A DNA stretch of 57,669 bases from the NCBI GenBank assembly GCA_902778375.1, contig CACYXJ010000021.1, positions 1 through 57,669 of the forward strand, in the 5' to 3' direction. The notes under the pieces are model-generated. The model was not told the origin of the DNA. It searched no databases and saw nothing but the letters and a program-made list of their open reading frames with translations. How positions within the stretch are numbered: position 1 is the first letter of the stretch; each line of letters starts with the position of its first letter. Both the position numbers and the translations under genes were made by a program. This document shows positions 1 to 57,669 of this stretch, one piece after another. The DNA comes from an uncultured Erysipelotrichaceae bacterium. GTDB lineage: Bacteria > Bacillota_I > Bacilli_A > Erysipelotrichales > Erysipelotrichaceae.

Positions 1-19
1 GGAGGAGGTGAAGACAACA

Positions 20-70
20 CCAAATAGTTGGTGTAGCAAGTTACACCAACCATGTTGGTTACACTTGTCC
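20..70 (+). other. Candidate oriT (nested inverted repeats)
   Basis: A perfect 9-bp inverted repeat (GTTGGTGTA / TACACCAAC) occupies 27-35 and 42-50, and a second palindrome ACCAAC-cat-GTTGGT overlaps it at 45-59. A nested hairpin region of this kind, just upstream of a MobV-family relaxase gene, is the usual layout of oriT in small mobilizable elements. The nick site cannot be read from sequence alone, and no database match was possible. Confidence 0.5.
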
Positions 71-176
71 TCCGGAGGGTCCTGGCCGGACTGGCTTGTC
101 ATTTCGCCTCTCGGCACGTCTTCGACGTTCATATCTCCTTAAGAGATACTCACCTCAAAAAAGAAAGGATCCATCC

Positions 177-1475
177 ATGGCACATTGCGAAAAATATACA
201 AAAGCTGATACGACCGGTATGTTCATTCATTATGAACGGACACCCGGTCGTTCCTTGTCCAATAAGGATATCGATTCTTCCAGGTCATATCTTAATTACA
301 ACGCCGCTGAAACAGATCAGTCGCTTTCCCAGAAGAAGTATCTTGCGCTGCGGTTAAGCCAGATCAAGACTAATAACCGGAAGAATCAGAATGTCATATG
401 TGACTGGGTCATTACCCAGCCTAAGGATGTCAGATCGGAGGACAGCCATGCCTTCTTTCTTGCCGCATATGAATTCATGTCTGAAAGATATGGCAAGAAT
501 AATGTTGTATCTGCTTTTGTGCACATGGATGAGATCGGTCAGACACCGCATATGCATTTCTGCTTTGTTCCGGTTCAAAAGCTGGAAGACGGCACTGAGA
601 AACTGAATGCAAAGGCTGTAGTAGATCGGAACGAACTGCGGCAGTTTCACCCAGCCCTGCAGAAAGCAATAGACACAGCACTTGGTTATCATGTGTCTAT
701 TACTTCCGGCATCACCAAAGAACAGGGCGGAAATAAGACTGTAAAGCAGCTGAAAGAAGAATCCGCGCTGAAAGAACAGCTTCCCAAAGGCAAGAAGAAA
801 GTCCTTTCATCAGATCTCTCCTATACTGCCGAAGAAAACGCAGAACTGCGTGCGCTGGCAGAAGATGGTATTTCTTATCAGGTTGAAATGAAGTCGCTTA
901 TAGAGCGCCAGAAGCTGCAGGAAATGAGAGAGAAGCTGTATGCCGGTAGACTTGAGGATCTTAAGAAGCAGAAAGCAGACCTGTCAGGTCTGATCGAACA
1001 GGCTGAAAGTGCCGCTGCATTGCTTGGTGCACCGGACGCGAAAAGCTATATGACAGTACATCAGGAGAATACACAGCTTCATAACAGAGTGGATGTACTG
1101 GAAGACAGTATTCTTACCATTGCTGAGAATGTGGGCTCTGAGATCATGCAGGAGGTCCCGCTGAAGAAGATCGACATTGACTGCAGCATACTTCCGGCAA
1201 AACCATCCAAGAATGTCATGAGGGTGATCCGGAAGTATGTAGATGAAGCACTCAACACACTGCAGGACAGAATCGAAACAATCAAAGAAAAACTGTGGAG
1301 TACATTTAACAGGTTTACAGAACTGCTGGGCAGATCCGGCAATCCGGAAATCCGCAGGCTGAATGAATCTTTTGAAGAGGCCATGTCAGATCTTTCAGAT
1401 CAGCAGCTGTTTTCGGCCAGAAAGCTGCTGTCGGATGAACCAAAGAAAGGAAGATCCGAACAGCATCACCGTTGA
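177..1475 (+). CDS. MobV-type relaxase (Mob/Pre plasmid recombination family)
   Basis: Predicted DNA relaxase that nicks oriT and starts conjugative mobilization. Over the first ~200 residues the protein shows a Mob_Pre-like domain, including the histidine-rich motif HMDEIGQTPHMHF, which matches the HxDE...PHxH metal-binding motif of MobV enzymes. The remainder is charged and predicted coiled coil, as is usual for the C-terminal half of this family. ATG 177 was chosen because AAAGGA lies just upstream and the protein then starts MAHCEKYTKAD, typical for the family; a longer frame opens at 96. A candidate oriT precedes it and a broken serine recombinase follows, so this is probably the end of an integrated mobilizable element cut by the window edge. 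No other transfer genes are visible. Confidence 0.85.
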   Translation: MAHCEKYTKADTTGMFIHYERTPGRSLSNKDIDSSRSYLNYNAAETDQSLSQKKYLALRLSQIKTNNRKNQNVICDWVITQPKDVRSEDSHAFFLAAYEFMSERYGKNNVVSAFVHMDEIGQTPHMHFCFVPVQKLEDGTEKLNAKAVVDRNELRQFHPALQKAIDTALGYHVSITSGITKEQGGNKTVKQLKEESALKEQLPKGKKKVLSSDLSYTAEENAELRALAEDGISYQVEMKSLIERQKLQEMREKLYAGRLEDLKKQKADLSGLIEQAESAAALLGAPDAKSYMTVHQENTQLHNRVDVLEDSILTIAENVGSEIMQEVPLKKIDIDCSILPAKPSKNVMRVIRKYVDEALNTLQDRIETIKEKLWSTFNRFTELLGRSGNPEIRRLNESFEEAMSDLSDQQLFSARKLLSDEPKKGRSEQHHR

Positions 1476-1654
1476 TTTCAAATCTCGATGCAAATCAGAC
1501 GATCATAAATATGCCATAAGAGGGTGTCAAAATAACCTCTTTCAAAAATAAAAGATTCACAGTGTCATAATAAGCATTTTAACAGGTTTAAATCATTCAT
1601 GAAAAAGAGTGTCAAGATAACGTTCGTTATTCTGACACCGATGAAAGGACGATC

Positions 1655-2334
1655 ATGGGAAACTATTTCGGATATGAAAGAATCTCTACAAAAGAAGAAC
1701 GTGGTATGCAGCACTTTTTCCCGGCAGGATGCAGCATTAAAGAAATATGCCGCAAAGCACAAGATCGATTATGTCCGGATCTATGGTGATGATTCTTCCG
1801 GTAAGGATTTCATCCGGCGCGAATGGATCCAGCTGGAGAAGGCCCTTCATGAAGGCGATACGATCGTGTTCAAAGACCTGAGTCGGTTCACCAGGCAGGC
1901 TGAAGAAGGATATCAGAAATACCTGGATCTGATCGGCAAAGGAATCACCCTGGTCTTTATCGATAATCCGACTGTATGCAGTGACTACATTACAAAGCTT
2001 ATTGACACAGCTGATCAGCAGAATATTGTTACAAGAACAGCGATGGAAGGGATCGTGAAGCTGATGTTGATCGTGGAACTGGACAGAGCGGAGCAGGAGC
2101 GGCTGCAATTGATCCAGCGTACGCCACAAGAAGCAAGGCAGGAATCCCGGAGCATTGGATAAGATGTCACCAAAGCTGCGCAATGATATCCTCCTCTATC
2201 TTCATGACAGATCCATTACACAAAGCAGCTTAATGAAAAAGTATTCCATCAGCAGGAATACTTTAAAGAAATATATTGCGATCATACAAGCAGAGCAGGA
2301 ACATCAGTTGCCGGGGCAAATGAAATTGTTCTAG
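1655..2334 (+). pseudogene. Serine recombinase, disrupted by two frameshifts
   Basis: Remains of a resolvase/invertase-family site-specific recombinase. The first frame starts at 1655 after GAAAGGAC and reads MGNYFGYERISTKEERG, which contains the catalytic serine in the YxRIS motif. A shift in the T5C3 run near 1715-1722 moves the reading to the next frame, which holds the rest of the catalytic domain (DDSSGKDFIRREW, FKDLSRFTRQ, LDRAEQER). A second shift near 2116-2122 moves it again into a helix-turn-helix tail ending LPGQMKLF at 2334. Any single open frame lacks either the catalytic serine or the C-terminal DNA-binding tail, so the gene is very probably dead. Homopolymer sequencing error is the main alternative. 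It follows the relaxase and may have been the integrase or resolvase of the same element. Confidence 0.8.
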
Positions 2335-2354
2335 AAAAGCCTCGTATCAGAATA

Positions 2355-2933
2355 TCAGTCTGATGTTTTTCTTATTATTTCCATGTAAATGCCTAACAGT
2401 TTTTCCTTCTGTTGATCATCCATCTGATCATTTGCATCTGCCGGTTTCCAGCCATCTACAAGTGCAACCTGATATCCTGTTATTTTCCCTTTTTTTATTC
2501 CAATTACTTCAGGGACATAAAAAGCTGGTTCACCATTCTGATCCAAATCAAACGTGCTTTCTATCAACGCAACTAGTTCCTGATATTCTGCATCTGTTGC
2601 CATTGGTTTTGCCTTAACATCTACATAATATATAGTAATTCCTGTCTCGATAGCAGCCTGATTCAGTAGCGGAATCGCACGTTCACAAAAAGGACATCCT
2701 ACATAACCATAGTATATTATTCCGCTTCCACCTTCTTTTATAAAACGTGTCGATTCTGCAACAGTGATTTGCTGAAAATTCGCTATATTTCCTTCCAACT
2801 GTTTGTAATCTTTCATATCTACTTTTTGGCTATTTACCTCTACTGTATTCGTAATTACTACTTTTTCAGATTTACTACATCCATTAGCAAAAAAAAGTAT
2901 TACCACAATCACTAATGTTTCAATAGTTCTCAT
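2355..2933 (-). CDS. Thioredoxin-like lipoprotein (CPFC motif)
   Basis: Predicted membrane-anchored thiol-disulfide protein of 192 residues. The N-terminus is a lipoprotein-type signal peptide ending FFANGC. A thioredoxin-like fold follows with a CPFC active site in the context YYGYVGCPFCERAIP, then ETGITIYYVDV and, near residue 150, VPEVIGIKKGK. This resembles the small bacteriocin-associated thioredoxins of the PedC/BrcD type, which assist disulfide formation in secreted peptides; that role is inference. Its first 24 codons and the upstream bases are nearly identical to those of the lipoprotein at 5739-6173, although the mature parts are unrelated, so the gene seems to have gained its secretion signal by recombination. 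Confidence 0.7.
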   Translation of the reverse strand: MRTIETLVIVVILFFANGCSKSEKVVITNTVEVNSQKVDMKDYKQLEGNIANFQQITVAESTRFIKEGGSGIIYYGYVGCPFCERAIPLLNQAAIETGITIYYVDVKAKPMATDAEYQELVALIESTFDLDQNGEPAFYVPEVIGIKKGKITGYQVALVDGWKPADANDQMDDQQKEKLLGIYMEIIRKTSD

Positions 2934-3029
2934 ATTTACTCCAATCTCACATTATTTAATATCAGGTTTGTATTCCGTTTTAATAAAAGGAGATTATTTA
3001 TTGTTTTGTCTGAGCGATAAACAGTAGTT

Positions 3030-3272
3030 TTACTGATTAGTTAAATCTGATTGCCAATCAGAATAATCAATGATTACCTTTTGACAAGTTCTACAAAGAT
3101 ATGCTTTCACAGCTGATCTCCGAAAATACCTAAACTTTGACAACAGGACAGAACCCTCGTGAAAATCAGAATTATTCAGAAAGGCTGTTTTCAAGCCTTT
3201 AAACCATGTTATTTCCTGATCGCTTTGCAGATGGCCAAGTTCCATCTCGCCATTACAGTAGGGACATCTCAT
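3030..3272 (-). CDS. Small zinc-ribbon protein (DUF6487-like)
   Basis: A protein of 80 residues with two CxxC knuckles, CPYC at residue 3 and CRTC near residue 60, flanking a segment with a conserved tryptophan (ITWFKGL). This is the pattern of the short one-domain zinc ribbons annotated as DUF6487. A strong Shine-Dalgarno sequence (GGAGGAGAT) precedes the ATG. The biochemical function is unknown. It lies between a thioredoxin-like lipoprotein and a secreted hypothetical protein on the same strand. Confidence 0.65.
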   Translation of the reverse strand: MRCPYCNGEMELGHLQSDQEITWFKGLKTAFLNNSDFHEGSVLLSKFRYFRRSAVKAYLCRTCQKVIIDYSDWQSDLTNQ

Positions 3273-3411
3273 ATTATCTCCTCCGAATAATTTCCCAGTT
3301 TATTAGGCCTCTATAAAAAAATCATTTTGCTTATTCTAATTACAATTGGCTCTGAAGTATCAGATGATATCTCGATCGTTTCAGGTTCTGTTTCGGGAAG
3401 ATGCGTCACCG

Positions 3412-3477
3412 AAATATACTGCGCTCATACAGGCGGAGCAGAATCACCAACTGCCAGGGCAAATGAAACTGTTTTAA
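3412..3477 (+). pseudogene. 3' scrap of a second serine recombinase
   Basis: The last 22 codons read KYTALIQAEQ...LPGQMKLF and match, with a few changes, the tail of the recombinase ending at 2334. No catalytic domain precedes it. It is a leftover of an independent copy on the same strand. Confidence 0.7.
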
Positions 3478-3489
3478 AAAGGTTAGATA

Positions 3490-4116
3490 TCAATTACTCA
3501 GTTGCAAATCTGGATAAACAGATGTCAGATAATTCTCTAAATAGTCTGATATTTCATCTTCTGTGTAGATAGGGTCAGTAATAGTGTGTCTGAAACTCCC
3601 ACTGATCATATATCCGTTCTTCTGGAATTTATATACAGCATTGTATATGTCATATCCGAACTCTGCTGTTTGATATGGAGCATGTGTAATATTCACGGAG
3701 TAATACACAACCGTATTGTTCTTTACAAAAGACTGATCAGTATATGGGTCTGTTTTGTATTTATATTCAACACTGGCCGGCAGTTCCTGCCAAACGACAT
3801 TGATGGTATCACAATAGTATTCTTTTGCAATTTCAGCAGAGACTGATTCAAATTTCATAAATTGCGCCACTTGCTTTTTTTCACTCCAGCCACGATGTTC
3901 CCAATGATAAATATCTGTCACTTCAACATCATTGTAATGATCCATTACAGGCAATAGATCATATCGAATCAATACGTTGTTCTGTGACCATTCCACTGAA
4001 TCTATATCAATATTCTGTTTCTGTAAACAGACCTCATACTTCTCCGGCACGCATAAAACAAGAAGAATAAGAACAAATGTGAATGAAATGTATAATGCAA
4101 CTAATCTTTTTCTCAT
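3490..4116 (-). CDS. Hypothetical exported or membrane-anchored protein
   Basis: About 208 residues: one N-terminal hydrophobic segment (LVALYISFTFVLILLVLCV) followed by a soluble, aromatic-rich domain presumably outside the cell. I do not recognise the family. ATG 4116 gives a start MRKRLVAL with a basic residue run before the membrane segment, as expected for a signal anchor; an in-frame TTG at 4137 would add seven residues. The spacing to the upstream lipoprotein (about 100 bases) and the same strand suggest co-transcription. Codon usage is AT-rich like the whole neighbourhood. Confidence 0.6.
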   Translation of the reverse strand: MRKRLVALYISFTFVLILLVLCVPEKYEVCLQKQNIDIDSVEWSQNNVLIRYDLLPVMDHYNDVEVTDIYHWEHRGWSEKKQVAQFMKFESVSAEIAKEYYCDTINVVWQELPASVEYKYKTDPYTDQSFVKNNTVVYYSVNITHAPYQTAEFGYDIYNAVYKFQKNGYMISGSFRHTITDPIYTEDEISDYLENYLTSVYPDLQLSN

Positions 4117-4214
4117 AACCCCGCAAGAATTATCCAACTATAAATATATATCTCGAGAAACCGATCACTTAACTCAAATACAATAATGAAACTTTCCAAT
4201 CCGTTGTTACATTG

Positions 4215-4994
4215 TTATTCAGGAAAATCAATCAACCATTTTTGACACTGAAGAAATCCATAAATTCCATTTTCAATTAATCCCGTAAAGGTAATATCAT
4301 GATCCGCAGATATTACATCTGTCCACTCATCTGAATCGTCCAGACGTACCGTGCCTGTCACTTCGACCGATGCGGCTTTTTCCGATGCAGTATAAGTTTC
4401 AAGATCTGTGACATTTCCATATAAGCAATGATAGCTTCCCAGGGCTGTCCCGTCTTCGTTATACTCGTGAAACGACGTGCGCATATTCTTATCAAACACC
4501 TGGACGGTAATCAATTCTGAATTGATTGTCAAACCGAATTTGTCTTCAAAATGATATATATCACCATCTTTAGTCAGTGTTTCATTGCTGTTGACTGCAT
4601 AAATCCGGCCATTGTCGTAATGAACCAACCACACCTGTACTTCTCCGATCTTAGAATACTGACTTACCGCCCAGATTGGATGAAGCACTGTTCCAGTTTC
4701 GTCTTCTTTCTCTGTGATCCGTGTATCTTCACCAAGCATATAAGGTTCTCCATACAGCTGGTTAATATTGTTTACAGGATCATAAACAAGACTCAGACAG
4801 CTTCTACGACCTGCAATATCTGAATTGCTCATTTCGTATTCCGACGGGAGAGTTTCCCCTTCTTTTACCAGAAGGATGCCAATCACATGGTCTTCAGATA
4901 GATTTGTCTGTGATTCAGACGCAGAAGAGCACCCTATCATACACGCTGCCAGCACGGAAAAAAGTATCTGTACAGTTTTTCGCTTCAGATTCAT
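4215..4994 (-). CDS. Hypothetical lipoprotein
   Basis: Predicted lipoprotein of 259 residues. The signal peptide MNLKRKTVQILFSVLAAC ends in the lipobox MIGC, followed by a Ser/Glu-rich linker. The mature part is acidic and rich in beta-forming stretches, with no motif that I recognise. Only two bases separate its start from the stop of the chimeric membrane protein upstream, so the two are surely co-transcribed and probably translationally coupled. Confidence 0.7.
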   Translation of the reverse strand: MNLKRKTVQILFSVLAACMIGCSSASESQTNLSEDHVIGILLVKEGETLPSEYEMSNSDIAGRRSCLSLVYDPVNNINQLYGEPYMLGEDTRITEKEDETGTVLHPIWAVSQYSKIGEVQVWLVHYDNGRIYAVNSNETLTKDGDIYHFEDKFGLTINSELITVQVFDKNMRTSFHEYNEDGTALGSYHCLYGNVTDLETYTASEKAASVEVTGTVRLDDSDEWTDVISADHDITFTGLIENGIYGFLQCQKWLIDFPE

Positions 4995-4996
4995 TT

Positions 4997-5419
4997 CTAC
5001 ACTCCTAAAAGCTTTTCAAGCAGCTGTATTAACACTCCAATGGCAGCACAGATTACACCCGACAGCAACAAAGCATTATTTCCGCTGACCGGGTGCCTGC
5101 TGCCTTCATGAATCATATCTGTCATCATTCCCTGATTAACAGGTGATACATCTCTGGTTCCTCCGCCTGCTGAGGGCATTCCCGGCCTTTCCTGCTGGTG
5201 TCCAAACCCAAGGTAACAGACAAACAAGCCTAGAAGAATCATAAAAACACCAAATGATACTGTTTTAATGAACAAAGACAGTATGAACGATACTGCTGTT
5301 ATGATTGCAAGAACAATAACAATGGTCTTCATATTTTTTATATTTATCACAATCACATCAAGAAATCTATTGTGATCAGCTGTAGCCAGCAATTGTACCC
5401 GATTAAAAACAGTAATCAT
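4997..5419 (-). CDS. Small two-helix membrane protein with a transplanted N-terminus
   Basis: From ATG 5419, with a strong AAGGAGAAGG site, the protein begins MITVFNRVQLLATADHNRF. This is nearly identical to the start of the DUF2007-like protein at 6825-7070, at DNA level too. After ~30 residues it changes abruptly to KTIVIVLAIITAVSFILSLF, a membrane protein with two hydrophobic stretches near the N-terminus, a proline/glycine/methionine-rich linker and a last helix at the C-terminus. I infer that recombination joined the 5' end of one gene to the body of another. The original start was probably the internal MKTIVIVL. Function unknown. Confidence 0.6.
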   Translation of the reverse strand: MITVFNRVQLLATADHNRFLDVIVINIKNMKTIVIVLAIITAVSFILSLFIKTVSFGVFMILLGLFVCYLGFGHQQERPGMPSAGGGTRDVSPVNQGMMTDMIHEGSRHPVSGNNALLLSGVICAAIGVLIQLLEKLLGV

Positions 5420-5514
5420 ATGAACCCCTTCTCCTTTCTTTTTCATTGGACATATATTCTGCCGCAATGCCAGATTCTGCATATTATTCAGACAACCAAA
5501 AGGACAAAGTATAC

Positions 5515-5650
5515 ATTCTGAGTATATATCTGAAGGATATGATGTTGCGGCATTGCATTATCTGATGAAACCGGTTATAAAAGAAAAACTGTTTGAAGTG
5601 CTTGACAGGGCAAAAGAGAAACTGTCCGAAAACGAAAAATATCTTTCCTT
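5515..5650 (+). pseudogene. Fragment of a LytTR response regulator
   Basis: These 136 bases match 10038-10173, the middle of the intact response regulator at 9782-10468, with roughly seven differences. They encode the end of the receiver domain (EGYDVAALHYLMKPV) and the linker (FEVLDRAKEKLSENEKY) but no phosphoacceptor site and no DNA-binding domain. It lies on the plus strand in a 319-base gap within a minus-strand gene run and contains no other feature I can identify. Confidence 0.85.
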
Positions 5651-5738
5651 GTGTGTTCTTGTTCTTTAATCCACAATCATACCAAGAACGTTTTATTGCC
5701 GGAGAGTTCAAAAATCAATGTCCATATTTCATCTGGTT

Positions 5739-6173
5739 CTAGCGAAGTTCGGTCAGTTCATAGACTTTAATTATCGGTTTATCATTTTCTTCATCAAATC
5801 GGATAAACAATGTTTTTCCATAGACTTCTTCAAATGGATAAGTGAGTTCTGCTCTCTTTATGATCTGACCTTCACGATCTTTAACTTCAATTCGAACTGT
5901 CAGTTCATCAATATCTCTCCCCTCAAACATCTCTCGTTGAAACAGAAACCTTGCAATTTCATCTTCATCCAATTTTTCTGTTCCGGTAACAGCATATCCT
6001 TCAAATCGATTATCTCTATACACGCCTGATGTAACAACGATTTCATATTCTGATGCTGTTTCCCACAACATATAAATCCAGAAGTCTTCCTGTACAGTAA
6101 CTTTTTCAGATTTACTACATCCATTAGCAAAAAAAAGTATTACCACAATCAATAATGTTTCAATAGTTCTCAT
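5739..6173 (-). CDS. Hypothetical lipoprotein sharing its signal cassette with the 2355-2933 gene
   Basis: A protein of 144 residues with a lipoprotein-type signal (FFANGC). The signal cassette is nearly the same as that of the thioredoxin-like lipoprotein: about 93 bases, offset by exactly 3240 bases, differ at only two positions. The mature domain (YMLWETASEYEIVVTSG, FEGYAVTGTEKLDEDEIARF) is unrelated and not recognised. Its start overlaps the end of the ABC ATPase gene by 14 bases, which marks this locus as the likely donor of the cassette, because the copied segment includes the last codons of that ATPase gene. Confidence 0.65.
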   Translation of the reverse strand: MRTIETLLIVVILFFANGCSKSEKVTVQEDFWIYMLWETASEYEIVVTSGVYRDNRFEGYAVTGTEKLDEDEIARFLFQREMFEGRDIDELTVRIEVKDREGQIIKRAELTYPFEEVYGKTLFIRFDEENDKPIIKVYELTELR

Positions 6174-6774
6174 ATTTACTCCAATCTCGCATCGTCAGCA
6201 TGACATCACAGATTTCCTGTATTTCTTCTTTATAATGCGAAGACAGAAGAATCATTCTCCCCTTGTCTCTCATGGTTTTGAGCGACTGAAACAGTTTCTG
6301 ACGATTTGCTTCATCCAGTGCATTGGTGATCTCATCCATAATGAGATATTTGGCTCCGGAGACAAAATACATAGCAATGATCAGACGCTGTTTCATACCA
6401 AGTGAATACTTTCTGATCGGCACATCAATAAAATCATTCATTTCCCAGTAATCGATTACTTTCTGAGCAGACACTTCCGAATGCCACATCGACTGCACAA
6501 ATGTCAGATAGTCTCTTCCATTCAGATTGCCGTCAAGCCACTCAAAAGATTCATAGTAAAAGATCCTGCTCCGCTTCTTTTCGATGTCCTGACCATCCAC
6601 CGTTATCCTTCCGGACTGCAACGGGATCAGCCCCATCATCGTCCGGAACAGAGTCGTCTTTCCTGATCCATTCACAGCAGCAATTCCATACATTTTTCCA
6701 CATTCGAACTGATAAGATACATCGCTGTAGATCAGTTCTCTTGTCTTAACTGTTATTTTTTCTATTTTCAGCAT
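6160..6774 (-). CDS. ABC transporter ATP-binding protein (orphan)
   Basis: Predicted ATPase subunit of an ABC transporter. Visible motifs are Walker A GSGKTT near residue 37, the signature SLGMKQR, Walker B YLIMDE and the H-loop SSH. The size (about 204 residues) is slightly short for the family, and the protein ends soon after the H-loop. ATG 6774 was chosen because GGAGAT lies four bases upstream; an upstream in-frame start at 6795 lacks such a site. No permease gene is adjacent: the small two-helix protein at 4997-5419 is too small, so the partner is missing, elsewhere, or lost in the rearrangements seen around here. The closely spaced lipoproteins suggest a peptide or antimicrobial export/immunity role, but that is a guess. 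Confidence 0.85.
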   Translation of the reverse strand: MLKIEKITVKTRELIYSDVSYQFECGKMYGIAAVNGSGKTTLFRTMMGLIPLQSGRITVDGQDIEKKRSRIFYYESFEWLDGNLNGRDYLTFVQSMWHSEVSAQKVIDYWEMNDFIDVPIRKYSLGMKQRLIIAMYFVSGAKYLIMDEITNALDEANRQKLFQSLKTMRDKGRMILLSSHYKEEIQEICDVMLTMRDWSKYENY

Positions 6775-6824
6775 AAGTATCTCCAAAAAGGCCACCGAAT
6801 CAGTATCAACTGTATCTGCCGTTT

Positions 6825-7070
6825 CTAAACAATTTCATTTAATATATAGCTGGCTTTCTGAACATCTTTTTTTCTTACATAGACTATATGTGTCCCGGAA
6901 GAATCGTAAAGATTTCCTAATCCATTTTTTTTATTTCTTACAGATAACTGTGCCGTTTCAATTCTGACTGAATATTCAATGTTGTTTTTCTTTAAATTAT
7001 CAATCACATCAAAAAATCTATTGTGATCAGCTGTAGCCAGCAATTGTGCCCGATTAAAAATAGTAATCAT
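6825..7070 (-). CDS. Small DUF2007-like protein
   Basis: An 81-residue soluble protein starting MITIFNRAQLLATADHNRF and ending YVRKKDVQKASYILNEI. Start and end fit the short Firmicutes proteins of the DUF2007 type (MITVFNRKE...YVxKxDxExA), thought to be signal-transduction-related but not characterised. A GGAGGACGG site precedes the ATG. Its first 70 bases are copied at 5350-5419, where they start a different gene. Confidence 0.6.
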   Translation of the reverse strand: MITIFNRAQLLATADHNRFFDVIDNLKKNNIEYSVRIETAQLSVRNKKNGLGNLYDSSGTHIVYVRKKDVQKASYILNEIV

Positions 7071-7134
7071 GTGATCCCGTCCTCCTGATTATCCAGCTTT
7101 AAGTTATCCGTACTGGATTTGATCACAAATGTTT

Positions 7135-7242
7135 CTATGGCTTAAAATATCCAGTTTTCAATATCAGAGTCTGCCCGTCTTCAGACAGTAAATAATCTAT
7201 TATTCGATTTACATAAGGATTGTCATTCAAACTCAGTTTTGA
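7135..7242 (-). pseudogene. Possible 3' remnant of a phosphate-binding protein gene (PstS-like)
   Basis: The minus strand reads DNPYVNRIIDYLLSEDGQ followed by ILKTGYFKP and a stop. This resembles the C-terminus of PstS-family substrate-binding proteins (NPxVxAFIDFxLSxEGQ...GYxPL). Upstream the frame is closed, and no Pst genes are near. The remaining part of the 7071-7547 gap holds only a weak candidate AgrA half-site. Confidence 0.35.
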
Positions 7243-7387
7243 CAGACAGATATTTCATTTTCCTCGGCATGACTGCTGCACAGGCACAAATTCTCACTCA
7301 GATACATTTGTATTGTACTATGTACAGAACTGCTGCTGATTTTATATGGGCTGAAATGCTGTTTATCCGGGTTATCCCGCATTCTGT

Positions 7388-7396
7388 ACAGTTAAG
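7388..7396 (+). promoter_or_regulatory. Possible AgrA/LytTR half-site
   Basis: ACAGTTAAG is identical to the repeat bound by staphylococcal AgrA and lies about 150 bases before a LytTR response regulator gene. A good second repeat at the expected 21-base distance is not present, so this may be chance. Confidence 0.2.
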
Positions 7397-7547
7397 CCCA
7401 TTACCATTGCAATGCTGTATGTTTGCTTTATACTCTTTGCATCAAACAGTATTGTATGTGTTTTGATTAATTGCATTTAACTATTTATGATTAATAAAAA
7501 AGAGGCCCGAAATATGATTCAGGCTCCATCTGTAAGCGGAGAACAGC

Positions 7548-8246
7548 ATGATTATTCAATGTGCAGTTGTAGATGACAATCTCAATGACATCCGGATCAT
7601 CAAAGATACTCTTTTGAGTCTTTGCCGCGGAACGGATATATCAATTCAGATCCAGTCTTTTCATAATCCTCTGAATACTGAAATACTGATGCCGTTTTCC
7701 CTTTATATTCTGGATATCGATATGCCGGAAATGAACGGCTTTGAACTGGCGGGCAGAATCTATGAAAAATATCCTGATGCTGTCGTCATTTTCTGTACAA
7801 TGCACGATAACCTTGTTTATGACTCTTTCCGTCTGAATGCTTTTTATTTCATACGCAAAAACAGTCTCTCTGAAGATCTTTCCTATGCAGTCGGCAAATA
7901 TGTATCATCCCTGCAAAGAAAAGACAGTTATATCGTACGAACTTCCGAAGGAATCGCAAAAGTTCCGGTTGAGAAAATAATCTATTTTGAAGTGGCTCAT
8001 AATGATGTCTATATGCATCTGAATGACAACAGTGAATTCAGAGAAAGAAAATCTTTGCAGAAAGTTGCCGAAGAATTGTCTTCTACAGGTTTTGTTCAGA
8101 TTGGGAAAAGCTTTCTTGTCAATCTTCGTCACATCGTAAAGATCTCTGCATATAAAGCAGTATTATCCAACGATCAGGTCATCAGTATTCCACGCAGCCA
8201 GTACAAAACCATCTATACGAAATTCCTGGTATATTCTTCGAGGTGA
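7548..8246 (+). CDS. LytTR response regulator (AgrA-like)
   Basis: A 232-residue two-component response regulator. The receiver domain (1-120) has the acidic pair VVDDN, the phosphoacceptor aspartate in LYILDIDMPEMNG, and the conserved lysine in YFIRKN. The LytTR DNA-binding domain (about 130-232) contains IIYFEVAHNDVYMHL, SFLVNLRHI and IPRSQY. It should activate or repress promoters with paired 9-base repeats. The GCGGAG site precedes the ATG. The kinase gene follows after three bases. No agrB or agrD-like gene is adjacent, so the stimulus is unknown. Confidence 0.9.
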   Translation: MIIQCAVVDDNLNDIRIIKDTLLSLCRGTDISIQIQSFHNPLNTEILMPFSLYILDIDMPEMNGFELAGRIYEKYPDAVVIFCTMHDNLVYDSFRLNAFYFIRKNSLSEDLSYAVGKYVSSLQRKDSYIVRTSEGIAKVPVEKIIYFEVAHNDVYMHLNDNSEFRERKSLQKVAEELSSTGFVQIGKSFLVNLRHIVKISAYKAVLSNDQVISIPRSQYKTIYTKFLVYSSR

Positions 8247-8249
8247 ATC

Positions 8250-9527
8250 ATGTTTAATATATGCGTCAATATTTTTGAGCAGGCATTGATCGTATTCTTC
8301 CTCTATTCACTGAATGCCGATCATAAAAAAAATGCTGCCTTATTGTCAGTGATCACAATTGTGATCAATTTCTTACTGATCACCTGCATTAATCAGTTTT
8401 CCATATCACAGTCATTACTGACAATTCTCTTTGATCTGATTTTCTTCTTCTATCTTCGTTTAACATCCTATGTTTCTTATGGAAAAGCCTTGATGTTCTG
8501 TATTATTCCTTTGGCAGTTACTGCAATTATCAATTCGATTGCGGATATGTCCGTCATGTTGTGGCTGTTTCCCGGCAGATCTTTTTATGAAATACTAGAA
8601 CAATATCAGGTTCCGTTTGATCTGCTTATTCAATGCAGTCATGTCATCGCATTCTATTTCATTGCGAAATACATCAGAAGAAATGAACTGGAACTGCCTG
8701 AAAAGGACTGGATTATTGCCGCTTTGCTTATCAGTCTTTGTAATATAATGGCAGTCTGTTTTGAGGCAGTCTATCTTGAGTATGAAACATGGCGTTATTA
8801 TCTATTGCTTGGCGTGTATTGTGTTGCATTATTTATCATCATGATCCTGATATTGTTCAGATCTATGTATACCCATATTCAGCAGGAAAACAGCAGGAAA
8901 CTGGAAGTAGAGATTCTTCAGAGCCAACTGCAGTCCAATGAAAAAATGCTGCAGATGAGGCAGGAACTCAACAGTATGCGGCATGATATGAAGCATTTCA
9001 TCACCCTGCTCAAAAAGGAAAATACAGATCTGAGTTCTGAACAGGTACATGATGTGATCAAAACGTATGAATCAGCAAATAATACCCCAATGCCTGTACA
9101 AACAATCATACCGGCAGTGAATTATGTTCTGAATATCAAGCAGGAAGAAGCAGCACAGAAAGGTCTGAACTTCATCTGTACTCTCAATATCACGCAGCAG
9201 ATTTCCATGGAAGACAGTGACTTATATCTTCTTCTGTCCAATCTGATTGACAACGCCATTATGCATATTGGTCTGGAGAAAACGATCCGTGTACTGATCC
9301 GCGAAGTCAAGGACACAACCCTGATTCAGGTGCGAAACTCTGTCAATGGCACTGTCATCAATTCTGAAGGACAATTCATCAGTTCAGTCGGCAGTGACAG
9401 ACATGGATATGGCCTCTCAACAATTCAGACCATTTCCGATAAGTATCATGGCTACTTTATCTGTGAACAGGAGAGCAATGAAGCAGTCTGTTCCGTATTC
9501 ATACCACTTGCGGGGCAACAGAGTTGA
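8250..9527 (+). CDS. AgrC-like sensor histidine kinase (GHKL)
   Basis: A 425-residue membrane sensor kinase. The first ~205 residues contain about six hydrophobic segments, the usual sensor of AgrC/ComD kinases that recognise peptide pheromones. A coiled-coil linker leads to the phosphoacceptor histidine in LNSMRHDMKHF. The ATPase domain is complete: N-box NLIDNAI, with the G-box HGYGLSTI near the C-terminus. It should phosphorylate the response regulator encoded three bases upstream. No cognate peptide gene is seen next to the pair. Confidence 0.9.
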   Translation: MFNICVNIFEQALIVFFLYSLNADHKKNAALLSVITIVINFLLITCINQFSISQSLLTILFDLIFFFYLRLTSYVSYGKALMFCIIPLAVTAIINSIADMSVMLWLFPGRSFYEILEQYQVPFDLLIQCSHVIAFYFIAKYIRRNELELPEKDWIIAALLISLCNIMAVCFEAVYLEYETWRYYLLLGVYCVALFIIMILILFRSMYTHIQQENSRKLEVEILQSQLQSNEKMLQMRQELNSMRHDMKHFITLLKKENTDLSSEQVHDVIKTYESANNTPMPVQTIIPAVNYVLNIKQEEAAQKGLNFICTLNITQQISMEDSDLYLLLSNLIDNAIMHIGLEKTIRVLIREVKDTTLIQVRNSVNGTVINSEGQFISSVGSDRHGYGLSTIQTISDKYHGYFICEQESNEAVCSVFIPLAGQQS

Positions 9528-9628
9528 AATGAAGGCATTTTATATTCAAAAAACTGATGACGTTTATCCTCATGAGTTTATTATTGAAAACGATCGCTAC
9601 AGTTTTTCAGACGGACGATCGTTTTTCG

Positions 9629-9693
9629 ATGGGAAACTATTTCGGACATAAAAAATATCTACGAAAGAAGAACGTGGCTGCAGTTTTTTAGTG
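9629..9693 (+). pseudogene. 5' scrap of a third serine recombinase
   Basis: The segment ATGGGAAACTATTTCGGA and the following ~45 bases match the start of the recombinase at 1655, including the codons around the catalytic serine, but with substitutions and a small deletion. No body follows. It is the 5' counterpart of the 3' scrap at 3412-3477. The remainder of the 9528-9781 gap shows only the -10 element before the next gene. Confidence 0.65.
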
Positions 9694-9769
9694 GATTAAT
9701 GTTGTCTGCACTAGTGCATTACCGCGAGTCGATATATGTTTTCATAAGACTGAGAGATGTGAATTGTAA

Positions 9770-9775
9770 TATAAT
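9770..9775 (+). promoter_or_regulatory. -10 element directly in front of the response regulator start
   Basis: A perfect TATAAT ends six bases before the ATG at 9782, and no Shine-Dalgarno sequence is present between them. If used, it would give a leaderless transcript. No convincing -35 hexamer is found at 16-18 bases. The recombinase scrap just upstream suggests that the original promoter region was replaced. Confidence 0.35.
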
Positions 9776-9781
9776 TTTTAT

Positions 9782-10468
9782 ATGCGGTTTGCAATATGTG
9801 ATGATGACACCAATATGCTGGATTATCTCCGCAGAGTAATTCTCGAATGGGAAGTGCCTGAGATAAACCAGATCGAAATGTTCCCTTCAGCTGAAGCTTT
9901 TCTATTCGGTTACGAAGAAAACAAAAAATATGATGTCATAATGCTGGACATTGAAATGAATAAGATGAATGGTGTTGAACTTGCAAAAAAAATTCGCGAG
10001 TTTGACAAGGCAGTTCAAATCATTTTTATTACAGGGTATTCTGAGTATATTTCTGAAGGATATGATGTTGCTGCATTGCATTATCTGATGAAACCGGTCG
10101 TAAAAGAAAAACTGTTTGAAGTGCTTGACAGAGCAAAAGAGAAACTGTCTGAAAACGAAAAATATCTTTGCCTGAAAATTGACAGTGAAATGGTAATGAT
10201 ACCGCTGCATGAGATTCGATATATCGAAGTTGAAGGCAATTATGTCACTGTCCATGCAGATGATGATTACACGGTGCGGCAGACACTTTCAGAAATGGAA
10301 CAAGAAATGGATGACAGGTTTTTCCGCGTTTCACGTTCTTTTATCATTAATCTGTTTAAAATCCGCAAGGTAACAAAAAGTGAAGCAATCCTGATAGACA
10401 ATACTGCAATCCCGCTTCCCCGAAATGCGTATCAGGCGCTGAATCGTGCCATCATAGAAAGGCTCTAA
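9782..10468 (+). CDS. LytTR response regulator (second pair)
   Basis: A 228-residue response regulator. The receiver domain begins MRFAICDDDT and has the phosphoacceptor aspartate in DVIMLDIEMNKMNG, threonine in IFITGY and lysine in YLMKPV. The LytTR domain contains IRYIEVEGNYVTVH, SFIINLFKI and LPRNAY. It overlaps the kinase gene by one base (TAATG). A 136-base internal part of this gene is duplicated at 5515-5650. No Shine-Dalgarno sequence precedes the ATG, yet the start is well supported by the family N-terminus. Confidence 0.9.
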   Translation: MRFAICDDDTNMLDYLRRVILEWEVPEINQIEMFPSAEAFLFGYEENKKYDVIMLDIEMNKMNGVELAKKIREFDKAVQIIFITGYSEYISEGYDVAALHYLMKPVVKEKLFEVLDRAKEKLSENEKYLCLKIDSEMVMIPLHEIRYIEVEGNYVTVHADDDYTVRQTLSEMEQEMDDRFFRVSRSFIINLFKIRKVTKSEAILIDNTAIPLPRNAYQALNRAIIERL

Positions 10469-11121
10469 TGATGAAATTGTTTCATAAAGATAATACAGAA
10501 GAGATTCTTGCTTATCAGCAAAGTTTTCTGGATACACACTATAAAGAAGTGGAGAATATGTATTCACAGATGCGCAGATGGCGTCATGACTATCGCAATC
10601 ATATTCAGACAATGAAAGCATTTGCTGAAAATGAAGATCTGGAAGCATTGAAGGCATATCTCAATGAACTTGATAATGATCTTGAGAAGATTGGTTTTTC
10701 ACTGCGAACAGGGAATGCCATGGCAGATGCCATACTCAGCAGTAAGATTTCTCTTGCCGAAGCCAAAGGAATTACTGTCAGAGCAGATGCACATATTCCG
10801 GTGCGGCTGAAAACATCTGATATTGATCTCTGCTGTATTATCGGCAATTTGTTTGACAACGCGATAGAGGCCAGCCAGGCTTTGCCAGAAGAAAAACGAA
10901 TGATCCGGATTTACATGGATATGAAGAATACACAACTGTATATTTCATTTACCAATTTTACTGCCGAGAAGAAAAAAACCGTATATTCCAGTAAAAAGCC
11001 AGGTGATCATGGTCATGGGCTTGTCAGTATTGACAGTATTATCGAAAAACTGGATGGGTATATCAGTCGGAACAGTGAAGACGGAGCTTTTACGACTGAA
11101 ATACTCATACCACAGGTGTGA
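10468..11121 (+). CDS. Soluble GHKL histidine kinase
   Basis: A 217-residue kinase without any membrane segment. The phosphoacceptor histidine is in RRWRHDYRNH near residue 33, the N-box is NLFDNAIEAS and the G-box is DHGHGLVSI. All catalytic motifs are therefore present, but the sensor domain is absent. Such minimal kinases either sense cytoplasmic signals or depend on another membrane partner. The start overlaps the stop of the response regulator gene, and its last bases lie inside a candidate LytTR operator that precedes the ABC exporter genes. Confidence 0.88.
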   Translation: MMKLFHKDNTEEILAYQQSFLDTHYKEVENMYSQMRRWRHDYRNHIQTMKAFAENEDLEALKAYLNELDNDLEKIGFSLRTGNAMADAILSSKISLAEAKGITVRADAHIPVRLKTSDIDLCCIIGNLFDNAIEASQALPEEKRMIRIYMDMKNTQLYISFTNFTAEKKKTVYSSKKPGDHGHGLVSIDSIIEKLDGYISRNSEDGAFTTEILIPQV

Positions 11122-11150
11122 CAGTTCGTCACACGTTACAGGCAATTCGT
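11121..11150 (+). promoter_or_regulatory. Candidate LytTR operator (two 9-base repeats, 12-base spacer)
   Basis: ACAGTTCGT at 11121-11129 fits every position of the AgrA-type consensus [TA][AC][CA]GTTN[AG][TG]. A second, imperfect copy GCAATTCGT starts 21 bases later, the two-turn spacing used by LytTR regulators. It lies immediately downstream of a LytTR/kinase pair and 60 bases before the ABC exporter start. A perfect GTGTGAC-agttc-GTCACAC palindrome (11116-11134) overlaps it. No clear -35/-10 pair was found downstream. Confidence 0.4.
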
Positions 11151-11170
11151 CCCCGGTTTCAGCCGGGGAC
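11149..11170 (+). terminator. GC-rich hairpin, possible terminator or attenuator
   Basis: GTCCCCGG-tttcag-CCGGGGAC forms a perfect 8-bp stem with a 6-base loop, followed by TTCTGTTTG, a weak U-tract. It sits between the kinase gene and the ABC exporter genes and could separate or attenuate their transcription. Confidence 0.5.
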
Positions 11171-11209
11171 TTCTGTTTGTGAAATGATGTGGGCAGAAGG
11201 AGTACAGGA

Positions 11210-13006
11210 ATGAATAAAAGGTATACATCTCTGAAAAATACCGGATGGATGCTGAAAGAAGCGTGGCAGTTACAGCGCATACTGTTTTTTGTTATACCCA
11301 TATCAGCCTTCACGGGAGTGATCCTGAACTGTGTACAGCTGTATATAGCACCGAGAATCATCCGTTGTGCGGAGACCGGAGCACCGCTGGAAAAACTGAT
11401 TGAAACAATCCTGATTTATGGGAGTTTACTGTTTGTCATGCTTTTTCTGCAGAAGTATATTGCCGAGAACGAAGGCTTCCCGAGGATGTATTTTCGCGAA
11501 AGCATGATAAGTAAATTCGCCGAAAAGACGAATGAAACTTCATATATCAACACTTTGAAACCGGACTTTCTGCAGATGCGTGAAAAAGTTGCATCTCTTT
11601 TGTCATCCAACCAGCAGCCATGTCAGCATTTTTGGACGACATTGACACAACTGTTCATGAATCTGATCGGGTTTGCAGTTTATCTTCTGATTTTGTCCAA
11701 CCTGGATTACCGTATGATCCTCCTGTCATCGTTTACATGTGTAATTGGTTTTCTGGCAAATCTGTTTACAGATGCGTGGGAATTTAAACGGCGTCGGGAA
11801 GAAGAAAAGATAGACAACAGATTTGGATATATTCGCAGAAACTCTGAAGCAATTGCTGCTGCGAAAGATATCCGGATCTTCAGCCTGCAGAAATGGCTGC
11901 TTAATATCCATGAAAGTCTTTTGAAAACATATGACCTTTTTCTGTACAAAAAAGGAAAAGTAAGATGCCTGGGAGGTCTTGTTGAAACTGTTTGTGTCGT
12001 GCTTCGGAACAGTATTGCTTACTGGTATCTGATTCATCTGACACTTCAGAACCAGTTAAGTACCGCGCAATTTATTCTTTATTTCCAGGCTTTCACTGCA
12101 TTGACTGCATGGATCAGCGGCATTCTAGAGCAGTTTTCCATTCTTCACAGGGAAGCACAGGAATTGACAGCATTGAGAGAATATCTGGACTATGAAGAAC
12201 CTTATTTGTTTGAGGATGGAGCCGATCCTGGTCATGGTTTGCAATGCGGATTCGTGTTTGATCATGTGTCATTCCGGTATCCTGGCAGCGATAAGGATAT
12301 TATTCATGACTTTTCTCTGACGATTCAGCCGGGTGAAAATCTTGCTGTTGTCGGATTGAATGGGGCAGGTAAAACAACTCTGATCAAACTGATGTGTGGT
12401 CTGCTTGATCCGGATGAAGGAACTGTGTTTATGAATGGTACAGATATCAGAACTTTAAACCGCAGGAAATACTATGAACTGTTTTCAGCTGTATTTCAGG
12501 ATTTTTCGATTCTCGATGTTACCATTGCTGAAACTATTTCCCAGAAAACAGATCAGTATGATCTGGAACGAGTTCGACAATGTGCAGCTCTTGCAGGAGT
12601 CAGTCATGATATTGAACAGATTCCCGGGCAATATGATGCACATATAGGCAGAGAAGTTTATCAGGACGGAGTAATACTGTCCGGTGGGCAGATGCAGAAA
12701 CTGATGCTGGCGAGAGCGTTATATAAAGATGGTTCTGTTCTGCTTCTGGATGAGCCGACAGCGGCCTTGGATCCGCTGGCTGAAAGCAATATTTACCAGA
12801 GCTACCACCAAATGTCTGCCGGGAAAACGTCGGTATTTATTTCACACCGCCTTGCTTCAACACGTTTCTGTGACAGAATTCTTTTTTTAAAAGACGGAAA
12901 GATTCTGGAAGAAGGAACACATGAAGAATTGATGAGGAGAAAAGGAGCTTATGCAGATCTGTTTGATGTGCAGAGCAGATATTACCAGGAAGGAAAGGAG
13001 TACTGA
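11210..13006 (+). CDS. ABC exporter half-transporter 1 (fused permease-ATPase)
   Basis: Type IV ABC exporter subunit of about 598 residues. The N-terminal ~300 residues carry the six-helix membrane domain (for example ILFFVIPISAFTGVILNCV). The nucleotide-binding domain has Walker A NGAGKTT, signature LSGGQ, Walker B LLLDEPTAALD and H-loop ISH. No C39 peptidase domain is present, so it cannot process double-glycine leaders by itself. ATG 11210 was chosen because AGAAGGAGTACAGGA precedes it; a GTG at 11189 would add seven residues. It overlaps the next ABC gene by one base, so the two subunits are expected to form a heterodimer. Regulation by the preceding LytTR pair is likely from position and the candidate operator. 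Confidence 0.9.
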   Translation: MNKRYTSLKNTGWMLKEAWQLQRILFFVIPISAFTGVILNCVQLYIAPRIIRCAETGAPLEKLIETILIYGSLLFVMLFLQKYIAENEGFPRMYFRESMISKFAEKTNETSYINTLKPDFLQMREKVASLLSSNQQPCQHFWTTLTQLFMNLIGFAVYLLILSNLDYRMILLSSFTCVIGFLANLFTDAWEFKRRREEEKIDNRFGYIRRNSEAIAAAKDIRIFSLQKWLLNIHESLLKTYDLFLYKKGKVRCLGGLVETVCVVLRNSIAYWYLIHLTLQNQLSTAQFILYFQAFTALTAWISGILEQFSILHREAQELTALREYLDYEEPYLFEDGADPGHGLQCGFVFDHVSFRYPGSDKDIIHDFSLTIQPGENLAVVGLNGAGKTTLIKLMCGLLDPDEGTVFMNGTDIRTLNRRKYYELFSAVFQDFSILDVTIAETISQKTDQYDLERVRQCAALAGVSHDIEQIPGQYDAHIGREVYQDGVILSGGQMQKLMLARALYKDGSVLLLDEPTAALDPLAESNIYQSYHQMSAGKTSVFISHRLASTRFCDRILFLKDGKILEEGTHEELMRRKGAYADLFDVQSRYYQEGKEY

Positions 13007-14847
13007 TGAATAGAAAAGAACTCTACAAACGTGCCTTTCAGGATATCCACAGAGCATGCCCAGGTCTGTTTCTGTCTGTTGCATCTTCAGCATTGCTGGA
13101 AGGAATTGCACCGTATGTAACAGTCTGGTTTTCTTCGCTGATTCTGATTGAACTGAGTGGTATGAGAAGACCGGATGTTCTTGAAAAGAGAATCATAATG
13201 GCTGTGGCAATAATCGGTATTCTCAGTCTGATGAGGATTGTTTTTAAGCAATGGAAAGAATACCATCAGAACGATTACTTTCCTCGCAGGGACAGAATCT
13301 TTATTGAAAAGATGTTCTCTCTTGATTATGAAGACATGGAAAAGCAGAGTATTCATGATCTGCGTCTCCAGATTGCTCAGAGTGAAATGTATCAGGGATT
13401 CGGATATTTAAAGCTGATAGAGATTTTTGAAAAAGCAATTCAGAATACTTTAGGTATCCTGTGTGCACTGTTTTTGAGCGTTCAGCTGTTCTCTGCACTG
13501 GTTCCTTCAGAAAATACAGCATGGCAGTTTCTGAACAACCCTGTCTTTCCGATCATTATGATTATATTGATGGTCTCATTGGCGGTTTTCTCCGGAAAGC
13601 TGACAGCTAAAACAACTGAAGAATATATGTCATTATTGACGGAAGAAGTCTCTGAAGCAAACCGTGCTTTTGGTCATTTTGGTTTTGCCGGACTTGACAC
13701 AAAGAAGAGCGTGGATATCAGACTGTATCACCAGCAGGATTTGATTAAACATTATTGGAAAAACAGCCTGGGAGTATTCGGTCCCAGTGGCATGCCGAAG
13801 TACTACCGTGGTAAAGGAGGAATGCTGCTTGGGCTTTCAGTTGCTTTGAATGGAATTTTTTCAGCATTGCTTTATCTCTTTACCTGTCTTAAGGCAATAG
13901 CCGGTGCTTTTGGAATCGGAGAAATCATGCGGTATGTCGGCGCAGTTACTGCCATGAATACGAATGTGAGCGGTTTGATTGAAGTATATGGGATGATAGC
14001 AGCAAACGAAATACATCTGCAAAGAATCTATGAGCTGCTGGATACACCTAATCATATGTATCAGGGATCTTTGACAACAGAGAAAAGGTCTGATCGGCAG
14101 TATGATATCGAGTTCAAAAATGTGACATTTCGTTATCCCAATACAGATAGAAATGTACTGGATCATGTTAATCTGAGATTCAAAATCGGTACCAGACTGG
14201 CTATTGTTGGGGAAAACGGCAGCGGCAAATCTACTTTGATTAAACTTTTATGCAGACTGTACGATCCACAGGAAGGAGAAATCCTGCTTAACGGCATTAA
14301 TATTCGCAAATATAATTACAAAGATTATATCCAGTTGATGTCGGTGGTATTTCAGGATTACCAGCTTCTTTCCCAACCGTTAGCAAACAATATCGCGGGA
14401 AATTCAGAGTATGATGAAGAACGAGTATTACATGTATTGAAAGAAGTGGGGTTTGAAGAGCGCCTAAAAAGTCTCCAAAGTGGGCTGGAAACATGGCTGT
14501 ATAAAGACTTTGGTGAAGAAGGTGTTATTCTGTCCGGCGGAGAGGCACAGAAGGTCGCAATTGCCCGAGCACTCTATAAGGACGCGCCATTTATCATTCT
14601 GGATGAACCGACAGCATCTTTAGATCCAATTGCTGAAGCCGAGATTTATTCCAGATTAAACGAAATTGTTGCAGACAGGACTGCCGTTTTTATCAGTCAC
14701 AGACTGTCATCGTGCAGATTCTGCGATGAGATTATCGTACTCGACAAAGGTCACCTGGTCCAACAAGGGACGCATGAACAACTGTTTAAGACAGATGGGA
14801 AATATCGTGAACTTTGGAATGCACAAGCTCAGTATTATCGCGCGTAG
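13006..14847 (+). CDS. ABC exporter half-transporter 2 (fused permease-ATPase)
   Basis: Second subunit of 613 residues. The membrane domain comprises roughly the first 330 residues. The ATPase has Walker A NGSGKST, signature LSGGE (Glu instead of the usual Gln), Walker B IILDEPTASLD and H-loop ISH. Both catalytic glutamates of the pair are present, so both ATP sites could be active, unlike many asymmetric heterodimers. The cargo is unknown; peptides or drugs are typical for the family. A short inverted repeat ACCTGA-taat-TCAGGT lies 33 bases after the stop, but the T-run is poor. Confidence 0.9.
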   Translation: MNRKELYKRAFQDIHRACPGLFLSVASSALLEGIAPYVTVWFSSLILIELSGMRRPDVLEKRIIMAVAIIGILSLMRIVFKQWKEYHQNDYFPRRDRIFIEKMFSLDYEDMEKQSIHDLRLQIAQSEMYQGFGYLKLIEIFEKAIQNTLGILCALFLSVQLFSALVPSENTAWQFLNNPVFPIIMIILMVSLAVFSGKLTAKTTEEYMSLLTEEVSEANRAFGHFGFAGLDTKKSVDIRLYHQQDLIKHYWKNSLGVFGPSGMPKYYRGKGGMLLGLSVALNGIFSALLYLFTCLKAIAGAFGIGEIMRYVGAVTAMNTNVSGLIEVYGMIAANEIHLQRIYELLDTPNHMYQGSLTTEKRSDRQYDIEFKNVTFRYPNTDRNVLDHVNLRFKIGTRLAIVGENGSGKSTLIKLLCRLYDPQEGEILLNGINIRKYNYKDYIQLMSVVFQDYQLLSQPLANNIAGNSEYDEERVLHVLKEVGFEERLKSLQSGLETWLYKDFGEEGVILSGGEAQKVAIARALYKDAPFIILDEPTASLDPIAEAEIYSRLNEIVADRTAVFISHRLSSCRFCDEIIVLDKGHLVQQGTHEQLFKTDGKYRELWNAQAQYYRA

Positions 14848-14932
14848 ATAGATTTTATACATGAACAACAATAAAACAAACCTGATAATTCAGGTCTGTC
14901 ATACTCATTCATCAACATGATTTTTCAGACAC

Positions 14933-15115
14933 TCATCTTTTATTAATCACAAACTTCACTATCAAAAACAAAACGGTTATTACAAGCAAAGTCGCAAGAA
15001 TCTGACAAAGTAAAACGAATACAAGGTATCTTTGGCTGGGCCCTTCAACAGTGCCAGTTATAGTCTGTACACAGCCAGCTAATAATAATACTGCATAACA
15101 TATCAGTTTTGTCAG
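14933..15115 (-). pseudogene. Small lipoprotein/membrane peptide, 5' end cut by a transposase fragment
   Basis: The minus strand reads LTKLICYAVLLLAGC, a signal peptide with a perfect LAGC lipobox, then VQTITGTVEGPSQRY and a strongly hydrophobic tail ending IVKFVINKR. Upstream codons merge directly into transposase-derived DNA and no proper start codon remains, so a few N-terminal residues are missing. The last ~42 residues are clearly homologous to the short peptide at 27524-27667 (GTVE...FVL..QI..TLL). The family is not one I can name. It sits convergent to the ABC exporters. Confidence 0.55.
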
Positions 15116-15117
15116 GA

Positions 15118-15632
15118 AAGTGGCTGTTACTGAAGATGGTGAAGCGGCTGATAAAACACAGTATTCACTGAATGAGGACAAGATTGCGGAAGAGAAAATG
15201 TATGACGGCTATTATGCTGTATGTACCAATCTTGTGGATGACAGTGTCAAAGACATTCTTTCCGTCAGTGAAAGAAGATGGGAGATCGAAGAATCATTCC
15301 GCATTCTCAAGACTGACTTCAAATCCAGACCGGTATATCTGTCCAGAGAAGACCGCATAAAAGCGCACTTCCTTGTATGTTATCTCTCACTTCTGATCTA
15401 TCGTCTGCTTGAAAAGAAGCTGAACTATAAATACACATGTTCACAGATCATTACAACATTAAGATCAATGAAGCTGCTGGCTGTGGAAGGAATCGGATAT
15501 CAGCCTGCTTATAAGCGGACAGAAATTACGGATGATCTTCACAATGCGTTTGGCTTCCGGACTGATTATCAGATCATGAAAAAATCTTCCGTCCGCTCTG
15601 TCATCAGGCAGACAAAAGAGAGATCTCAATAA
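15118..15632 (+). pseudogene. IS1634/IS4-type transposase, C-terminal fragment
   Basis: The last ~170 residues of a DDE transposase: YDGYYAVCTNL, then SERRWEIEESFRILKTDF with the catalytic glutamate, then KAHFLVCYLSLLIYRLLE, typical of IS1634-like enzymes. The N-terminal half with the first two catalytic aspartates is missing. The fragment abuts the truncated lipoprotein on its left. The other flank of the lac cluster (24.0-24.6 kb) carries a fragment of a different member of this broad family. Confidence 0.85.
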
Positions 15633-15656
15633 TTTACGCAATATCGCCGCAAAACC

Positions 15657-15705
15657 AAAACACGAGAATTTGCCATTATTCATCGGCATTTTCTCGTGTT
15701 TTTTC
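15657..15705. terminator. Bidirectional terminator
   Basis: AACACGAGAA and TTCTCGTGTT arms with T-rich flanks form a long hairpin between the convergent transposase fragment and lacG. It most likely ends the lac operon transcript. Confidence 0.65.
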
Positions 15706-15861
15706 GCTATTGTGCTGTCAAAGACAGGATTTCAATGCCTGACTCCGGCAGCCATTGAAAATTCCGGTTATGAGAGTTCCACAAAAAAAGTTCTTCCATC
15801 TGCACACATGCAGACCGAAGAACTGAGATTGCCGGGAAATACAGGCAGTCGGGCTGGAACC

Positions 15862-17280
<1,419 letters not shown>

Positions 17281-18975
17281 TTATGACATCTGCTGTTTTA
17301 CGAAATCCAGGGCTCCCTGTCCGTCTCTGGTCAGTTTAATATACTGGCCGCCTTCCGTCTTCGCGAGCCTGATTCCGAGTTTGTCAGTCTCGGCTTTCAT
17401 ATCTTCGAAGTTGGAGGCTACCTGAGGTGCAAGGATGACCAGCTGGTATTGGGGAAGGATCTCCCGGTGGGCGCCATAGCTTCCGGCAGCCGCCTTGACC
17501 GGTGCTCCATACTCTGCTGCGGCTTTGTTCAGCGCGTTGGCCAGCAGTCCGCTGGTTCCGCCGCCGGCACAGAGAACGAGCACATTGACCTGTTCCGTGA
17601 TTTCCTTCGCCGCTTCGTCTACACCTGCCTTTTCCAGAATGGCGTCTGCCTTGGCAGTGTTGAAATTCGCGGCAACCTTTTCCTTGAGGGAATCGTCCGT
17701 CTTTCCGGTTCTCTCTTCTTCAAGAATCTGTTCATCGTAGACTTTGATAAATGGATAGTAAATGGCGATGTCCACGACGATCAGCAGCAGAGCCAGTACG
17801 AAGGAGAGGAACTGGAAGTTGGTGCCCAGGATCAGTCCCAGCGGAGCCGGCGTTGTCCAGGGAAGGTTGGTTGTAAAGCTGTTCATTCCGAAAACATCAA
17901 CGAAGAATTTGAAGATCCATACATTGACGATCGGCGCCAGGATAAACGGAACGAAGAACACCGGGTTCAGTACGATCGGAGCTCCAAAGAGGATCGGTTC
18001 ATTGACGCCGAAGAAAGTAGGTACGACAGAAGCTCTGCCGATGGCGCGGTTTCTCTTTGATCTGGTCAGCCACATGAACATGAACGGTACGACAAGTGTT
18101 GCGCCGGTACCGCCCATCGTGACGATGAACATCTGTGTTCCCGACGTCAGCACTTTGTCCGCATGCATTCCCGCCTGCATCAGCTGCAGATTGGTTTCCA
18201 CGTTGGCATAGGTGATCGCTGCGATTGCGGGTTCAACGATCGAAGGACCGTGAATGCCGACGAACCAGAAGAACGCGTAGGCGCCAAAGATGATCGTGAT
18301 GCCGAGATATCCGTCTGCCGCTTTGAATAACGGAGCGAGCAGAGTTCCGATGGACTCAGCCACATTGACTCCCATAACGCTGTGGATGATCAGTTCCAGA
18401 ATGTACAGCAGAACGATCGACAGAGCGAACGGGATCACATCCTTGAATACCTGAGAGATATTCGGCGGAACTTCTTCCGGCATGCGGATCGAAACGTTGT
18501 TCTTCACGCACACCTTATATACATTGACTGTCACGAATGCAGCGATGAACGCTGTCAGCAGGCCTTTCGTTCCCATGAATCCGGTCAGGAATCCGCCGCC
18601 CTCAGCAGGTTCGGCCGCCATGATGATGAAGCCGATGATCGAAGCGAGCATCGTGGAGATATAGTTGATCTGATTCGTGCTTTCCATGTTTCTGTTCATC
18701 GAGTCAGTCAGCGCCTTGGCAGTCGTGCCCGCCACGAACAGACCCAGAATACCCATGGAATAGTTGTACGGCGTCATCAGGAGTGCTTCGATTTCAGGAC
18801 TCCAGTGAAAACCGAACGCATTGGGTACGTAGGCAATCAGAATGAAGATACTGGAGAACAGGATGACCGGCATGCCGGCAATAAACCCGTCTCTGATTGC
18901 ACGCAGGTAAATATTGCGGGAAATCTTTTCGAAGAAAGGTTTCCCTTTTTCAATCCAGTTGATCAGCCGGTTCAT
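17281..18975 (-). CDS. lacE: Lactose-specific PTS EIIBC (EIICB) permease
   Basis: Membrane phosphotransferase permease that imports lactose and phosphorylates it on the galactose moiety. The N-terminal ~430 residues form the EIIC membrane domain ([40 protein letters not shown]). A charged linker leads to the EIIB domain with the phosphocysteine Cys469 in [12 protein letters not shown]. At 564 residues it has the usual LacE length. It stands between lacF (two bases upstream) and lacG. Confidence 0.95.
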
Positions 18976-18977
18976 CG

Positions 18978-19289
18978 TCAGTTCCTTTTATACAGTTCTA
19001 TAAAATGCCTCATCAGGTCCTGAAGCAGAATGGATGTCATCAGATGATCCTGACCATGCATCATGGTAATACTGTAGGCGATATCTTCACCAATCGCTTC
19101 TTTCTGAAGCAGAGTGGTCTGCGCCTTATGAGCGTCATTCAGGCATTCTTCCGCTTCTTTGATCAGCACTTCTGCTTTGTCGAATTCTTTATTCTGGGCT
19201 GCTTTCAGAGCATCCAGCATCTTGGAACGTGCATCGCCGGAATACGCGACGATCTCAAACCCGAGCAGGGTCACTTCTTCTCTGTTCAT
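18978..19289 (-). CDS. lacF: Lactose-specific PTS EIIA
   Basis: A 103-residue phosphocarrier passing phosphate from HPr to LacE. The active-site histidine is His78 in [12 protein letters not shown], with Asp81 for the trimer metal site and His82 next to it, as in the lactococcal enzyme. The N-terminal [15 protein letters not shown] motif is typical of LacF/CelC proteins. It lies 12 bases downstream of lacD. Confidence 0.95.
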
Positions 19290-19301
19290 CTCGTCCTCCT
19301 G

Positions 19302-20282
19302 TTATTCTTTTTCATTCCAAGGAACAGCTGTCTGTTTCAACACTTCATTCAGTGCTTCGATGTTGTCTTTTCCTTCGGTTTTCAGCCACTCGCGTGCTGC
19401 TTCCTCACCGTTTTCCATATAGCCTTTCACACTGCCTGCCCAGGTCGCCCTGCCGCAGAGCACACCGGAGAACTGAGCGCCGGCTTCTTTTGCGAAACGC
19501 AGCGTTCTGCGGAACAGATCCGCGCTTACGCCCGCACTGAGATAGATATATGGAAGTCCCGCAGCTTCTTCCTGCAGACGGAACCATTCTTTCGCCTCTT
19601 CTGCCGTATAAACAGATCCGCCGGAACTGAATCCTTCCACGTAATTCATGTTGACGGGAACTTCCACCTTCAGAACGTCGATGCCGAAGCGCGGATCGGA
19701 GAACACCTTCATTGCCTCGATCACCTTATGCGGCTTGACCTTCGCGTATTCCGCGCCTGACACGTCAGGATTCTTTTCGTCATAGGCAAGGATCTCAAGG
19801 AAGAACGGGATATCCTCCCCTGCGCATTCCGCGCCGACACGTTCGATATATGCCTCTTTCTTCCGGTTGGTTTCTTCGCTGCTGTCTGCGTCGTAATACA
19901 GCAGGAACTTGATTGCGTCAGCGCCGGCTTCTTTCAGGCGTCTGACCGACCAGTCGGCAAGACAGTCCGGCAGACGTTCCGTGCTGTTTGTGTCATATCC
20001 GGTCTTTTCATAGGCAAGCAGCAGACCGGTTCCTTCCTGCATCGCCTTTGAGGCAGGCAGTCCGTATTCGGGATCCAGCAGCATCGATGATGCGTACGGC
20101 GTCAGTTCTTCCGCGACGATCGTCTTCAGACGTTCGATCATTTCAGCATCTGGTTCTTCGCTGCTGTGCTGCTTCATCAGCCGTTTCAAGGCGCCGCGCT
20201 GATCGAACGCAAGCGCGCTGATGATGCCTCTTTCATCACTGAGACGAGCCATACAGGCTTTCTTGTTTTCTGTCAGTTTCAT
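19302..20282 (-). CDS. lacD: Tagatose-1,6-bisphosphate aldolase (class I)
   Basis: Splits tagatose 1,6-bisphosphate into dihydroxyacetone phosphate and glyceraldehyde 3-phosphate. The 326-residue protein begins with [15 protein letters not shown] and contains the Schiff-base lysine in [11 protein letters not shown], both hallmarks of LacD. It overlaps lacC by four bases (ATGA), indicating translational coupling. Confidence 0.95.
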
Positions 20283-21220
20283 TTCTTATGTACCTCGGTA
20301 ACTGTTATTTTCTGAAACAGTTCATCATAGTGTTCCATATTGACGTGGCCGGTCTCCTTCTCCATCGCGTTCAACATGCCCAGCGTGTTCGCCTGCTTCA
20401 GCAGTTCTTTGTCAGAGAGGCCGTTTACAATGCCGGAAGCGATGCCGGCGACAGTCGAATCTCCCGATCCGACCGGACTGACCACATGGATCTTTGGAAT
20501 ATCAACTTTGTAAAAATGATCGTTGTGACGGGCAAAGGATCCGTCGCCTCCCAGTGAGACGATGATCCACTCAATGCCTTCGAACGGCGCTTCAGAAAGT
20601 GCTTCGATGAGTGCCTCCGGTTCCCGGGGCACTTCTCTTTTCAGGATCTGTCCGAGTTCGTCGGTATTGGGTTTGATCGCAGTTGGTTTGACGTCTGCCT
20701 TCAGGGAAGCTTCAAGGGCTTTTCCCGAACAGTCCAGGATGACGGGGATCCCGTTCTCTTGACAGACTTTTGTCATATCCGCATAGCAAGTATCCGGAAT
20801 GCCTTTGGGAAGGCTGCCGGAAAATACGACAGCGTCTGCTTTTCTGACCGTTTCCGCAAAGAATGCGCAGAAGCGGCTGTAGTCCTCCGGTGAGATCTGC
20901 GGGCCGGCTTCCAGGATCTCTGTCTGCATTCCTTCATGAAGCACAGCAATGCAGTTGCGGGTATTCCCCTCTGTGCGGAAGAACGCGGTGCGGATTCCCG
21001 CTTTGTCCAGTTCCTCCTGCAGATAATCCCCGTTTCTGCCCGCGATCAGCCCGGCAGCGGTGACGTCTTCGCCGAATTCACTGAGCACGCGCGTGACATT
21101 GAGCCCTTTGCCGCCCGGCGTCTTATGCGTTTCTTCCGGACGGTTGACACCGTCGAGAATCAGATGAGAGATCTGATAGGCGATGTCGATGGACGGATTC
21201 ATCGTAACGGTCAGGATCAT
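20279..21220 (-). CDS. lacC: Tagatose-6-phosphate kinase
   Basis: PfkB-family kinase of 313 residues that phosphorylates tagatose 6-phosphate at C1. The family signatures are visible: [15 protein letters not shown] near residue 37 and [11 protein letters not shown] near 255, the latter holding the catalytic aspartate and anion hole. It overlaps lacB and lacD by four bases each. Confidence 0.93.
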
Positions 21221-21729
21221 ACGTATTCTCCGCGTTTATACTTTTCCAGGAATTCATCGAAGAAGTGCGGATCTTCCTGATCATCCGCAGCAGTATCCAG
21301 CTGATTGATCTTTTCGATCAGCTTTCTGTTTTCCTCTGTCGGGACATATTCCGCTTCAAGAAATGCGTCGATGATATCATTCATCAGAAATCCGCCTGTG
21401 ATCTTTCCGCCGAACCCGATGACGTTGGCATTGAGTTCCTTTCTGGCGTAAAGAGCTGTCGTCATGTCGCGCACAAGCGCAGCGCGGATGCCGGGAACTT
21501 TGTTTACAGCATTGTTGATGCCGACGCCTGTGCCGCAGATACAGATCCCGAAATCTGCTTTACCGCTGGCAACAGCTTCACCCACACGCTTTCCGTAGAT
21601 CGGATAATGCGTGCGGAAATTGTCATATGTGCCGCAGTCGATCACTTCATGACCTTTCTCCTTGAGATGATCCGCAACGGCGATCTTTTCCATCGTGACG
21701 ATATGGTCACATCCCAGTGCGATCCTCAT
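21217..21729 (-). CDS. lacB: Galactose-6-phosphate isomerase subunit B
   Basis: A 170-residue RpiB/LacAB-family isomerase subunit. It begins [15 protein letters not shown] and has the motif [12 protein letters not shown], with the catalytic cysteine region of the family. Together with LacA it converts galactose 6-phosphate to tagatose 6-phosphate. Four-base overlaps link it to lacA and lacC. Confidence 0.93.
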
Positions 21730-22181
21730 TCTGTTTCCTCCAGTGCGATCTCTTTTCCCATATGATTCAGCATATCCACACGGACCTGGTGCCGGCCGCC
21801 GTCGTAAGAACCTTCCGCGAAGCTTTTCACGATGTTCTTTGCCATGGCAGGGCCGGTGATCTGTGATCCGAGGGTGATGATCCGCGCATTATTATGTGAG
21901 CGGGTCATATACGCAGTTCTCTCATCTGATACTTCCGCAGCAATGACACCCTTTATCCGGGTGACCGTCATGAACGGTCCCGCACCATAGGCGTCGACAA
22001 TGATGCCGTAGCGGTCATCGGATTTCTTTACTTCCCGCACGACAGCCTTCGAAGCATCGACGAAATCGACCGCATCATTTCCGGTCACGTCGATCACTTC
22101 GTATGAATTGTCCAAAAGAAACTTTCTGAGTATTTCCTTCAGGTCTTTTCCTGCAGGATCCGAGCCGAGAATAAACTTCAT
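21726..22181 (-). CDS. lacA: Galactose-6-phosphate isomerase subunit A
   Basis: First gene of the lac operon, about 151 residues. It begins [16 protein letters not shown] and contains [16 protein letters not shown] and [11 protein letters not shown], typical of LacA, which lacks the cysteine motif of LacB and acts only in the LacAB complex. ATG 22181 is preceded by AAAGGAGGAAAT; an upstream in-frame start at 22256 would add 25 unlikely residues. The 215-base leader in front holds a TATACT -10-like hexamer (22276-22281, minus strand) but no good -35. Confidence 0.92.
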
Positions 22182-22395
22182 TATTTCCTCCTTTAAAACA
22201 ATTATCTGGAACGCCGGCCGGGCATGATGGTATTTCGGATCCGAGAATCCTTTCACAAAGTGAGCTCTTAAGATAAGTATAGAATTACAGCATACCTTTT
22301 CATATCTGTCATAAAGTGCAGTGGTCTGCCCTTCCGTCAGACGTATTTCACAGAGGAATATCGGACGTCCTGCTGCATAAAAGATCCTCCATAAG

Positions 22396-22425
22396 CAAAA
22401 AAATGAGAGTGGTATATCACTCTCA
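22396..22425 (-). terminator. Rho-independent terminator of the XRE gene
   Basis: On the minus strand TGAGAGTG-atatac-CACTCTCA is followed by a run of eight T residues (22396-22403). It separates the small regulator gene from the lac operon. Confidence 0.8.
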
Positions 22426-22454
22426 CAGATCCTTATAATGATCCCCTGCAGGCA

Positions 22455-22688
22455 TCAGGGAATGCGCTTCACAGGACGCTCCTCGTCCGGATCCTCACGG
22501 AATTCCACAATGTCGGGCAGGCCGCAGGTCAGGATATAACACAGTTTATTCAATGTATATGTGCTGATATTCTGATTCTTCCGCAGACGCCGCAGAGTGT
22601 TTGTGCTGATGCCGTAGTGCTTCTCAAGCTGATAGTACGTTATTTTCTTTTGTCTCATCGTTTTCCACAATCTCTCGTATACAATCAT
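22455..22688 (-). CDS. XRE-family helix-turn-helix regulator (YozG-like)
   Basis: A 77-residue Cro/CI-type DNA-binding protein consisting of little more than one helix-turn-helix: KKITYYQLEKHYGISTN followed by TLRRLRKNQNISTYTLNKL, then a short acidic tail. It precedes the lac operon on the same strand but is separated from it by a terminator. Its promoter (-35 at 22751-22756, -10 at 22728-22733) carries a TGTTTGA element in the spacer, the same heptamer that is repeated before lacR, so LacR may control it. Whether it regulates lac is unknown. Confidence 0.8.
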   Translation of the reverse strand: MIVYERLWKTMRQKKITYYQLEKHYGISTNTLRRLRKNQNISTYTLNKLCYILTCGLPDIVEFREDPDEERPVKRIP

Positions 22689-22727
22689 ACTTCACCGTGA
22701 ATGGATCCTTTTCCTTTCTGCGATTAC

Positions 22728-22756
22728 AGTATAGTTCGTTTCAAACAAACAATCAA
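22728..22756 (-). promoter_or_regulatory. Promoter of the XRE gene with one LacR-like box
   Basis: TTGATT (-35) and TATACT (-10) are separated by 17 bases on the minus strand. TGTTTGA (22741-22747, minus strand) lies within the spacer and would block the promoter when bound. Confidence 0.6.
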
Positions 22757-22884
22757 CAATAATTTGTTTATTTTAAACACAAATATTTTGATATAAACAA
22801 TAAAACAATTCTAAGCAACCGCAAAAAGACTAGATAAACTGGCACTTTCATTGTTTTGTACAAAACTGCGGGTTGTTTTTGATA

Positions 22885-22931
22885 TGTTTGACTGTTCGAG
22901 ACTTGTTTGATTTTTCTGTTCGATATATAAT
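22885..22931 (+). promoter_or_regulatory. lacR promoter with four TGTTYGA repeats
   Basis: TTGTTT (22903-22908) and TATAAT (22926-22931) are exactly 17 bases apart. Four direct heptamers TGTTTGA or TGTTCGA start at 22885, 22893, 22904 and 22917 and cover the region from upstream of -35 to the -10 box. DeoR-family LacR proteins bind TGTTT-type sequences, so this is the probable autoregulatory operator. Confidence 0.65.
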
Positions 22932-22955
22932 ACAAACAGATTGGATGGAACAAAT

Positions 22956-23714
22956 ATGAAAAAAGAAGAACGTCAGAATCATATCCGGAATATGCTGAAC
23001 AGCACGGGAACCGTAACAGTAAATGAGATTATGCAGGAATTATCCGTATCGGACATGACTGTAAGAAGAGATCTGAGTGAAATGGCGCAGCGAGGTCTGC
23101 TCATCCGCACCCATGGCGGCGCCCAGAGAATCTATTCAGATGAAAGCGGTCTTGAACGCTCCCACCTGGAAAAAAAGCGTCTTCAGGAAGCAGAAAAAAA
23201 CGATATCGCCAATCTGACCGCAGCGCAGGTTTCAGACGGCGAAACCATTTTTATCGGACCGGGCACAACGCTCGAGCTCACCGCTTCAAATCTGAAGAAC
23301 CGGAATATGCGGATCGTCACAAACAGTCTGCCGGTCTTTGACATCCTGAGCCGCAGTTCTTCCGTCGACCTGCTTCTTGTCGGAGGAGAATACCGCCCCA
23401 TTACCGGCGCATTCGTCGGTACGGTATCCCTTCAATCCATCCGCAGCATGCGTTTCTCCAAAGCATTCATCAGCGTCAACGGCATCGTCGGCAGCAGTGT
23501 ATATACATACAGTGAAGCGGAAGGAGAGGTCCAGAAAGCGGTACTGGATCATGCGGATGAAAAATATCTGGTTGCGGATTCCAGCAAATTCGGCCGCTAT
23601 GACTTCTTTGAATTCTATAAAGTCAGCGATTTTGATCACGTGATCACAGACACCGCAATCTCAGAAGAAACGCTGCGGCAGCTGCGTGAGGTGACTGACG
23701 TCATCATTGCTTAA
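22956..23714 (+). CDS. lacR: Lactose operon repressor, DeoR family
   Basis: A 252-residue transcriptional repressor. The N-terminal DeoR helix-turn-helix is clear (TVTVNEIMQELSVSDMTVRR, RTHGGA), followed by a sugar-phosphate-sensing domain (FIGPGTTLELTASNL, TNSLPVFDIL). In lactic acid bacteria LacR releases DNA on binding tagatose 6-phosphate, an intermediate of the pathway encoded here. ATG 22956 follows GGATGGA; an upstream in-frame TTG at 22941 overlaps this site. It is divergent from the XRE gene and lac operon, with TGTTYGA repeats over its own promoter. Confidence 0.9.
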   Translation: MKKEERQNHIRNMLNSTGTVTVNEIMQELSVSDMTVRRDLSEMAQRGLLIRTHGGAQRIYSDESGLERSHLEKKRLQEAEKNDIANLTAAQVSDGETIFIGPGTTLELTASNLKNRNMRIVTNSLPVFDILSRSSSVDLLLVGGEYRPITGAFVGTVSLQSIRSMRFSKAFISVNGIVGSSVYTYSEAEGEVQKAVLDHADEKYLVADSSKFGRYDFFEFYKVSDFDHVITDTAISEETLRQLREVTDVIIA

Positions 23715-23752
23715 AATACCAAAGAATATTCATGAACAGGAGGAACAACTCT

Positions 23753-24000
23753 ATGCCAGATATTCTTTTGACAAGAATCGACAACCGGCTCGTCCACGGG
23801 CAGGTCGGAGTTGCGTGGACAAGCTCACTTGCCGGCTGCAACCCGATCCCCTGTTTGCAGGTCTGATGACGACCGTGCTTGCCTATACAACCGGTCAGGA
23901 TGTCAATGCCGCCATGGGTCTCACGATTCCGTTCGCCCTGATCGGTCAGTGGATCCACATTGTCGCAAACACTGGGATTGCCCGCATGGTGGCCTTGATT
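23753..24000 (+). pseudogene. Mannose-family PTS remnant: EIIB start joined to an EIIC piece
   Basis: From ATG 23753, after CAGGAGGAAC, the frame reads MPDILLTRIDNRLVHGQVGV, which is the N-terminus of a galactosamine/mannose-type PTS EIIB with its phosphohistidine in RLVHGQV. It stops at 23864-23866 after 37 codons. In another frame the following DNA encodes DPLFAGLMTTVLAYTTGQDV and IPFALIGQWIHIVANT, matching an internal EIIC segment. A deletion has joined the two genes. The good ribosome site suggests that a complete PTS operon once followed lacR. Confidence 0.75.
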
Positions 24001-24029
24001 AATTTTGACGATTCGGACAACAACATTTT

Positions 24030-24603
24030 TCGAGCTGTCAATCAGTTCACAGTTGAGTACACGAATAATGGGCAAATCGTTACCGCTGCCGAAAGAACGG
24101 ACGCTACAAGCAGAGAAACAGAGTTGTGCGGATACTTCATTATCATCATGTCAAAGAAAATGATAGCGAAGGAAGCACTGTTACTATACAAGAGCAGAGA
24201 CGCATCAGAGAAACTTTTCAGAGGAGACAAATCATATCTTGGAAATAAGGTATTGCGAGTATATTCCAGTGAATCAGCGGAATCGAAGATCTTTATAAAG
24301 TTCGTGGTACTAATCATCAGGAACCGGATATACCGGAATATGAAAGAATACATGCTTGAGAACGATGTCAGGAGAAATTATCTTGATGTGCCGGAAGCGC
24401 TGAGGGAACTGGAGAAGATCGAGATGATACGATACAGTGACCGTGTATACCGGCTAAGCCATGCGGTTACGTCAACACAGAAAACGATATTGAGGGCGTT
24501 TGGACTGGATGAATAATACATCAAGACAAAAGCAAGAATATTAAGTATACAGTTAGAGAGCCTAGAGAAGAAAGATGGCAAAAAGAACGATTACGATCGA
24601 TGA
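24030..24603 (+). pseudogene. IS1634-type transposase, C-terminal fragment with a nonsense codon
   Basis: The frame encodes KSRDASEKLFRGDKSYLGN, then SAESKIFIKFVVLIIRNRIY and the tail PEALRELEKIEMIRYSDRVY, all typical for the C-terminal third of this transposase family. TAA at 24514-24516 interrupts the tail, but the frame continues after it (YIKTKARILSIQLESLEKK) to a second stop at 24603, consistent with the natural end of the protein. The N-terminal two thirds are absent; the sequence is fused to the PTS remnant. Confidence 0.8.
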
Positions 24604-24787
24604 AAAGATCGAAAAAACGCAGAAAGAAGTGATCAGAGCCAAAGAGAAATATGAAGCCACAATCAACGAACTGAAAGAGCTGGAGGAGAGAAAGAAAAAG
24701 ATCCAGAGTAAAGAATTGAGGCAGCCTTCCGGGAAAGCAGCCGCAGCTACGATAAGATTCATGACATTTCTGAAATCAGAAGAATAA
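24575..24787 (+). CDS. Small coiled-coil protein associated with the IS remnant
   Basis: A 70-residue charged protein starting MAKRTITIDEKIEKTQKEV and rich in Glu/Lys heptads up to residue 50. Proteins of this look are frequent next to IS transposases in clostridia and relatives; their role is unknown. It overlaps the end of the transposase remnant, and a hairpin follows it. A weak AAGAAAG site precedes the ATG. It may no longer be functional. Confidence 0.5.
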   Translation: MAKRTITIDEKIEKTQKEVIRAKEKYEATINELKELEERKKKIQSKELRQPSGKAAAATIRFMTFLKSEE

Positions 24788-24789
24788 AA

Positions 24790-24834
24790 AAGGACAGATA
24801 TCACCTGTAAATAACTTGGTGAAAAGCTGTCCTT
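24790..24834. terminator. Hairpin after the IS remnant
   Basis: AAGGACAG and CTGTCCTT pair across a 29-base interior that holds a second short CACC/GGTG pair. The A-run before and the weak T-content after allow termination in either direction. Confidence 0.5.
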
Positions 24835-24929
24835 CAGTGTTTTAGTGGGTAAAATTCAGGAAGTAAAGGGTAATGGTACTTGTAGAATAGCACTTCTGAA
24901 AGGTTTTCAAAAAATATACTCTGAACATA

Positions 24930-24957
24930 TTGGTGCAACAGACATTCAGAGTATAAT
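24930..24957 (+). promoter_or_regulatory. Promoter of the AAA ATPase/TOPRIM pair
   Basis: TTGGTG (24930-24935) and TATAAT (24952-24957) are separated by 16 bases, about 43 bases before the ATG. An AAAAGGAG ribosome site follows. It probably belonged to a transposase gene, because the first ~70 codons behind it look transposase-derived. Confidence 0.55.
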
Positions 24958-25000
24958 AATATTTATAGGATTGGTGTATTTGCATTAAAAGGAGATTATT

Positions 25001-26326
25001 ATGTATGTAGGTCAATATGAACCTGTCAGAATTCCAAATAGTGGTAAACTCCACATTCAGAAAAATGGGTATGTATACTGGTCTAATGCCTCCAAGTGGG
25101 ATAATGAAAAAAAGCGAAGTATTGATAACCGAGTCTCTATTGGTAAGGTTATTCCAGATCAACCTGGCATGATGTATCCCAACAAAAAATATTTTGATAT
25201 CTTTGGAATAGATTCAAATAATGAAGAAAAGAAGGGCACGAGAATGGATAATATGCTCAGTAATCTGAGAATTGAAAACTTCAGAGGTATTCAGGAGCTG
25301 AGTATCAAAGATATGCGTCGGCTTGTCTTGCTGTCTGGAAATAATAACGTTGGGAAGAGTTCTGTACTGGAAGCCATTTTCTTTATGATGGATCATCTAT
25401 CCCCAGATTCTTTCAATCATATGAATGGCTTCCGCGGATTAAATATTCCAACAAACGGAGTCAGTCTGTGGGAGCCCCTTTTCTACCAAATGAATCCTGA
25501 CAATACAATCAAGATTCAAGCGACGCGAGGCGAAGATGTTCTTACATTGTCATATTCCAAGGATGATAGCTATATTCCTGCTCTAAATGGGGGAATTCCC
25601 AAAAATGTGGCAGGGAGTTTTCAATCTTCTGCAAAAAGGAATTATACTCTACGGTTTGATTTCAAGGTTGAGGGATCGGTTGATTATTCCGAGGCTGGGC
25701 ATTATACCACAAGTGAAAACGGTACGCTTCGAGAGGTAGCGGATGATAACGGTGATAAGCAGTTCATGCAACTCACCTACACGTCATTTGTAAACAACAA
25801 TTTTACCCGGACTGACAGAGCCATTCTTGATCGTATGGGAAAAGCGGAAATCAATGGTGAAAAGAAAAAATTAATCGGTTTTCTACAGCGCATTGATCCT
25901 TCCATCAGTGATATTGTCACCCTATCAATAAATGGTATCCCACAACTTTATATTAACACCAACAAGAAACTTCTTCCGGTTCAGTTCTCTGGGGATGGAA
26001 TTAACAAACTATTGTACATTATTTTAAGTATTATGGATGCCAAGAATGGAATCTTACTTGTCGATGAGATAGACACGGGATTCCACTACTCTATGTACAA
26101 AGATTTGTGGAAGATGGTATCTGATGTCAGTCGCGACTATAATTGCCAAGTTATTGCCACGACACACAGCTATGAAAACATTATTGGTGCAGTCGAAGGC
26201 GTTAAGGAGTATTCAGAAGATTTCTCCTATTACCGACTTGGCTATGACAAGGAAGGGCTTAAATCTTTCCGTTACAGTTATGATCTTCTAAAGAGCGCAT
26301 TTCGTTCTGACATGGAGGTTCGGTAA
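25001..26326 (+). CDS. OLD/PARIS-like AAA ATPase with a transposase-like N-terminal extension
   Basis: Predicted ATPase of a two-gene anti-phage module. Residues ~82-441 form an AAA15/AAA21-type ABC-like ATPase: LRIENFRGI at the start, Walker A GNNNVGKSS, signature-like SGDGINKLL, Walker B ILLVDEIDTG and the switch histidine in IATTHSYENI. Residues 1-70 (NGYVYWSNASKWDNEKKR, then VSIGKV and YPNKKYFDIFG) look instead like the N-terminus of an IS transposase, joined in frame. The strong ribosome site before ATG 25001 favours translation of the whole fusion; an internal start at 25244 with AAGGG upstream would give the ATPase alone. The stop overlaps the next start (TAATG), so the two products are translationally coupled. 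Confidence 0.8.
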   Translation: MYVGQYEPVRIPNSGKLHIQKNGYVYWSNASKWDNEKKRSIDNRVSIGKVIPDQPGMMYPNKKYFDIFGIDSNNEEKKGTRMDNMLSNLRIENFRGIQELSIKDMRRLVLLSGNNNVGKSSVLEAIFFMMDHLSPDSFNHMNGFRGLNIPTNGVSLWEPLFYQMNPDNTIKIQATRGEDVLTLSYSKDDSYIPALNGGIPKNVAGSFQSSAKRNYTLRFDFKVEGSVDYSEAGHYTTSENGTLREVADDNGDKQFMQLTYTSFVNNNFTRTDRAILDRMGKAEINGEKKKLIGFLQRIDPSISDIVTLSINGIPQLYINTNKKLLPVQFSGDGINKLLYIILSIMDAKNGILLVDEIDTGFHYSMYKDLWKMVSDVSRDYNCQVIATTHSYENIIGAVEGVKEYSEDFSYYRLGYDKEGLKSFRYSYDLLKSAFRSDMEVR

Positions 26327-26985
26327 TGCCTATTGAACGGAAACAGATTGTCAAACCATATCTATTGCTATGTGAAGGTAGAGATGCAGAAGGATTCCTG
26401 ATAAATTATCTGAATAGTAATGAATTAGCATATGATCAAAGGCTTTCAAACGAGATTCAAGTCTTGGATTTTGGTGGCAACGATGATTTAAGAAGTTTTC
26501 TCATGAATCTTAGGAATATGGACAAGTTCGACCAAGTCACAAGTTTGGCCGTCATCCGGGATGCCGAAAAAGATTATTCTAAAGCTTGTCGAGAGGTAAG
26601 CAGTTCATTAAAGAGATGCGGTTTTAAATCTTCAGAATGCAGTGGCTCCTGGATCCGAGATGACACGGGATTGAACGTTGGTTTCATTTTGTTTCCTCTT
26701 AACAACAAAGCTGGGACATTGGAAGATCTTTGCCTTCAAATTCTTTCCGAGAAGAATAACAAAACAATCCTGTCGTCAGTAGACAAGTTTTTGGTTGAGA
26801 TGGAATCATCTTATGGACGTCGCTATCGCAGAAAACATAAGAATAATCTGTACACGTATTTTTCTTCTAGCGATAAATATGTCACTATGCCACTTGGCCA
26901 AGCATCAAGTGCTGGAGCATTTCATTGGAGCAGCTACGAGTTGGAACCGCTTAAGAACTTTTTGTGTGAGGGATTTAACACCTAA
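26326..26985 (+). CDS. DUF3226/TOPRIM-like effector partner of the ATPase
   Basis: A 219-residue protein resembling DUF3226 and related TOPRIM-like OLD nucleases. The conserved glutamate appears in LLCEGRDAEGF near residue 15 and a D-x-E/D-like acidic motif in AVIRDAEKD near residue 80, followed by LFPLNNKAGTLEDL. In PARIS and OLD-type systems an ATPase of the kind encoded upstream holds such a nuclease-like protein until a phage trigger is sensed; the same role is inferred here. A one-base overlap couples it to the ATPase gene. A long hairpin (27114-27173) lies downstream. Confidence 0.75.
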   Translation: MPIERKQIVKPYLLLCEGRDAEGFLINYLNSNELAYDQRLSNEIQVLDFGGNDDLRSFLMNLRNMDKFDQVTSLAVIRDAEKDYSKACREVSSSLKRCGFKSSECSGSWIRDDTGLNVGFILFPLNNKAGTLEDLCLQILSEKNNKTILSSVDKFLVEMESSYGRRYRRKHKNNLYTYFSSSDKYVTMPLGQASSAGAFHWSSYELEPLKNFLCEGFNT

Positions 26986-27113
26986 ACTGTGATGACTCGT
27001 TCTGATTCGAGCTGTGTTATGAATAACGGAATTATAAGCTGACATCGTTTTGACAACACCCGGATCATGTACTGTCTGAACAAGAAGGATACCTACAAAC
27101 TTTGAGAACGATA

Positions 27114-27173
27114 AAACCAGTGGCTTAGTACAGAGAGCGCTTCTTGCGCTTTTTCTGTCCTCACCACTGGTTT
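27114..27173. terminator. Long imperfect hairpin after the ATPase/TOPRIM pair
   Basis: Outer arms AAACCAGTGG and CCACTGGTTT, middle arms ACAG and CTGT, and inner arms AGCGC and GCGCT around a TTCT loop make a 60-base stem with small bulges. It may terminate the operon or encode a small structured RNA. The 26986-27113 stretch before it shows nothing else. Confidence 0.5.
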
Positions 27174-27187
27174 GAAGGCTTGTGAAT

Positions 27188-27299
27188 CAACACACTGTTT
27201 AAAGCGTTTCAACGATACTTTTACAGCCCATCAACATAGTGTTTACAAGTCTGCTAACACGGTGTTTATAGCTTGTCCACACGATTTTTTACGAACCCT
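27188..27299 (+). repeat. Iteron-like array, five imperfect 22-base repeats
   Basis: Units start at 27188, 27210, 27232, about 27255 and 27277, with the rough consensus CAACAC-N2-TGTTTA-N-AGC. Steps are 22, 22, 23 and 22 bases, two helical turns. CTTGTCCACA (one mismatch to the DnaA box TTATCCACA) lies within the array, and a series of TCCCCA elements (27310-27360) followed by AT-rich DNA comes after it. This is the usual appearance of a plasmid replication origin, but no replication-initiator gene is present in the window. The 27300-27523 stretch holds nothing else that I can name. Confidence 0.5.
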
Positions 27300-27523
27300 T
27301 TTTGTTTGTCCCCAGGTTTTCTCCCCAAATTTTATCCCAAGTTAGATTGAACCTTCCCCAAGATTATTTGGTAACCCCACTTTTTTACCTCTTGTATTTA
27401 TGACGTTGTAGAGTATTAATTCATATTATTGAATCTTCCTGGAAGAGTGTTATCTTGCACATGGTTGTTAATCAATGGGCTTATTATTCTTCAGTTATGA
27501 TTAATCATTTGTGACAACAGCAA

Positions 27524-27667
27524 CTAATGATTTTTAAACCATGAGTAAATAACCTTAACAATAATCACAATAATTGCAATTAATAATAGTGTATTGAAGA
27601 TTTGCCAAAAAAGTACAAATAAAAGATAATTCTGATCTACTTCTACAGTTCCAATTAATTCAATCAT
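27524..27667 (-). CDS. 47-residue hydrophobic membrane peptide
   Basis: A short open frame that reads MIELIGTVEVDQNYLLFVLF, continues with a long hydrophobic helix and ends KVIYSWFKNH. Its support comes from homology within the window: the sequence GTVE-N5-YL-N-FVL-N2-QI-N2-TLL, the aliphatic helix and the basic tail recur in the truncated lipoprotein at 14933-15115. No good Shine-Dalgarno sequence is visible, but the ATG lies only 21 bases after the stop of the secreted protein gene on the same strand, which allows coupling. Its role is unknown; immunity-like or export-accessory peptides are possible. Confidence 0.5.
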   Translation of the reverse strand: MIELIGTVEVDQNYLLFVLFWQIFNTLLLIAIIVIIVKVIYSWFKNH

Positions 27668-27688
27668 AAATCAATGGTTACAAAAGAA

Positions 27689-28330
27689 TTATTTAATCGC
27701 ATAACAGTAACCGTGTAAATAAACAGATTCACGAGAAAGTTCAATCAGTCCACCCACAAAAAGATAAGTAATAAAATCTCCTGTTGCTTCAGCATAAATA
27801 TCTTTTCCTGAGGCAGTCACCTGGGAATGTGCACTTGTTTGTTCCCAGCCCACGCTTAGAGTATATCCAGTAAACGATGTATAGGCATTATGATATGTAA
27901 TATAGCCAGTGAAATTATCACCTGACGTTCCATAGGAAACATATAGCGATATCAAACAGGTTCCATTTATAGATGCTGACGCAACAAGTTGATTGCCATA
28001 GCTTGCACGCAACAATTCCCGATCAGTAGATAGTTGTTCATCAATAACCATGCTATCAATTAGGTTTTCTCTGAATCGAGCAGCTTCCTCTTCTTTATCA
28101 AAACTAATCAAATCGGTGATTCTTATGATTGTTCCATCAAGAGTTCTAATATACTCTGCATCTCCAACAGGAATTCGTACTATTCCATCTGAGTCTGCTG
28201 AATAGGAATCAACATCAATGATTTTATTATCTTCACATTCATTACTCTCAGCGAAAACCGGAAGTGTAAATCGAGTAGATGTCGTCATCAGTGACAATAA
28301 TGTTAACAAAGAAATGATTTTTTTCAACAT
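27689..28330 (-). CDS. Secreted hypothetical protein 1
   Basis: A 213-residue protein with a signal peptide (LKKIISLLTLLSLMTTSTRF, cleavage likely after VFA). An acidic propeptide-like part (30-110) follows, and then a beta-rich C-terminal domain with many Ser, Thr, Tyr and Gly residues (LISLYVSYGTSGDNFTGYIT). I do not recognise the family. The arrangement resembles the neighbouring secreted protein at 28526-29191. An AAGGAGAAC site lies nine bases before the ATG. Confidence 0.65.
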   Translation of the reverse strand: MLKKIISLLTLLSLMTTSTRFTLPVFAESNECEDNKIIDVDSYSADSDGIVRIPVGDAEYIRTLDGTIIRITDLISFDKEEEAARFRENLIDSMVIDEQLSTDRELLRASYGNQLVASASINGTCLISLYVSYGTSGDNFTGYITYHNAYTSFTGYTLSVGWEQTSAHSQVTASGKDIYAEATGDFITYLFVGGLIELSRESVYLHGYCYAIK

Positions 28331-28525
28331 ATCGTTAGTTCTCCTTAACTATATTCCAATTATTCTTATTATTTATGACTTCGATAATGCTCTAATTTGC
28401 TGTCAATAATCTTTACTAAATATGAAAATGTGAAGATAGAAAGAAATTGACCTGTAGTCTCTTTTTTCTACCGTTTATGTACTAATCACCACCACTGCTT
28501 ACCATATCTGTACATCATTCCTTAA

Positions 28526-29191
28526 TCACTGATATATTAACGATGCATAAGCTGCACCTAAAGCAGCGGGGACATTTAACTGAAGATAATATGTTCCGTT
28601 AGAATATGGCTGGCCGGAAACACCATAAACAATACCTCCGCTCGCAATAGAACTGGTTGTTGTTCCATACACTGTCTGGTTGTTGTAATAGAAACTGCCA
28701 GCAGAAGGATTGTTCATGGAAATAATCGTTGCCGATGTTGTTGCTGATCTGTATGAAGCTGTAAATGAGAGACTGACAAAACCATAACTTCCATATACTG
28801 TTGCTCCGTTGACCTGATAATACACGTCACCACTTACCGTCATACCTCCGTAAATTCCTGACGATCTTATCTGTAGAACTTTTTTTGAACCATCAGGATA
28901 AACATATTCTGCGTAATACTCCGTATCTGTTATCTTTTCAACAACAGGCGGAACATTCTGATAGATGGGATTGCAGCAGTCAAGCATCTCACCATTCAGT
29001 ACTTTCTGTGTCAGGGAAGTAGCAGTCTTCTCGTCAATACCAATTCCGGTAAAACCATCAAACAGTTCTTCCTCGGTTTCAGCAATTTTGACATTTATAT
29101 CAGTCGAAGACTTCTCTTCTGCCAGAACCGAGGTCATCATAAAATTAACTACAGCAAGCAACGAAAGTATGAAAACTAAAATCTTTTTCAA
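28526..29191 (-). CDS. Secreted hypothetical protein 2
   Basis: A 221-residue protein starting at TTG 29191 behind GGAAGGAGG. The signal peptide ends near SVLAEEK. Residues 30-110 are acidic with VYPDGSKKVLQI; the C-terminal half is rich in Gly, Ser, Tyr and Thr (GSYGFVSLSFTASYRSATTS). No catalytic motif is visible. It lies downstream of a LytTR/GHKL-like pair on the same strand, with a C8/G8 tract between, and is a plausible target of that pair. Confidence 0.65.
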   Translation of the reverse strand: MKKILVFILSLLAVVNFMMTSVLAEEKSSTDINVKIAETEEELFDGFTGIGIDEKTATSLTQKVLNGEMLDCCNPIYQNVPPVVEKITDTEYYAEYVYPDGSKKVLQIRSSGIYGGMTVSGDVYYQVNGATVYGSYGFVSLSFTASYRSATTSATIISMNNPSAGSFYYNNQTVYGTTTSSIASGGIVYGVSGQPYSNGTYYLQLNVPAALGAAYASLIYQ

Positions 29192-29259
29192 TCTGTCCTC
29201 CTTCCATTCATGAACAGACCTGGATCAGCGCGCTTTGACCAAGTACGATTTTAGCGTAA

Positions 29260-29267
29260 CCCCCCCC
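29260..29267. repeat. C8/G8 homopolymer between kinase-like gene and secreted protein gene
   Basis: Eight consecutive C residues on the plus strand (G on the coding strand) lie nine bases after the stop of the degenerate kinase and about 70 bases before the start of the secreted protein gene, in otherwise AT-rich DNA. Confidence 0.7.
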
Positions 29268-29276
29268 GGTTTTTTC

Positions 29277-30608
29277 TCAAGACATCTTGATCACCTGGTC
29301 GTTTTTTTGATCATTTGGTATATTCAGGAGCACATCTGTCCTGCATTTTTCTAATTCGCTGTTTATGATTTCACCATGATATTTATCAATGATGTTTTTC
29401 ATGACAGTCATTTCAACATAGTTATCCTGTTCAGACACTTTGTGTTCCTCCGTTCCATCCTTTTCATAAGAAACTGAAAGACAAACGATATCCTCCCTCC
29501 TCAGAGCATAAAACCAGATTGTCTTTTCCAGATTCTTCTTTCTGATTTGGGAGATTCCGCTTTCAAGTAGGTTCATTGTAACGATTCCGATATCAACCGG
29601 ATCTAACCCAGTATCATTCCCCAGCATCTCATCTGCGATAATTGAAATATCTTTTTCTTTTTTGGAGATGTAGTTGATTACTGCGTTAACATAAATGTTT
29701 TCCGCGAATGATACCATTTCATCATCATTATCCAGTTCACTTACTGTTTTTTGAATGTACGTATCTGCAGCTGAATAATTTTCCTCATCTAGAAAAGCTT
29801 TCAGGATGCGCAGATGATGTCTGATCATGTGATTAAACCGGATTATCTCAATTTCATTGCTCTTCAGGTCATCAATTTTTGACCGGCTGATTGCCAGATT
29901 CCTTTTCGTCATGGCCTGTTCCTGGCTTTTTCTTTCTAATACGACTGACTGATGAAGGATGTATAGAATTAACAGAAGGGATAATACAGCGTAAATCAGA
30001 ACTCTTGCATAATTCAATGTGTATTCGGGAGCCAAACTACACAGCATTCCATACACTGTATTGATGATATTGACCTGTCCGATCATCAAGAAAAACAGAC
30101 AGCATAGTATAACCGGCTGAGCAATTCTTATACCATCATTTCTGTTTAGAAACCTTCTGACAAATAACAGAAGAATAACCTCAAAACACCAAACGATGAC
30201 ACTTATTATCTGACCGTATTCCTGTATACTCCCTCCTGTATAGAAGATAAGGAATGTGCTCAGCAAATCACCAATGCTTAAAACAATTCCACATAATTCA
30301 GCTGAAACAAGACAATGCCAGAATCCTTTTTCTGTGTTGATCTTCAGAAACAGACTGCCTAGCAACAGTTTCACCCCACTGTTCAGAATCAAGTTCCAGC
30401 TCATATAGAATCCGATTTGTCTAAGGAATGAATTTGAAGTAATCAGGTTCATCAAAGGCTGAAACGCATAATCCGTCATATAATACAAAACTGCCAGCGC
30501 CATAAAAGAATAATAGAATTTCTTTTGTTTCAGCAAATTCGTCCTGAAAAAAGGAAAGACGAACAGTCCTGTACTGATGAGCGTATTGACATAACTGATC
30601 TCGTTCAT
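29277..30608 (-). CDS. AgrC-like membrane protein with degenerate GHKL domain (probable pseudokinase)
   Basis: A 443-residue protein with about six N-terminal hydrophobic segments, as in peptide-pheromone receptors. The phosphoacceptor region reads NHMIRHHLRILKAF. The ATPase domain is abnormal: where the intact kinases of this window have NLIDNAI or NLFDNAI, it reads NLLESGIS, without the Mg-binding asparagine; where they have GYGL or GHGL, it reads QDNYVEMTVMK, without glycines. It therefore probably cannot bind ATP normally and may act as a receptor or scaffold, or through another kinase. The start overlaps the response regulator stop (ATGA). Confidence 0.8.
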   Translation of the reverse strand: MNEISYVNTLISTGLFVFPFFRTNLLKQKKFYYSFMALAVLYYMTDYAFQPLMNLITSNSFLRQIGFYMSWNLILNSGVKLLLGSLFLKINTEKGFWHCLVSAELCGIVLSIGDLLSTFLIFYTGGSIQEYGQIISVIVWCFEVILLLFVRRFLNRNDGIRIAQPVILCCLFFLMIGQVNIINTVYGMLCSLAPEYTLNYARVLIYAVLSLLLILYILHQSVVLERKSQEQAMTKRNLAISRSKIDDLKSNEIEIIRFNHMIRHHLRILKAFLDEENYSAADTYIQKTVSELDNDDEMVSFAENIYVNAVINYISKKEKDISIIADEMLGNDTGLDPVDIGIVTMNLLESGISQIRKKNLEKTIWFYALRREDIVCLSVSYEKDGTEEHKVSEQDNYVEMTVMKNIIDKYHGEIINSELEKCRTDVLLNIPNDQKNDQVIKMS

Positions 30609-31342
30609 CTCAGCCTCCGGACATATTTCTCCTGGACCTCATATCTCATCCTTCTGCTCGCGTAGACAATTACACCATTAATTAGCGTGATTTTCTGCCC
30701 TTCGATTCTTCTGACATGGTCCAGATTGATATATTCAGATGGGTTTATTTTTTGCAGAATGTCCCCAATTGTTTCAACGCATTTTCCTAATGATCCATTT
30801 GTTATACGAAGAACTCTCTCATCTGCTAGATAAACATAAATTTTTCTGTTTTCGACACTGACCTTACTAATCTGATTTCTTCTAATCTGAACAATGCCAT
30901 TATTTGAAAACAATGTGACAAAATCATCCATATAATCTCTTTTGATTTGGTCTAGCTGTTTGATAATTTCCTGCTCTGGATCATTTTTATTGATAAAGCC
31001 GATTACTTTATAACCGAATGCAAAACGTATTTTTGTCGGATAAGCAGTAAAAAACACAATATATGACGTATGATTCTGCAACTTTTTCTGCATTTCGATT
31101 CCATCCTCTTTATCAAGATGAATATCGAGGACAATAAGTTCAAAATGATCGTCTCCCGAGAGAAGTTCATTGCAGTCTGAAAAACATCTGATTTCATACG
31201 CTTCAGAGCAGCACTTCCGTAGCAAACACGAGATTCTGGCGGCATCGTCCGCAGAGTCATCCACAACTGCCATTTTTAGTTTCTGCAGGCTATTGCTGCT
31301 TTCATTCTTACTGTTTTCCATTTGTCTTTCATCATGTTTCAT
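30605..31342 (-). CDS. LytTR response regulator (third pair)
   Basis: A 245-residue regulator. The receiver domain begins around residue 24 (MAVVDDSADDAARIS) and has the phosphoacceptor aspartate in ELIVLDIHLDKEDG, the threonine in FFTAYP and a lysine in GFINKND. The LytTR domain (about 145-245) has ISKVSVENRKIYVYL, YINLDHVRRI and YASRRM. The N-terminal ~23 residues are a polar extension unusual for this family; starts at 31321 or 31273 are alternatives. It probably controls the secreted protein genes downstream. Confidence 0.85.
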   Translation of the reverse strand: MKHDERQMENSKNESSNSLQKLKMAVVDDSADDAARISCLLRKCCSEAYEIRCFSDCNELLSGDDHFELIVLDIHLDKEDGIEMQKKLQNHTSYIVFFTAYPTKIRFAFGYKVIGFINKNDPEQEIIKQLDQIKRDYMDDFVTLFSNNGIVQIRRNQISKVSVENRKIYVYLADERVLRITNGSLGKCVETIGDILQKINPSEYINLDHVRRIEGQKITLINGVIVYASRRMRYEVQEKYVRRLR

Positions 31343-31804
31343 ATAGCATCATCATACCCTTTTTTCCATCACTCATGTTCCATCGGTTTGCTTTTTGATT
31401 ATTTGGTCAGCATAAAAAGAAAAACAGCGCTCAAAGTTTACAGATGGCATATTGTACCCTTTTCTCTACTTGTCCGCTAAATCATTTTACTTTTGACACC
31501 TAAACCATCTATACAAAAATCTGCCAGTCAACAGAAAAGGATCATTGCAAGGAACATCTACTTATCATTTGTTTCTGCAAAACGGAGTCTTTTCCTTGTG
31601 GATTTTTTTGGGCTTATTTTTTTCGATTTATGTATTTCCTAAATGATTATCAGACAGCAAATTATAAATAGTGCTCAGGGGATTATTTGTGGACTTTTTT
31701 CCGTTTTTTATTGTTTTTGAACGATTGATTAAAAAACAATAATCTCCCAAAAACAGGCATTTTATCGCATTTTGTACAGTCTGAAGCTTTAATCAAGATG
31801 TGAG
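31343..31804. other. AT-rich stretch without a recognisable gene
   Basis: Upstream region of the third LytTR pair. I see a TATGAT hexamer near the regulator start and otherwise only T-rich DNA. No coding frame, repeat or RNA gene could be supported. Confidence 0.4.
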
Positions 31805-31841
31805 AATTCACTCCGATAGTCGGCACCATATATGCAGAAAA
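31805..31841 (+). repeat. Direct repeat copy 1, tRNA-Thr 3'-end-like attachment site
   Basis: The core AATTCACTCCGATAGTCGGC followed by ACCATATATGCAGAAAA recurs at 32988-33024 with two differences in 37 bases. CCGATAGTCGGCACCA looks like the 3' T-stem strand, acceptor strand and CCA of a tRNA-Thr gene, a common integration site of genomic islands. The 5' part of a tRNA is not present. Confidence 0.55.
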
Positions 31842-31862
31842 GCCCATAAAATGGGCTTTTTT
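31840..31862 (+). terminator. Terminator behind the tRNA-like end
   Basis: AAGCCCAT-aaa-ATGGGCTT followed by TTTTT forms a strong intrinsic terminator right after the tRNA-like sequence, as expected for the native 3' flank of a tRNA gene. Confidence 0.75.
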
Positions 31863-31879
31863 GATTTGTTTTTTCTAGT

Positions 31880-31901
31880 TTTGAGGACATTTTGAGGACA
31901 T
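31880..31901 (+). repeat. Tandem 11-base repeat, possible integrase arm sites
   Basis: TTTGAGGACAT occurs twice in direct succession. Short repeats of this kind close to a tRNA-end core are often arm-type binding sites of tyrosine integrases. No integrase gene is in the window. The rest of 31902-32174 shows no gene. Confidence 0.4.
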
Positions 31902-32174
31902 TTTTTCCCAAAAACGAAGCCTTTTTAACAATCTAATATATTGTTGTATAAACAAAGAATTGCAGTCAGTTTCGTCCATTTCGATATAATCAGTGATTGG
32001 CTTTCTATTGATAATGTTGATAATTGATGTCTGTTAGAAAAACACATACCGTTTTTTGTTAAATCTCGTTTATACCCTTTATATTAAAACAAATGAGTAA
32101 TCAGGCTCCTTACAGGAGAGATCACAATATGGTGTGAAAGATCCTACACCTTTCTGATAAACGCATCGCAGGAA

Positions 32175-32198
32175 AAACAGCAGGCGAGCCTGCTGTTT
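32175..32198 (-). terminator. Terminator of the double-glycine peptide gene
   Basis: A perfect 11-bp stem AAACAGCAGGC / GCCTGCTGTTT with T residues following on the minus strand, 32 bases after the stop codon. Confidence 0.8.
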
Positions 32199-32229
32199 CA
32201 GATTTTCGATAATGCGGATATACGCAAAA

Positions 32230-32496
32230 TCAGTAGGGTTTGGTTCCGCCGATCTCGTGGTAATAGGTCAGATAGGGTTGGCAGACCCTGAGGTGTTGCA
32301 TCGCAAACTGTTCTTCAAGGCTGAGGTCGCTGTTCTTGTTCACGTGGAACACTCTGTTTTGGCAGGCCACGCAGAAACCTCTTGTCTTAAGATTTTCAAT
32401 TACCAGGTCTCTCCATTCTTCCGGTCCTAAAGTGATCGTTTCACCGCCGGATACTTTGGAAGCCAGTTCTTCAGAAATGCGTTTCTTTTCTTCCAT
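32230..32496 (-). CDS. Small protein with double-glycine leader 1
   Basis: An 88-residue protein whose start, MEEKKRISEELASKVSGG, has the form of a double-glycine leader as used by C39-peptidase ABC exporters (acidic/basic helix, hydrophobic positions, GG at 17-18). The remaining 70 residues include GFCVACQNR, a third cysteine further on, and the ending YHEIGGTKPY. AGAGAGGAA precedes the ATG. It may be an exported bacteriocin, signal or modified peptide precursor; no modifying enzyme or C39 transporter lies nearby. Its start resembles those of the proteins at 33122-33412 and 35160-35453. Confidence 0.7.
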   Translation of the reverse strand: MEEKKRISEELASKVSGGETITLGPEEWRDLVIENLKTRGFCVACQNRVFHVNKNSDLSLEEQFAMQHLRVCQPYLTYYHEIGGTKPY

Positions 32497-32680
32497 GTGT
32501 TATTCCTCTCTTTGAGTCTTTATATAATGATCATACCACAATGATTACAATCGCCTCCGGAGAATAAACTATCAGCTTCAATTAAACGAACTTCGCAATT
32601 AGTCGGTTCCGTTTAGATATTGGCATACACATAGATGCTGCCTATGCTGATTTATCAGCGTTATAGCTTCCATGTAATGC

Positions 32681-32860
32681 TTACACAACTAGAATAACCA
32701 GGACCATTCTAAACATATGAATACTTTCCGGAATTGCCGTTTTTACAAGTCTCTTTAGTATTGGTTGGATCAGCGTCAATTTAGCCCCGCAACATGGACA
32801 TATTGCAGGTTTTCTCTCAACTTTATTCCTGCTTCTTATATCACTAATAATGTGTCGCAT
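32681..32860 (-). CDS. Possible 59-residue zinc-knuckle protein or fragment
   Basis: A frame from ATG 32860 reads MRHIISDIRSRNKVERKPAI, then CPCCGAKLTLI and a hydrophobic end (FRMVLVILVV). The CPCCGAKL knuckle is typical for the N-terminus of small zinc-ribbon proteins, but a second cysteine pair is absent and no ribosome site is visible. It may be the remnant of a longer gene. Nothing else could be supported at 32497-32680 or 32861-32987. Confidence 0.3.
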   Translation of the reverse strand: MRHIISDIRSRNKVERKPAICPCCGAKLTLIQPILKRLVKTAIPESIHMFRMVLVILVV

Positions 32861-32987
32861 GGATGATTTATGGATATTTTTCCAAAATTTTAGGTTTTTT
32901 GATTATATAGTTCAACACTCATAACAATCAAAAAAACATGCATTTTACTGTGTTTTCGTTAGTTTCAATATCTATATAATACGAGCA

Positions 32988-33024
32988 AATTCACTCCGAT
33001 AGTCGGCGCCATATAAGCAGAAAA
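32988..33024 (+). repeat. Direct repeat copy 2, tRNA-Thr 3'-end-like attachment site
   Basis: Second copy of the repeat at 31805-31841. GCCATAT replaces ACCATAT, so the CCA end is changed, and the terminator that follows copy 1 is missing here. The two copies bound 1.15 kb carrying one double-glycine peptide gene. Confidence 0.55.
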
Positions 33025-33121
33025 ACTGGTATTTTTCTTCAAAGCAGTCAGAAATTCAAAATGCTGCTTCCGTTCTTTTAATCTACATTATGCAGAGTGT
33101 TGTAATTTATTTATGAACAGG

Positions 33122-33412
33122 TTAATCACCGTATTTCTCTCTCAGCATTGCCATAATCTCGGGTGTGCCGAGTTCTTGTCCGTCATAAGTAAAGAACACA
33201 TTCTTTTTATCCTCCGGACCATAGTTGCTGAGTTCAGTCCTGCCGATTGGCAGATATACGATCAAAGCAGTCGCAATTGCGTCCTCTCTCGGAAGGTTGT
33301 CAAACTCCGGAAATTTTCTGTGAATATATGCGTACATTTCCGCGAGTTCCTGTTCTGTGCCGCCGTTAATGAACTGCATCAGTTCATTAGGTATCTGTAT
33401 CTTTTCCGCCAT
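33122..33412 (-). CDS. Small protein with double-glycine leader 2
   Basis: A 96-residue protein beginning MAEKIQIPNELMQFINGG, a double-glycine-type leader. The rest is acidic (EQELAEMYAYIHRKFPEF and FFTYDGQELGTPEIMAML) without cysteines. ATG 33412 was chosen because AAAGGAA lies seven bases upstream; ATG 33418 would be too close to it. The family is unknown to me. It lies on the same strand as leader protein 1 but outside the direct-repeat segment. Confidence 0.65.
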   Translation of the reverse strand: MAEKIQIPNELMQFINGGTEQELAEMYAYIHRKFPEFDNLPREDAIATALIVYLPIGRTELSNYGPEDKKNVFFTYDGQELGTPEIMAMLREKYGD

Positions 33413-33679
33413 TTTCATTTCCTTTCACAAATCGTATTCTTTTACAATCAGTATCTGAAGACAGTGCCATCCAATCTGCAATACTTCACTGTTGGATCCT
33501 GCATTTTTACTATACTATCAGAAGTTTTTTCCCCGCAATCATTTTACAATGCATTCCCCCAGATCATCCATACCGGTACCGGTTGGCAGCGTTTTTCATC
33601 TCTTCGAAATACGTCCCTCTTTTTCTTTGCCTCGGATATACCAATGTCTTTCTGTGCAGAACCGCCGAAGAACAGACAA
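33413..33679. other. Intergenic DNA between divergent genes
   Basis: Leader of the minus-strand peptide gene and upstream region of the plus-strand 2H-like gene. No further gene or strong repeat was seen; short open frames here lack ribosome sites. Confidence 0.4.
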
Positions 33680-33688
33680 TGATATAAT
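33680..33688 (+). promoter_or_regulatory. Extended -10 promoter
   Basis: TGATATAAT is a perfect extended -10 element (TGnTATAAT) about 40 bases before the next start. No consensus -35 is needed for this promoter type, and none is seen. Confidence 0.55.
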
Positions 33689-33727
33689 GAGTGCACCAGA
33701 TAGTTAACAGCAGACAGGAATAAAGAA

Positions 33728-34789
33728 ATGATTGTGAAGAACAAAAACAGAATACTGGTATACCTTCTGATAATTCTATCTATATGTGCTTTGATGATCG
33801 GGCTGACTGTTTCAAATCAGACCGGCAGCGCTCCCGCGGCAGCTGATCATACCCAGGCTTCGGAATCCGTCGAAGAACCATATGTTGTCTATGAAGCGGT
33901 TTTTCTGGACACAACGGAAATACTTGAAGTATTTCAGAACATCCGCGGCGAAGAAGCACCATATGAACTTTCTCCGGCAGACTATCATATTACGGTCACC
34001 TTTCTGCCGTCTGTCGCTTCATACGATCTTTACGGTGCGAAAGTCATTGCCAATGGCATATCTTATAAGGCCGGCGATGTTCCGAAGGATGAAGGCGGTT
34101 TAACTCAAAATGAAGGACTCCTTGTAAAACTGCAATCGGACAATCCCGGATTCAGACAGCTGATCAATTCCATTCATACGCACCCATGGCATATCACCGG
34201 GTCGTTTTCCGATAAGCCGAAATATACCGCCCAACTGGATTTTTCCGATGCGGAACCAGTCATGTGCGCGATTTCCGGAACATTCGGCGCATTTATGAGT
34301 GATGGTTCATTCCGATTCACTCCGGAAAAAACAGCTGCATTTGCTGATTCTGAAGCAAACGGAGAAGATGAAAACACTTCCTCGCAAATCTCTCTGTATC
34401 TCTGGGATGACGTCTCTCAAAACAACAGAGTATATACCGATACATTGGAAGAAAGCATTCAGGAGTTCTCCGAACTGCATGATCTTCTATATAGTCAGAC
34501 CGGCAGCAGCAATGACCTGTTGGTATTGGAAGAAGGCTATGATTCCATCCAGGATGGTTTGCTTTATCATGCCGGCAGATCACTCAGTTTTCTGAATCAG
34601 ACAGTCATTTTCAAAAATGAAACATATAAAAATGCCTGGTATCTGGAAATCTTTTCGAAAGAAAACAATGTGAGAAAATGTATCATTCTTCCGGAAGGAA
34701 GCAGATATGCGCAAATGCTGAAACAGCTTCTGGATCGTATGCATTATCAGGAATTGATCAATGAACTCAAAACCGGAAAAACGGATTGA
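33728..34789 (+). CDS. Membrane-anchored 2H-phosphoesterase-like protein
   Basis: A 353-residue protein with one N-terminal membrane segment (LVYLLIILSICALMIGLTV) and an Ala/Ser/Glu linker, so the rest should lie outside the membrane. Residues ~52-195 resemble the 2H phosphoesterase/tRNA-ligase-like fold. The start is YEAVFLD and the first H-x-[ST]-x motif is YHITVTFLP (His87). LYGAKVIANGISY, the second motif WHITGSF (His155) and SDAEPV follow. The C-terminal ~150 residues are acidic and unrecognised. 2H enzymes act on 2',3'-cyclic nucleotides and RNA ends inside cells, so an exported copy is unusual. The fold call rests on motifs only. Confidence 0.55.
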   Translation: MIVKNKNRILVYLLIILSICALMIGLTVSNQTGSAPAAADHTQASESVEEPYVVYEAVFLDTTEILEVFQNIRGEEAPYELSPADYHITVTFLPSVASYDLYGAKVIANGISYKAGDVPKDEGGLTQNEGLLVKLQSDNPGFRQLINSIHTHPWHITGSFSDKPKYTAQLDFSDAEPVMCAISGTFGAFMSDGSFRFTPEKTAAFADSEANGEDENTSSQISLYLWDDVSQNNRVYTDTLEESIQEFSELHDLLYSQTGSSNDLLVLEEGYDSIQDGLLYHAGRSLSFLNQTVIFKNETYKNAWYLEIFSKENNVRKCIILPEGSRYAQMLKQLLDRMHYQELINELKTGKTD

Positions 34790-34854
34790 TTCCACACCGG
34801 GAAAGAACAGAGATCCGTACTGTTTTAAAAGAATCAATTATGGGTATTTACCCG

Positions 34855-34883
34855 TTGACTTCCAAGTATGGCGGTGCTATAAA
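34855..34883 (+). promoter_or_regulatory. Promoter upstream of double-glycine peptide gene 3
   Basis: TTGACT and TATAAA with exactly 17 bases between them form the best sigma-A-type promoter in this part of the window. A transcript from it would have a ~270-base leader before the peptide gene. Confidence 0.65.
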
Positions 34884-35159
34884 ATAATGCTTCCCTGATA
34901 AGAGGAAAGCAAAGCAGCCACGGCCTGCGCACCAGAATGCAGGATCGTCAAAACCGTGACCACCATCGCTTCATACACGCATGTGATTTCCCGTAACTAT
35001 GCTATGATGATAATGGTCTTACAGTTGAACGGATTTTGATTCAATGCGTTCTGTCTGGATGAACATCAAATTAAACACAGGCTGGTACCGCATGGCCAAA
35101 ACCCGCAAGCCCTGTATTTTACATTAGAAAAAGAACTTTAACGAAAAGGAGAACAGAAC
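34884..35159 (+). other. Long leader of double-glycine peptide gene 3
   Basis: Transcribed leader, if the promoter at 34855 is used. It contains a 27-codon open frame (35044-35127, starting MRSVWMNIKLNTGWYRM) with a weak ribosome site, and a second -10-like region near 35000. It shows no clear riboswitch or terminator fold that I can recognise. Confidence 0.35.
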
Positions 35160-35453
35160 ATGGAAAACAAAAAAATGCTTCAGGATGAAACAATGGCGAA
35201 TGTATCCGGCGGATTCATCTTCGCAGACTCAAAAGGACAATTCTGTATTATTGATGAAACCGGCAATGTGCTGGAACTGTTTCAAAGCATGGATGAAGCT
35301 TTGGCCTACTGCGAACAAAACGGCATTTCCAACCAACAGATCAGCTGGGAACAAGTGGTCAAATTAAGAGAAGCAGCGTCCAAAAAGAGACATGAAGACG
35401 ACCCATACTATCCTCCGAATATCAACCCGCTGATTCCCCCTTATCATAAGTAA
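35160..35453 (+). CDS. Small protein with double-glycine leader 3
   Basis: A 97-residue protein. MENKKMLQDETMANVSGG is a textbook double-glycine leader, ending VSGG exactly as in leader protein 1. The remainder (FIFADSKGQFCIIDETGNV, then NVLELFQSMDEALAYCEQNG) has two cysteines and ends in a proline-rich tail (PYYPPNINPLIPPYHK). The strong AAAAGGAGAA site supports the start. Export and cleavage by a C39-type ABC transporter are inferred; no such gene is in this window. Confidence 0.7.
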   Translation: MENKKMLQDETMANVSGGFIFADSKGQFCIIDETGNVLELFQSMDEALAYCEQNGISNQQISWEQVVKLREAASKKRHEDDPYYPPNINPLIPPYHK

Positions 35454-35693
35454 GGAAACTATCCATCTGCTGTTGTTTAATGAGTTTTCGTATAATCCAG
35501 CTGCGGATTCACGAAGGATTGCGAACCTTGCATTGACAGCAACTGAACAAAACGCATGACTGAATACAGCTGCGTAAAGGTGCAGCAGAAAGGACCGTCA
35601 AAATGAGCGATAAAAAGTACTCGTGGAAGAAGAGACAAAAAACTCGCTAAGGTTTGTCAACACAAAATGCATTAAAGAATAATACACATTATG
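35454..35693. other. Intergenic DNA before the IS110 element
   Basis: Holds a 15-codon open frame with a fair ribosome site (MSDKKYSWKKRQKTR, near 35603-35650), which I do not count as a gene. Nothing else was recognised. Confidence 0.35.
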
Positions 35694-35720
35694 AAAATTC
35701 GTTCTATATAGAACGATTTT
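35694..35720. terminator. Palindromic hairpin at the IS110 edge
   Basis: CGTTCTATATAGAACG (35700-35715) is a perfect palindrome, extended by GAAAAT and ATTTTC arms. It may terminate transcription from either side or mark the element's right boundary. Confidence 0.45.
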
Positions 35721-35748
35721 CTTTCGGGCTGATTGTAGTGATTATTAC

Positions 35749-36944
35749 TTAGGTTCTATAAGTCTCCATGGATCTTGCGTAGTATATGCGGAAGAACTTA
35801 TTCATGGCTGACACGATTGCCTGCTTGTCTTTCTTTCCTTCTGATTTCTTCTTCACATAGTAATGTCCTGGACAGGTTTGATTCTCTTTAGATTCTTTAC
35901 CATTAGATATCCAAGCTTTCTGAGCTGCTTCGAGCCTTTCCTGGTGATTTTTCTTTCAGAGGCTTTGAACTGTCCGCTTTCATAGGGAGGCACATCAATT
36001 CCGATGCAGGCAATTAATGCGTCTGCGGAGTGATATCTTCTTGGATCTCCTACTTCTGCCACCAGTAAAGGCGCCAATATATCACCGACTCCGCTCATCG
36101 CTCTGACTGCAGCGTATTCCGGTCTCTTCTCCGCAAGTTCCCTGATCTGTGCTAGTATTTGATAGAGCACTTGATTCAGACCTTTCAGTGCCGCTACAGC
36201 TTGTTCTACAAGCAGCCGGCTCGTCGGATCATATGCCAGTGTAGGGATGCCTTCCTTTGCCAGCGAATAAATCTTGCCTGACTTATTCTGACGTGGACGG
36301 TATCCTTTTTTCTTTGCCCATTTATTGAAGCGCTCTTCAAACTTCTTTGGACCCAGTGATGTGATGTAATCATAGTGGCGGAACTCCTCAAGGAAGTCTG
36401 CCAGCCTGTCTCTGCCGGTTACCGGATCATATCCATCGAATTCTTCCTTGATCCCCGGCATCACCTGATCGATCAGATGGTCCAGATTCTGAGTCAGAAC
36501 CACATGCGGTTTCATATAACTGAGATACTGTCTGGATAATGCCTTCATGGCCGCATATTCTTTGTCGGCTCTCTGATACTCCTTCAGTCTGTTCCATTTC
36601 TCGACCGCATACTGTGCAATCGCAATCGCATCAATACGGTCGTTCTTGACTCCTCTGAAATTGATGTCAGCCCTGTATTTCCTCATTGCCAGCGGATTGA
36701 TCTCTGATACAAAGATGCCTTCATCGAGCAGGTAATACAGGATAGGTCTGCTGTAGGCTCCAGTGGCTTCCATGACGACCCGAACATCATTCTTTCCACC
36801 ATAACCTTTGATACTTTTGGATAACTCCTTCAGATCTGTTTCCGTATGTGAGATCTCATACGGTGTCTGCAGCACTTCTCCGTATTCGTTTAGAATACAG
36901 ATCGTGCTTTTCAATTTTGAAACATCGATTCCTACGCCGATCAT
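35749..36944 (-). pseudogene. IS110-family transposase with a C-terminal frameshift
   Basis: DEDD-type serine transposase/recombinase. The N-terminus (MIGVGIDVSKLKSTICI) holds the RuvC-like domain, with the next acidic motifs in VVMEATGAYSRPI and KNDRIDAIAIAQYA. The C-terminal Tnp_2 domain has AVRAMSGVGDILAPLLVAEV and the serine region in IGIDVPPYESGQFKASERKI. The open frame ends at 35853 with KPVQDITM, but one extra base near 35866 would restore HYYVKKKSEGKKDKQ to NKFFRIYYAR and a stop at 35749, the normal family C-terminus. The single-base deletion therefore removes the last ~35 residues. ATG 36944 follows AAAGGAGACC. Confidence 0.8.
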
Positions 36945-36949
36945 AAAAA

Positions 36950-37140
36950 CGGTCTCCTTTCTGCGCAGTAATGCAGTAATCGGCGACCGCTCACACTTAT
37001 TCCTCAAGCATTTTAGTAAGATACCAGAGCGTTTTTTCAGGCTCAACTCGCGTAATCGTATGTACAAAGACAAGGGAGCGGCTGGCAGTTTTTTGTACGG
37101 ACGCTGATTCTCCAAAAAGCCAACGCCAGGCCGAATGACT
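36950..37140 (-). ncRNA. Candidate IS110 bridge RNA region
   Basis: In the IS110 group the non-coding DNA before the transposase start is transcribed into a bridge RNA that pairs with target and donor DNA. The ~190 bases here contain no other gene and several self-complementary pieces. The position fits, but I could not fold it or delimit its ends, so the call rests on context only. Confidence 0.35.
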
Positions 37141-37147
37141 ACTCCCT

Positions 37148-37193
37148 TATCCTAAAATAAGTGCAGCTAGTATCCTAAAATAAGTGCAGCTAG
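37148..37193. repeat. Perfect 23-base tandem duplication
   Basis: TATCCTAAAATAAGTGCAGC followed by TAG occurs twice without a gap at the outer edge of the IS110 element. It may reflect the target or donor core of IS110 insertion, or a tandem insertion footprint. Confidence 0.8.
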
Positions 37194-37242
37194 CTGACCA
37201 TCCGGTTGATGATCTTGCCGACTACACTTATACCGTACTAAA

Positions 37243-37263
37243 AGCCATCTGTCACAGATGGCT
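37243..37263 (-). terminator. Terminator of the lipase-like gene
   Basis: AGCCATCTGT and ACAGATGGCT form a perfect 10-bp stem, with TTTT following on the minus strand, a few bases after the stop codon. Confidence 0.75.
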
Positions 37264-37270
37264 GATGTTA

Positions 37271-38350
37271 CTAGAACAAGGCACTGATGATGGCCATCAG
37301 TTCTTCGTAGAAAGGCCGCGGATCATGCTTCAGGGCAAAACCGCCCTGCAGGCTGCCGTGGTCGCCGTCGTAATCCGGCAGGATGTTCCACATTCCCGGT
37401 TCGATCCGGTCTTTGTCAAATGTCTTCCGGGGATCATTGAACGGTGCCCTGGCCGAGATGACATTGACCAGTCCGTCATTAGGCCGCCAGTCTTCACCGA
37501 TTTCAACACCGCCGGGTGTTTTCCCTTTGTATTGTCCCATCAGTGTGGAGGTACGCACGAACATTCCTTCCGTTTTGGAGACATCGGGAAGATATGTGCC
37601 GTCCGGCTGTCTGATTGTACTGCTGCAGGCAACGGAGAAATAGTATACATGCGGCAGAAGATGAATGCGGCTGTTGATTGCCATGGCATGGTCGATTTCC
37701 ATATCATAGTCAGCATAGTCACGCGCATCCTTTTCTTCTTTCTTCACTTTCGTGCTGCCGCGCATCAGTTTCGAAAGCATTTCATATTTCAGCGGAACCT
37801 TGACTTCCTCCGGATGGAAACCGGGATCGAGATACATGTCATAGGACACCGTTCCGTTGCTCGGTGCTGCCAGGGTCACGACTGCCACGATCCGGTTTCC
37901 CATGCCGCCGAGAAACAGCGGACTGGTATCGGCCGGATAGGTTGCCTTCTGTTCCTCTTCATCGCCTTCCGCCAGAAATCCGGCCAGCAGGCGGACAGTG
38001 ACTCCGCCGAAGGAATGACCGATCAATACGATCCGGGTGTCGTCGTTCCACTCAGGAATCAGAGGCTCTGCCGCAAAACTGCGGCCATAGCGGTCGTGAT
38101 TGTATTTCAGACTGTGGGCGCGGCCGTAGTCGACGCGGGTGCCGGCCAGCTGGGCATACAGTTCGCAGGCTCTGTCCCAGGCACTGCCCTTGGGGTCCAC
38201 CGAAGCCGCATGACAGTCATAACCGAGATTGCGTAGATGTGCCATGATGTCACCGGTGCGCATACCCCAATAGGGGATCCGTTTGTAGCGGCGGTCGTAT
38301 TCGCCCCAGCCGGAAAGGCCGTGGCAGAAGATAAACTGCAGGTGTGTCAT
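37271..38350 (-). CDS. Lipase-like alpha/beta hydrolase (family I.5 type)
   Basis: About 359 residues resembling staphylococcal and Geobacillus lipases. The oxyanion motif FIFCHGLSGWGEYD opens the protein; the nucleophile serine is in LIGHSFGG near residue 125. The catalytic aspartate lies probably in WRPNDGLVN and the histidine in DYDGDHGSL near the C-terminus. SAWDRACELYAQL and GTRVDYGRAHS are also typical of this family. ATG 38350 follows GAGGAGCC. Secreted relatives have signal peptides, but none is present here, so the enzyme should be cytoplasmic. Substrate unknown; esters or lipids are likely. Confidence 0.85.
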   Translation of the reverse strand: MTHLQFIFCHGLSGWGEYDRRYKRIPYWGMRTGDIMAHLRNLGYDCHAASVDPKGSAWDRACELYAQLAGTRVDYGRAHSLKYNHDRYGRSFAAEPLIPEWNDDTRIVLIGHSFGGVTVRLLAGFLAEGDEEEQKATYPADTSPLFLGGMGNRIVAVVTLAAPSNGTVSYDMYLDPGFHPEEVKVPLKYEMLSKLMRGSTKVKKEEKDARDYADYDMEIDHAMAINSRIHLLPHVYYFSVACSSTIRQPDGTYLPDVSKTEGMFVRTSTLMGQYKGKTPGGVEIGEDWRPNDGLVNVISARAPFNDPRKTFDKDRIEPGMWNILPDYDGDHGSLQGGFALKHDPRPFYEELMAIISALF

Positions 38351-38419
38351 AGGCTCCTCCTCTGTTTTTATTGTACGGGATGTACAGATGCTTTGCATGC
38401 TTCATGCAAAAGCTGCGGA

Positions 38420-39934
38420 TCATTCCGCAGCCTGAGGTTTTTCCCGTTTGATCCGTTTGCCGGATGGTGTGATTGCCCTTTGCGGGCAGACCAGCAGACA
38501 CAGATGACAGCCGACGCATCTGAAAGGATCCATGACCGGTCTTCGTTTGTCATTGAGACGGATTGCCTGGTGGCCGCCATCGCGGCAGGAGATCATGCAG
38601 CGGCCGCAGCCGATGCATCTGTCGTGATGGAATTTCGGGAACTGGACCGTGTCCCTTTCCAGGATCGTTGTCGTTTCGCTGATCGCATCCAGTCCGGCAC
38701 CGATGACTTCCTTTGTTTCCCGGAATGCCTTCTCATGCAGATAGATGTTGAGTCCTTCCTTCAGGTCGTCAATGATGCGGACGCCGTACTGCATGACGGC
38801 TGTCGTCACCTGGACAGTGCCGCAGCCAAGCATGAAGTATTCCAGCGAATCCTGCCATGTCTCAATGCCGCCCATACCGCTGAGATGCATGCCGTGCAGC
38901 TGCGGATTCTGTCCCAGTTCGGCAATGAAGCGCAATGCGATCGGCTTGATGCCGTTGCCGCTGTAGCCACCGACGGCGGATTTGCCGTGAACCGCGGGTT
39001 CCGATACGTAGGTATGGGGATTGACACCGATGATGCTCTTGATGGTATTGATTGCCGCGATACCGTCCGCTCCGCCCCGTTTCGCCGCTTCGGCTGCCGG
39101 CGACATCCGGTCGACGTTCGGTGTCAGCTTGGCCAGAACCGGAATCGTCACCCTGCTTTTGGCTGCTCTGGTAAAGCGTTCCACCAGTTCCGGCACCTGG
39201 CCGATATCGGAGCCGAGTCCTCCTTCCGCCATGTTGGGACAGGAGAAGTTCAGTTCGATGGCATCAGCACCGTTCTCCTGGCACAGCCTTGCCAGTTCCG
39301 CCCATTCTTCATCATTCTGTCCCATGATCGAAGCGAGAATGATCTTGTTTGGATAATTCTGCTTCAGACGGCGGAATATTTCCATATTCTCACGGACGCT
39401 GTGATCGGAGAGCTGTTCGATGTTCTTGAAACCGATAATGCCGCCGTAATCACCTTTGATGGCGGAATAGCGGGGCGAGGCTTCATGGATATCCAGGGTG
39501 CAGATCGTCTTGAACGCCACCCCTGCCCAGCCGGCTTCGAAAGCCTTGGCGCACATGTCATATGTACTGGCGACAACGGAAGACGACAGCATGAACGGAT
39601 TCTCCATCGGAATGCCGCAGAGATCCGTGCGCAGTGCTTCTTCATTATCCGGATACGGTATTTCGAGATTCTCCCTGACCCTGCGGTCCAGTTTTTCCAT
39701 CAGGTCCCTGATCCTGACTTCCTCGGCTCTGAGGCACGCCTTTTCACAAGGCGCATCGCAGTCCGTGCAGGGAAACACTTCCGGCAGCGCATAAGCCGCT
39801 CCTTTTTCATTATTGAACCAGATGCTCCGCAGCAGCTTTGCCGGATCCATCTTCGGGCAGGCATTCGTGCATGGAGCATCGTGGCAGAGCGTGCACTTCA
39901 GCATATCTGATCTGTACAATGTTCTTTCCAGCAT
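38420..39934 (-). CDS. Dihydropyrimidine dehydrogenase-like iron-sulfur flavoprotein (PreA type)
   Basis: About 504 residues in three parts. Residues 1-90 hold cysteine clusters CTLCHDAPCTNACP and CTDCDAPCEKACL, like the N-terminal Fer4 domain normally found in PreT or at the start of mammalian-type DPD. Residues ~100-410 form the FMN barrel of the dihydroorotate/dihydropyrimidine dehydrogenase fold (LNFSCPNMAEGGLGSDIGQ, with the active-site cysteine in SCPN). The last ~80 residues are two ferredoxin clusters CIGCGRCMISC and CVGCHLCLLVC. The FAD/NADPH domain is missing and no preT gene is adjacent. A pyrimidine-reducing role is likely, the electron source unknown. ATG 39934 follows AGAGGAAAA. 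Confidence 0.85.
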   Translation of the reverse strand: MLERTLYRSDMLKCTLCHDAPCTNACPKMDPAKLLRSIWFNNEKGAAYALPEVFPCTDCDAPCEKACLRAEEVRIRDLMEKLDRRVRENLEIPYPDNEEALRTDLCGIPMENPFMLSSSVVASTYDMCAKAFEAGWAGVAFKTICTLDIHEASPRYSAIKGDYGGIIGFKNIEQLSDHSVRENMEIFRRLKQNYPNKIILASIMGQNDEEWAELARLCQENGADAIELNFSCPNMAEGGLGSDIGQVPELVERFTRAAKSRVTIPVLAKLTPNVDRMSPAAEAAKRGGADGIAAINTIKSIIGVNPHTYVSEPAVHGKSAVGGYSGNGIKPIALRFIAELGQNPQLHGMHLSGMGGIETWQDSLEYFMLGCGTVQVTTAVMQYGVRIIDDLKEGLNIYLHEKAFRETKEVIGAGLDAISETTTILERDTVQFPKFHHDRCIGCGRCMISCRDGGHQAIRLNDKRRPVMDPFRCVGCHLCLLVCPQRAITPSGKRIKREKPQAAE

Positions 39935-39997
39935 GATATTTTCCTCTTTATCTGTCACTTTCATTTTACGTGATAAAATGCTTTGTCCCAACAGAAA

Positions 39998-40019
39998 AGA
40001 AGGAGATTTTCATCTCCTT
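39998..40019 (-). terminator. Terminator of the TPM/zinc-ribbon operon
   Basis: GAAGGAGAT-gaaa-ATCTCCTTC, a perfect 9-bp stem, is followed by TTTTCTG on the minus strand. Confidence 0.75.
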
Positions 40020-40030
40020 CCTGCATGTGA

Positions 40031-40237
40031 TTACCAGCCGTAGAAACCCTGCAGTCCGAAATAGAGCGGAATCAGTGCCAGAACGGCAACAACAATGCCG
40101 ATCTTTCTCATTTTGTTCAGATTGGCAATGGTTTCTTCGGATTCCGAACGCCACTGGCTGTTGGTGCTGAACGGATCGATCATGGCGTAGGCTGCCACTT
40201 CAATGAAGACGGAAAAGATGACAATATATCTTGCCAT
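40031..40237 (-). CDS. Small membrane protein
   Basis: 68 residues with an N-terminal hydrophobic segment (YIVIFSVFIEVAAYAMI), a charged middle (ESEETIANLNKMRK) and a C-terminal helix (IGIVVAVLALIPLYFGL). No known family. It is the last gene of the run 42838-40031, seven bases after the zinc-ribbon gene. Confidence 0.6.
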   Translation of the reverse strand: MARYIVIFSVFIEVAAYAMIDPFSTNSQWRSESEETIANLNKMRKIGIVVAVLALIPLYFGLQGFYGW

Positions 40238-40243
40238 GGTTCC

Positions 40244-40465
40244 TCACCACATCGCGCATCCGCAATGCGGACAGTGACTGCGTTCGCGGGAGACGGTATA
40301 GCCGCACTCCGAGCAGTCGCATTCCGGCAGATAGACGATGCCGCCCCAGTAGCTTTCATCTTTTCTTGTATGGTGGATCCAGTGCGGGGCACGGGACCGG
40401 ATGGCATCGAGCACCGAACTGTTCTTGTCGATTCTCAGACCTTTGTTATTCTTGCTTTCACTCAT
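40244..40465 (-). CDS. Small zinc-ribbon protein
   Basis: 73 residues with CxC and CxxC metal ligands near the C-terminus (CDCSECGYTVSRERSHCPHCG). The basic N-terminal part has no known domain. Its start overlaps the TPM gene stop by one base. It probably works with the two membrane proteins encoded upstream. Confidence 0.65.
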   Translation of the reverse strand: MSESKNNKGLRIDKNSSVLDAIRSRAPHWIHHTRKDESYWGGIVYLPECDCSECGYTVSRERSHCPHCGCAMW

Positions 40466-41226
40466 CAGAAACTGTGACCTCCTCCCCCGCCGGATGAACC
40501 GCCGCCGGAAGATCCGCCTCCGCCTCCGCCTGAGGAGCCGCCTGAGGATTCCGGCCGGTAGTATTTCCGGCTGCTGATCATTTTCACTGCTGCCACGCTG
40601 GCGGCGATGCTGGCGGTAATGGCACCGAAAATTTCCGGTTCCTCCGCCCTGGTTCTCTTCCTTGTCGAAGCGACAAGGAAGTAGTTGAGAAGAACTGCCG
40701 TGATCAGGGCAAACAGTGCGTTTGTTATGTATTTCATCGGCTGGGCGATGCGTCCGCCTTCCAGCAGGGTATATGCCTGCTCATAGGCCTGTCTGGCGCA
40801 TTCGTAGTATTCGCCCTTTGTCGCATAGGTATAGATGTTGTCGGTAATGGTATTGGCGTAGCCGCGGTTGATGACTTTATAGACATCGTCCTGGGAATAG
40901 ATCCAGATGTTGCGGTTTCCCATATCGATGACAAAGACCATACCGCTGGTTTCACCGAAGAGTTCCTTATACACCTGTTTGGCATAGGTGCTGGTTTCCA
41001 TGCTGTAGACAGAACCGGAGACAAAGGCGACATTGCCGTATTCAGTGATCGGCCGCATGTCTTCGATCAGCTTTTTCTCTTCGCTGTCGCTGAGCAGACC
41101 GGCGTCATCGCGGATGACGATCTGATATCCGTTTTCAGTCACCACCGTATCCTTCGCCTGTACCGGCAGGAAGACAAACAGCAGGATCACAAAGAGGATA
41201 ATAATTCTACTCTTTCTCACTGTCAT
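40465..41226 (-). CDS. TPM-domain membrane protein (YgcG type)
   Basis: 253 residues. A signal peptide or anchor (IIILFVILLFVFLPVQA) is followed by a TPM domain (about 35-150, with RDDAGLLSDSEEKKLIEDM and GMVFVIDMGNRNIWIY), a membrane helix near 170-190 and a Gly/Ser-rich tail ending GGGGGHSF. The domain order and the glycine-rich tail are typical for YgcG proteins, whose role in membrane or photosystem repair is poorly known. The gene overlaps the preceding zinc-ribbon membrane protein gene by 20 bases. Confidence 0.8.
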   Translation of the reverse strand: MTVRKSRIIILFVILLFVFLPVQAKDTVVTENGYQIVIRDDAGLLSDSEEKKLIEDMRPITEYGNVAFVSGSVYSMETSTYAKQVYKELFGETSGMVFVIDMGNRNIWIYSQDDVYKVINRGYANTITDNIYTYATKGEYYECARQAYEQAYTLLEGGRIAQPMKYITNALFALITAVLLNYFLVASTRKRTRAEEPEIFGAITASIAASVAAVKMISSRKYYRPESSGGSSGGGGGGSSGGGSSGGGGGHSF

Positions 41227-42838
41227 CGCCTCCTTTCCGCTGGTGGAAGGCAGGGATGTCTCTGGTCGCGTACAGGTTGTACTTGTTGATCAGACCGATG
41301 CAGGTATACAGCACCGCGAAGAGACAGAATACAGAACCAAGATAATACCACCAGTCCTCGACCGGTCTCAGGATCAGGATCACGACAGCCGCCGCCGAAG
41401 CAGCGAAAGCCGCGAATGCCTGCAGACCGACTGACTTTTCATGGATATGACGCAGGTATACCAGGCTGCGGATGAAGAAATAGGCAGCCGGTGCCATCAG
41501 GACGATCGAACCCAGGGTTGCCCTTCTGATTGGCGATTCGGCAAACACCAGGAAGATCATACCGGTACTGATGGGAATGGCGATCATGACAACCAGGGCA
41601 GTGATGATCCATTCAATGATTTTGGAGCTTAGGTTCAGACCGTTTTCCCTTTTTTCCCGGATCTCCTCCGCTTTTTCCGCCGTGATTTCCGTATCCCGGT
41701 CGGACAGGAAATAGCCGCGGTCGAAGATATGCATTTCCCGGTCATGCAGCTGGCCGGTCTGATGGGCGAACAGTCCGGCGGCGACCACCGCCAGGGCGGA
41801 CGATGCCATCAGAACTGTCGGTGCTGTCATTGTGACAAAGAAGTTGAGGCCGACAAACAGCAGCGCTGCTGTCAGGATCACCGCCAGCAGATACTTCGGC
41901 ACATCGACCGGGATATCGGCAGCGATCTTTCCGGTTTCGCCATTGACAACGGCATAGGCGACACGGTCGTTCCTGCGCCATGTCAGAAACCATACCGGAA
42001 ACAATGAAGCCCGGCGGTCAATGATTTCTGTTCCGAGCAGTTCGTTCTGTTTTTCCTGTTCGAGCGGGAATTTCAGATCGATATGCTTTTCATTTTCGAA
42101 CTTCTTGCGCATTTTTTCGATTGCCTGGTTGCCGGCTCTCTCCAGCACTGCCGGTTCATACGATTCGCTGGTGACATCAGCCTGGTCGGCATAGAAGCCG
42201 GCAAGATATCCGGGTGCGAAATCGCGCATCTTCTTCTCATGGAACGGTGCCAGTTCATCGGCCAGACTGTCATCGAAGGCACTCGATGCATCGTAGGGAA
42301 TGCCGCCATAGAGACCTTCCAGTCCGGCTTTGACGTTGTAATCCTCTTCGATGACATAACTGCCGCGGCGGTAACTTTTCGTACCCGGCAGTTCGACGGA
42401 ATCCTTGAACCGCACATCGTAGGTCCAGTAAGGAATATAGATGCCGCGGAACTTCTCCAGGAATTTGGGATCGCGGTATTCCTTCGGGACAAAGCGGACC
42501 TTGTCCGTATGTCTGGCAAATGCCTCGGCTGTTTTCTCCTTGCTGATGCGGAAAGGAATGATTTTCTGCGGTCTTTTCTGGCGGGCGATCTTCCCTTCCA
42601 GGATCTGCTCGCTGCCGCAGTAGCTGCAGAAACTGACGATCGAGTCATCCGGACTGATCAGTTCCGCCCCGCAGTTCTTGCAGGTATATACGGTCGCGCC
42701 GAAAAAATCATCCTGTTCGGCATTATTGTTCTGATCATAGCCGGCAGGATCAAAGGAACTGCCGCAATGTTCGCATTTCAGCTTTTGTGTGGGAATGTTG
42801 AATTTCAGACTGCCGTTGCAGTTCGGGCATGTGAACAT
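41207..42838 (-). CDS. Zinc-ribbon integral membrane protein
   Basis: 543 residues. Two zinc ribbons stand at the N-terminus (FTCPNCNGSLKF with CEHCGSSF, and YTCKNCGAEL with CSYCGSEQ), then a soluble domain (IYIPYWTYDVRF), and at least five membrane helices in the second half. Such TFIIB-type zinc-ribbon membrane proteins often occur next to TPM and phage-shock-like proteins; their function is not established. A strong AGGAGGTGAAG site and a TATAAT hexamer precede the start. First gene of the operon 42838-40031. Confidence 0.8.
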   Translation of the reverse strand: MFTCPNCNGSLKFNIPTQKLKCEHCGSSFDPAGYDQNNNAEQDDFFGATVYTCKNCGAELISPDDSIVSFCSYCGSEQILEGKIARQKRPQKIIPFRISKEKTAEAFARHTDKVRFVPKEYRDPKFLEKFRGIYIPYWTYDVRFKDSVELPGTKSYRRGSYVIEEDYNVKAGLEGLYGGIPYDASSAFDDSLADELAPFHEKKMRDFAPGYLAGFYADQADVTSESYEPAVLERAGNQAIEKMRKKFENEKHIDLKFPLEQEKQNELLGTEIIDRRASLFPVWFLTWRRNDRVAYAVVNGETGKIAADIPVDVPKYLLAVILTAALLFVGLNFFVTMTAPTVLMASSALAVVAAGLFAHQTGQLHDREMHIFDRGYFLSDRDTEITAEKAEEIREKRENGLNLSSKIIEWIITALVVMIAIPISTGMIFLVFAESPIRRATLGSIVLMAPAAYFFIRSLVYLRHIHEKSVGLQAFAAFAASAAAVVILILRPVEDWWYYLGSVFCLFAVLYTCIGLINKYNLYATRDIPAFHQRKGGDDSEKE

Positions 42839-42879
42839 TCTTCACCTCCTGCTGTACCCATTATAACGTAAAAAAGAAA

Positions 42880-42895
42880 GAGCGTTCGCACGCTC
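42880..42895 (-). terminator. Terminator of the dnaD-nth unit
   Basis: GAGCGT-gcga-ACGCTC followed by a T-rich tract on the minus strand; it overlaps the last codon of nth. Confidence 0.7.
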
Positions 42896-43529
42896 AGAGA
42901 TTCTTGTTCTTTTCATGGCAGACCGCGGTAAACGGACAGCGGCCGCATTCCGGCTTGCGGGCATGGCAGAGATATCTGCCGAAGAAGATCATCTGATGAT
43001 GGGTTTTGCTCCATCTTTCCTCCGGAATCTTCTTTTTCAGCTTGCGCTCAATCACTTCCGGCGTGTCCTTCTGATAGCAGAGACCAAGCCGCCTGGATAT
43101 TCTTGCCACATGCGTGTCCACTGCCAGTGCGGGAACACCGAAGCATTCGCTCTGGATGACATTGGCGCACTTTCTGCCGACACCCGGCAATGAAGTCAGA
43201 CTTTTCATGTCGGAGGGAATTTCACCATCGAACTGTTCCGTGATACCTTTGGCAAAACCTTGGATTGACCTTGCCTTGGCCCGGTAGAGACCCAGTGAAG
43301 AAATCAGCTGTTCGATTTCCTCCCGGTCGCCTTCCGCCAGACTTTCGATCGTCGGAAACCGTTCGAACAATGCCGGTGTGACGCGGTTGACAGAGGCATC
43401 CGTCGTCTGGGCGGAGAGAATCACGGCAACAGCCATCTCATAATTGTTGCGGTGGTCCAGTTCGCAATGGGCATCGGGAAACAGTTCCTCGAGATGATCC
43501 AGTATCTCCTCAACACTCATCCGTTCCAT
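42894..43529 (-). CDS. nth: Endonuclease III
   Basis: A 211-residue DNA glycosylase/AP lyase that removes oxidised pyrimidines. The helix-hairpin-helix with catalytic lysine is seen in TSLPGVGRKCAN and the catalytic aspartate in ALAVDTHVARI. The C-terminal 4Fe-4S cluster is formed by CHARKPECGRCPFTAVC. It follows dnaD by one base, a conserved Firmicutes pairing. Confidence 0.95.
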   Translation of the reverse strand: MERMSVEEILDHLEELFPDAHCELDHRNNYEMAVAVILSAQTTDASVNRVTPALFERFPTIESLAEGDREEIEQLISSLGLYRAKARSIQGFAKGITEQFDGEIPSDMKSLTSLPGVGRKCANVIQSECFGVPALAVDTHVARISRRLGLCYQKDTPEVIERKLKKKIPEERWSKTHHQMIFFGRYLCHARKPECGRCPFTAVCHEKNKNL

Positions 43530-43530
43530 C

Positions 43531-44061
43531 TTACGCCTCTTCGATCTGCTGCAGCGTCAGTCCCCTGTTCTTCCATTCCGTCAGGATCCTGTCGATATAG
43601 GCAACGTTCAGTTTCTGATAGGCACTTGCTTCGCGCAATGCGTAGATGATCATCTTCTTGTCGGTCGTCCGGTTCCAGTCGGAAATCTTCTCCATCTCCT
43701 GGTTGCTCAGCGGCCGGCCGAATTCACTTTCGAATACCGAATAGAGCGAGGAATCAAGAACACGTTCGCTGCGGGCAACGTCGGTTTCGAACAGGCCGTT
43801 CAGTGAGAAACAGACATTGGCGGCGGAAGCGCGGATCTCTAGATATTTCTTCGCACACAGCACGGATATCGTACGGTCCACTTCTTCCAGTGTCATACCG
43901 GTCTTCTGGTGCAGGGCTTCCATCGAGATCGGTTCGTTATGCTCATTGAAAAAATCGATCATCATGGCCAGCACCAGTTCATTGCTGTCAAGACCGAGCA
44001 GCTGGCAGTTGTCCAGCATCCAGTCGCGGTGGTTTACAAATTTCTGCTCATACCATTTCAT
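43531..44061 (-). CDS. dnaD: DnaD-like replication protein
   Basis: A 176-residue primosome protein. The N-terminal winged helix (NELVLAMMIDFFNEHNEPIS, MTLEEVDRTISVL) precedes the DnaB2/DnaD C-terminal domain with FESEFGRPLSNQEMEKISDW and LNVAYIDRILTEWKNRG. It loads replication proteins at origins in Firmicutes. A TTGTAA-18-TATAAT promoter lies upstream, but the ATG has no obvious ribosome site. Confidence 0.9.
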   Translation of the reverse strand: MKWYEQKFVNHRDWMLDNCQLLGLDSNELVLAMMIDFFNEHNEPISMEALHQKTGMTLEEVDRTISVLCAKKYLEIRASAANVCFSLNGLFETDVARSERVLDSSLYSVFESEFGRPLSNQEMEKISDWNRTTDKKMIIYALREASAYQKLNVAYIDRILTEWKNRGLTLQQIEEA

Positions 44062-44217
44062 AAAAAATAACCGTGGGTAAGAATCATTATATGTTCAAAC
44101 AGAGACCTTTTACAACAAAAAACACCTTCATTAAAGGCTTTTCCGCCATTTTGACCCTTCTTTCACCTTGCCTGGATGAATTACAGTCATTTCGTTTATA
44201 ATATAGAGTGGATGATT

Positions 44218-47200
44218 ATGATGTCTGACATGAATAAAAAGGAAAACGTACTGAAGAAATCCGTATCCATGCTGCTGAGTCTTACCCTATGTCTTGCAGC
44301 AGGTTTTTCCGGCGTTTCCATCGTGCATGCGGACGAGTCGGAACAGCCCAAAGAACCGGGCGAGATCCCGGAGGATTATATTCAGATCGTCGATCCGTTT
44401 TCGACCGAAAACTGGACGGCGATACTGTATGACGCCAGCAACAGCCTTCTGTCCTCGGAAGCCAATGATATCATCGAAAGCAAAGACGGCTTTATCTGGA
44501 TCGGCTCCTATGCCGGACTGTTCCGCTATGACGGACTGGACTTCACCCGCATCAGATACGGCAATGAGATCAACACCGTCAAGAGTCTATATATCGATTC
44601 GAAGGACCGGATGTGGATCGGAACCAATGATCACGGTCTGTATCTGATGGATCAGAACGAACTGACACACTGGGGTCCTGACAACAACGATCTCATGCAT
44701 TCCTATATGGTCCGTGATATTGTCAGCGACAATACCGGAAACATCTATGTTGCGACAACGGAAGGTCTTGTCTATTTTGACAAGGATCTCAATATCAAAA
44801 ATCTCGGCGATGACCGGCTCGACCGCGAGTTTATTCATGAACTCGAATACGGTGCGGACGGGCGTGTCTATGGTCTGACATTCAACGGTGATCTGTTTAC
44901 CGTCAAAAACGGTATTCTTACCAGTTACTATGACCACTCGGAAACCGGCTATGAGCAGATGATCAGCAGTTTCCTCCCCGACCCTGACAATCCCGGCTAT
45001 ATCTACTTCGAAACCAAGGAGAACCGGCTCCTTTATGGCAATATTCTCAACCGTTTCCACGATGTGAAAGAATATGATATTTCGCCGCTGGGCGAAGTCC
45101 AGGACTTCACGATGGTGGACGACAGGCTGTGGATCTGTGCCCGCAACGGCATCGGTGTTCTGGAAGGTGACAGTTTCCAGCTTCTCGGCAATGTGCCGAT
45201 GAACAATTCCGTTTCCAATATGATGGTGGACTATGAAGGAAACCTGTGGTTCGCCTCCACCCGTCAGGGCCTGATGAAAATCACTGCCAATCCGTTCATA
45301 GACCTGCTTGCGCGTTACGGCATCTACGGCACGATGATCAATACCACCTGCATGTATGAGGACATGCTGCTGATCGGCTCCGATACAGGTCTGCTGGCAG
45401 TCACCAAAGACAGCATCGTCGATGAGATTCCCATCACCAGTGCCCATACAGCCGGCGGAGAAGTCATGGATGATTACGAGGACCTGTTTGATTATCTCAA
45501 CGGCGTCAGGATCCGCTGTATCATGAAGGATTCCCGCGACAGGCTGTGGATTTCCACCTGGCGTGATTCCGGACCGATCTGCTACGACCATGGCGAACTG
45601 ACTGCCTATACCGTCGATGACGGCATGATTTCCGACCAGATCCGCAATATTACCGAACTTCCGGACGGAACCATCGTGGCTGCCCTTTCCGGCGGCGTCC
45701 AGTTTATAAGAGATGGCCGGGTCGTCGATTCCTATACCCAGAAAGACGGAATCACCAATACCGAAATACTGAATGTTGCCGAAGGATTTGACGGTGACAT
45801 ACTCGCCGGTTCGGACGGTGACGGAATCTATATCATCAATCCTGACAGCCGGGAAGTCTATCATATCGGCACCCGGGAGGGACTGGATTCCGAAAGCATC
45901 ATGCGCATCAAGAAGGACGAGAAGCGCAACATCATATGGTTTGTTTCCGGCAACTGTCTCGGATATCTCGATCAGGACTATAATGTCCATCTGATTCATA
46001 ATTTCCCGTTTACCAATAACTTCGACCTTTATGAAAACAGCAGCGGCCAGATGTGGGTGCTCAGCAGCAACGGCATCTATGTCGCCTATACCGACGATCT
46101 GCTGCAGGATCCCGAAGATCTGAAATACCTGCGCTATTCGATTTCCAACGGACTGCCCGGCATCACGACCGCCAATTCCTACAGTCAGCTGATGGATGAC
46201 GGCACTTTGTACATCGCTTCCAATAACTGTGTTGTCAAAGTCAACATCAACGAGATATATGATACCCTGGGCTATCTGAAGATGTCGGTTCCGTATGTGG
46301 ACGCGGACAACGTCAGAATATATCCCGATGACAAAGGTGACTTCATTGTTCCGGCATCGGCCAAGAAACTGACGATCTACAGTTATGTATTCAACTTCTC
46401 GCTGGTCGATCCCGTCATTTCCTACCGGCTTGAAGGTTTCGACACGGAATATGAGAGTGTCAACCGCCGCGATCTTGATCCGGTGGATTATACCAACCTG
46501 CCGGGTGGCACCTATTATTTCCAGCTTGGCGCCCACGACTCGGCAATGCGTGAAAGCATCACCACTTCCGTCAAGATCGTCAAGGAAAAAAGCATGTATG
46601 AACAGCCATGGTTCTATATCGCCATGGTGCTGGCCGATATCATTCTGATTGCTTGCTTCGTATGGCTGTATGGCCAGTACAATATGAAAAAGCTTGAGAA
46701 AAAGCATAAGGAAGAAGCGGAAAAACAGCGCATCACCACCGAACTGAATATGGCCAGCCAGCTGCAGGCAGGAATGCTGCCGAATGAATTCCCCGCCTTC
46801 CCCGACCATGATGAATTCGATATCTACGCCATCATGAACCCAGCCCGCGAAGTCGGCGGCGACTTCTACGATTACTTCAAGATCGATGATGACCATCTCG
46901 GTCTGCTGATTGCCGATGTCTCCGGCAAAGGCGTGCCCGGTGCCCTGTTCATGATGATCTCCATGACCATCCTGAAGAACTGCGCCATGCTGGGACTCTC
47001 CCCTGCCGGTATCCTGGAAAAGACGAATGAGATGCTCTGTTCCAACAACAAGATGCAGATGTTCGTCAGTGTCTGGGTCGGTATCCTGGAAATCTCCACC
47101 GGCAAAATGGTCGCAGCCAATGCCGGCCATGAATATCCTGCCCTTTACCGTAACGGCGGATCGTTCGATCTCTTCAAGGACAAGCACGGACTGGTGCTTG

Positions 47201-47499
47201 GCGCCATGGATGGTGTTCCGTATACGGAATATGAGCTGCAGATCGATCCGGGCGATATGATCTTCGTCTATACCGACGGTGTGCCGGAAGCGATCACTGT
47301 GAAGAAAGAAGCATACGGCACCGACCGGATGATCGAAGCCCTGAACAGTACAAAGGAAAAGACACCAAAGGCACTTCTGGAAAGTGTCACCCGCAGCGTC
47401 GACGAATTTGTCGCCGGCAACGAGCAGTTTGATGATGTCACGATGCTGTGCTTCAAGTACATCGGAAAGAAAAATGCCCAGGCAGAGCAGCAGGGCTGA
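44218..47499 (+). CDS. Receptor-type SpoIIE phosphatase with extracytoplasmic propeller
   Basis: About 1,093 residues. A signal/anchor segment (MLLSLTLCLAAGFSGVSIVHA) is followed by a ~700-residue beta-propeller of ligand-binding regulator repeats (SKDGFIWIGSYAGLFRYDG, SKDRMWIGTNDHGLYL). A Y_Y_Y domain (LTIYSYVFNFSLVDP), one membrane helix (~798-819) and a cytoplasmic PP2C/SpoIIE domain come next. The metal-binding motifs are intact: AREVGGDFYDYF, IADVSGKGVPGA and FDDVTML. It should dephosphorylate an anti-sigma antagonist or similar protein on sensing a carbohydrate-like ligand outside; no partner is adjacent. The start at 44218 follows GAGTGG; an upstream in-frame ATG at 44176 overlaps the promoter-like TATAAT (44197-44202). 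Confidence 0.9.
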   Translation: MMSDMNKKENVLKKSVSMLLSLTLCLAAGFSGVSIVHADESEQPKEPGEIPEDYIQIVDPFSTENWTAILYDASNSLLSSEANDIIESKDGFIWIGSYAGLFRYDGLDFTRIRYGNEINTVKSLYIDSKDRMWIGTNDHGLYLMDQNELTHWGPDNNDLMHSYMVRDIVSDNTGNIYVATTEGLVYFDKDLNIKNLGDDRLDREFIHELEYGADGRVYGLTFNGDLFTVKNGILTSYYDHSETGYEQMISSFLPDPDNPGYIYFETKENRLLYGNILNRFHDVKEYDISPLGEVQDFTMVDDRLWICARNGIGVLEGDSFQLLGNVPMNNSVSNMMVDYEGNLWFASTRQGLMKITANPFIDLLARYGIYGTMINTTCMYEDMLLIGSDTGLLAVTKDSIVDEIPITSAHTAGGEVMDDYEDLFDYLNGVRIRCIMKDSRDRLWISTWRDSGPICYDHGELTAYTVDDGMISDQIRNITELPDGTIVAALSGGVQFIRDGRVVDSYTQKDGITNTEILNVAEGFDGDILAGSDGDGIYIINPDSREVYHIGTREGLDSESIMRIKKDEKRNIIWFVSGNCLGYLDQDYNVHLIHNFPFTNNFDLYENSSGQMWVLSSNGIYVAYTDDLLQDPEDLKYLRYSISNGLPGITTANSYSQLMDDGTLYIASNNCVVKVNINEIYDTLGYLKMSVPYVDADNVRIYPDDKGDFIVPASAKKLTIYSYVFNFSLVDPVISYRLEGFDTEYESVNRRDLDPVDYTNLPGGTYYFQLGAHDSAMRESITTSVKIVKEKSMYEQPWFYIAMVLADIILIACFVWLYGQYNMKKLEKKHKEEAEKQRITTELNMASQLQAGMLPNEFPAFPDHDEFDIYAIMNPAREVGGDFYDYFKIDDDHLGLLIADVSGKGVPGALFMMISMTILKNCAMLGLSPAGILEKTNEMLCSNNKMQMFVSVWVGILEISTGKMVAANAGHEYPALYRNGGSFDLFKDKHGLVLGAMDGVPYTEYELQIDPGDMIFVYTDGVPEAITVKKEAYGTDRMIEALNSTKEKTPKALLESVTRSVDEFVAGNEQFDDVTMLCFKYIGKKNAQAEQQG

Positions 47500-47510
47500 A
47501 AGGTTGATAA

Positions 47511-48014
47511 ATGTTAAAAAGAGTGTTGTTTACCCTGCTGTGCCTGATCATGGTCTACAGCATAGCGGTCACCGGCTACCGTTACTTCGAACCCAACGCG
47601 TTCGATGAAACGGAAGAAGGAGAAACCTATCTCGACTACGAAACGCTGAAGGAATACATCCGCAGCAGCGGCGACGGCGTCACCCACTACCTGTTCTTCT
47701 ATTCCCGCAAGAGCCAGGACTGTGTATATGTCAAAAACACGGTCATGGCAACGGTAAAGAACGATACCGGGCTGCAGATCGACCGGATGATCGAAACGGT
47801 TGACATCACAGCCCTCGAGGAACAGCTGCTGACCAACCGTCTGAAAACCGACTGGGGACTGTCCTCCTATCCGGCCTTTGTCACAGCCCGGACGGAGAAC
47901 GGAGAAATCGTCATCGACAATTTCATCCAGTACGACCAGAACCACCCGATGCTTGCCAGCGATATCGAAGCCTGGCTGCAGCTCAACGGAATCTATTCCG
48001 GACCGGATCACTGA
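47511..48014 (+). CDS. Membrane-anchored thioredoxin-fold-like protein with a single cysteine
   Basis: 167 residues. An N-terminal membrane segment (VLFTLLCLIMVYSIAVTGY) precedes a domain that reads YLFFYSRKSQDCVYVKNTV, then LKTDWGLSSYPAFVTA; this outlines a thioredoxin fold with cis-proline (SSYP). In place of CxxC there is SxxxC, so it could not form an internal disulfide. Eleven bases separate it from the phosphatase gene, so both are probably one transcript; its relation to the phosphatase is unknown. Confidence 0.65.
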   Translation: MLKRVLFTLLCLIMVYSIAVTGYRYFEPNAFDETEEGETYLDYETLKEYIRSSGDGVTHYLFFYSRKSQDCVYVKNTVMATVKNDTGLQIDRMIETVDITALEEQLLTNRLKTDWGLSSYPAFVTARTENGEIVIDNFIQYDQNHPMLASDIEAWLQLNGIYSGPDH

Positions 48015-48028
48015 GATCCGGTTTTTTT
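48003..48028 (+). terminator. Terminator of the phosphatase unit
   Basis: CCGGATC-actga-GATCCGG and a run of seven T residues; the stop codon lies in the loop. Confidence 0.9.
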
Positions 48029-48044
48029 CTGTCCGAAGAAACAC

Positions 48045-48109
48045 AAAAAAGAGGCTTTGCGCCTCCGGCGGATATGCATTCATATCTTCCGGCCGTTTAG
48101 CCTCTTTTT
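48045..48109. terminator. Long bidirectional terminator hairpin
   Basis: AAAAAGAGGC and GCCTCTTTTT form the base, with CCGG and GATATG/CATATC pairs inside. It ends the giant surface protein transcript on the minus strand. Confidence 0.85.
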
Positions 48110-48117
48110 CTTATTGT

Positions 48118-51100
48118 TCAGCGGTGAATCAGCCGTTTCCGCAATGCGATGAACATTACCAGCAATGACGCAGTCATAACTGCCAGCCAGTGCAGTGCCG
48201 GCAGAGCACCTCTGTCGGAGGTATCCGGCACCTTGCTGTCAGGTTTTGTATCATCTTTCTTCGGTTCGGTGATCGTGAAGTGTGCTGTGTCGCTGCTGCC
48301 GTCATCGAAGAGAGCAGTCAGGACATGTTCTCCAACCGACAGTGTATTCAGATACTGCGGATGCAGTCTGATGATGACGCTGCCCGCTTCCGCCGTATAG
48401 TTGGATGCTGCCACGTCATTGCCGTCGACCCTGATGCCGATGAAGTGTGAGAATGTTGTCTCATCCTCGGTGTTGCGCTTGAAGCGGAAGACCATATCTC
48501 CGCTGCCGCGTGTCCATGTGCTGCCGTCACCGGCAGTGACACGGTAGTGGATTTCTTCCGGTTTCGGAATGCTTCTTGTTTCCGTTTCGCCGCAGCGCTG
48601 GCAGGTCCTCTGTTCCAGTCCCTCAGCTTCAGCTGACGGTTCCCTGACAACAATCCATTCACTCCAGTCATGCCCGAGTGCCGCAGTTTCTTCACGGCGC
48701 CTCAGAGTAATGAACGAAGGATCACTGAACTCTGCCGTGTATTCCGTTTCGCCCTTCTCTGTGCAGGTCGGCTCCGAAATGACTTTCGAAGCAGTCTGCA
48801 CGGTTTCAGTTACTTTCTCGGACGGATCATTCTGACATGTCTTTGTAGCTGTTACAGTACTGTTGTCATCAGCCCATTCATAGACCGGTGTTCCCCAGTC
48901 ATGACCCTTTGCCGGAATCTCTTCCGTATCGGTCTGGGTTTCAAAGGCTTCGTTCTTGAAGGCGGCTGTATAAGTCTTCTCGCCTGCTTCCGTGCAGGTC
49001 GGTTCCTTTGTTACTTCCGTCTTCACTGCTGCGGTTTCTTTTTCCGTATGTGACGGATCATTCTGACATGTTCTTTCAGCTGTTACCGTTGCCTTGTCAT
49101 CCGACCAAGTATAGGTCGGTTCACCCCAGTCATGGCCGAGCTTTGGAACACTGACAACGGTCCTGCTAACTACTTCGCCGCATTTTGTACAGCGGACAAC
49201 AATGTAGTAGTAGCCGACGTTCGTGCAGGTCGGAGCTGCTCCGTCTTCTCTCGAACTGTCGCCTTCATGACCGGTCGCTTTAATGATCAGGCTCTCATAC
49301 GTGACTTCCTGTGTACCTGCTTCATCCGCATAATATTTGTGGCACTTTTCGCATTCGTAGTGTTCCTTCAGACCGGTTTCGGTACAGGTAGCTGCAACTG
49401 CATCATAGTGCTTCATCAGATGTTCATGGCCCTTTGGCGGGATCGGACGCTCTTCTGTTTTTCCGCAGCGTCCGCATGTCCTTCTCTCCAGACCTTCTTC
49501 ATCTTCTGTTGCTTCCGTGATGACCTGCCATTTACTCCAGTCATGGCCCAGGGCTGCTTCGGTGTAATGGTCTCTTCGCAGTTCCTTGCCGCAGTGCTGG
49601 CAATAGAACACTTCATCGTAGCTGCCTTCTTCTGTACAGGTTGCTTCCTTGATAATTTCCTTTACAGCATTTCCGGGCAGATGGCCTGTTGCCGGAATGA
49701 CTTCCGTACGGGTATGACTGCTGTCATTCTGACATGTATATGCCATGATGCCGTCTTCCTCGCAGGTTGCCGGTTTCGTCACAGTGCCTTCGTCCCAGTA
49801 ATGGCCGGTCGCATCGATATCTTCCACTGTCTTTGTCTGGACTTTGAATCCGGAGCCGGTGAAGACAGCGGTGTAAGTTGTTTCGCCTTTCTCTTCGCAT
49901 TTCGGTTTTCTGGTGACTTCGGCGATGGTTGTCACAGTTTCTTTTTCTTCATGCGAAGGATCATTCTTGCAGATCCTCTTCGCCGTAACTGTCTGGTTGT
50001 CATAACTCCATTCATAAACCGGCTCATCCCAGTCATGACCTGTTTCATCGATCAGGACTGTCTTTGTCTGGGTCTTGAAGGAAGAATCGCTGAATACTGC
50101 TGTGTATTCAATCTCTCCCTTATCGGTACAGGTCGGTTTCTTTGTTTCTTTCGACGTTGTCTTCACTGTCTCGCTGACTGTCTCAGAAGGATCGTTCAGA
50201 CATGTCTTTGTCGCTGTTACCGTACTGTTGTCAGAAGACCACCTGTATTCCGGTGTACCCCAGTCATGGCCTTTCGCCGGAATCTCTTCCGTAACCGTCT
50301 GCGGTTCGAAGTGTTCATCCGTGAATGTTGCCGTGTACGTCATTTCACCGGGTCTGGTGCAGGTTGGTTCTATTGTTACTGAGGAGGTGGCTGCCACCGT
50401 CTCGCTCAGCACATGACTCTCGTCGTTACGGCAGATTGCTTCTGCTGTTACCGTACTCCTGTCATCTGACCATGTATAGGTCGGTTCGCCCCAGTCATGG
50501 CCTTTCTTCGGGATACTGACGATGGTCCGGCTGATCACTTCTTTGCACTTTTCACAGTAGACAACCATGTCGTAATGGCCGACGGTCGTGCAGGTCGCAT
50601 CGACTCTGTTTTCTGTTTTGTGTGCGTACTGATGCGATGCTGTCGGTATGATCAGATCTTCATAGCTGACTTCGTAGATACCTTCTTCATCTGAATAGTA
50701 TCTGTGACACTTGCTGCATTCGTAGTGTTCCTTCAGACCTGTCGTCGTACAGGTTGCCGGTTTTTCGTCAACGTGCGTCATCTCATGCACATGGTCGAGA
50801 TGCGGGATCGCCCGTTCTTCTGCTTCATCGCAGCGTGTGCATTCCCTTCTCTCCAGACCGTCTTTATCTTCTGTTGCTTCTTCGATGACTTTCCACTCGC
50901 CCCAGTTATGGCCGAGGGCTGGTTCGGTGTGGTGATCTCTTGCCAGTTCCTGATGACAGATCTCGCAGTAGATCACTTCGTCATAGCCGCCCGGTGTTGT
51001 GCAGGTTGCTGCTTCGAAATCCTCCATCACCGCTTCTGCCGGACTGTGTCCTGTTGCTTCGATGACTTCTTCTTTTGTATGGCTGCTGTCGTTCCGGCAT

Positions 51101-54100
51101 GTGTATGTCATGACGCCGGCTTCTTCACAGGTAGCTTGTTTCGTTACAGTTCCTTCATCCCAGTTGTGGCCGAGTGCATTGATGTCTTTCAGGCTCTTCG
51201 TCTGGGTTTCGAACGCTTCATTTTCGAATTCAGCTGTATACGTCGTCGTACCCTTTTCCGTGCACGTCGGTTTTACAGAGATTTCCTGTACGGTGACGAC
51301 TGTTTCTTCCACTGCATGACCGCATCTGTCACAGGTCATCCGCGCCGTGACGGTGCTGTTGTCAGCGGACCAGCTGTATACCGGAGCGCTGTAATCATGA
51401 CCCAGCGGTTCGACATCACTCAGCGTCTTCTTCTGCGGCTTGAATGATGTGTCAGTGAATTCTGCTGTATATGTCGTTTCACCCGCTTCCGTACATGTCG
51501 GCAGTGTCGTTACAGACGAGGTTGTCTGTACAGTTTCACTGACCACATGATCCGGATCGTTCTTACAGGTCTTTGTCGCTGTTACGGTGCTGTTGTCGAA
51601 AGACCATTCATAGACCGGTGTATCCCAGTCATGGCCTGTCGCCGGAATGACTTCCGTCTTTGTCTGTGCTTCAAATGCACTGTTTGTGAATGTGACTGTA
51701 TATGTTCTCTCGCCTGCTTCCGTACAGGTCGGTTCCTTCGTCACTTCACTCTTCACAGCCGCTGTTTCGCTTTCCACATGTGACGGATCATTCTTACATG
51801 TTCTTTCGGCTGTGGCTGTACTGTTGTCGGCTGCCCATGTATATGACACCTTGCCCCAGTCATGGCCTTTCTTCGGAATGCCGACCACGGTCCGGCTTAC
51901 TACTTCATGGCATCTTTCACACTCAATGACGATGTAGTAATGACCGAAATTCGTGCAGGTCGCCTCGACTCTGTCTTCTTCGTGCCTTGTCACATCGTGA
52001 CCCAGCGCGTTGATGAGGAGGCTCTCATATGTGACTTCCTGTGTGCCTGCTTCATCCGCATAGTATTTGTGGCACTTTTCGCATTCGTAGTGTTCCTTCA
52101 GACCGGTTTCGGTACAGGTTGCAGCCACTGTGTCATAGTGCTTCATCTGATGTTCATGGTCTTTGTGCGGAATCGGCCGCTCTTCTGTTTCAGAGCAGCG
52201 CCTGCATGTCCTTCTCTCCAGACCTTCTTCATCTTCTGTCGCTTCCTTGATGACTTTCCATTCAGTCCAGTCATGGCCCAGGGCTGCTTCAGTGTAATGG
52301 TCTCTTCGCAGTTCCTTGCCGCAGTGCTGGCAGTAGAACACTTCATCATAGCTGCCTTCCGTTGTGCAGGTCGGCTTGACTTCGTTTTCTCTTACGGATT
52401 TTTCAGACGGCAGATGGCCTGTCTTCGGCAGTACTTCCGTGCGGGTATGGCTGCTGTCATTCTGACATGTATATGTCATGACGCCGTCTTCCTCGCAGGT
52501 TGCCGGTTTCGTCACAGTGCCTTCGTCCCAGTCATGACCGAGTGCGTCGATATTGGCGATTGTCTTTGTCTGCACTGTGAAGGCGGAGCTGCCGAACGCA
52601 GCCGTGTATGTTGTCTCACCCTTCTCCGTACAGGTCGCCGGTTTCGTCACTTGCGCACTTGTCGTTACTGTCTCGCTTTCGATATGCGAGGAATCGTTCT
52701 GACAGATCCGCTTCGCTGTCACACTGCTGTTGTCATAGTTCCATTCATAGACAGGCTCGCCCCAGTCATGTCCGGATGCCGGAATCACTTCCTTCATCGT
52801 CTGGGCACTGAATGCCGGATTGGCAAACACTGCTGTAAAGATCCGTTCACCGTCTTCTTCACATGTTGCAGGGCTTTCCGTCATGACAGTATCAACTGTT
52901 TCTGTTTCGTTGTGGGAAGAATCATTTTTACAGACTCTTTCCGCTGTCACCTTGCTGTTGTCGTCCGCCCATGTATAGGATGGTTCACCCCAGTCATGGC
53001 CGGTCGCCGGAACGGTTTCCGTCTTTGTCTGCGGTTCAAAGGCAGAGTTTCTGAAGATGGCAGTGTAGGTCCGGCTGCCATCTTCTGTGCAGGTCGGCGC
53101 CGTTTCTTCATGCATCACGGTTTCAACGGTTTCCGTCTGCTTATGGGAAGGATCGTTCTTACAGATCCTTTCGGCGGTTACCTTGCTGTTGTCAGCGGAC
53201 CAGGTATATGTCGCCTCACCCCAGTTATGGCCGGTCTTTGGCACATCCTTGACAGTGATTGTCTGAATCTTGAACGCCGGATTGGTGAACGGAGCGCTGA
53301 TATAAGTCGTTTCACCGTCTTCTTCACAGGTTGCCGGTTTGGTAACCTCAGAGGAAGTAATGATTGCCTGTTCCCTTTCCACACATTCCGGTGTTGTCTG
53401 ATGATTGCAGATTCTTTGCGCGACCAGATATGTCTTGTTAGAGGAAAGGTGGTAAACAGTTTCGCGCCAGTCATGACCGATTGCCGGTGTTATTTCGATA
53501 AATATACGGCTGATTTCTTCGTAGCACTCTTTACAGTAGACAACTTTGTCGAAGCCGCCTGCCTCCGTACAGGTCGCAGTTCTTTCATTTTCTTTCTTTG
53601 CCTTATCCGGGTCATGTACGACCGGTGTGGATGCCGTAATATGCACCTTTTCACCCCAGTAACTATAGTTCAGTAGTGTGGCGCCATTGATTTTGATCTG
53701 CAGATCTTCCACCTTATCCGGATAGACAACACCCGGCTCCGGCTCGAGACGGATTTCGATATAAGCTGTCTGCCCGCCGATCAGAGTATAATCCGGACGG
53801 GAATGATCCGTCTCTGATTCGATAAAGTATATACCGTCGTCAATACTGTAGGAACTCTGGTCGATGTAACCGCGCGGCTGCATCTGTCCCGCTTCCGTAC
53901 CGCACCATACAGTGAACAGATCGATATCGATCTTTGTCTGGATCTTGATCATTGCATAGTAGATATCTCTGTCATTGCTGAGAACTTCTTCCATGTCGAT
54001 CTGAGCAGCGATTGCTTCATCCATAGTTTTGTAGTCACTCAGCGGCTGCGGCAGGAACAGTCCGAAGACCGTCTTGCCTGTGGCAGGTTTATATCCATCT

Positions 54101-57100
54101 TTCTTGAAACGATAGGTGATTTTGTCTTCATTCGGTCCGATGACATTCAGCAGCTTGGTACCTTCATCTGCCTTAAGAACCAGCGGTTCGACCAGATCGA
54201 TTCCGTCTCTGGAAGACCAGTGAATCGTCAGATTCTTGATCGGATCATTCTTCCACAGGGCTGTAAACACAGTATCCTTGTCAATTCTGACAACCTGACC
54301 GGCAAAATAGCCTTCAGGCCCTATGCCCCAGCAGTCAAATGTTTTTCCCTGCGGTGCTGTAAATGTATTCTGCGGCAGGATGTAATAGCTTTCCTTGCAT
54401 ACTCTGACTGTATAAGTCTCGCCGCTGCCGGTGCCTGGATCGAAAGTTACGATCGCTGCCGGGCCGAAGACACCTTCCCCTTCCTGGCTGTAGCCGGTCG
54501 CAAGTTCGTTGTCACTGACAAAATTCTCAATGACACCTTTGCCGGGCAGACCGCTCGTAAAGATGCCGTTCTTCATGCCGTAAACACCGATCCTGGCATC
54601 TTTGTCCAGCATACCCGCTACAGTGATGATACCGTTGCGCAGTTCGACATTGCATGTCTTGCCGCCGGCAATGTTATCGGTAATGACCGGATTGCCGGAA
54701 ACCTTGAATGTACCGCGGCTGACGCTGATATTGCCATGGCTGTCTGCCGTGTTGTTTGTGATCGTGCCGCCGCGGATATCCACAGTCGTATTCAGATCGA
54801 CCATCGAAACGCCGCAGATATGTGCTTTGTTATTCTCAATGGCACCGCCTTCCATGATGAAGGTGCCGTTGGCTACCGGATGCACGCCACCGCTGAAATA
54901 GGAATAGTTGCCGGTGATCGTGCCGCCCTTGAGAATGAATGTACCGCCGTTTACCGTAACGGAACCGGCTGTGTATGGATTGGCACTGTCGTTATTGGCA
55001 CCGGTCAGAGTTCCGCCGCCGGCAGAATCGGTAACGGTCAGGGTGCCCTGAATGTTCATGATGGCACCGCCGTCAGTGAGCTTGTTCTGCAGATTGCGGT
55101 CGATTGAATGACCGTTCAGATCAATGGTGATATTTTTGCCGGCCGGAATCACCAGCGCAGAGTCAGTCGGCATTGCCCTGACATCATCGCTCAGAACGAT
55201 TACATCACCGTCTTTGGCGTTGTTGATCTTTTCCTGCAGATCCTGCCACGGGCTGCCCCACAAGGCAGTCAGGGTAGTGTCTTTTTCCGGTGTGATCTTG
55301 TCGCCTGGAGCAACAAGCTGCTTCGGATCGTCATCGACCATCCAGCCGGCAAACTTTGTGTCTTCCAGAGTGAATGTGCATTCCGGAACGGTATATTCCA
55401 TACCTGCAGCTGTAACGACAGGCTTCATTGTACCTGCGGCTAAAGGATCGCCTTTTTCGAAGTCGATGGTTACGCCGACAGCCAGCTGTGCTTCATAGTC
55501 TTCTGTCTCGATGATTACATAGGCAGGATCGTCACTGTACAGATGCGCGCTTGAGAAATTGCCGCTCATTCTCTTCATGACGGTAACCGGCTGACCGTAC
55601 TGCGGTGCGATTTCCGAAGTGATGCCGACATATGCCCTGACACCGAGGGTGTTGACCATACGGTCATACTTCGGTTCGCCGTCCTCGGCATTGATATACA
55701 GGTTGTTGGCTTTGTTGGCAACTGTATTGCCGTTGATATGGGCATCCCCGGTAACGATGAAATCGCCGTCGCCATATACACCGCCGCCGCTGACTGCAGC
55801 CGAGTTGCCGTAGACGGTACCGCCGAACATCAGGTAACTGTGCAGGGTGCCATGGATAGTCGAATCGATATAAACACCGCCGCCGCTCTTACCGGCAGTA
55901 TTGTTTTCGATATAAGTGCTTGTGTACTGGTCGAAACGGCCGACGTCGTAGATACCGCCACCGTTGCCGTCAGCATGGTTGTAGCTGATAAAGCCGCCCC
56001 TCATGGTCAGTCTGCCGTAGTTGACGATACCGCCGCCATCACCGGTCGTGTTGCCGCCGGTGATGATGCCTTTCAATGAGGCACCGTTGTTTACGATGGT
56101 CAGATTGCCGTTGTTCACTAAGACTGAACCATTGTCCACCGGTACTTCCAGATTGCGGTTGATCATACAGCCGTTCAGGTCGATGGTAATATGCTGATCC
56201 TTACCGATGACAAGCGGTACATCATACGGCGAAGCAATAACATCCTCATCGAGAACGATGGTTACTGATGTCTCTCCTGCCAAATCGATTTTTTCCTGCA
56301 GTTCCTTCCACGGACTGGTCCAGAGGGCTGTGATTTCCATATCGCCTGTGAGCTGGATCTGCTTCTTCGGCTGATAAACTTCCGTGCCGATCTGCCAGCC
56401 CTTGAAGCGATAGCCTTTCAGCGGTTCCCATGGGCATTCCGGCAGTGTCAGCCAGCTGTTCTGGGCATAGTCCGTACTTTCGGTAACATGCTGCTCAGCC
56501 TTGTCGCCGCTGTTGACGGTAACAGTGACTTTCGTCTTGCCAAAGACAAGTTCACCATTCGTGTCATAACCTTTGTAATAATTATTGTCCGAATAGATCA
56601 CATCGAAATTGCCATTCTTCGGCAGGCCGCCGGTGACGGTCACCGGTTCATCGACTTTTTCCACCCACGGATGTGTCAGATAGATCACAGCATCATCGCT
56701 GAGCGGACCGTCAATATTCATGACACCGCTGGCTGATACGTATACATTTGCATCAATGCCGTCTTTGCCCTTGTTGTCTTTGATAATTGGACTGCCTGAG
56801 AAATACGTGCCGGAGGATGATACGACGATACCGCCGCCGAGGTTGTCACAGATATTATTAATGATCTTTCCGCCCTGGATCTTCGTGTTGCCGTTGATTG
56901 CGTCAATACCGCCGCCGATCCGGCTGGCATGGTTGTTCTCAACTGTGCCGCCGGTCATGGTCAGGGTTCCGCGGTTGTTGATGATACCGGCACCGCGTGA
57001 TGCTGTATTACCGCTGATCGTACCGCTTTCGAATATCACTTCACCATACTCGATGTGGATACCGCCACCTACTTCCGAAACTACTGTCGAACTGTTGTTG

Positions 57101-57669
57101 CCGCCGGTGATCAGACCGCCGCCGGCACTGTCTCTGATCGTCACTTTGCCTTCGACATATAAGACCATGCCGCCTGCGGCCGGTTCCTGCAGATTTCTGT
57201 CGATCGTCTGGCCGTTCAGATCAAGAATGATATTCTTGTCCTTCGGAATTCTCAGAGCAACATCGTCAGCTGCTGCTGTAATTGGCTGGCTGAGGGTAAT
57301 CGTTTCACCATCCTGGGCATGATCGATCTTCGACTGCAGTTCCTTCCATGGTGACTCGTCCCAGGACGCGACGAAAACAGCACTCTGATCGAGCGTGAGT
57401 TTCTCTCCCGGTTTTACGATATTGTCAGGATTGCCATCAACATACCAGCCGGCAAAGGCGCCGCCGTACAGATCATATCCGCATGCCGGCACAGTAAATT
57501 CAATGCCCTTGCCGATGACCCGGTCCGCCATCTCGCCGGTCGCATCTTCATGTCCCGGTTGGAATTTCAGGGTAAGCGGGAGCACCAGCATGACTTCCCC
57601 ATCCAGTTCCTGGAAGACACCGTACGCCGGATCATCACTGATATAGTTGGCACTTGTACTTCTGCCTTT
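48118..57669 (-). CDS. Giant repetitive surface protein, 5' end outside the window
   Basis: At least 3,183 residues; the frame is open to the window edge, so the signal peptide is not seen. The N-terminal third alternates right-handed beta-helix stretches (GGGIVNYGRLTMRGGFISYN, GTLTMTGGTVENNHAS) with InlB/Listeria-Bacteroides-type repeats (GYRFKGWQIG ... LTALW). The central and C-terminal two thirds consist of ~60-75-residue repeats such as ATCTEKGETTYTA ... GHDWGEPTYTWSDDNSTVTA, and CxxC-bearing variants (HYECEKCHKYYADEAGTQ). The C-terminus has KVPDTSDRG, a hydrophobic helix (LHWLAVMTASLLVMFIALRK) and a basic tail, like a cell-wall sorting signal with a degenerate motif. Probable adhesin or surface layer filament. 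It is followed by a strong terminator. Confidence 0.88.
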   Translation of the reverse strand, partial: KGRSTSANYISDDPAYGVFQELDGEVMLVLPLTLKFQPGHEDATGEMADRVIGKGIEFTVPACGYDLYGGAFAGWYVDGNPDNIVKPGEKLTLDQSAVFVASWDESPWKELQSKIDHAQDGETITLSQPITAAADDVALRIPKDKNIILDLNGQTIDRNLQEPAAGGMVLYVEGKVTIRDSAGGGLITGGNNSSTVVSEVGGGIHIEYGEVIFESGTISGNTASRGAGIINNRGTLTMTGGTVENNHASRIGGGIDAINGNTKIQGGKIINNICDNLGGGIVVSSSGTYFSGSPIIKDNKGKDGIDANVYVSASGVMNIDGPLSDDAVIYLTHPWVEKVDEPVTVTGGLPKNGNFDVIYSDNNYYKGYDTNGELVFGKTKVTVTVNSGDKAEQHVTESTDYAQNSWLTLPECPWEPLKGYRFKGWQIGTEVYQPKKQIQLTGDMEITALWTSPWKELQEKIDLAGETSVTIVLDEDVIASPYDVPLVIGKDQHITIDLNGCMINRNLEVPVDNGSVLVNNGNLTIVNNGASLKGIITGGNTTGDGGGIVNYGRLTMRGGFISYNHADGNGGGIYDVGRFDQYTSTYIENNTAGKSGGGVYIDSTIHGTLHSYLMFGGTVYGNSAAVSGGGVYGDGDFIVTGDAHINGNTVANKANNLYINAEDGEPKYDRMVNTLGVRAYVGITSEIAPQYGQPVTVMKRMSGNFSSAHLYSDDPAYVIIETEDYEAQLAVGVTIDFEKGDPLAAGTMKPVVTAAGMEYTVPECTFTLEDTKFAGWMVDDDPKQLVAPGDKITPEKDTTLTALWGSPWQDLQEKINNAKDGDVIVLSDDVRAMPTDSALVIPAGKNITIDLNGHSIDRNLQNKLTDGGAIMNIQGTLTVTDSAGGGTLTGANNDSANPYTAGSVTVNGGTFILKGGTITGNYSYFSGGVHPVANGTFIMEGGAIENNKAHICGVSMVDLNTTVDIRGGTITNNTADSHGNISVSRGTFKVSGNPVITDNIAGGKTCNVELRNGIITVAGMLDKDARIGVYGMKNGIFTSGLPGKGVIENFVSDNELATGYSQEGEGVFGPAAIVTFDPGTGSGETYTVRVCKESYYILPQNTFTAPQGKTFDCWGIGPEGYFAGQVVRIDKDTVFTALWKNDPIKNLTIHWSSRDGIDLVEPLVLKADEGTKLLNVIGPNEDKITYRFKKDGYKPATGKTVFGLFLPQPLSDYKTMDEAIAAQIDMEEVLSNDRDIYYAMIKIQTKIDIDLFTVWCGTEAGQMQPRGYIDQSSYSIDDGIYFIESETDHSRPDYTLIGGQTAYIEIRLEPEPGVVYPDKVEDLQIKINGATLLNYSYWGEKVHITASTPVVHDPDKAKKENERTATCTEAGGFDKVVYCKECYEEISRIFIEITPAIGHDWRETVYHLSSNKTYLVAQRICNHQTTPECVEREQAIITSSEVTKPATCEEDGETTYISAPFTNPAFKIQTITVKDVPKTGHNWGEATYTWSADNSKVTAERICKNDPSHKQTETVETVMHEETAPTCTEDGSRTYTAIFRNSAFEPQTKTETVPATGHDWGEPSYTWADDNSKVTAERVCKNDSSHNETETVDTVMTESPATCEEDGERIFTAVFANPAFSAQTMKEVIPASGHDWGEPVYEWNYDNSSVTAKRICQNDSSHIESETVTTSAQVTKPATCTEKGETTYTAAFGSSAFTVQTKTIANIDALGHDWDEGTVTKPATCEEDGVMTYTCQNDSSHTRTEVLPKTGHLPSEKSVRENEVKPTCTTEGSYDEVFYCQHCGKELRRDHYTEAALGHDWTEWKVIKEATEDEEGLERRTCRRCSETEERPIPHKDHEHQMKHYDTVAATCTETGLKEHYECEKCHKYYADEAGTQEVTYESLLINALGHDVTRHEEDRVEATCTNFGHYYIVIECERCHEVVSRTVVGIPKKGHDWGKVSYTWAADNSTATAERTCKNDPSHVESETAAVKSEVTKEPTCTEAGERTYTVTFTNSAFEAQTKTEVIPATGHDWDTPVYEWSFDNSTVTATKTCKNDPDHVVSETVQTTSSVTTLPTCTEAGETTYTAEFTDTSFKPQKKTLSDVEPLGHDYSAPVYSWSADNSTVTARMTCDRCGHAVEETVVTVQEISVKPTCTEKGTTTYTAEFENEAFETQTKSLKDINALGHNWDEGTVTKQATCEEAGVMTYTCRNDSSHTKEEVIEATGHSPAEAVMEDFEAATCTTPGGYDEVIYCEICHQELARDHHTEPALGHNWGEWKVIEEATEDKDGLERRECTRCDEAEERAIPHLDHVHEMTHVDEKPATCTTTGLKEHYECSKCHRYYSDEEGIYEVSYEDLIIPTASHQYAHKTENRVDATCTTVGHYDMVVYCEKCKEVISRTIVSIPKKGHDWGEPTYTWSDDRSTVTAEAICRNDESHVLSETVAATSSVTIEPTCTRPGEMTYTATFTDEHFEPQTVTEEIPAKGHDWGTPEYRWSSDNSTVTATKTCLNDPSETVSETVKTTSKETKKPTCTDKGEIEYTAVFSDSSFKTQTKTVLIDETGHDWDEPVYEWSYDNQTVTAKRICKNDPSHEEKETVTTIAEVTRKPKCEEKGETTYTAVFTGSGFKVQTKTVEDIDATGHYWDEGTVTKPATCEEDGIMAYTCQNDSSHTRTEVIPATGHLPGNAVKEIIKEATCTEEGSYDEVFYCQHCGKELRRDHYTEAALGHDWSKWQVITEATEDEEGLERRTCGRCGKTEERPIPPKGHEHLMKHYDAVAATCTETGLKEHYECEKCHKYYADEAGTQEVTYESLIIKATGHEGDSSREDGAAPTCTNVGYYYIVVRCTKCGEVVSRTVVSVPKLGHDWGEPTYTWSDDKATVTAERTCQNDPSHTEKETAAVKTEVTKEPTCTEAGEKTYTAAFKNEAFETQTDTEEIPAKGHDWGTPVYEWADDNSTVTATKTCQNDPSEKVTETVQTASKVISEPTCTEKGETEYTAEFSDPSFITLRRREETAALGHDWSEWIVVREPSAEAEGLEQRTCQRCGETETRSIPKPEEIHYRVTAGDGSTWTRGSGDMVFRFKRNTEDETTFSHFIGIRVDGNDVAASNYTAEAGSVIIRLHPQYLNTLSVGEHVLTALFDDGSSDTAHFTITEPKKDDTKPDSKVPDTSDRGALPALHWLAVMTASLLVMFIALRKRLIHR
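49131..53225 (-). repeat. Three super-repeats of exactly 1365 bases (455 codons)
   Basis: Within the giant protein gene the units 49131-50495, 50496-51860 and 51861-53225 have the same order of sub-repeats. Landmarks such as the CATGG after CCCCAGT (49131, 50496, 51861) and the CGTAGTGTTCCTTCAG block (49356, 50721, 52086) are spaced by exactly 1365 bases. The first and third units are closer to each other than to the middle one. Confidence 0.85.

Follow-up and report, generated by a model that had tools for sequence, protein, structure and literature searches.

The ATPase gene of a two-gene, defence-type ATPase/Toprim pair in an uncultured Erysipelotrichaceae bacterium begins with a domain that, by sequence comparison, is homologous to the N-terminus of IS1634-family transposases, and the promoter of the pair holds a conserved inverted repeat whose half-sites follow the same consensus as those at the promoter of the nearest such transposase found. 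We propose, with a probability of roughly one half, that the captured transposase domain binds this repeat in its own promoter for autorepression. The pair was analysed within the window, that is, the whole stretch of 57,669 nucleotides of contig CACYXJ010000021.1 (assembly GCA_902778375.1), which belongs to a draft genome of 2.4 Mb in 112 contigs. Both open reading frames reported in the original prediction are present: the ATPase frame, with an ATG start, encodes 441 aa (25001-26326) and the DUF3226 frame 219 aa (26326-26985), the two overlapping by one base in TAATG (Table 1).

Table 1. Parts of the gene pair and of its promoter region, in positions of the window
Feature	Position	Strand	Basis or remark
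Promoter with 11-bp inverted repeat (candidate operator)	24913..24957	+	same arms and 23-nt spacer in 8/8 close loci
Left arm AATATACTCTG	24913-24923	+	part of the promoter inverted repeat
Right arm CAGAGTATAAT	24947-24957	+	contains the -10 TATAAT
-35 TTGGTG	24930-24935	+	inside the 23-nt spacer; 16 bases to the -10
-10 TATAAT	24952-24957	+	in the right arm
Ribosome-binding site AAAGGAG	24987..24993	+	duplex energy with anti-SD -8.9
IS1634-transposase-type N-terminal domain, residues 1-68, basic	25001..25204	+	36/68 identity to L028
Variable linker, residues 69-83	25205..25249	+	dN/dS about 0.66; in-frame ATG at 25244
ABC-type ATPase, residues 84-441 and stop	25250..26326	+	profile matches, alignment
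DUF3226 protein, Toprim-like	26326..26985	+	Pfam 2.5e-23, alignment; weak fold match to OLD Toprim
Context: C-terminal remnant of a different IS1634 transposase, unjoined to the pair	24043..24570	+	NF033559 positions 331-482

The N-terminal domain and its transposase relatives

Residues 1-82 of the ATPase match no Pfam or PADLOC family, and their best NCBIfam match (E 0.11) is not meaningful. They do match the first ~80 residues of long frames elsewhere, with E values down to 2.4e-9. A search of 60 genomes, the host's own included, gave matches in nine (eight others), and 12 of the 15 match places outside the window lie within frames of 515-585 aa; a profile of the domain run against 392 genomes of the phylum found it in eight, again counting the host. 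Among six domain-bearing frames scanned with NCBIfam, the five full-length ones (L028, L017, L020, L011 and L014) are IS1634 transposases above the cut-off, and the short frame L042 has no NCBIfam match. The nearest is L028 (164.9 bits, cut-off 100; 50% identity to the window's front over 78 aa, E 5e-21), whose own nearest kin found, L077, is identical to the window at 34 of 68 residues, while 13 other aligned transposases are 29-38% identical to the domain. The family is termed poorly characterised in a passage of PMC4549789. By these comparisons, residues 1-70 are homologous to the IS1634-family transposase N-terminus, which bears out the original prediction that the first ~70 residues resemble an IS transposase N-terminus.

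A tree of the domain joins the ATPase fronts with the transposases L028 and L077 (support 95/93) and gives no supported branching order inside that set. The domain is basic (pI 9.6), and 47 of its 68 residues are invariant among seven aligned homologues; a structure model of the fusion protein (pLDDT 46 overall) predicts strands in the domain at low confidence, and a search of PDB sequences with the N-terminus gave one chance-level match. The likeness to L028, L077 and the other IS1634 transposases covers the N-terminal ~70 residues, whereas the fusion protein has no match to the IS1634 catalytic domain (NF033559) at E 1 and no terminal inverted repeats were found around the pair. The frames L029, L031 and L034 are cut by stops under translation table 11 and were used as the open frames stand; L029 and L034, from the 1.2-Mb genome G243, reach 538 and 554 codons when TGA is read as a residue (table 4).

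An ATPase-only scan of GTDB contigs, which reaches close relatives only, returned seven relatives at 78-88% identity, the closest being from an Erysipelotrichaceae MAG (88%). In all seven, the ATPase has this front in frame and a partner homologue comes next; with the window counted, fusion, linker and coupled partner are present in 8/8 close loci, and the distant L027 (43% ATPase identity) likewise has front, linker and partner. The close relatives are titled Erysipelotrichaceae, Lachnospiraceae, Clostridiales and, in two cases, planctomycetes, names that come from the record titles. The two planctomycete-titled loci, L003 and L006, are 98.9% identical in DNA, and L006 was left out of A2, A3, dN/dS, the trees and the background counts and kept in the 8/8 counts.

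Unfused homologues exist as well. L062 (46% ATPase identity, with an adjoining partner) and L063 (41%; it has a stop near its 3' end and was used as the open frame stands) came from 397 genomes of the family of G437, and two further, more distant ones were found among 398 genomes of its phylum. An unrooted tree built from 13 ATPases puts the eight fused ones in one group (89/83; 85% of 200 bootstrap trees), a moderate support in a tree whose long branches were flagged by the program, and the unfused L062, L063, L064, L065 and L050 fall outside it. Since the fused forms group together and their fronts form one set with L028 and L077, a single old fusion in one clade would be the simplest reading, though not a proven one.

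The N-terminal domain is under purifying selection. Its dN/dS (residues 1-68) is 0.042, close to that of the ATPase (0.048), against 0.656 for the linker. These means leave out 9 to 10 of the 21 pairs, in which silent sites are saturated; with every pair included, pN/pS is 0.10 for the domain, 0.14 for the ATPase and 0.60 for the linker. The option that the extra domain has a role of its own, also raised originally, is supported. The main claim had nevertheless been of a local capture, in which an IS gave the ATPase gene its start and the junction supplied promoter and ribosome site. Promoter-like -35 and -10 elements and a ribosome site are indeed present (Table 1), and an IS1634 remnant does lie just upstream, at 38-57% identity to the C-termini of six IS1634-type transposases. 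However, this remnant is the C-terminal part of another element, there is no such IS/ATPase junction in this genome, the same N-terminus heads the ATPase in 7/7 relatives of the ATPase-only scan, and it is kept by selection. A recent local insertion was thus rejected, and we give it hardly any credence; the front is, as the relatives indicate, an inherited domain and not a local captured start. The original prediction had named, as evidence against itself, homologues that carry the same 70 residues without any IS relationship: homologues do share them, and the IS relationship nonetheless stands.

The ATPase, its partner and known systems

Pfam places the ATPase part in AAA_15 (5.2e-25, in two stretches), and residues 85-441 match the PADLOC models AbiLi (6.5e-53, 178.5 bits) and PDC-M38A (4.3e-46, 156.2 bits, from a table that gives no cut-off), in agreement with its earlier description as OLD/PARIS/AbiL-like. 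The ATPase part contains the motifs GNNNVGKSS, FSGDGINKL, LLVDEIDTGFH and TTHS of an ABC-type ATPase. Against PDB sequences, the ATPase gave 19 distinct matches, the best at 1.1e-4 and mostly over short stretches.

The partner matches DUF3226 of Pfam and PDC-M38B of PADLOC (1.2e-10, 39.5 bits). It had been called TOPRIM-like, and the acidic residues on which that depends are not lost: E17, D79, E81 and E133 are kept in 9/9 sequences (seven aligned, L049 and L062 by eye). In a structure model of medium quality (pLDDT 65.3), the best fold match is the OLD Toprim 6nk8_B (Z 7.0, rmsd 3.7, 104 aligned), tied with unrelated Rossmann-like folds that include succinyl-CoA synthetase, and PH0156 (2p62_A, Z 6.9, rmsd 4.1, 111 aligned) is also among the best matches. 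Foldseek with the DUF3226 model returned 0 matches at E 0.001, and PDB sequences gave none with the protein and two chance-level matches with its profile. Taking alignment and model together, the partner is likely Toprim-like. We know of no activity of DUF3226, and no paper on it was found in the open-licence literature searched.

Although the original prediction could put no name to the combination, PADLOC already lists an ATPase with DUF3226 as the candidate system PDC-M38, which the pair fits in both genes, the ATPase matching the A model and the adjoining partner the B model. The difference lies at the front: the two best A profiles have nothing ahead of the ATPase (their matches start at query residues 85 and 82), a longer one (715 positions) has another N-terminal part in front, and no matched PDC-M38A profile in PADLOC shows any sign of this transposase domain. 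PDC-M38 is not mentioned among the literature matches listed. As for AbiL, it too has two genes, and the window ATPase matches an AbiLi model along its whole length; PARIS also keeps ABC ATPase and Toprim in separate genes, and the window ATPase matches AriA models (1.5e-26), which are about as long (373, 304) as the general Pfam models AAA_15 and AAA_21 (374, 304). The window ATPase differs from both in its extra N-terminal domain. Moreover, at E 1 or better the partner matches nine PADLOC models, eight of PDC-M38B and one of PDC-M45C, with no AbiLii and no AriB among them, and the pair is therefore not classed as AbiL or PARIS. In OLD of class 1 and 2, ATPase and Toprim are in one chain, whereas 8/8 close loci here have two genes. 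As a side note, a section of PMC3985639 reports that a Fusobacterium AbiLii homologue is toxic in E. coli and that no antitoxicity from its AbiLi was seen.

It could be asked whether such an ATPase/Toprim pair serves repair or housekeeping rather than defence. Against this stand its patchy spread, as the partner is found at E 1e-6 or better in 2/392 genomes of the phylum, the host's own included, and the AbiE-like and VapBC-like genes and a phage-tail-like region near the partner in relatives (by eye), so that we hold a housekeeping role to be rather improbable.

The promoter repeat and the half-sites at L028

The arms of the inverted repeat, ATTAyACTcTG and that ending in the -10 (Table 1), are exactly 23 nt apart in all eight close loci and complementary at 9 or 10 of 11 positions in each, while the distance from the repeat to the ATG differs by as much as 8 bases between loci; in the aligned upstream sequences the -35 falls inside the spacer and the -10 inside the right arm. 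Shuffling gave p values of 0.0004 to 0.037 in the seven non-identical loci, L002 being the weakest (0.037). In a free search for any repeat, the number of shuffles out of 60 that did as well as the best one was 32 for L004, 9 for L008, 3 for L003 and 23 for the distant L027. The eight close loci share upstream ancestry to about -95, so their promoters are not independent. The pattern TAYACTMTG-N20-26-CAKAGTATAAT has a single match in the 2.4-Mb host genome and occurs in 6/12 genomes searched (6/8 close hosts), in each of them nowhere but at the promoter of the pair; the single site of G439 reads on both strands, G434 and G440 hold the pair and are missed because an arm differs, and the reversed pattern gave 0 matches in the 12 genomes. 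The dyad is conserved in 8/8 close loci and, on these comparisons, makes a candidate operator.

The promoter of the transposase L028 has a dyad of its own, CATAGTATA-N15-TATACTATG, which ends 10 bases before the ATG. Its half-sites and those of the pair promoters share the consensus CAKAGTATA: L002, L004 and L007 each have an arm that reads exactly CATAGTATA, and the window has CAGAGTATA. Half-sites in both directions with at most one mismatch each are present in 8/8 close pair promoters and L028, and at that threshold absent from 13 other IS1634 promoters (some of them near-copies), from L027 and from two unfused genes; at two mismatches the half-site pair is found in L016 and L010 and still not in L027. 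No exact half-site pair arose in 3000 shuffles of the L028 promoter, and the converging dyad occurs once in G317, at the L028 site, and in 0/11 other genomes. Three points qualify this resemblance. Some of the match is to generic promoter sequence, since half-site and -10 box overlap; the arms diverge around the -35 in the pair and converge in L028; and the promoter of L077 has no half-site pair, which means that domain and site do not always travel together. For L012, the stretch used in the promoter-repeat and half-site searches began at CCT, a few bases off the start.

Repeats of other kinds also occur at transposase promoters. Within the last 90 bases of 16 of them, the best repeat was unmatched by 60 shuffles in six (L028, L011, L018, L013, L014 and L029, near-copies included), although for L028 the best repeat in this free search is another, terminator-like one and not the half-site dyad. 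L011 and L018, and also L013 and L014, have element-specific inverted repeats, e.g., GGTGGTATAAT-N12-ATTATACCACC in L011, overlapping the -10. Such repeats may perhaps reflect transposase autoregulation, for which they are suggestive only. At the ends of the L028 element, the alignment script gave only a 13-base match; by eye, CCTGGAATC is seen on both sides.

It is possible, if somewhat unlikely, that the domain taken from the transposase serves in protein-protein contacts or sensing, as a dimerising part or as a reader of some phage product, and that the dyad is bound by another regulator. The L077 and L027 promoters without the site would agree with this, DNA binding by the domain is something we infer, and a sensor might be expected in such a position ahead of an ATPase. 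However, the occurrence of the pattern only at the pair's promoter in six genomes makes a general host regulator less likely, and the closest transposase has half-sites of this consensus at its promoter. We consider it decidedly improbable that the domain instead directs the nuclease to the ends of IS1634-type transposons, or to invading DNA carrying them, as an anti-transposon or DNA-targeting device. Its kinship to the N-terminus of a transposase, the part expected to recognise the ends, speaks for this, as does an IS1634 C-terminal fragment directly upstream of the pair in 2/8 loci (the window and L002); against it, two searched patterns showed no further dyad sites in the host genomes, and the effector is a separate protein, an arrangement shared with PARIS, where AriB cuts tRNA according to part of PMC12409363.

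Proposed role of the domain and genomic setting

Our preferred explanation, operator binding by the captured domain, would run as follows. The OLD/AbiLi/AriA-like ABC ATPase and the DUF3226 Toprim-like effector, a putative nuclease, make up a two-gene defence-type module, and in one clade the ATPase gained the IS1634 transposase N-terminal domain, most simply by a single old fusion and perhaps with the half-site captured along with it. The domain most likely binds DNA, recognising the inverted repeat of the module's own promoter, and the ATPase, or assemblies of ATPase and effector, would repress the operon; an infection would, by way of the ATPase, release the Toprim effector and at once lift the repression. 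Precedents for both halves are described in parts of two reports: in PARIS, an ATPase assembly keeps the Toprim effector until triggered (PMC12409363), and AbiEi represses an Abi operon via inverted repeats (PMC3985639). From the two together, we infer that the ATPase may hold its effector and repress its own promoter. AbiE is comparable in how it works, as a defence operon repressed via promoter inverted repeats, and differs in that other proteins are involved and AbiEi binds through a winged helix.

A more elaborate version, which we judge unlikely, is that the operon domesticated both DNA-binding domain and operator and makes two products, a long repressor-ATPase and a short ATPase-only form from the ATG of residue 82, whose ratio, together with operator binding, would tie infection sensing to effector expression. 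This ATG (25244) is preceded by a Shine-Dalgarno-like AGAAGGG (SD energy -5.4), and a site of -5 or below, a threshold chosen after the fact, precedes it in 5/8 non-identical loci versus 8% of 86 internal ATGs further on, while the amino acids of the linker vary freely (dN/dS 0.66). Against this version, L007 has -4.3, L003 and L027 are without such a site, and the linker is A/G-rich owing to its Lys and Glu codons; the SD-like sequence may also be left over from the former start of the ATPase.

The pair bears on how ATPase/Toprim defence pairs are held inactive and then activated. Its ATPase itself includes a part of a transposase for which there is a candidate cognate site, so that regulation and sensing could be studied together in a single protein and a short, defined operator. 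If true, this would be a prokaryotic host gene taking over a transposase DNA-binding domain, and it would offer a way into the function of DUF3226 and of the IS1634 transposase N-terminal domain. Comparable cases are the domesticated transposases of eukaryotes. What is new is the promoter inverted repeat common to the eight close loci, whose half-site consensus recurs at L028. No paper on a captured or derived transposase in defence was found in the open-licence literature searched, and among the matches listed in a broader search none reports such a fusion by its title.

Transport of the pair as cargo with its own ends was considered and rejected: between loci, DNA conservation starts no further upstream than about -95 and stops where the second gene ends, the near-identical L003 and L006 being the exception. 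From 400 bases upstream to 400 downstream, nothing clear was found as flanking repeats in 6/8 loci; for inverted repeats, between 11 and 146 of 200 shuffles did as well in each of the eight, and for direct repeats between 15 and 174 of 200 in those six. In L003 (3091-3169 / 5369-5445) and L006 (125-203 / 2403-2479), a direct repeat flanks the pair (63/76 columns, 82.9%, 0/200 shuffles), and by eye the upstream copy in L003 is the 3' part of a phage-like gene. Candidate readings are an IS-type duplication, or a gene part replaced or duplicated; direct repeats of 8 to 514 bp upon insertion of IS1634 and IS1549 are reported in a section of PMC2266710. Between 24000 and 28000 of the window, one of 12 inverted repeats listed brackets the pair (24766-24790 / 27481-27505, 72%).

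None of the 180 and 70 pattern matches in viral contigs encodes a relative, phage records gave two Acinetobacter matches at 24%, and plasmid records gave 149 matches, all below 60% identity and the 20 listed at 28%; the DNA of promoter and N-terminus had no match in plasmids.

No full-length copy of the IS1634 transposase was found in the draft genome, which holds pieces of such elements. The frame at 23707-24516 joins a piece of a sorbose-type PTS IIC (residues 44-95) to an IS1634 transposase C-terminal part, which looks like the trace of an IS that inserted at this place and then decayed, and a second C-terminal remnant lies at 15120-15632 (NF033559 positions 336-481). Such an end stands directly upstream of the pair, in the same direction, at 2-199 in L002 and 24043-24570 in the window, two of eight loci with at least 408 upstream bases each. 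Among the neighbours in relatives are two AbiE-like genes in L006 (3225-4651), the AbiEi match being weak (19.5 bits, cut-off 150) and the second gene having no NCBIfam match, a VapBC-like pair in L005 (5971-6674, by eye), and a 953-aa primase-helicase-like protein in L002 (2621-5482; PrimPol_Msp at 1.1e-20, below its cut-off). In the window, relaxase-like and resolvase-like frames (96-2162, by eye) mark the start of a low-GC stretch and suggest a mobile region, and a 3157-aa repetitive surface-type protein is encoded at 48118-57591 (by eye).

What the first reader, a model, noticed from the sequence alone, without database searches (positions are those of the whole stretch)
32230..35453. Cluster of three double-glycine leader proteins without a C39 exporter
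Three small proteins begin with similar leaders: ELASKVSGG, ELMQFINGG and ETMANVSGG. Their mature parts differ completely from each other. They surround a membrane-anchored 2H-like protein and lie a few kb from a pheromone-receptor-like pair. Double-glycine leaders are normally cut by C39-type ABC exporters, which are absent here; the ABC exporters at 11-15 kb have no peptidase domain. This may be a dispersed set of exported signals, toxins or RiPP precursors served by a transporter elsewhere.
Basis: partly seen in the sequence, partly recalled or inferred. Interest (0 to 1): 0.7.

Follow-up and report, generated by a model that had tools for sequence, protein, structure and literature searches.

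The report
Dispersed small proteins exported by leader
A ruminant-gut bacterium carries about 45 small genes scattered around its genome that share the same 'export me and cut here' tag on otherwise unrelated small proteins, and a matching cutting exporter lies on another contig; the three genes in this window are part of that set and look like exported small folded proteins rather than classic toxins or signals.

Summary
Window ORFs 32230-32496(-), 33122-33418(-) and 35160-35453(+) each carry an 18-residue double-glycine leader before an unrelated acidic 70-79-residue mature part. 'Without a C39 exporter' is true of the window only. The same genome has two C39-type ABC transporters: an NHLM-type pair on contig C4 with an intact Cys/His/Asp triad, and a pair on C25 whose Cys and His are replaced. 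About 45 small ORFs in this 2.4-Mb genome carry the leader; all 45 scored leaders are hydrophobic at -12, -7 and -4, the positions PCAT peptidases contact. Among 36 genomes of the genus, leader ORFs track the exporter (>=3 hits: 10/12 with, 0/24 without). The cores fall into three groups: LanM-linked, radical-SAM-linked, and apparently unmodified small domains (Zn-ribbon-like, ferredoxin-like and a new ~80-residue family with ~10 copies). The window's three belong to the last group: P2 and P3 have confident folded models, P1 keeps C-x2-C...H-x3-C, and no maturase or obvious immunity gene is nearby. Best reading: substrates of a promiscuous NHLM exporter secreting small folded proteins to the envelope or outside. 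Export is inferred, not shown; molecular function is open. New variant of a known kind.

The parts
32230..32496 (-). P1: GG-leader protein, 88 aa; leader = residues 1-18 (32443-32496), mature part 70 aa with a C-x2-C...H-x3-C pattern
   Evidence: ORF with RBS; homologues in G010, G032 and a paralogue on C7 keep the leader and the Cys/Cys/His/Cys residues
33122..33418 (-). P2: GG-leader protein; likely start 33412, leader 18 aa, mature part 78 aa; member of a ~80-residue domain family with about 10 clear copies in this genome
   Evidence: AF2 model of the mature part pLDDT 93, pTM 0.80; dN/dS 0.30 against G001
35160..35453 (+). P3: GG-leader protein, 97 aa; leader 35160-35213, mature part 79 aa, predicted beta-strands plus helices with a Pro-rich tail
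   Evidence: AF2 pLDDT 84 on 6 sequences
33728..34789 (+). Membrane-anchored extracytoplasmic protein, divergent neighbour of P2; the P2 / membrane-protein pair is kept in G001 (74.5% identical there)
   Evidence: no Pfam or NCBIfam match
31749..31841 (+). Left copy of a 93-nt direct repeat (74% overall; its 19-nt core identical) flanking the P1 gene
   Evidence: core found only at these two places in the genome
32932..33024 (+). Right copy of the same direct repeat
30605..31342 (-). LytTR-type response regulator near P1; no shown link to it
   Evidence: PF00072 1.9e-8, PF04397 3.5e-5
29277..30608 (-). Putative sensor kinase partner of the response regulator (four TM segments by hydropathy, no family match)

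Best explanation
The three genes encode substrates of a peptidase-containing ABC exporter of the NHLM type encoded on another contig (C4). The 18-residue leader docks on the C39 peptidase domain through hydrophobic residues at -12, -7 and -4. The peptidase cuts after GG, and the ~8-9 kDa remainder is pushed out unfolded and folds outside or in the envelope. The leader acts as a generic export tag: the same exporter most likely also serves LanM-made lanthipeptides and radical-SAM-modified peptides of this genome, but the window's three are probably unmodified small folded proteins. Shown here: leader conservation, its spread to about 45 ORFs, an exporter with an intact triad, genus-level co-occurrence, predicted folds. 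Inferred: cleavage, export, location. Proposed but not shown: an envelope or extracellular binding role rather than killing or pheromone signalling.
For: Exporter: C4 proteins pass the curated cut-offs of TIGR03796 (924.1 > 853.3) and TIGR03797 (718.5 > 709.4); C39 triad Cys/His/Asp intact on C4, Cys->Asn and His->Tyr on C25. Leaders: 45 of 45 hydrophobic at -12, -7 (Ala counted) and -4, the contact positions reported for PCAT1 and LahT (PMC6959990, PMC6363468). LahT150 needs only the last 13 leader residues and also cuts precursors with leaders much shorter than the Nif11 type. Co-occurrence: >=3 leader hits in 10/12 genomes with the exporter, 0/24 without. One leader on many unrelated cores. 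P2 and P3 cores predicted folded; P1 keeps Cys/Cys/His/Cys. No maturase beside the three; P2-family genes sit mostly alone among housekeeping genes. 40 of 45 cores are negatively charged. In Clostridia, ORFs near the related exporter put the same leader on cell-wall-binding domains: CW_7 E=1e-30, LysM E=1e-18. Precedent: MAM, a GG-leader envelope protein of Faecalibacterium proposed to be exported by a PCAT (PMC12184118).
Against: No experiment. The genome is 92% complete in 112 contigs, so gene distances and absences are approximate. The leader profile was partly built from genomes that also score as positive; without them the association is only p = 0.009-0.025 on 3 positive genomes, and the genomes are related, so the counts are not independent. 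At looser thresholds five exporter-less genomes have 1-2 hits, though G027 is only 70% complete. Which transporter (C4, C25 or both) carries which substrate is not known. An envelope role rests on analogy with MAM and with LysM/CW_7 cargo in other bacteria.
Confidence: 0.78

Rival explanations
1. RiPP precursors: the cores are modified in trans by the LanM or the radical-SAM/SPASM enzymes encoded elsewhere in the genome, then exported.
For: The genome has a LanM beside three GG genes (C1) and radical-SAM/SPASM proteins directly beside Nif11-like GG genes (C7, C11). LanM enzymes that modify dispersed precursors are known (prochlorosins; abstract of PMC10783134).
Against: P2 has no Cys, so no lanthionine or sactionine bond is possible; P1's Cys and His are conserved like metal ligands; P2 and P3 are predicted as folded domains. 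None of the three matches the Nif11 leader model, and no maturase is nearby.
Confidence: 0.12
2. Unmodified class II bacteriocins or toxins, secreted to kill neighbours.
For: The leader resembles bacteriocin leaders (P3 vs Bacteriocin_IIc 13.2 bits, below the cut-off of 27.1). A PedC-like disulfide isomerase and a lantibiotic-protection-type ATPase lie elsewhere in the window. The large, divergent P2 family could reflect conflict.
Against: Cores are acidic and hydrophilic, 70-79 residues and predicted folded; no clear immunity gene beside the P2-family loci; dN/dS 0.30 in the one pair tested.
Confidence: 0.12
3. Peptide pheromones read by the nearby kinase / LytTR regulator pair.
For: P1 lies ~0.9 kb upstream of the regulator on the same strand; GG-leader pheromones with LytTR systems are common (general knowledge).
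Against: Mature part of 70 residues with metal-ligand-like residues, far longer than known GG pheromones; the P1 paralogue on C7 sits among other GG genes; P1 is absent from G001's P2 locus, which is otherwise kept.
Confidence: 0.05
4. Cytosolic proteins whose N-termini resemble GG leaders by chance.
For: Short motifs recur by chance; zinc-ribbon and ferredoxin-like cores are usually cytosolic.
Against: About 45 occurrences against a median of 0 in exporter-less congeners; same leader on unrelated cores; 45/45 match at -12, -7 and -4.
Confidence: 0.03

Closest known systems
NHLM / NHLP export system with Nif11- or nitrile-hydratase-type leaders (Haft 2010, PMC2887384)
   Same: Exporter pair above the TIGR03796 and TIGR03797 cut-offs; GG leaders; substrates may lie far from the exporter; paralogous expansion; exporter and leader co-occur across species.
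   Different: The window's leaders are 18 residues, not Nif11 or nitrile-hydratase domains; cores are acidic and predicted to fold, not Cys/Gly/Ser-rich; no modifying enzyme beside them.
PCAT1-CtA of Clostridium thermocellum (PMC6959990)
   Same: Single-chain C39 ABC exporter with a 90-residue GG-leader substrate; same hydrophobic leader positions.
   Different: One cognate substrate there, about 45 dispersed candidates here.
LahT / lah cluster of Lachnospiraceae C6A11 (PMC6363468)
   Same: Nine precursors with varied cores and conserved GG leaders; a peptidase domain very tolerant of its substrates.
   Different: Precursors clustered with the exporter and carrying long Nif11 leaders; here scattered and mostly short.
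MAM of Faecalibacterium (PMC12184118)
   Same: Small GG-leader protein of a gut Firmicute, proposed PCAT substrate, abundant in the envelope, not a known bacteriocin.
   Different: MAM gene adjacent to its PCAT in most species; unrelated core.
Prochlorosins of marine picocyanobacteria
   Same: Many GG-leader precursors with hypervariable cores in one genome, few processing enzymes (partly from memory; abstract of PMC10783134).
   Different: Nif11 leaders and LanM-modified peptides; here most cores look unmodified and folded.

Membership tests
PCAT (C39) substrate | GG at -2/-1 with hydrophobic residues at -12, -7 and -4 | tested here: met
   All three (Ile/Ile/Leu at -12; Ala/Met/Met at -7; Val/Ile/Val at -4); 45/45 in the genome set
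PCAT (C39) substrate | A C39 exporter with intact catalytic residues in the same genome | tested here: met
   C4 protein; the C25 protein lacks Cys and His
PCAT (C39) substrate | Cleavage after GG and export shown | not testable with these tools
   needs biochemistry or peptidomics
NHLM export system | ABC1 (TIGR03796) and ABC2 (TIGR03797) above curated cut-offs | tested here: met
   C4 pair 924.1 and 718.5 bits; C25 pair below (601.7 and 469)
NHLM export system | HlyD-like fusion subunit (TIGR03794) | tested here: inconclusive
   A 169-aa membrane protein lies directly upstream of the C4 exporter but has no NCBIfam match at 1e-10
Nif11 / NHLP precursor | Leader matching TIGR03798 or PF07862 | tested here: not met
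   No match for P1-P3 at E<=1; other GG genes of the genome match weakly
Class II bacteriocin | Leader model above curated cut-off (PF10439, TIGR01847) | tested here: not met
   Only P3 matches PF10439, 13.2 bits against 27.1
Class II bacteriocin | Cationic or amphipathic core with an immunity gene | tested here: not met
   Core charges -1.9, -7.5, -5.1; no clear immunity candidate beside the P2-family genes
Lanthipeptide | Cys plus Ser/Thr in the core and a LanM/LanBC for it | tested here: not met
   P2 has no Cys; the only LANC_like protein found is on C1 beside other GG genes. Not excluded for P1 and P3
GG pheromone | Short mature peptide with a cognate kinase | tested here: not met
   Mature parts of 70-79 residues; link to the nearby regulator not shown

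The most novel reading that the evidence does not exclude
NHLM-type C39 exporters of gut Firmicutes are general secretion systems for small folded protein domains (P2-type, zinc-ribbon-like, ferredoxin-like, LysM, CW_7), marked by a portable ~18-residue tag that has been attached many times to unrelated domains across the genome; making bacteriocins is only one use.
Probability: 0.5. Interest if true: 0.78.

Novelty: new variant of a known kind. Interest (0 to 1): 0.62.

Why it matters
C39 exporters are usually read as bacteriocin or pheromone machines, and their substrates are sought next to them. Here most candidate substrates are far from the exporter, look unmodified and carry folded, often metal-binding-like or (in Clostridia) cell-wall-binding cores. 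If true, this gives gut Firmicutes a sizeable secretome that signal-peptide predictors miss, gives MAM-like envelope proteins a wider family of mechanisms, and makes substrate choice by PCATs testable with a ready panel of about 45 natural leaders.

Tried and rejected
Pfam, NCBIfam and PHROGs scans of P1-P3: no usable match. P2 fold against PDB and viral models: no match of note; a calmodulin-like sequence hit (E 0.016) is not significant and the predicted order of elements (H-H-strand-strand-H) does not look like an EF-hand pair. P3 fold against PDB: nothing. P1 profile against PDB sequences: one weak hit to a zinc-finger protein, E 0.016. The direct repeat around P1 as a genome-wide cassette signal: only two copies in the genome. 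P2 as partner of the membrane protein: the pair is kept in G001, but no homologue of the membrane protein turned up beside the other P2 copies held. Literature for GG leaders on LysM/CW_7 domains: none found in the held library, which is not proof of absence.

Full report
Observation. The three ORFs exist as described and each begins with an 18-residue double-glycine leader behind a ribosome-binding site. For P2 the second ATG (33412) is better spaced from GAAAGGA than the first. The mature parts are 70, 78 and 79 residues, acidic and hydrophilic (charges -1.9, -7.5, -5.1), and unrelated to each other.

Is the leader more than chance? Homologues of P1 (G010, G032, a paralogue on C7), P2 (G001 at 76%, G007 and many paralogues) and P3 (G001, G007, G010, G021, G032) keep a leader ending in GG, or in one case AG. 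A profile of 31 leaders finds 34 sites at E<=0.1 and 49 at E<=10 in the window's own genome; reading the ORFs gives about 45 leader sites, the weakest of them uncertain. In all 45 the positions -12, -7 (with Ala) and -4 are hydrophobic, and about 90% are acidic at -9. Hydrophobic -12 and -7 and a specificity-giving residue at -4 are what the PCAT1-CtA structure and LahT work report (PMC6959990; PMC6363468). P2 against its G001 orthologue gives dN/dS 0.30, so it is a constrained protein.

The missing exporter. The window has no C39 domain: the two exporters at 11-15 kb have ABC domains only. The genome has two C39-type ABC proteins. The C4 pair passes the curated cut-offs of both NHLM models (924.1 and 718.5 bits) and has the Cys, His and Asp of the peptidase; the C25 pair falls below the cut-offs and has Asn and Tyr in place of Cys and His. 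So one exporter appears able to cut. The nearest C4 relatives are in ruminant-gut Erysipelotrichaceae MAGs (90-71%), then in Oscillospiraceae, Lachnospiraceae and Ruminococcus, which also suggests what the unnamed host is.

Co-occurrence. In 36 genomes of the genus, full-length C39 exporters occur in 12. Three or more leader hits occur in 10 of these 12 and in none of the other 24 (Fisher p about 3e-7). Caveats: several of the 12 supplied rows for the profile; without those, only 3 positive genomes remain and p is 0.009-0.025; the genomes are related; several are incomplete.

What is exported. Cores fall into many unrelated groups. On C1 three leader genes follow a LanM. On C7 and C11 Nif11-like leader genes with 'CxATVExGSxC' cores sit directly beside radical-SAM/SPASM proteins. 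The rest look unmodified: 17 of 44 cores have two or more CxxC pairs with weak zinc-ribbon matches, although some of those belong to the radical-SAM-linked group; one is ferredoxin-like (Fer4_21, 4e-8, C70), and about 10 belong to the P2 family. Of all cores 40 of 45 are negative, unlike classic bacteriocins.

The window's three. P2's mature part is predicted with high confidence (pLDDT 93, pTM 0.80, 29 sequences; H-H-strand-strand-H) and has no relative of note in the PDB or viral models. P3's mature part is predicted fairly well (pLDDT 84, 6 sequences). P1 keeps C-x2-C...H-x3-C in all four sequences compared, which fits zinc binding (inference). P2-family genes sit mostly alone among housekeeping genes, with no maturase and no clear immunity candidate. 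The P2 / membrane-protein pair is kept in G001, but P1 and its flanking 93-nt direct repeat are not found there, so P1 looks like a lineage-specific gain.

Beyond the genus. In the loci around related exporters of Clostridia, ORFs with the same leader carry LysM (1e-18) and CW_7 (1e-30) cell-wall-binding domains, Nif11 leaders with zinc-ribbon-like cores, and other cores. A cultured isolate, Lachnospiraceae FE2018, has 9 hits. This, and MAM of Faecalibacterium, is why an envelope or extracellular role is preferred.

Mechanism and limits. Leader docking on the C4 peptidase, cut after GG, export of the unfolded chain, folding outside: these steps are inferred from PCAT1, LahT and the models; nothing here shows export. 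Whether C4 alone serves all leaders, and what each core does, is open.

Known or new. Dispersed GG precursors, promiscuous C39 peptidases and the NHLM exporter are known (PMC2887384, PMC6363468). A set of about 45 mostly short-leader, often folded and apparently unmodified cores in one small genome, and LysM/CW_7 cargo on the same tag, were not found described in the papers searched. Hence 'new variant of a known kind'.

Noticed in passing
31749-31841 and 32932-33024: Direct repeat of 93 nt (74% identical, 19-nt core identical) on both sides of the P1 gene; the core occurs nowhere else in the genome. It could mark an insertion.
   Followed up: partly
L058:7976-8317, L102:7570-7953, L103:9377-9871, L110:6675-7193: Proteins with two successive GG leaders, as if the export tag had been added twice or the first part were itself cargo.
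   Followed up: no
L106:4111-4389: GG leader on a two-[4Fe-4S]-type ferredoxin core (Fer4_21 4e-8): an odd cargo for an exporter thought to move unfolded chains.
   Followed up: partly
L004:6464-8644 (contig C25): Second C39-type ABC protein with Cys->Asn and His->Tyr in the peptidase domain, beside its own second ABC subunit; one GG gene lies ~7 kb away.
   Followed up: partly
2355-2933: PedC/BrcD-like disulfide isomerase (4e-13, below cut-off); its first ~24 residues are repeated at the start of the ORF at 5739-6173.
   Followed up: no
6160-6795; 7548-11121; 11189-14847: ABC ATPase resembling lantibiotic-protection transporters, and two regulator/kinase-like gene pairs next to two ABC exporters.
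   Followed up: no
35853-37115: Transposase-like protein (reads like an IS110-type enzyme, from sequence alone) next to P3.
   Followed up: no
48118-57591: Very large (3157 aa) repetitive surface-type protein.
   Followed up: no
L129, L139, L144, L183, L143, L185: GG leaders on LysM or CW_7 domains near NHLM exporters of Clostridia.
   Followed up: partly
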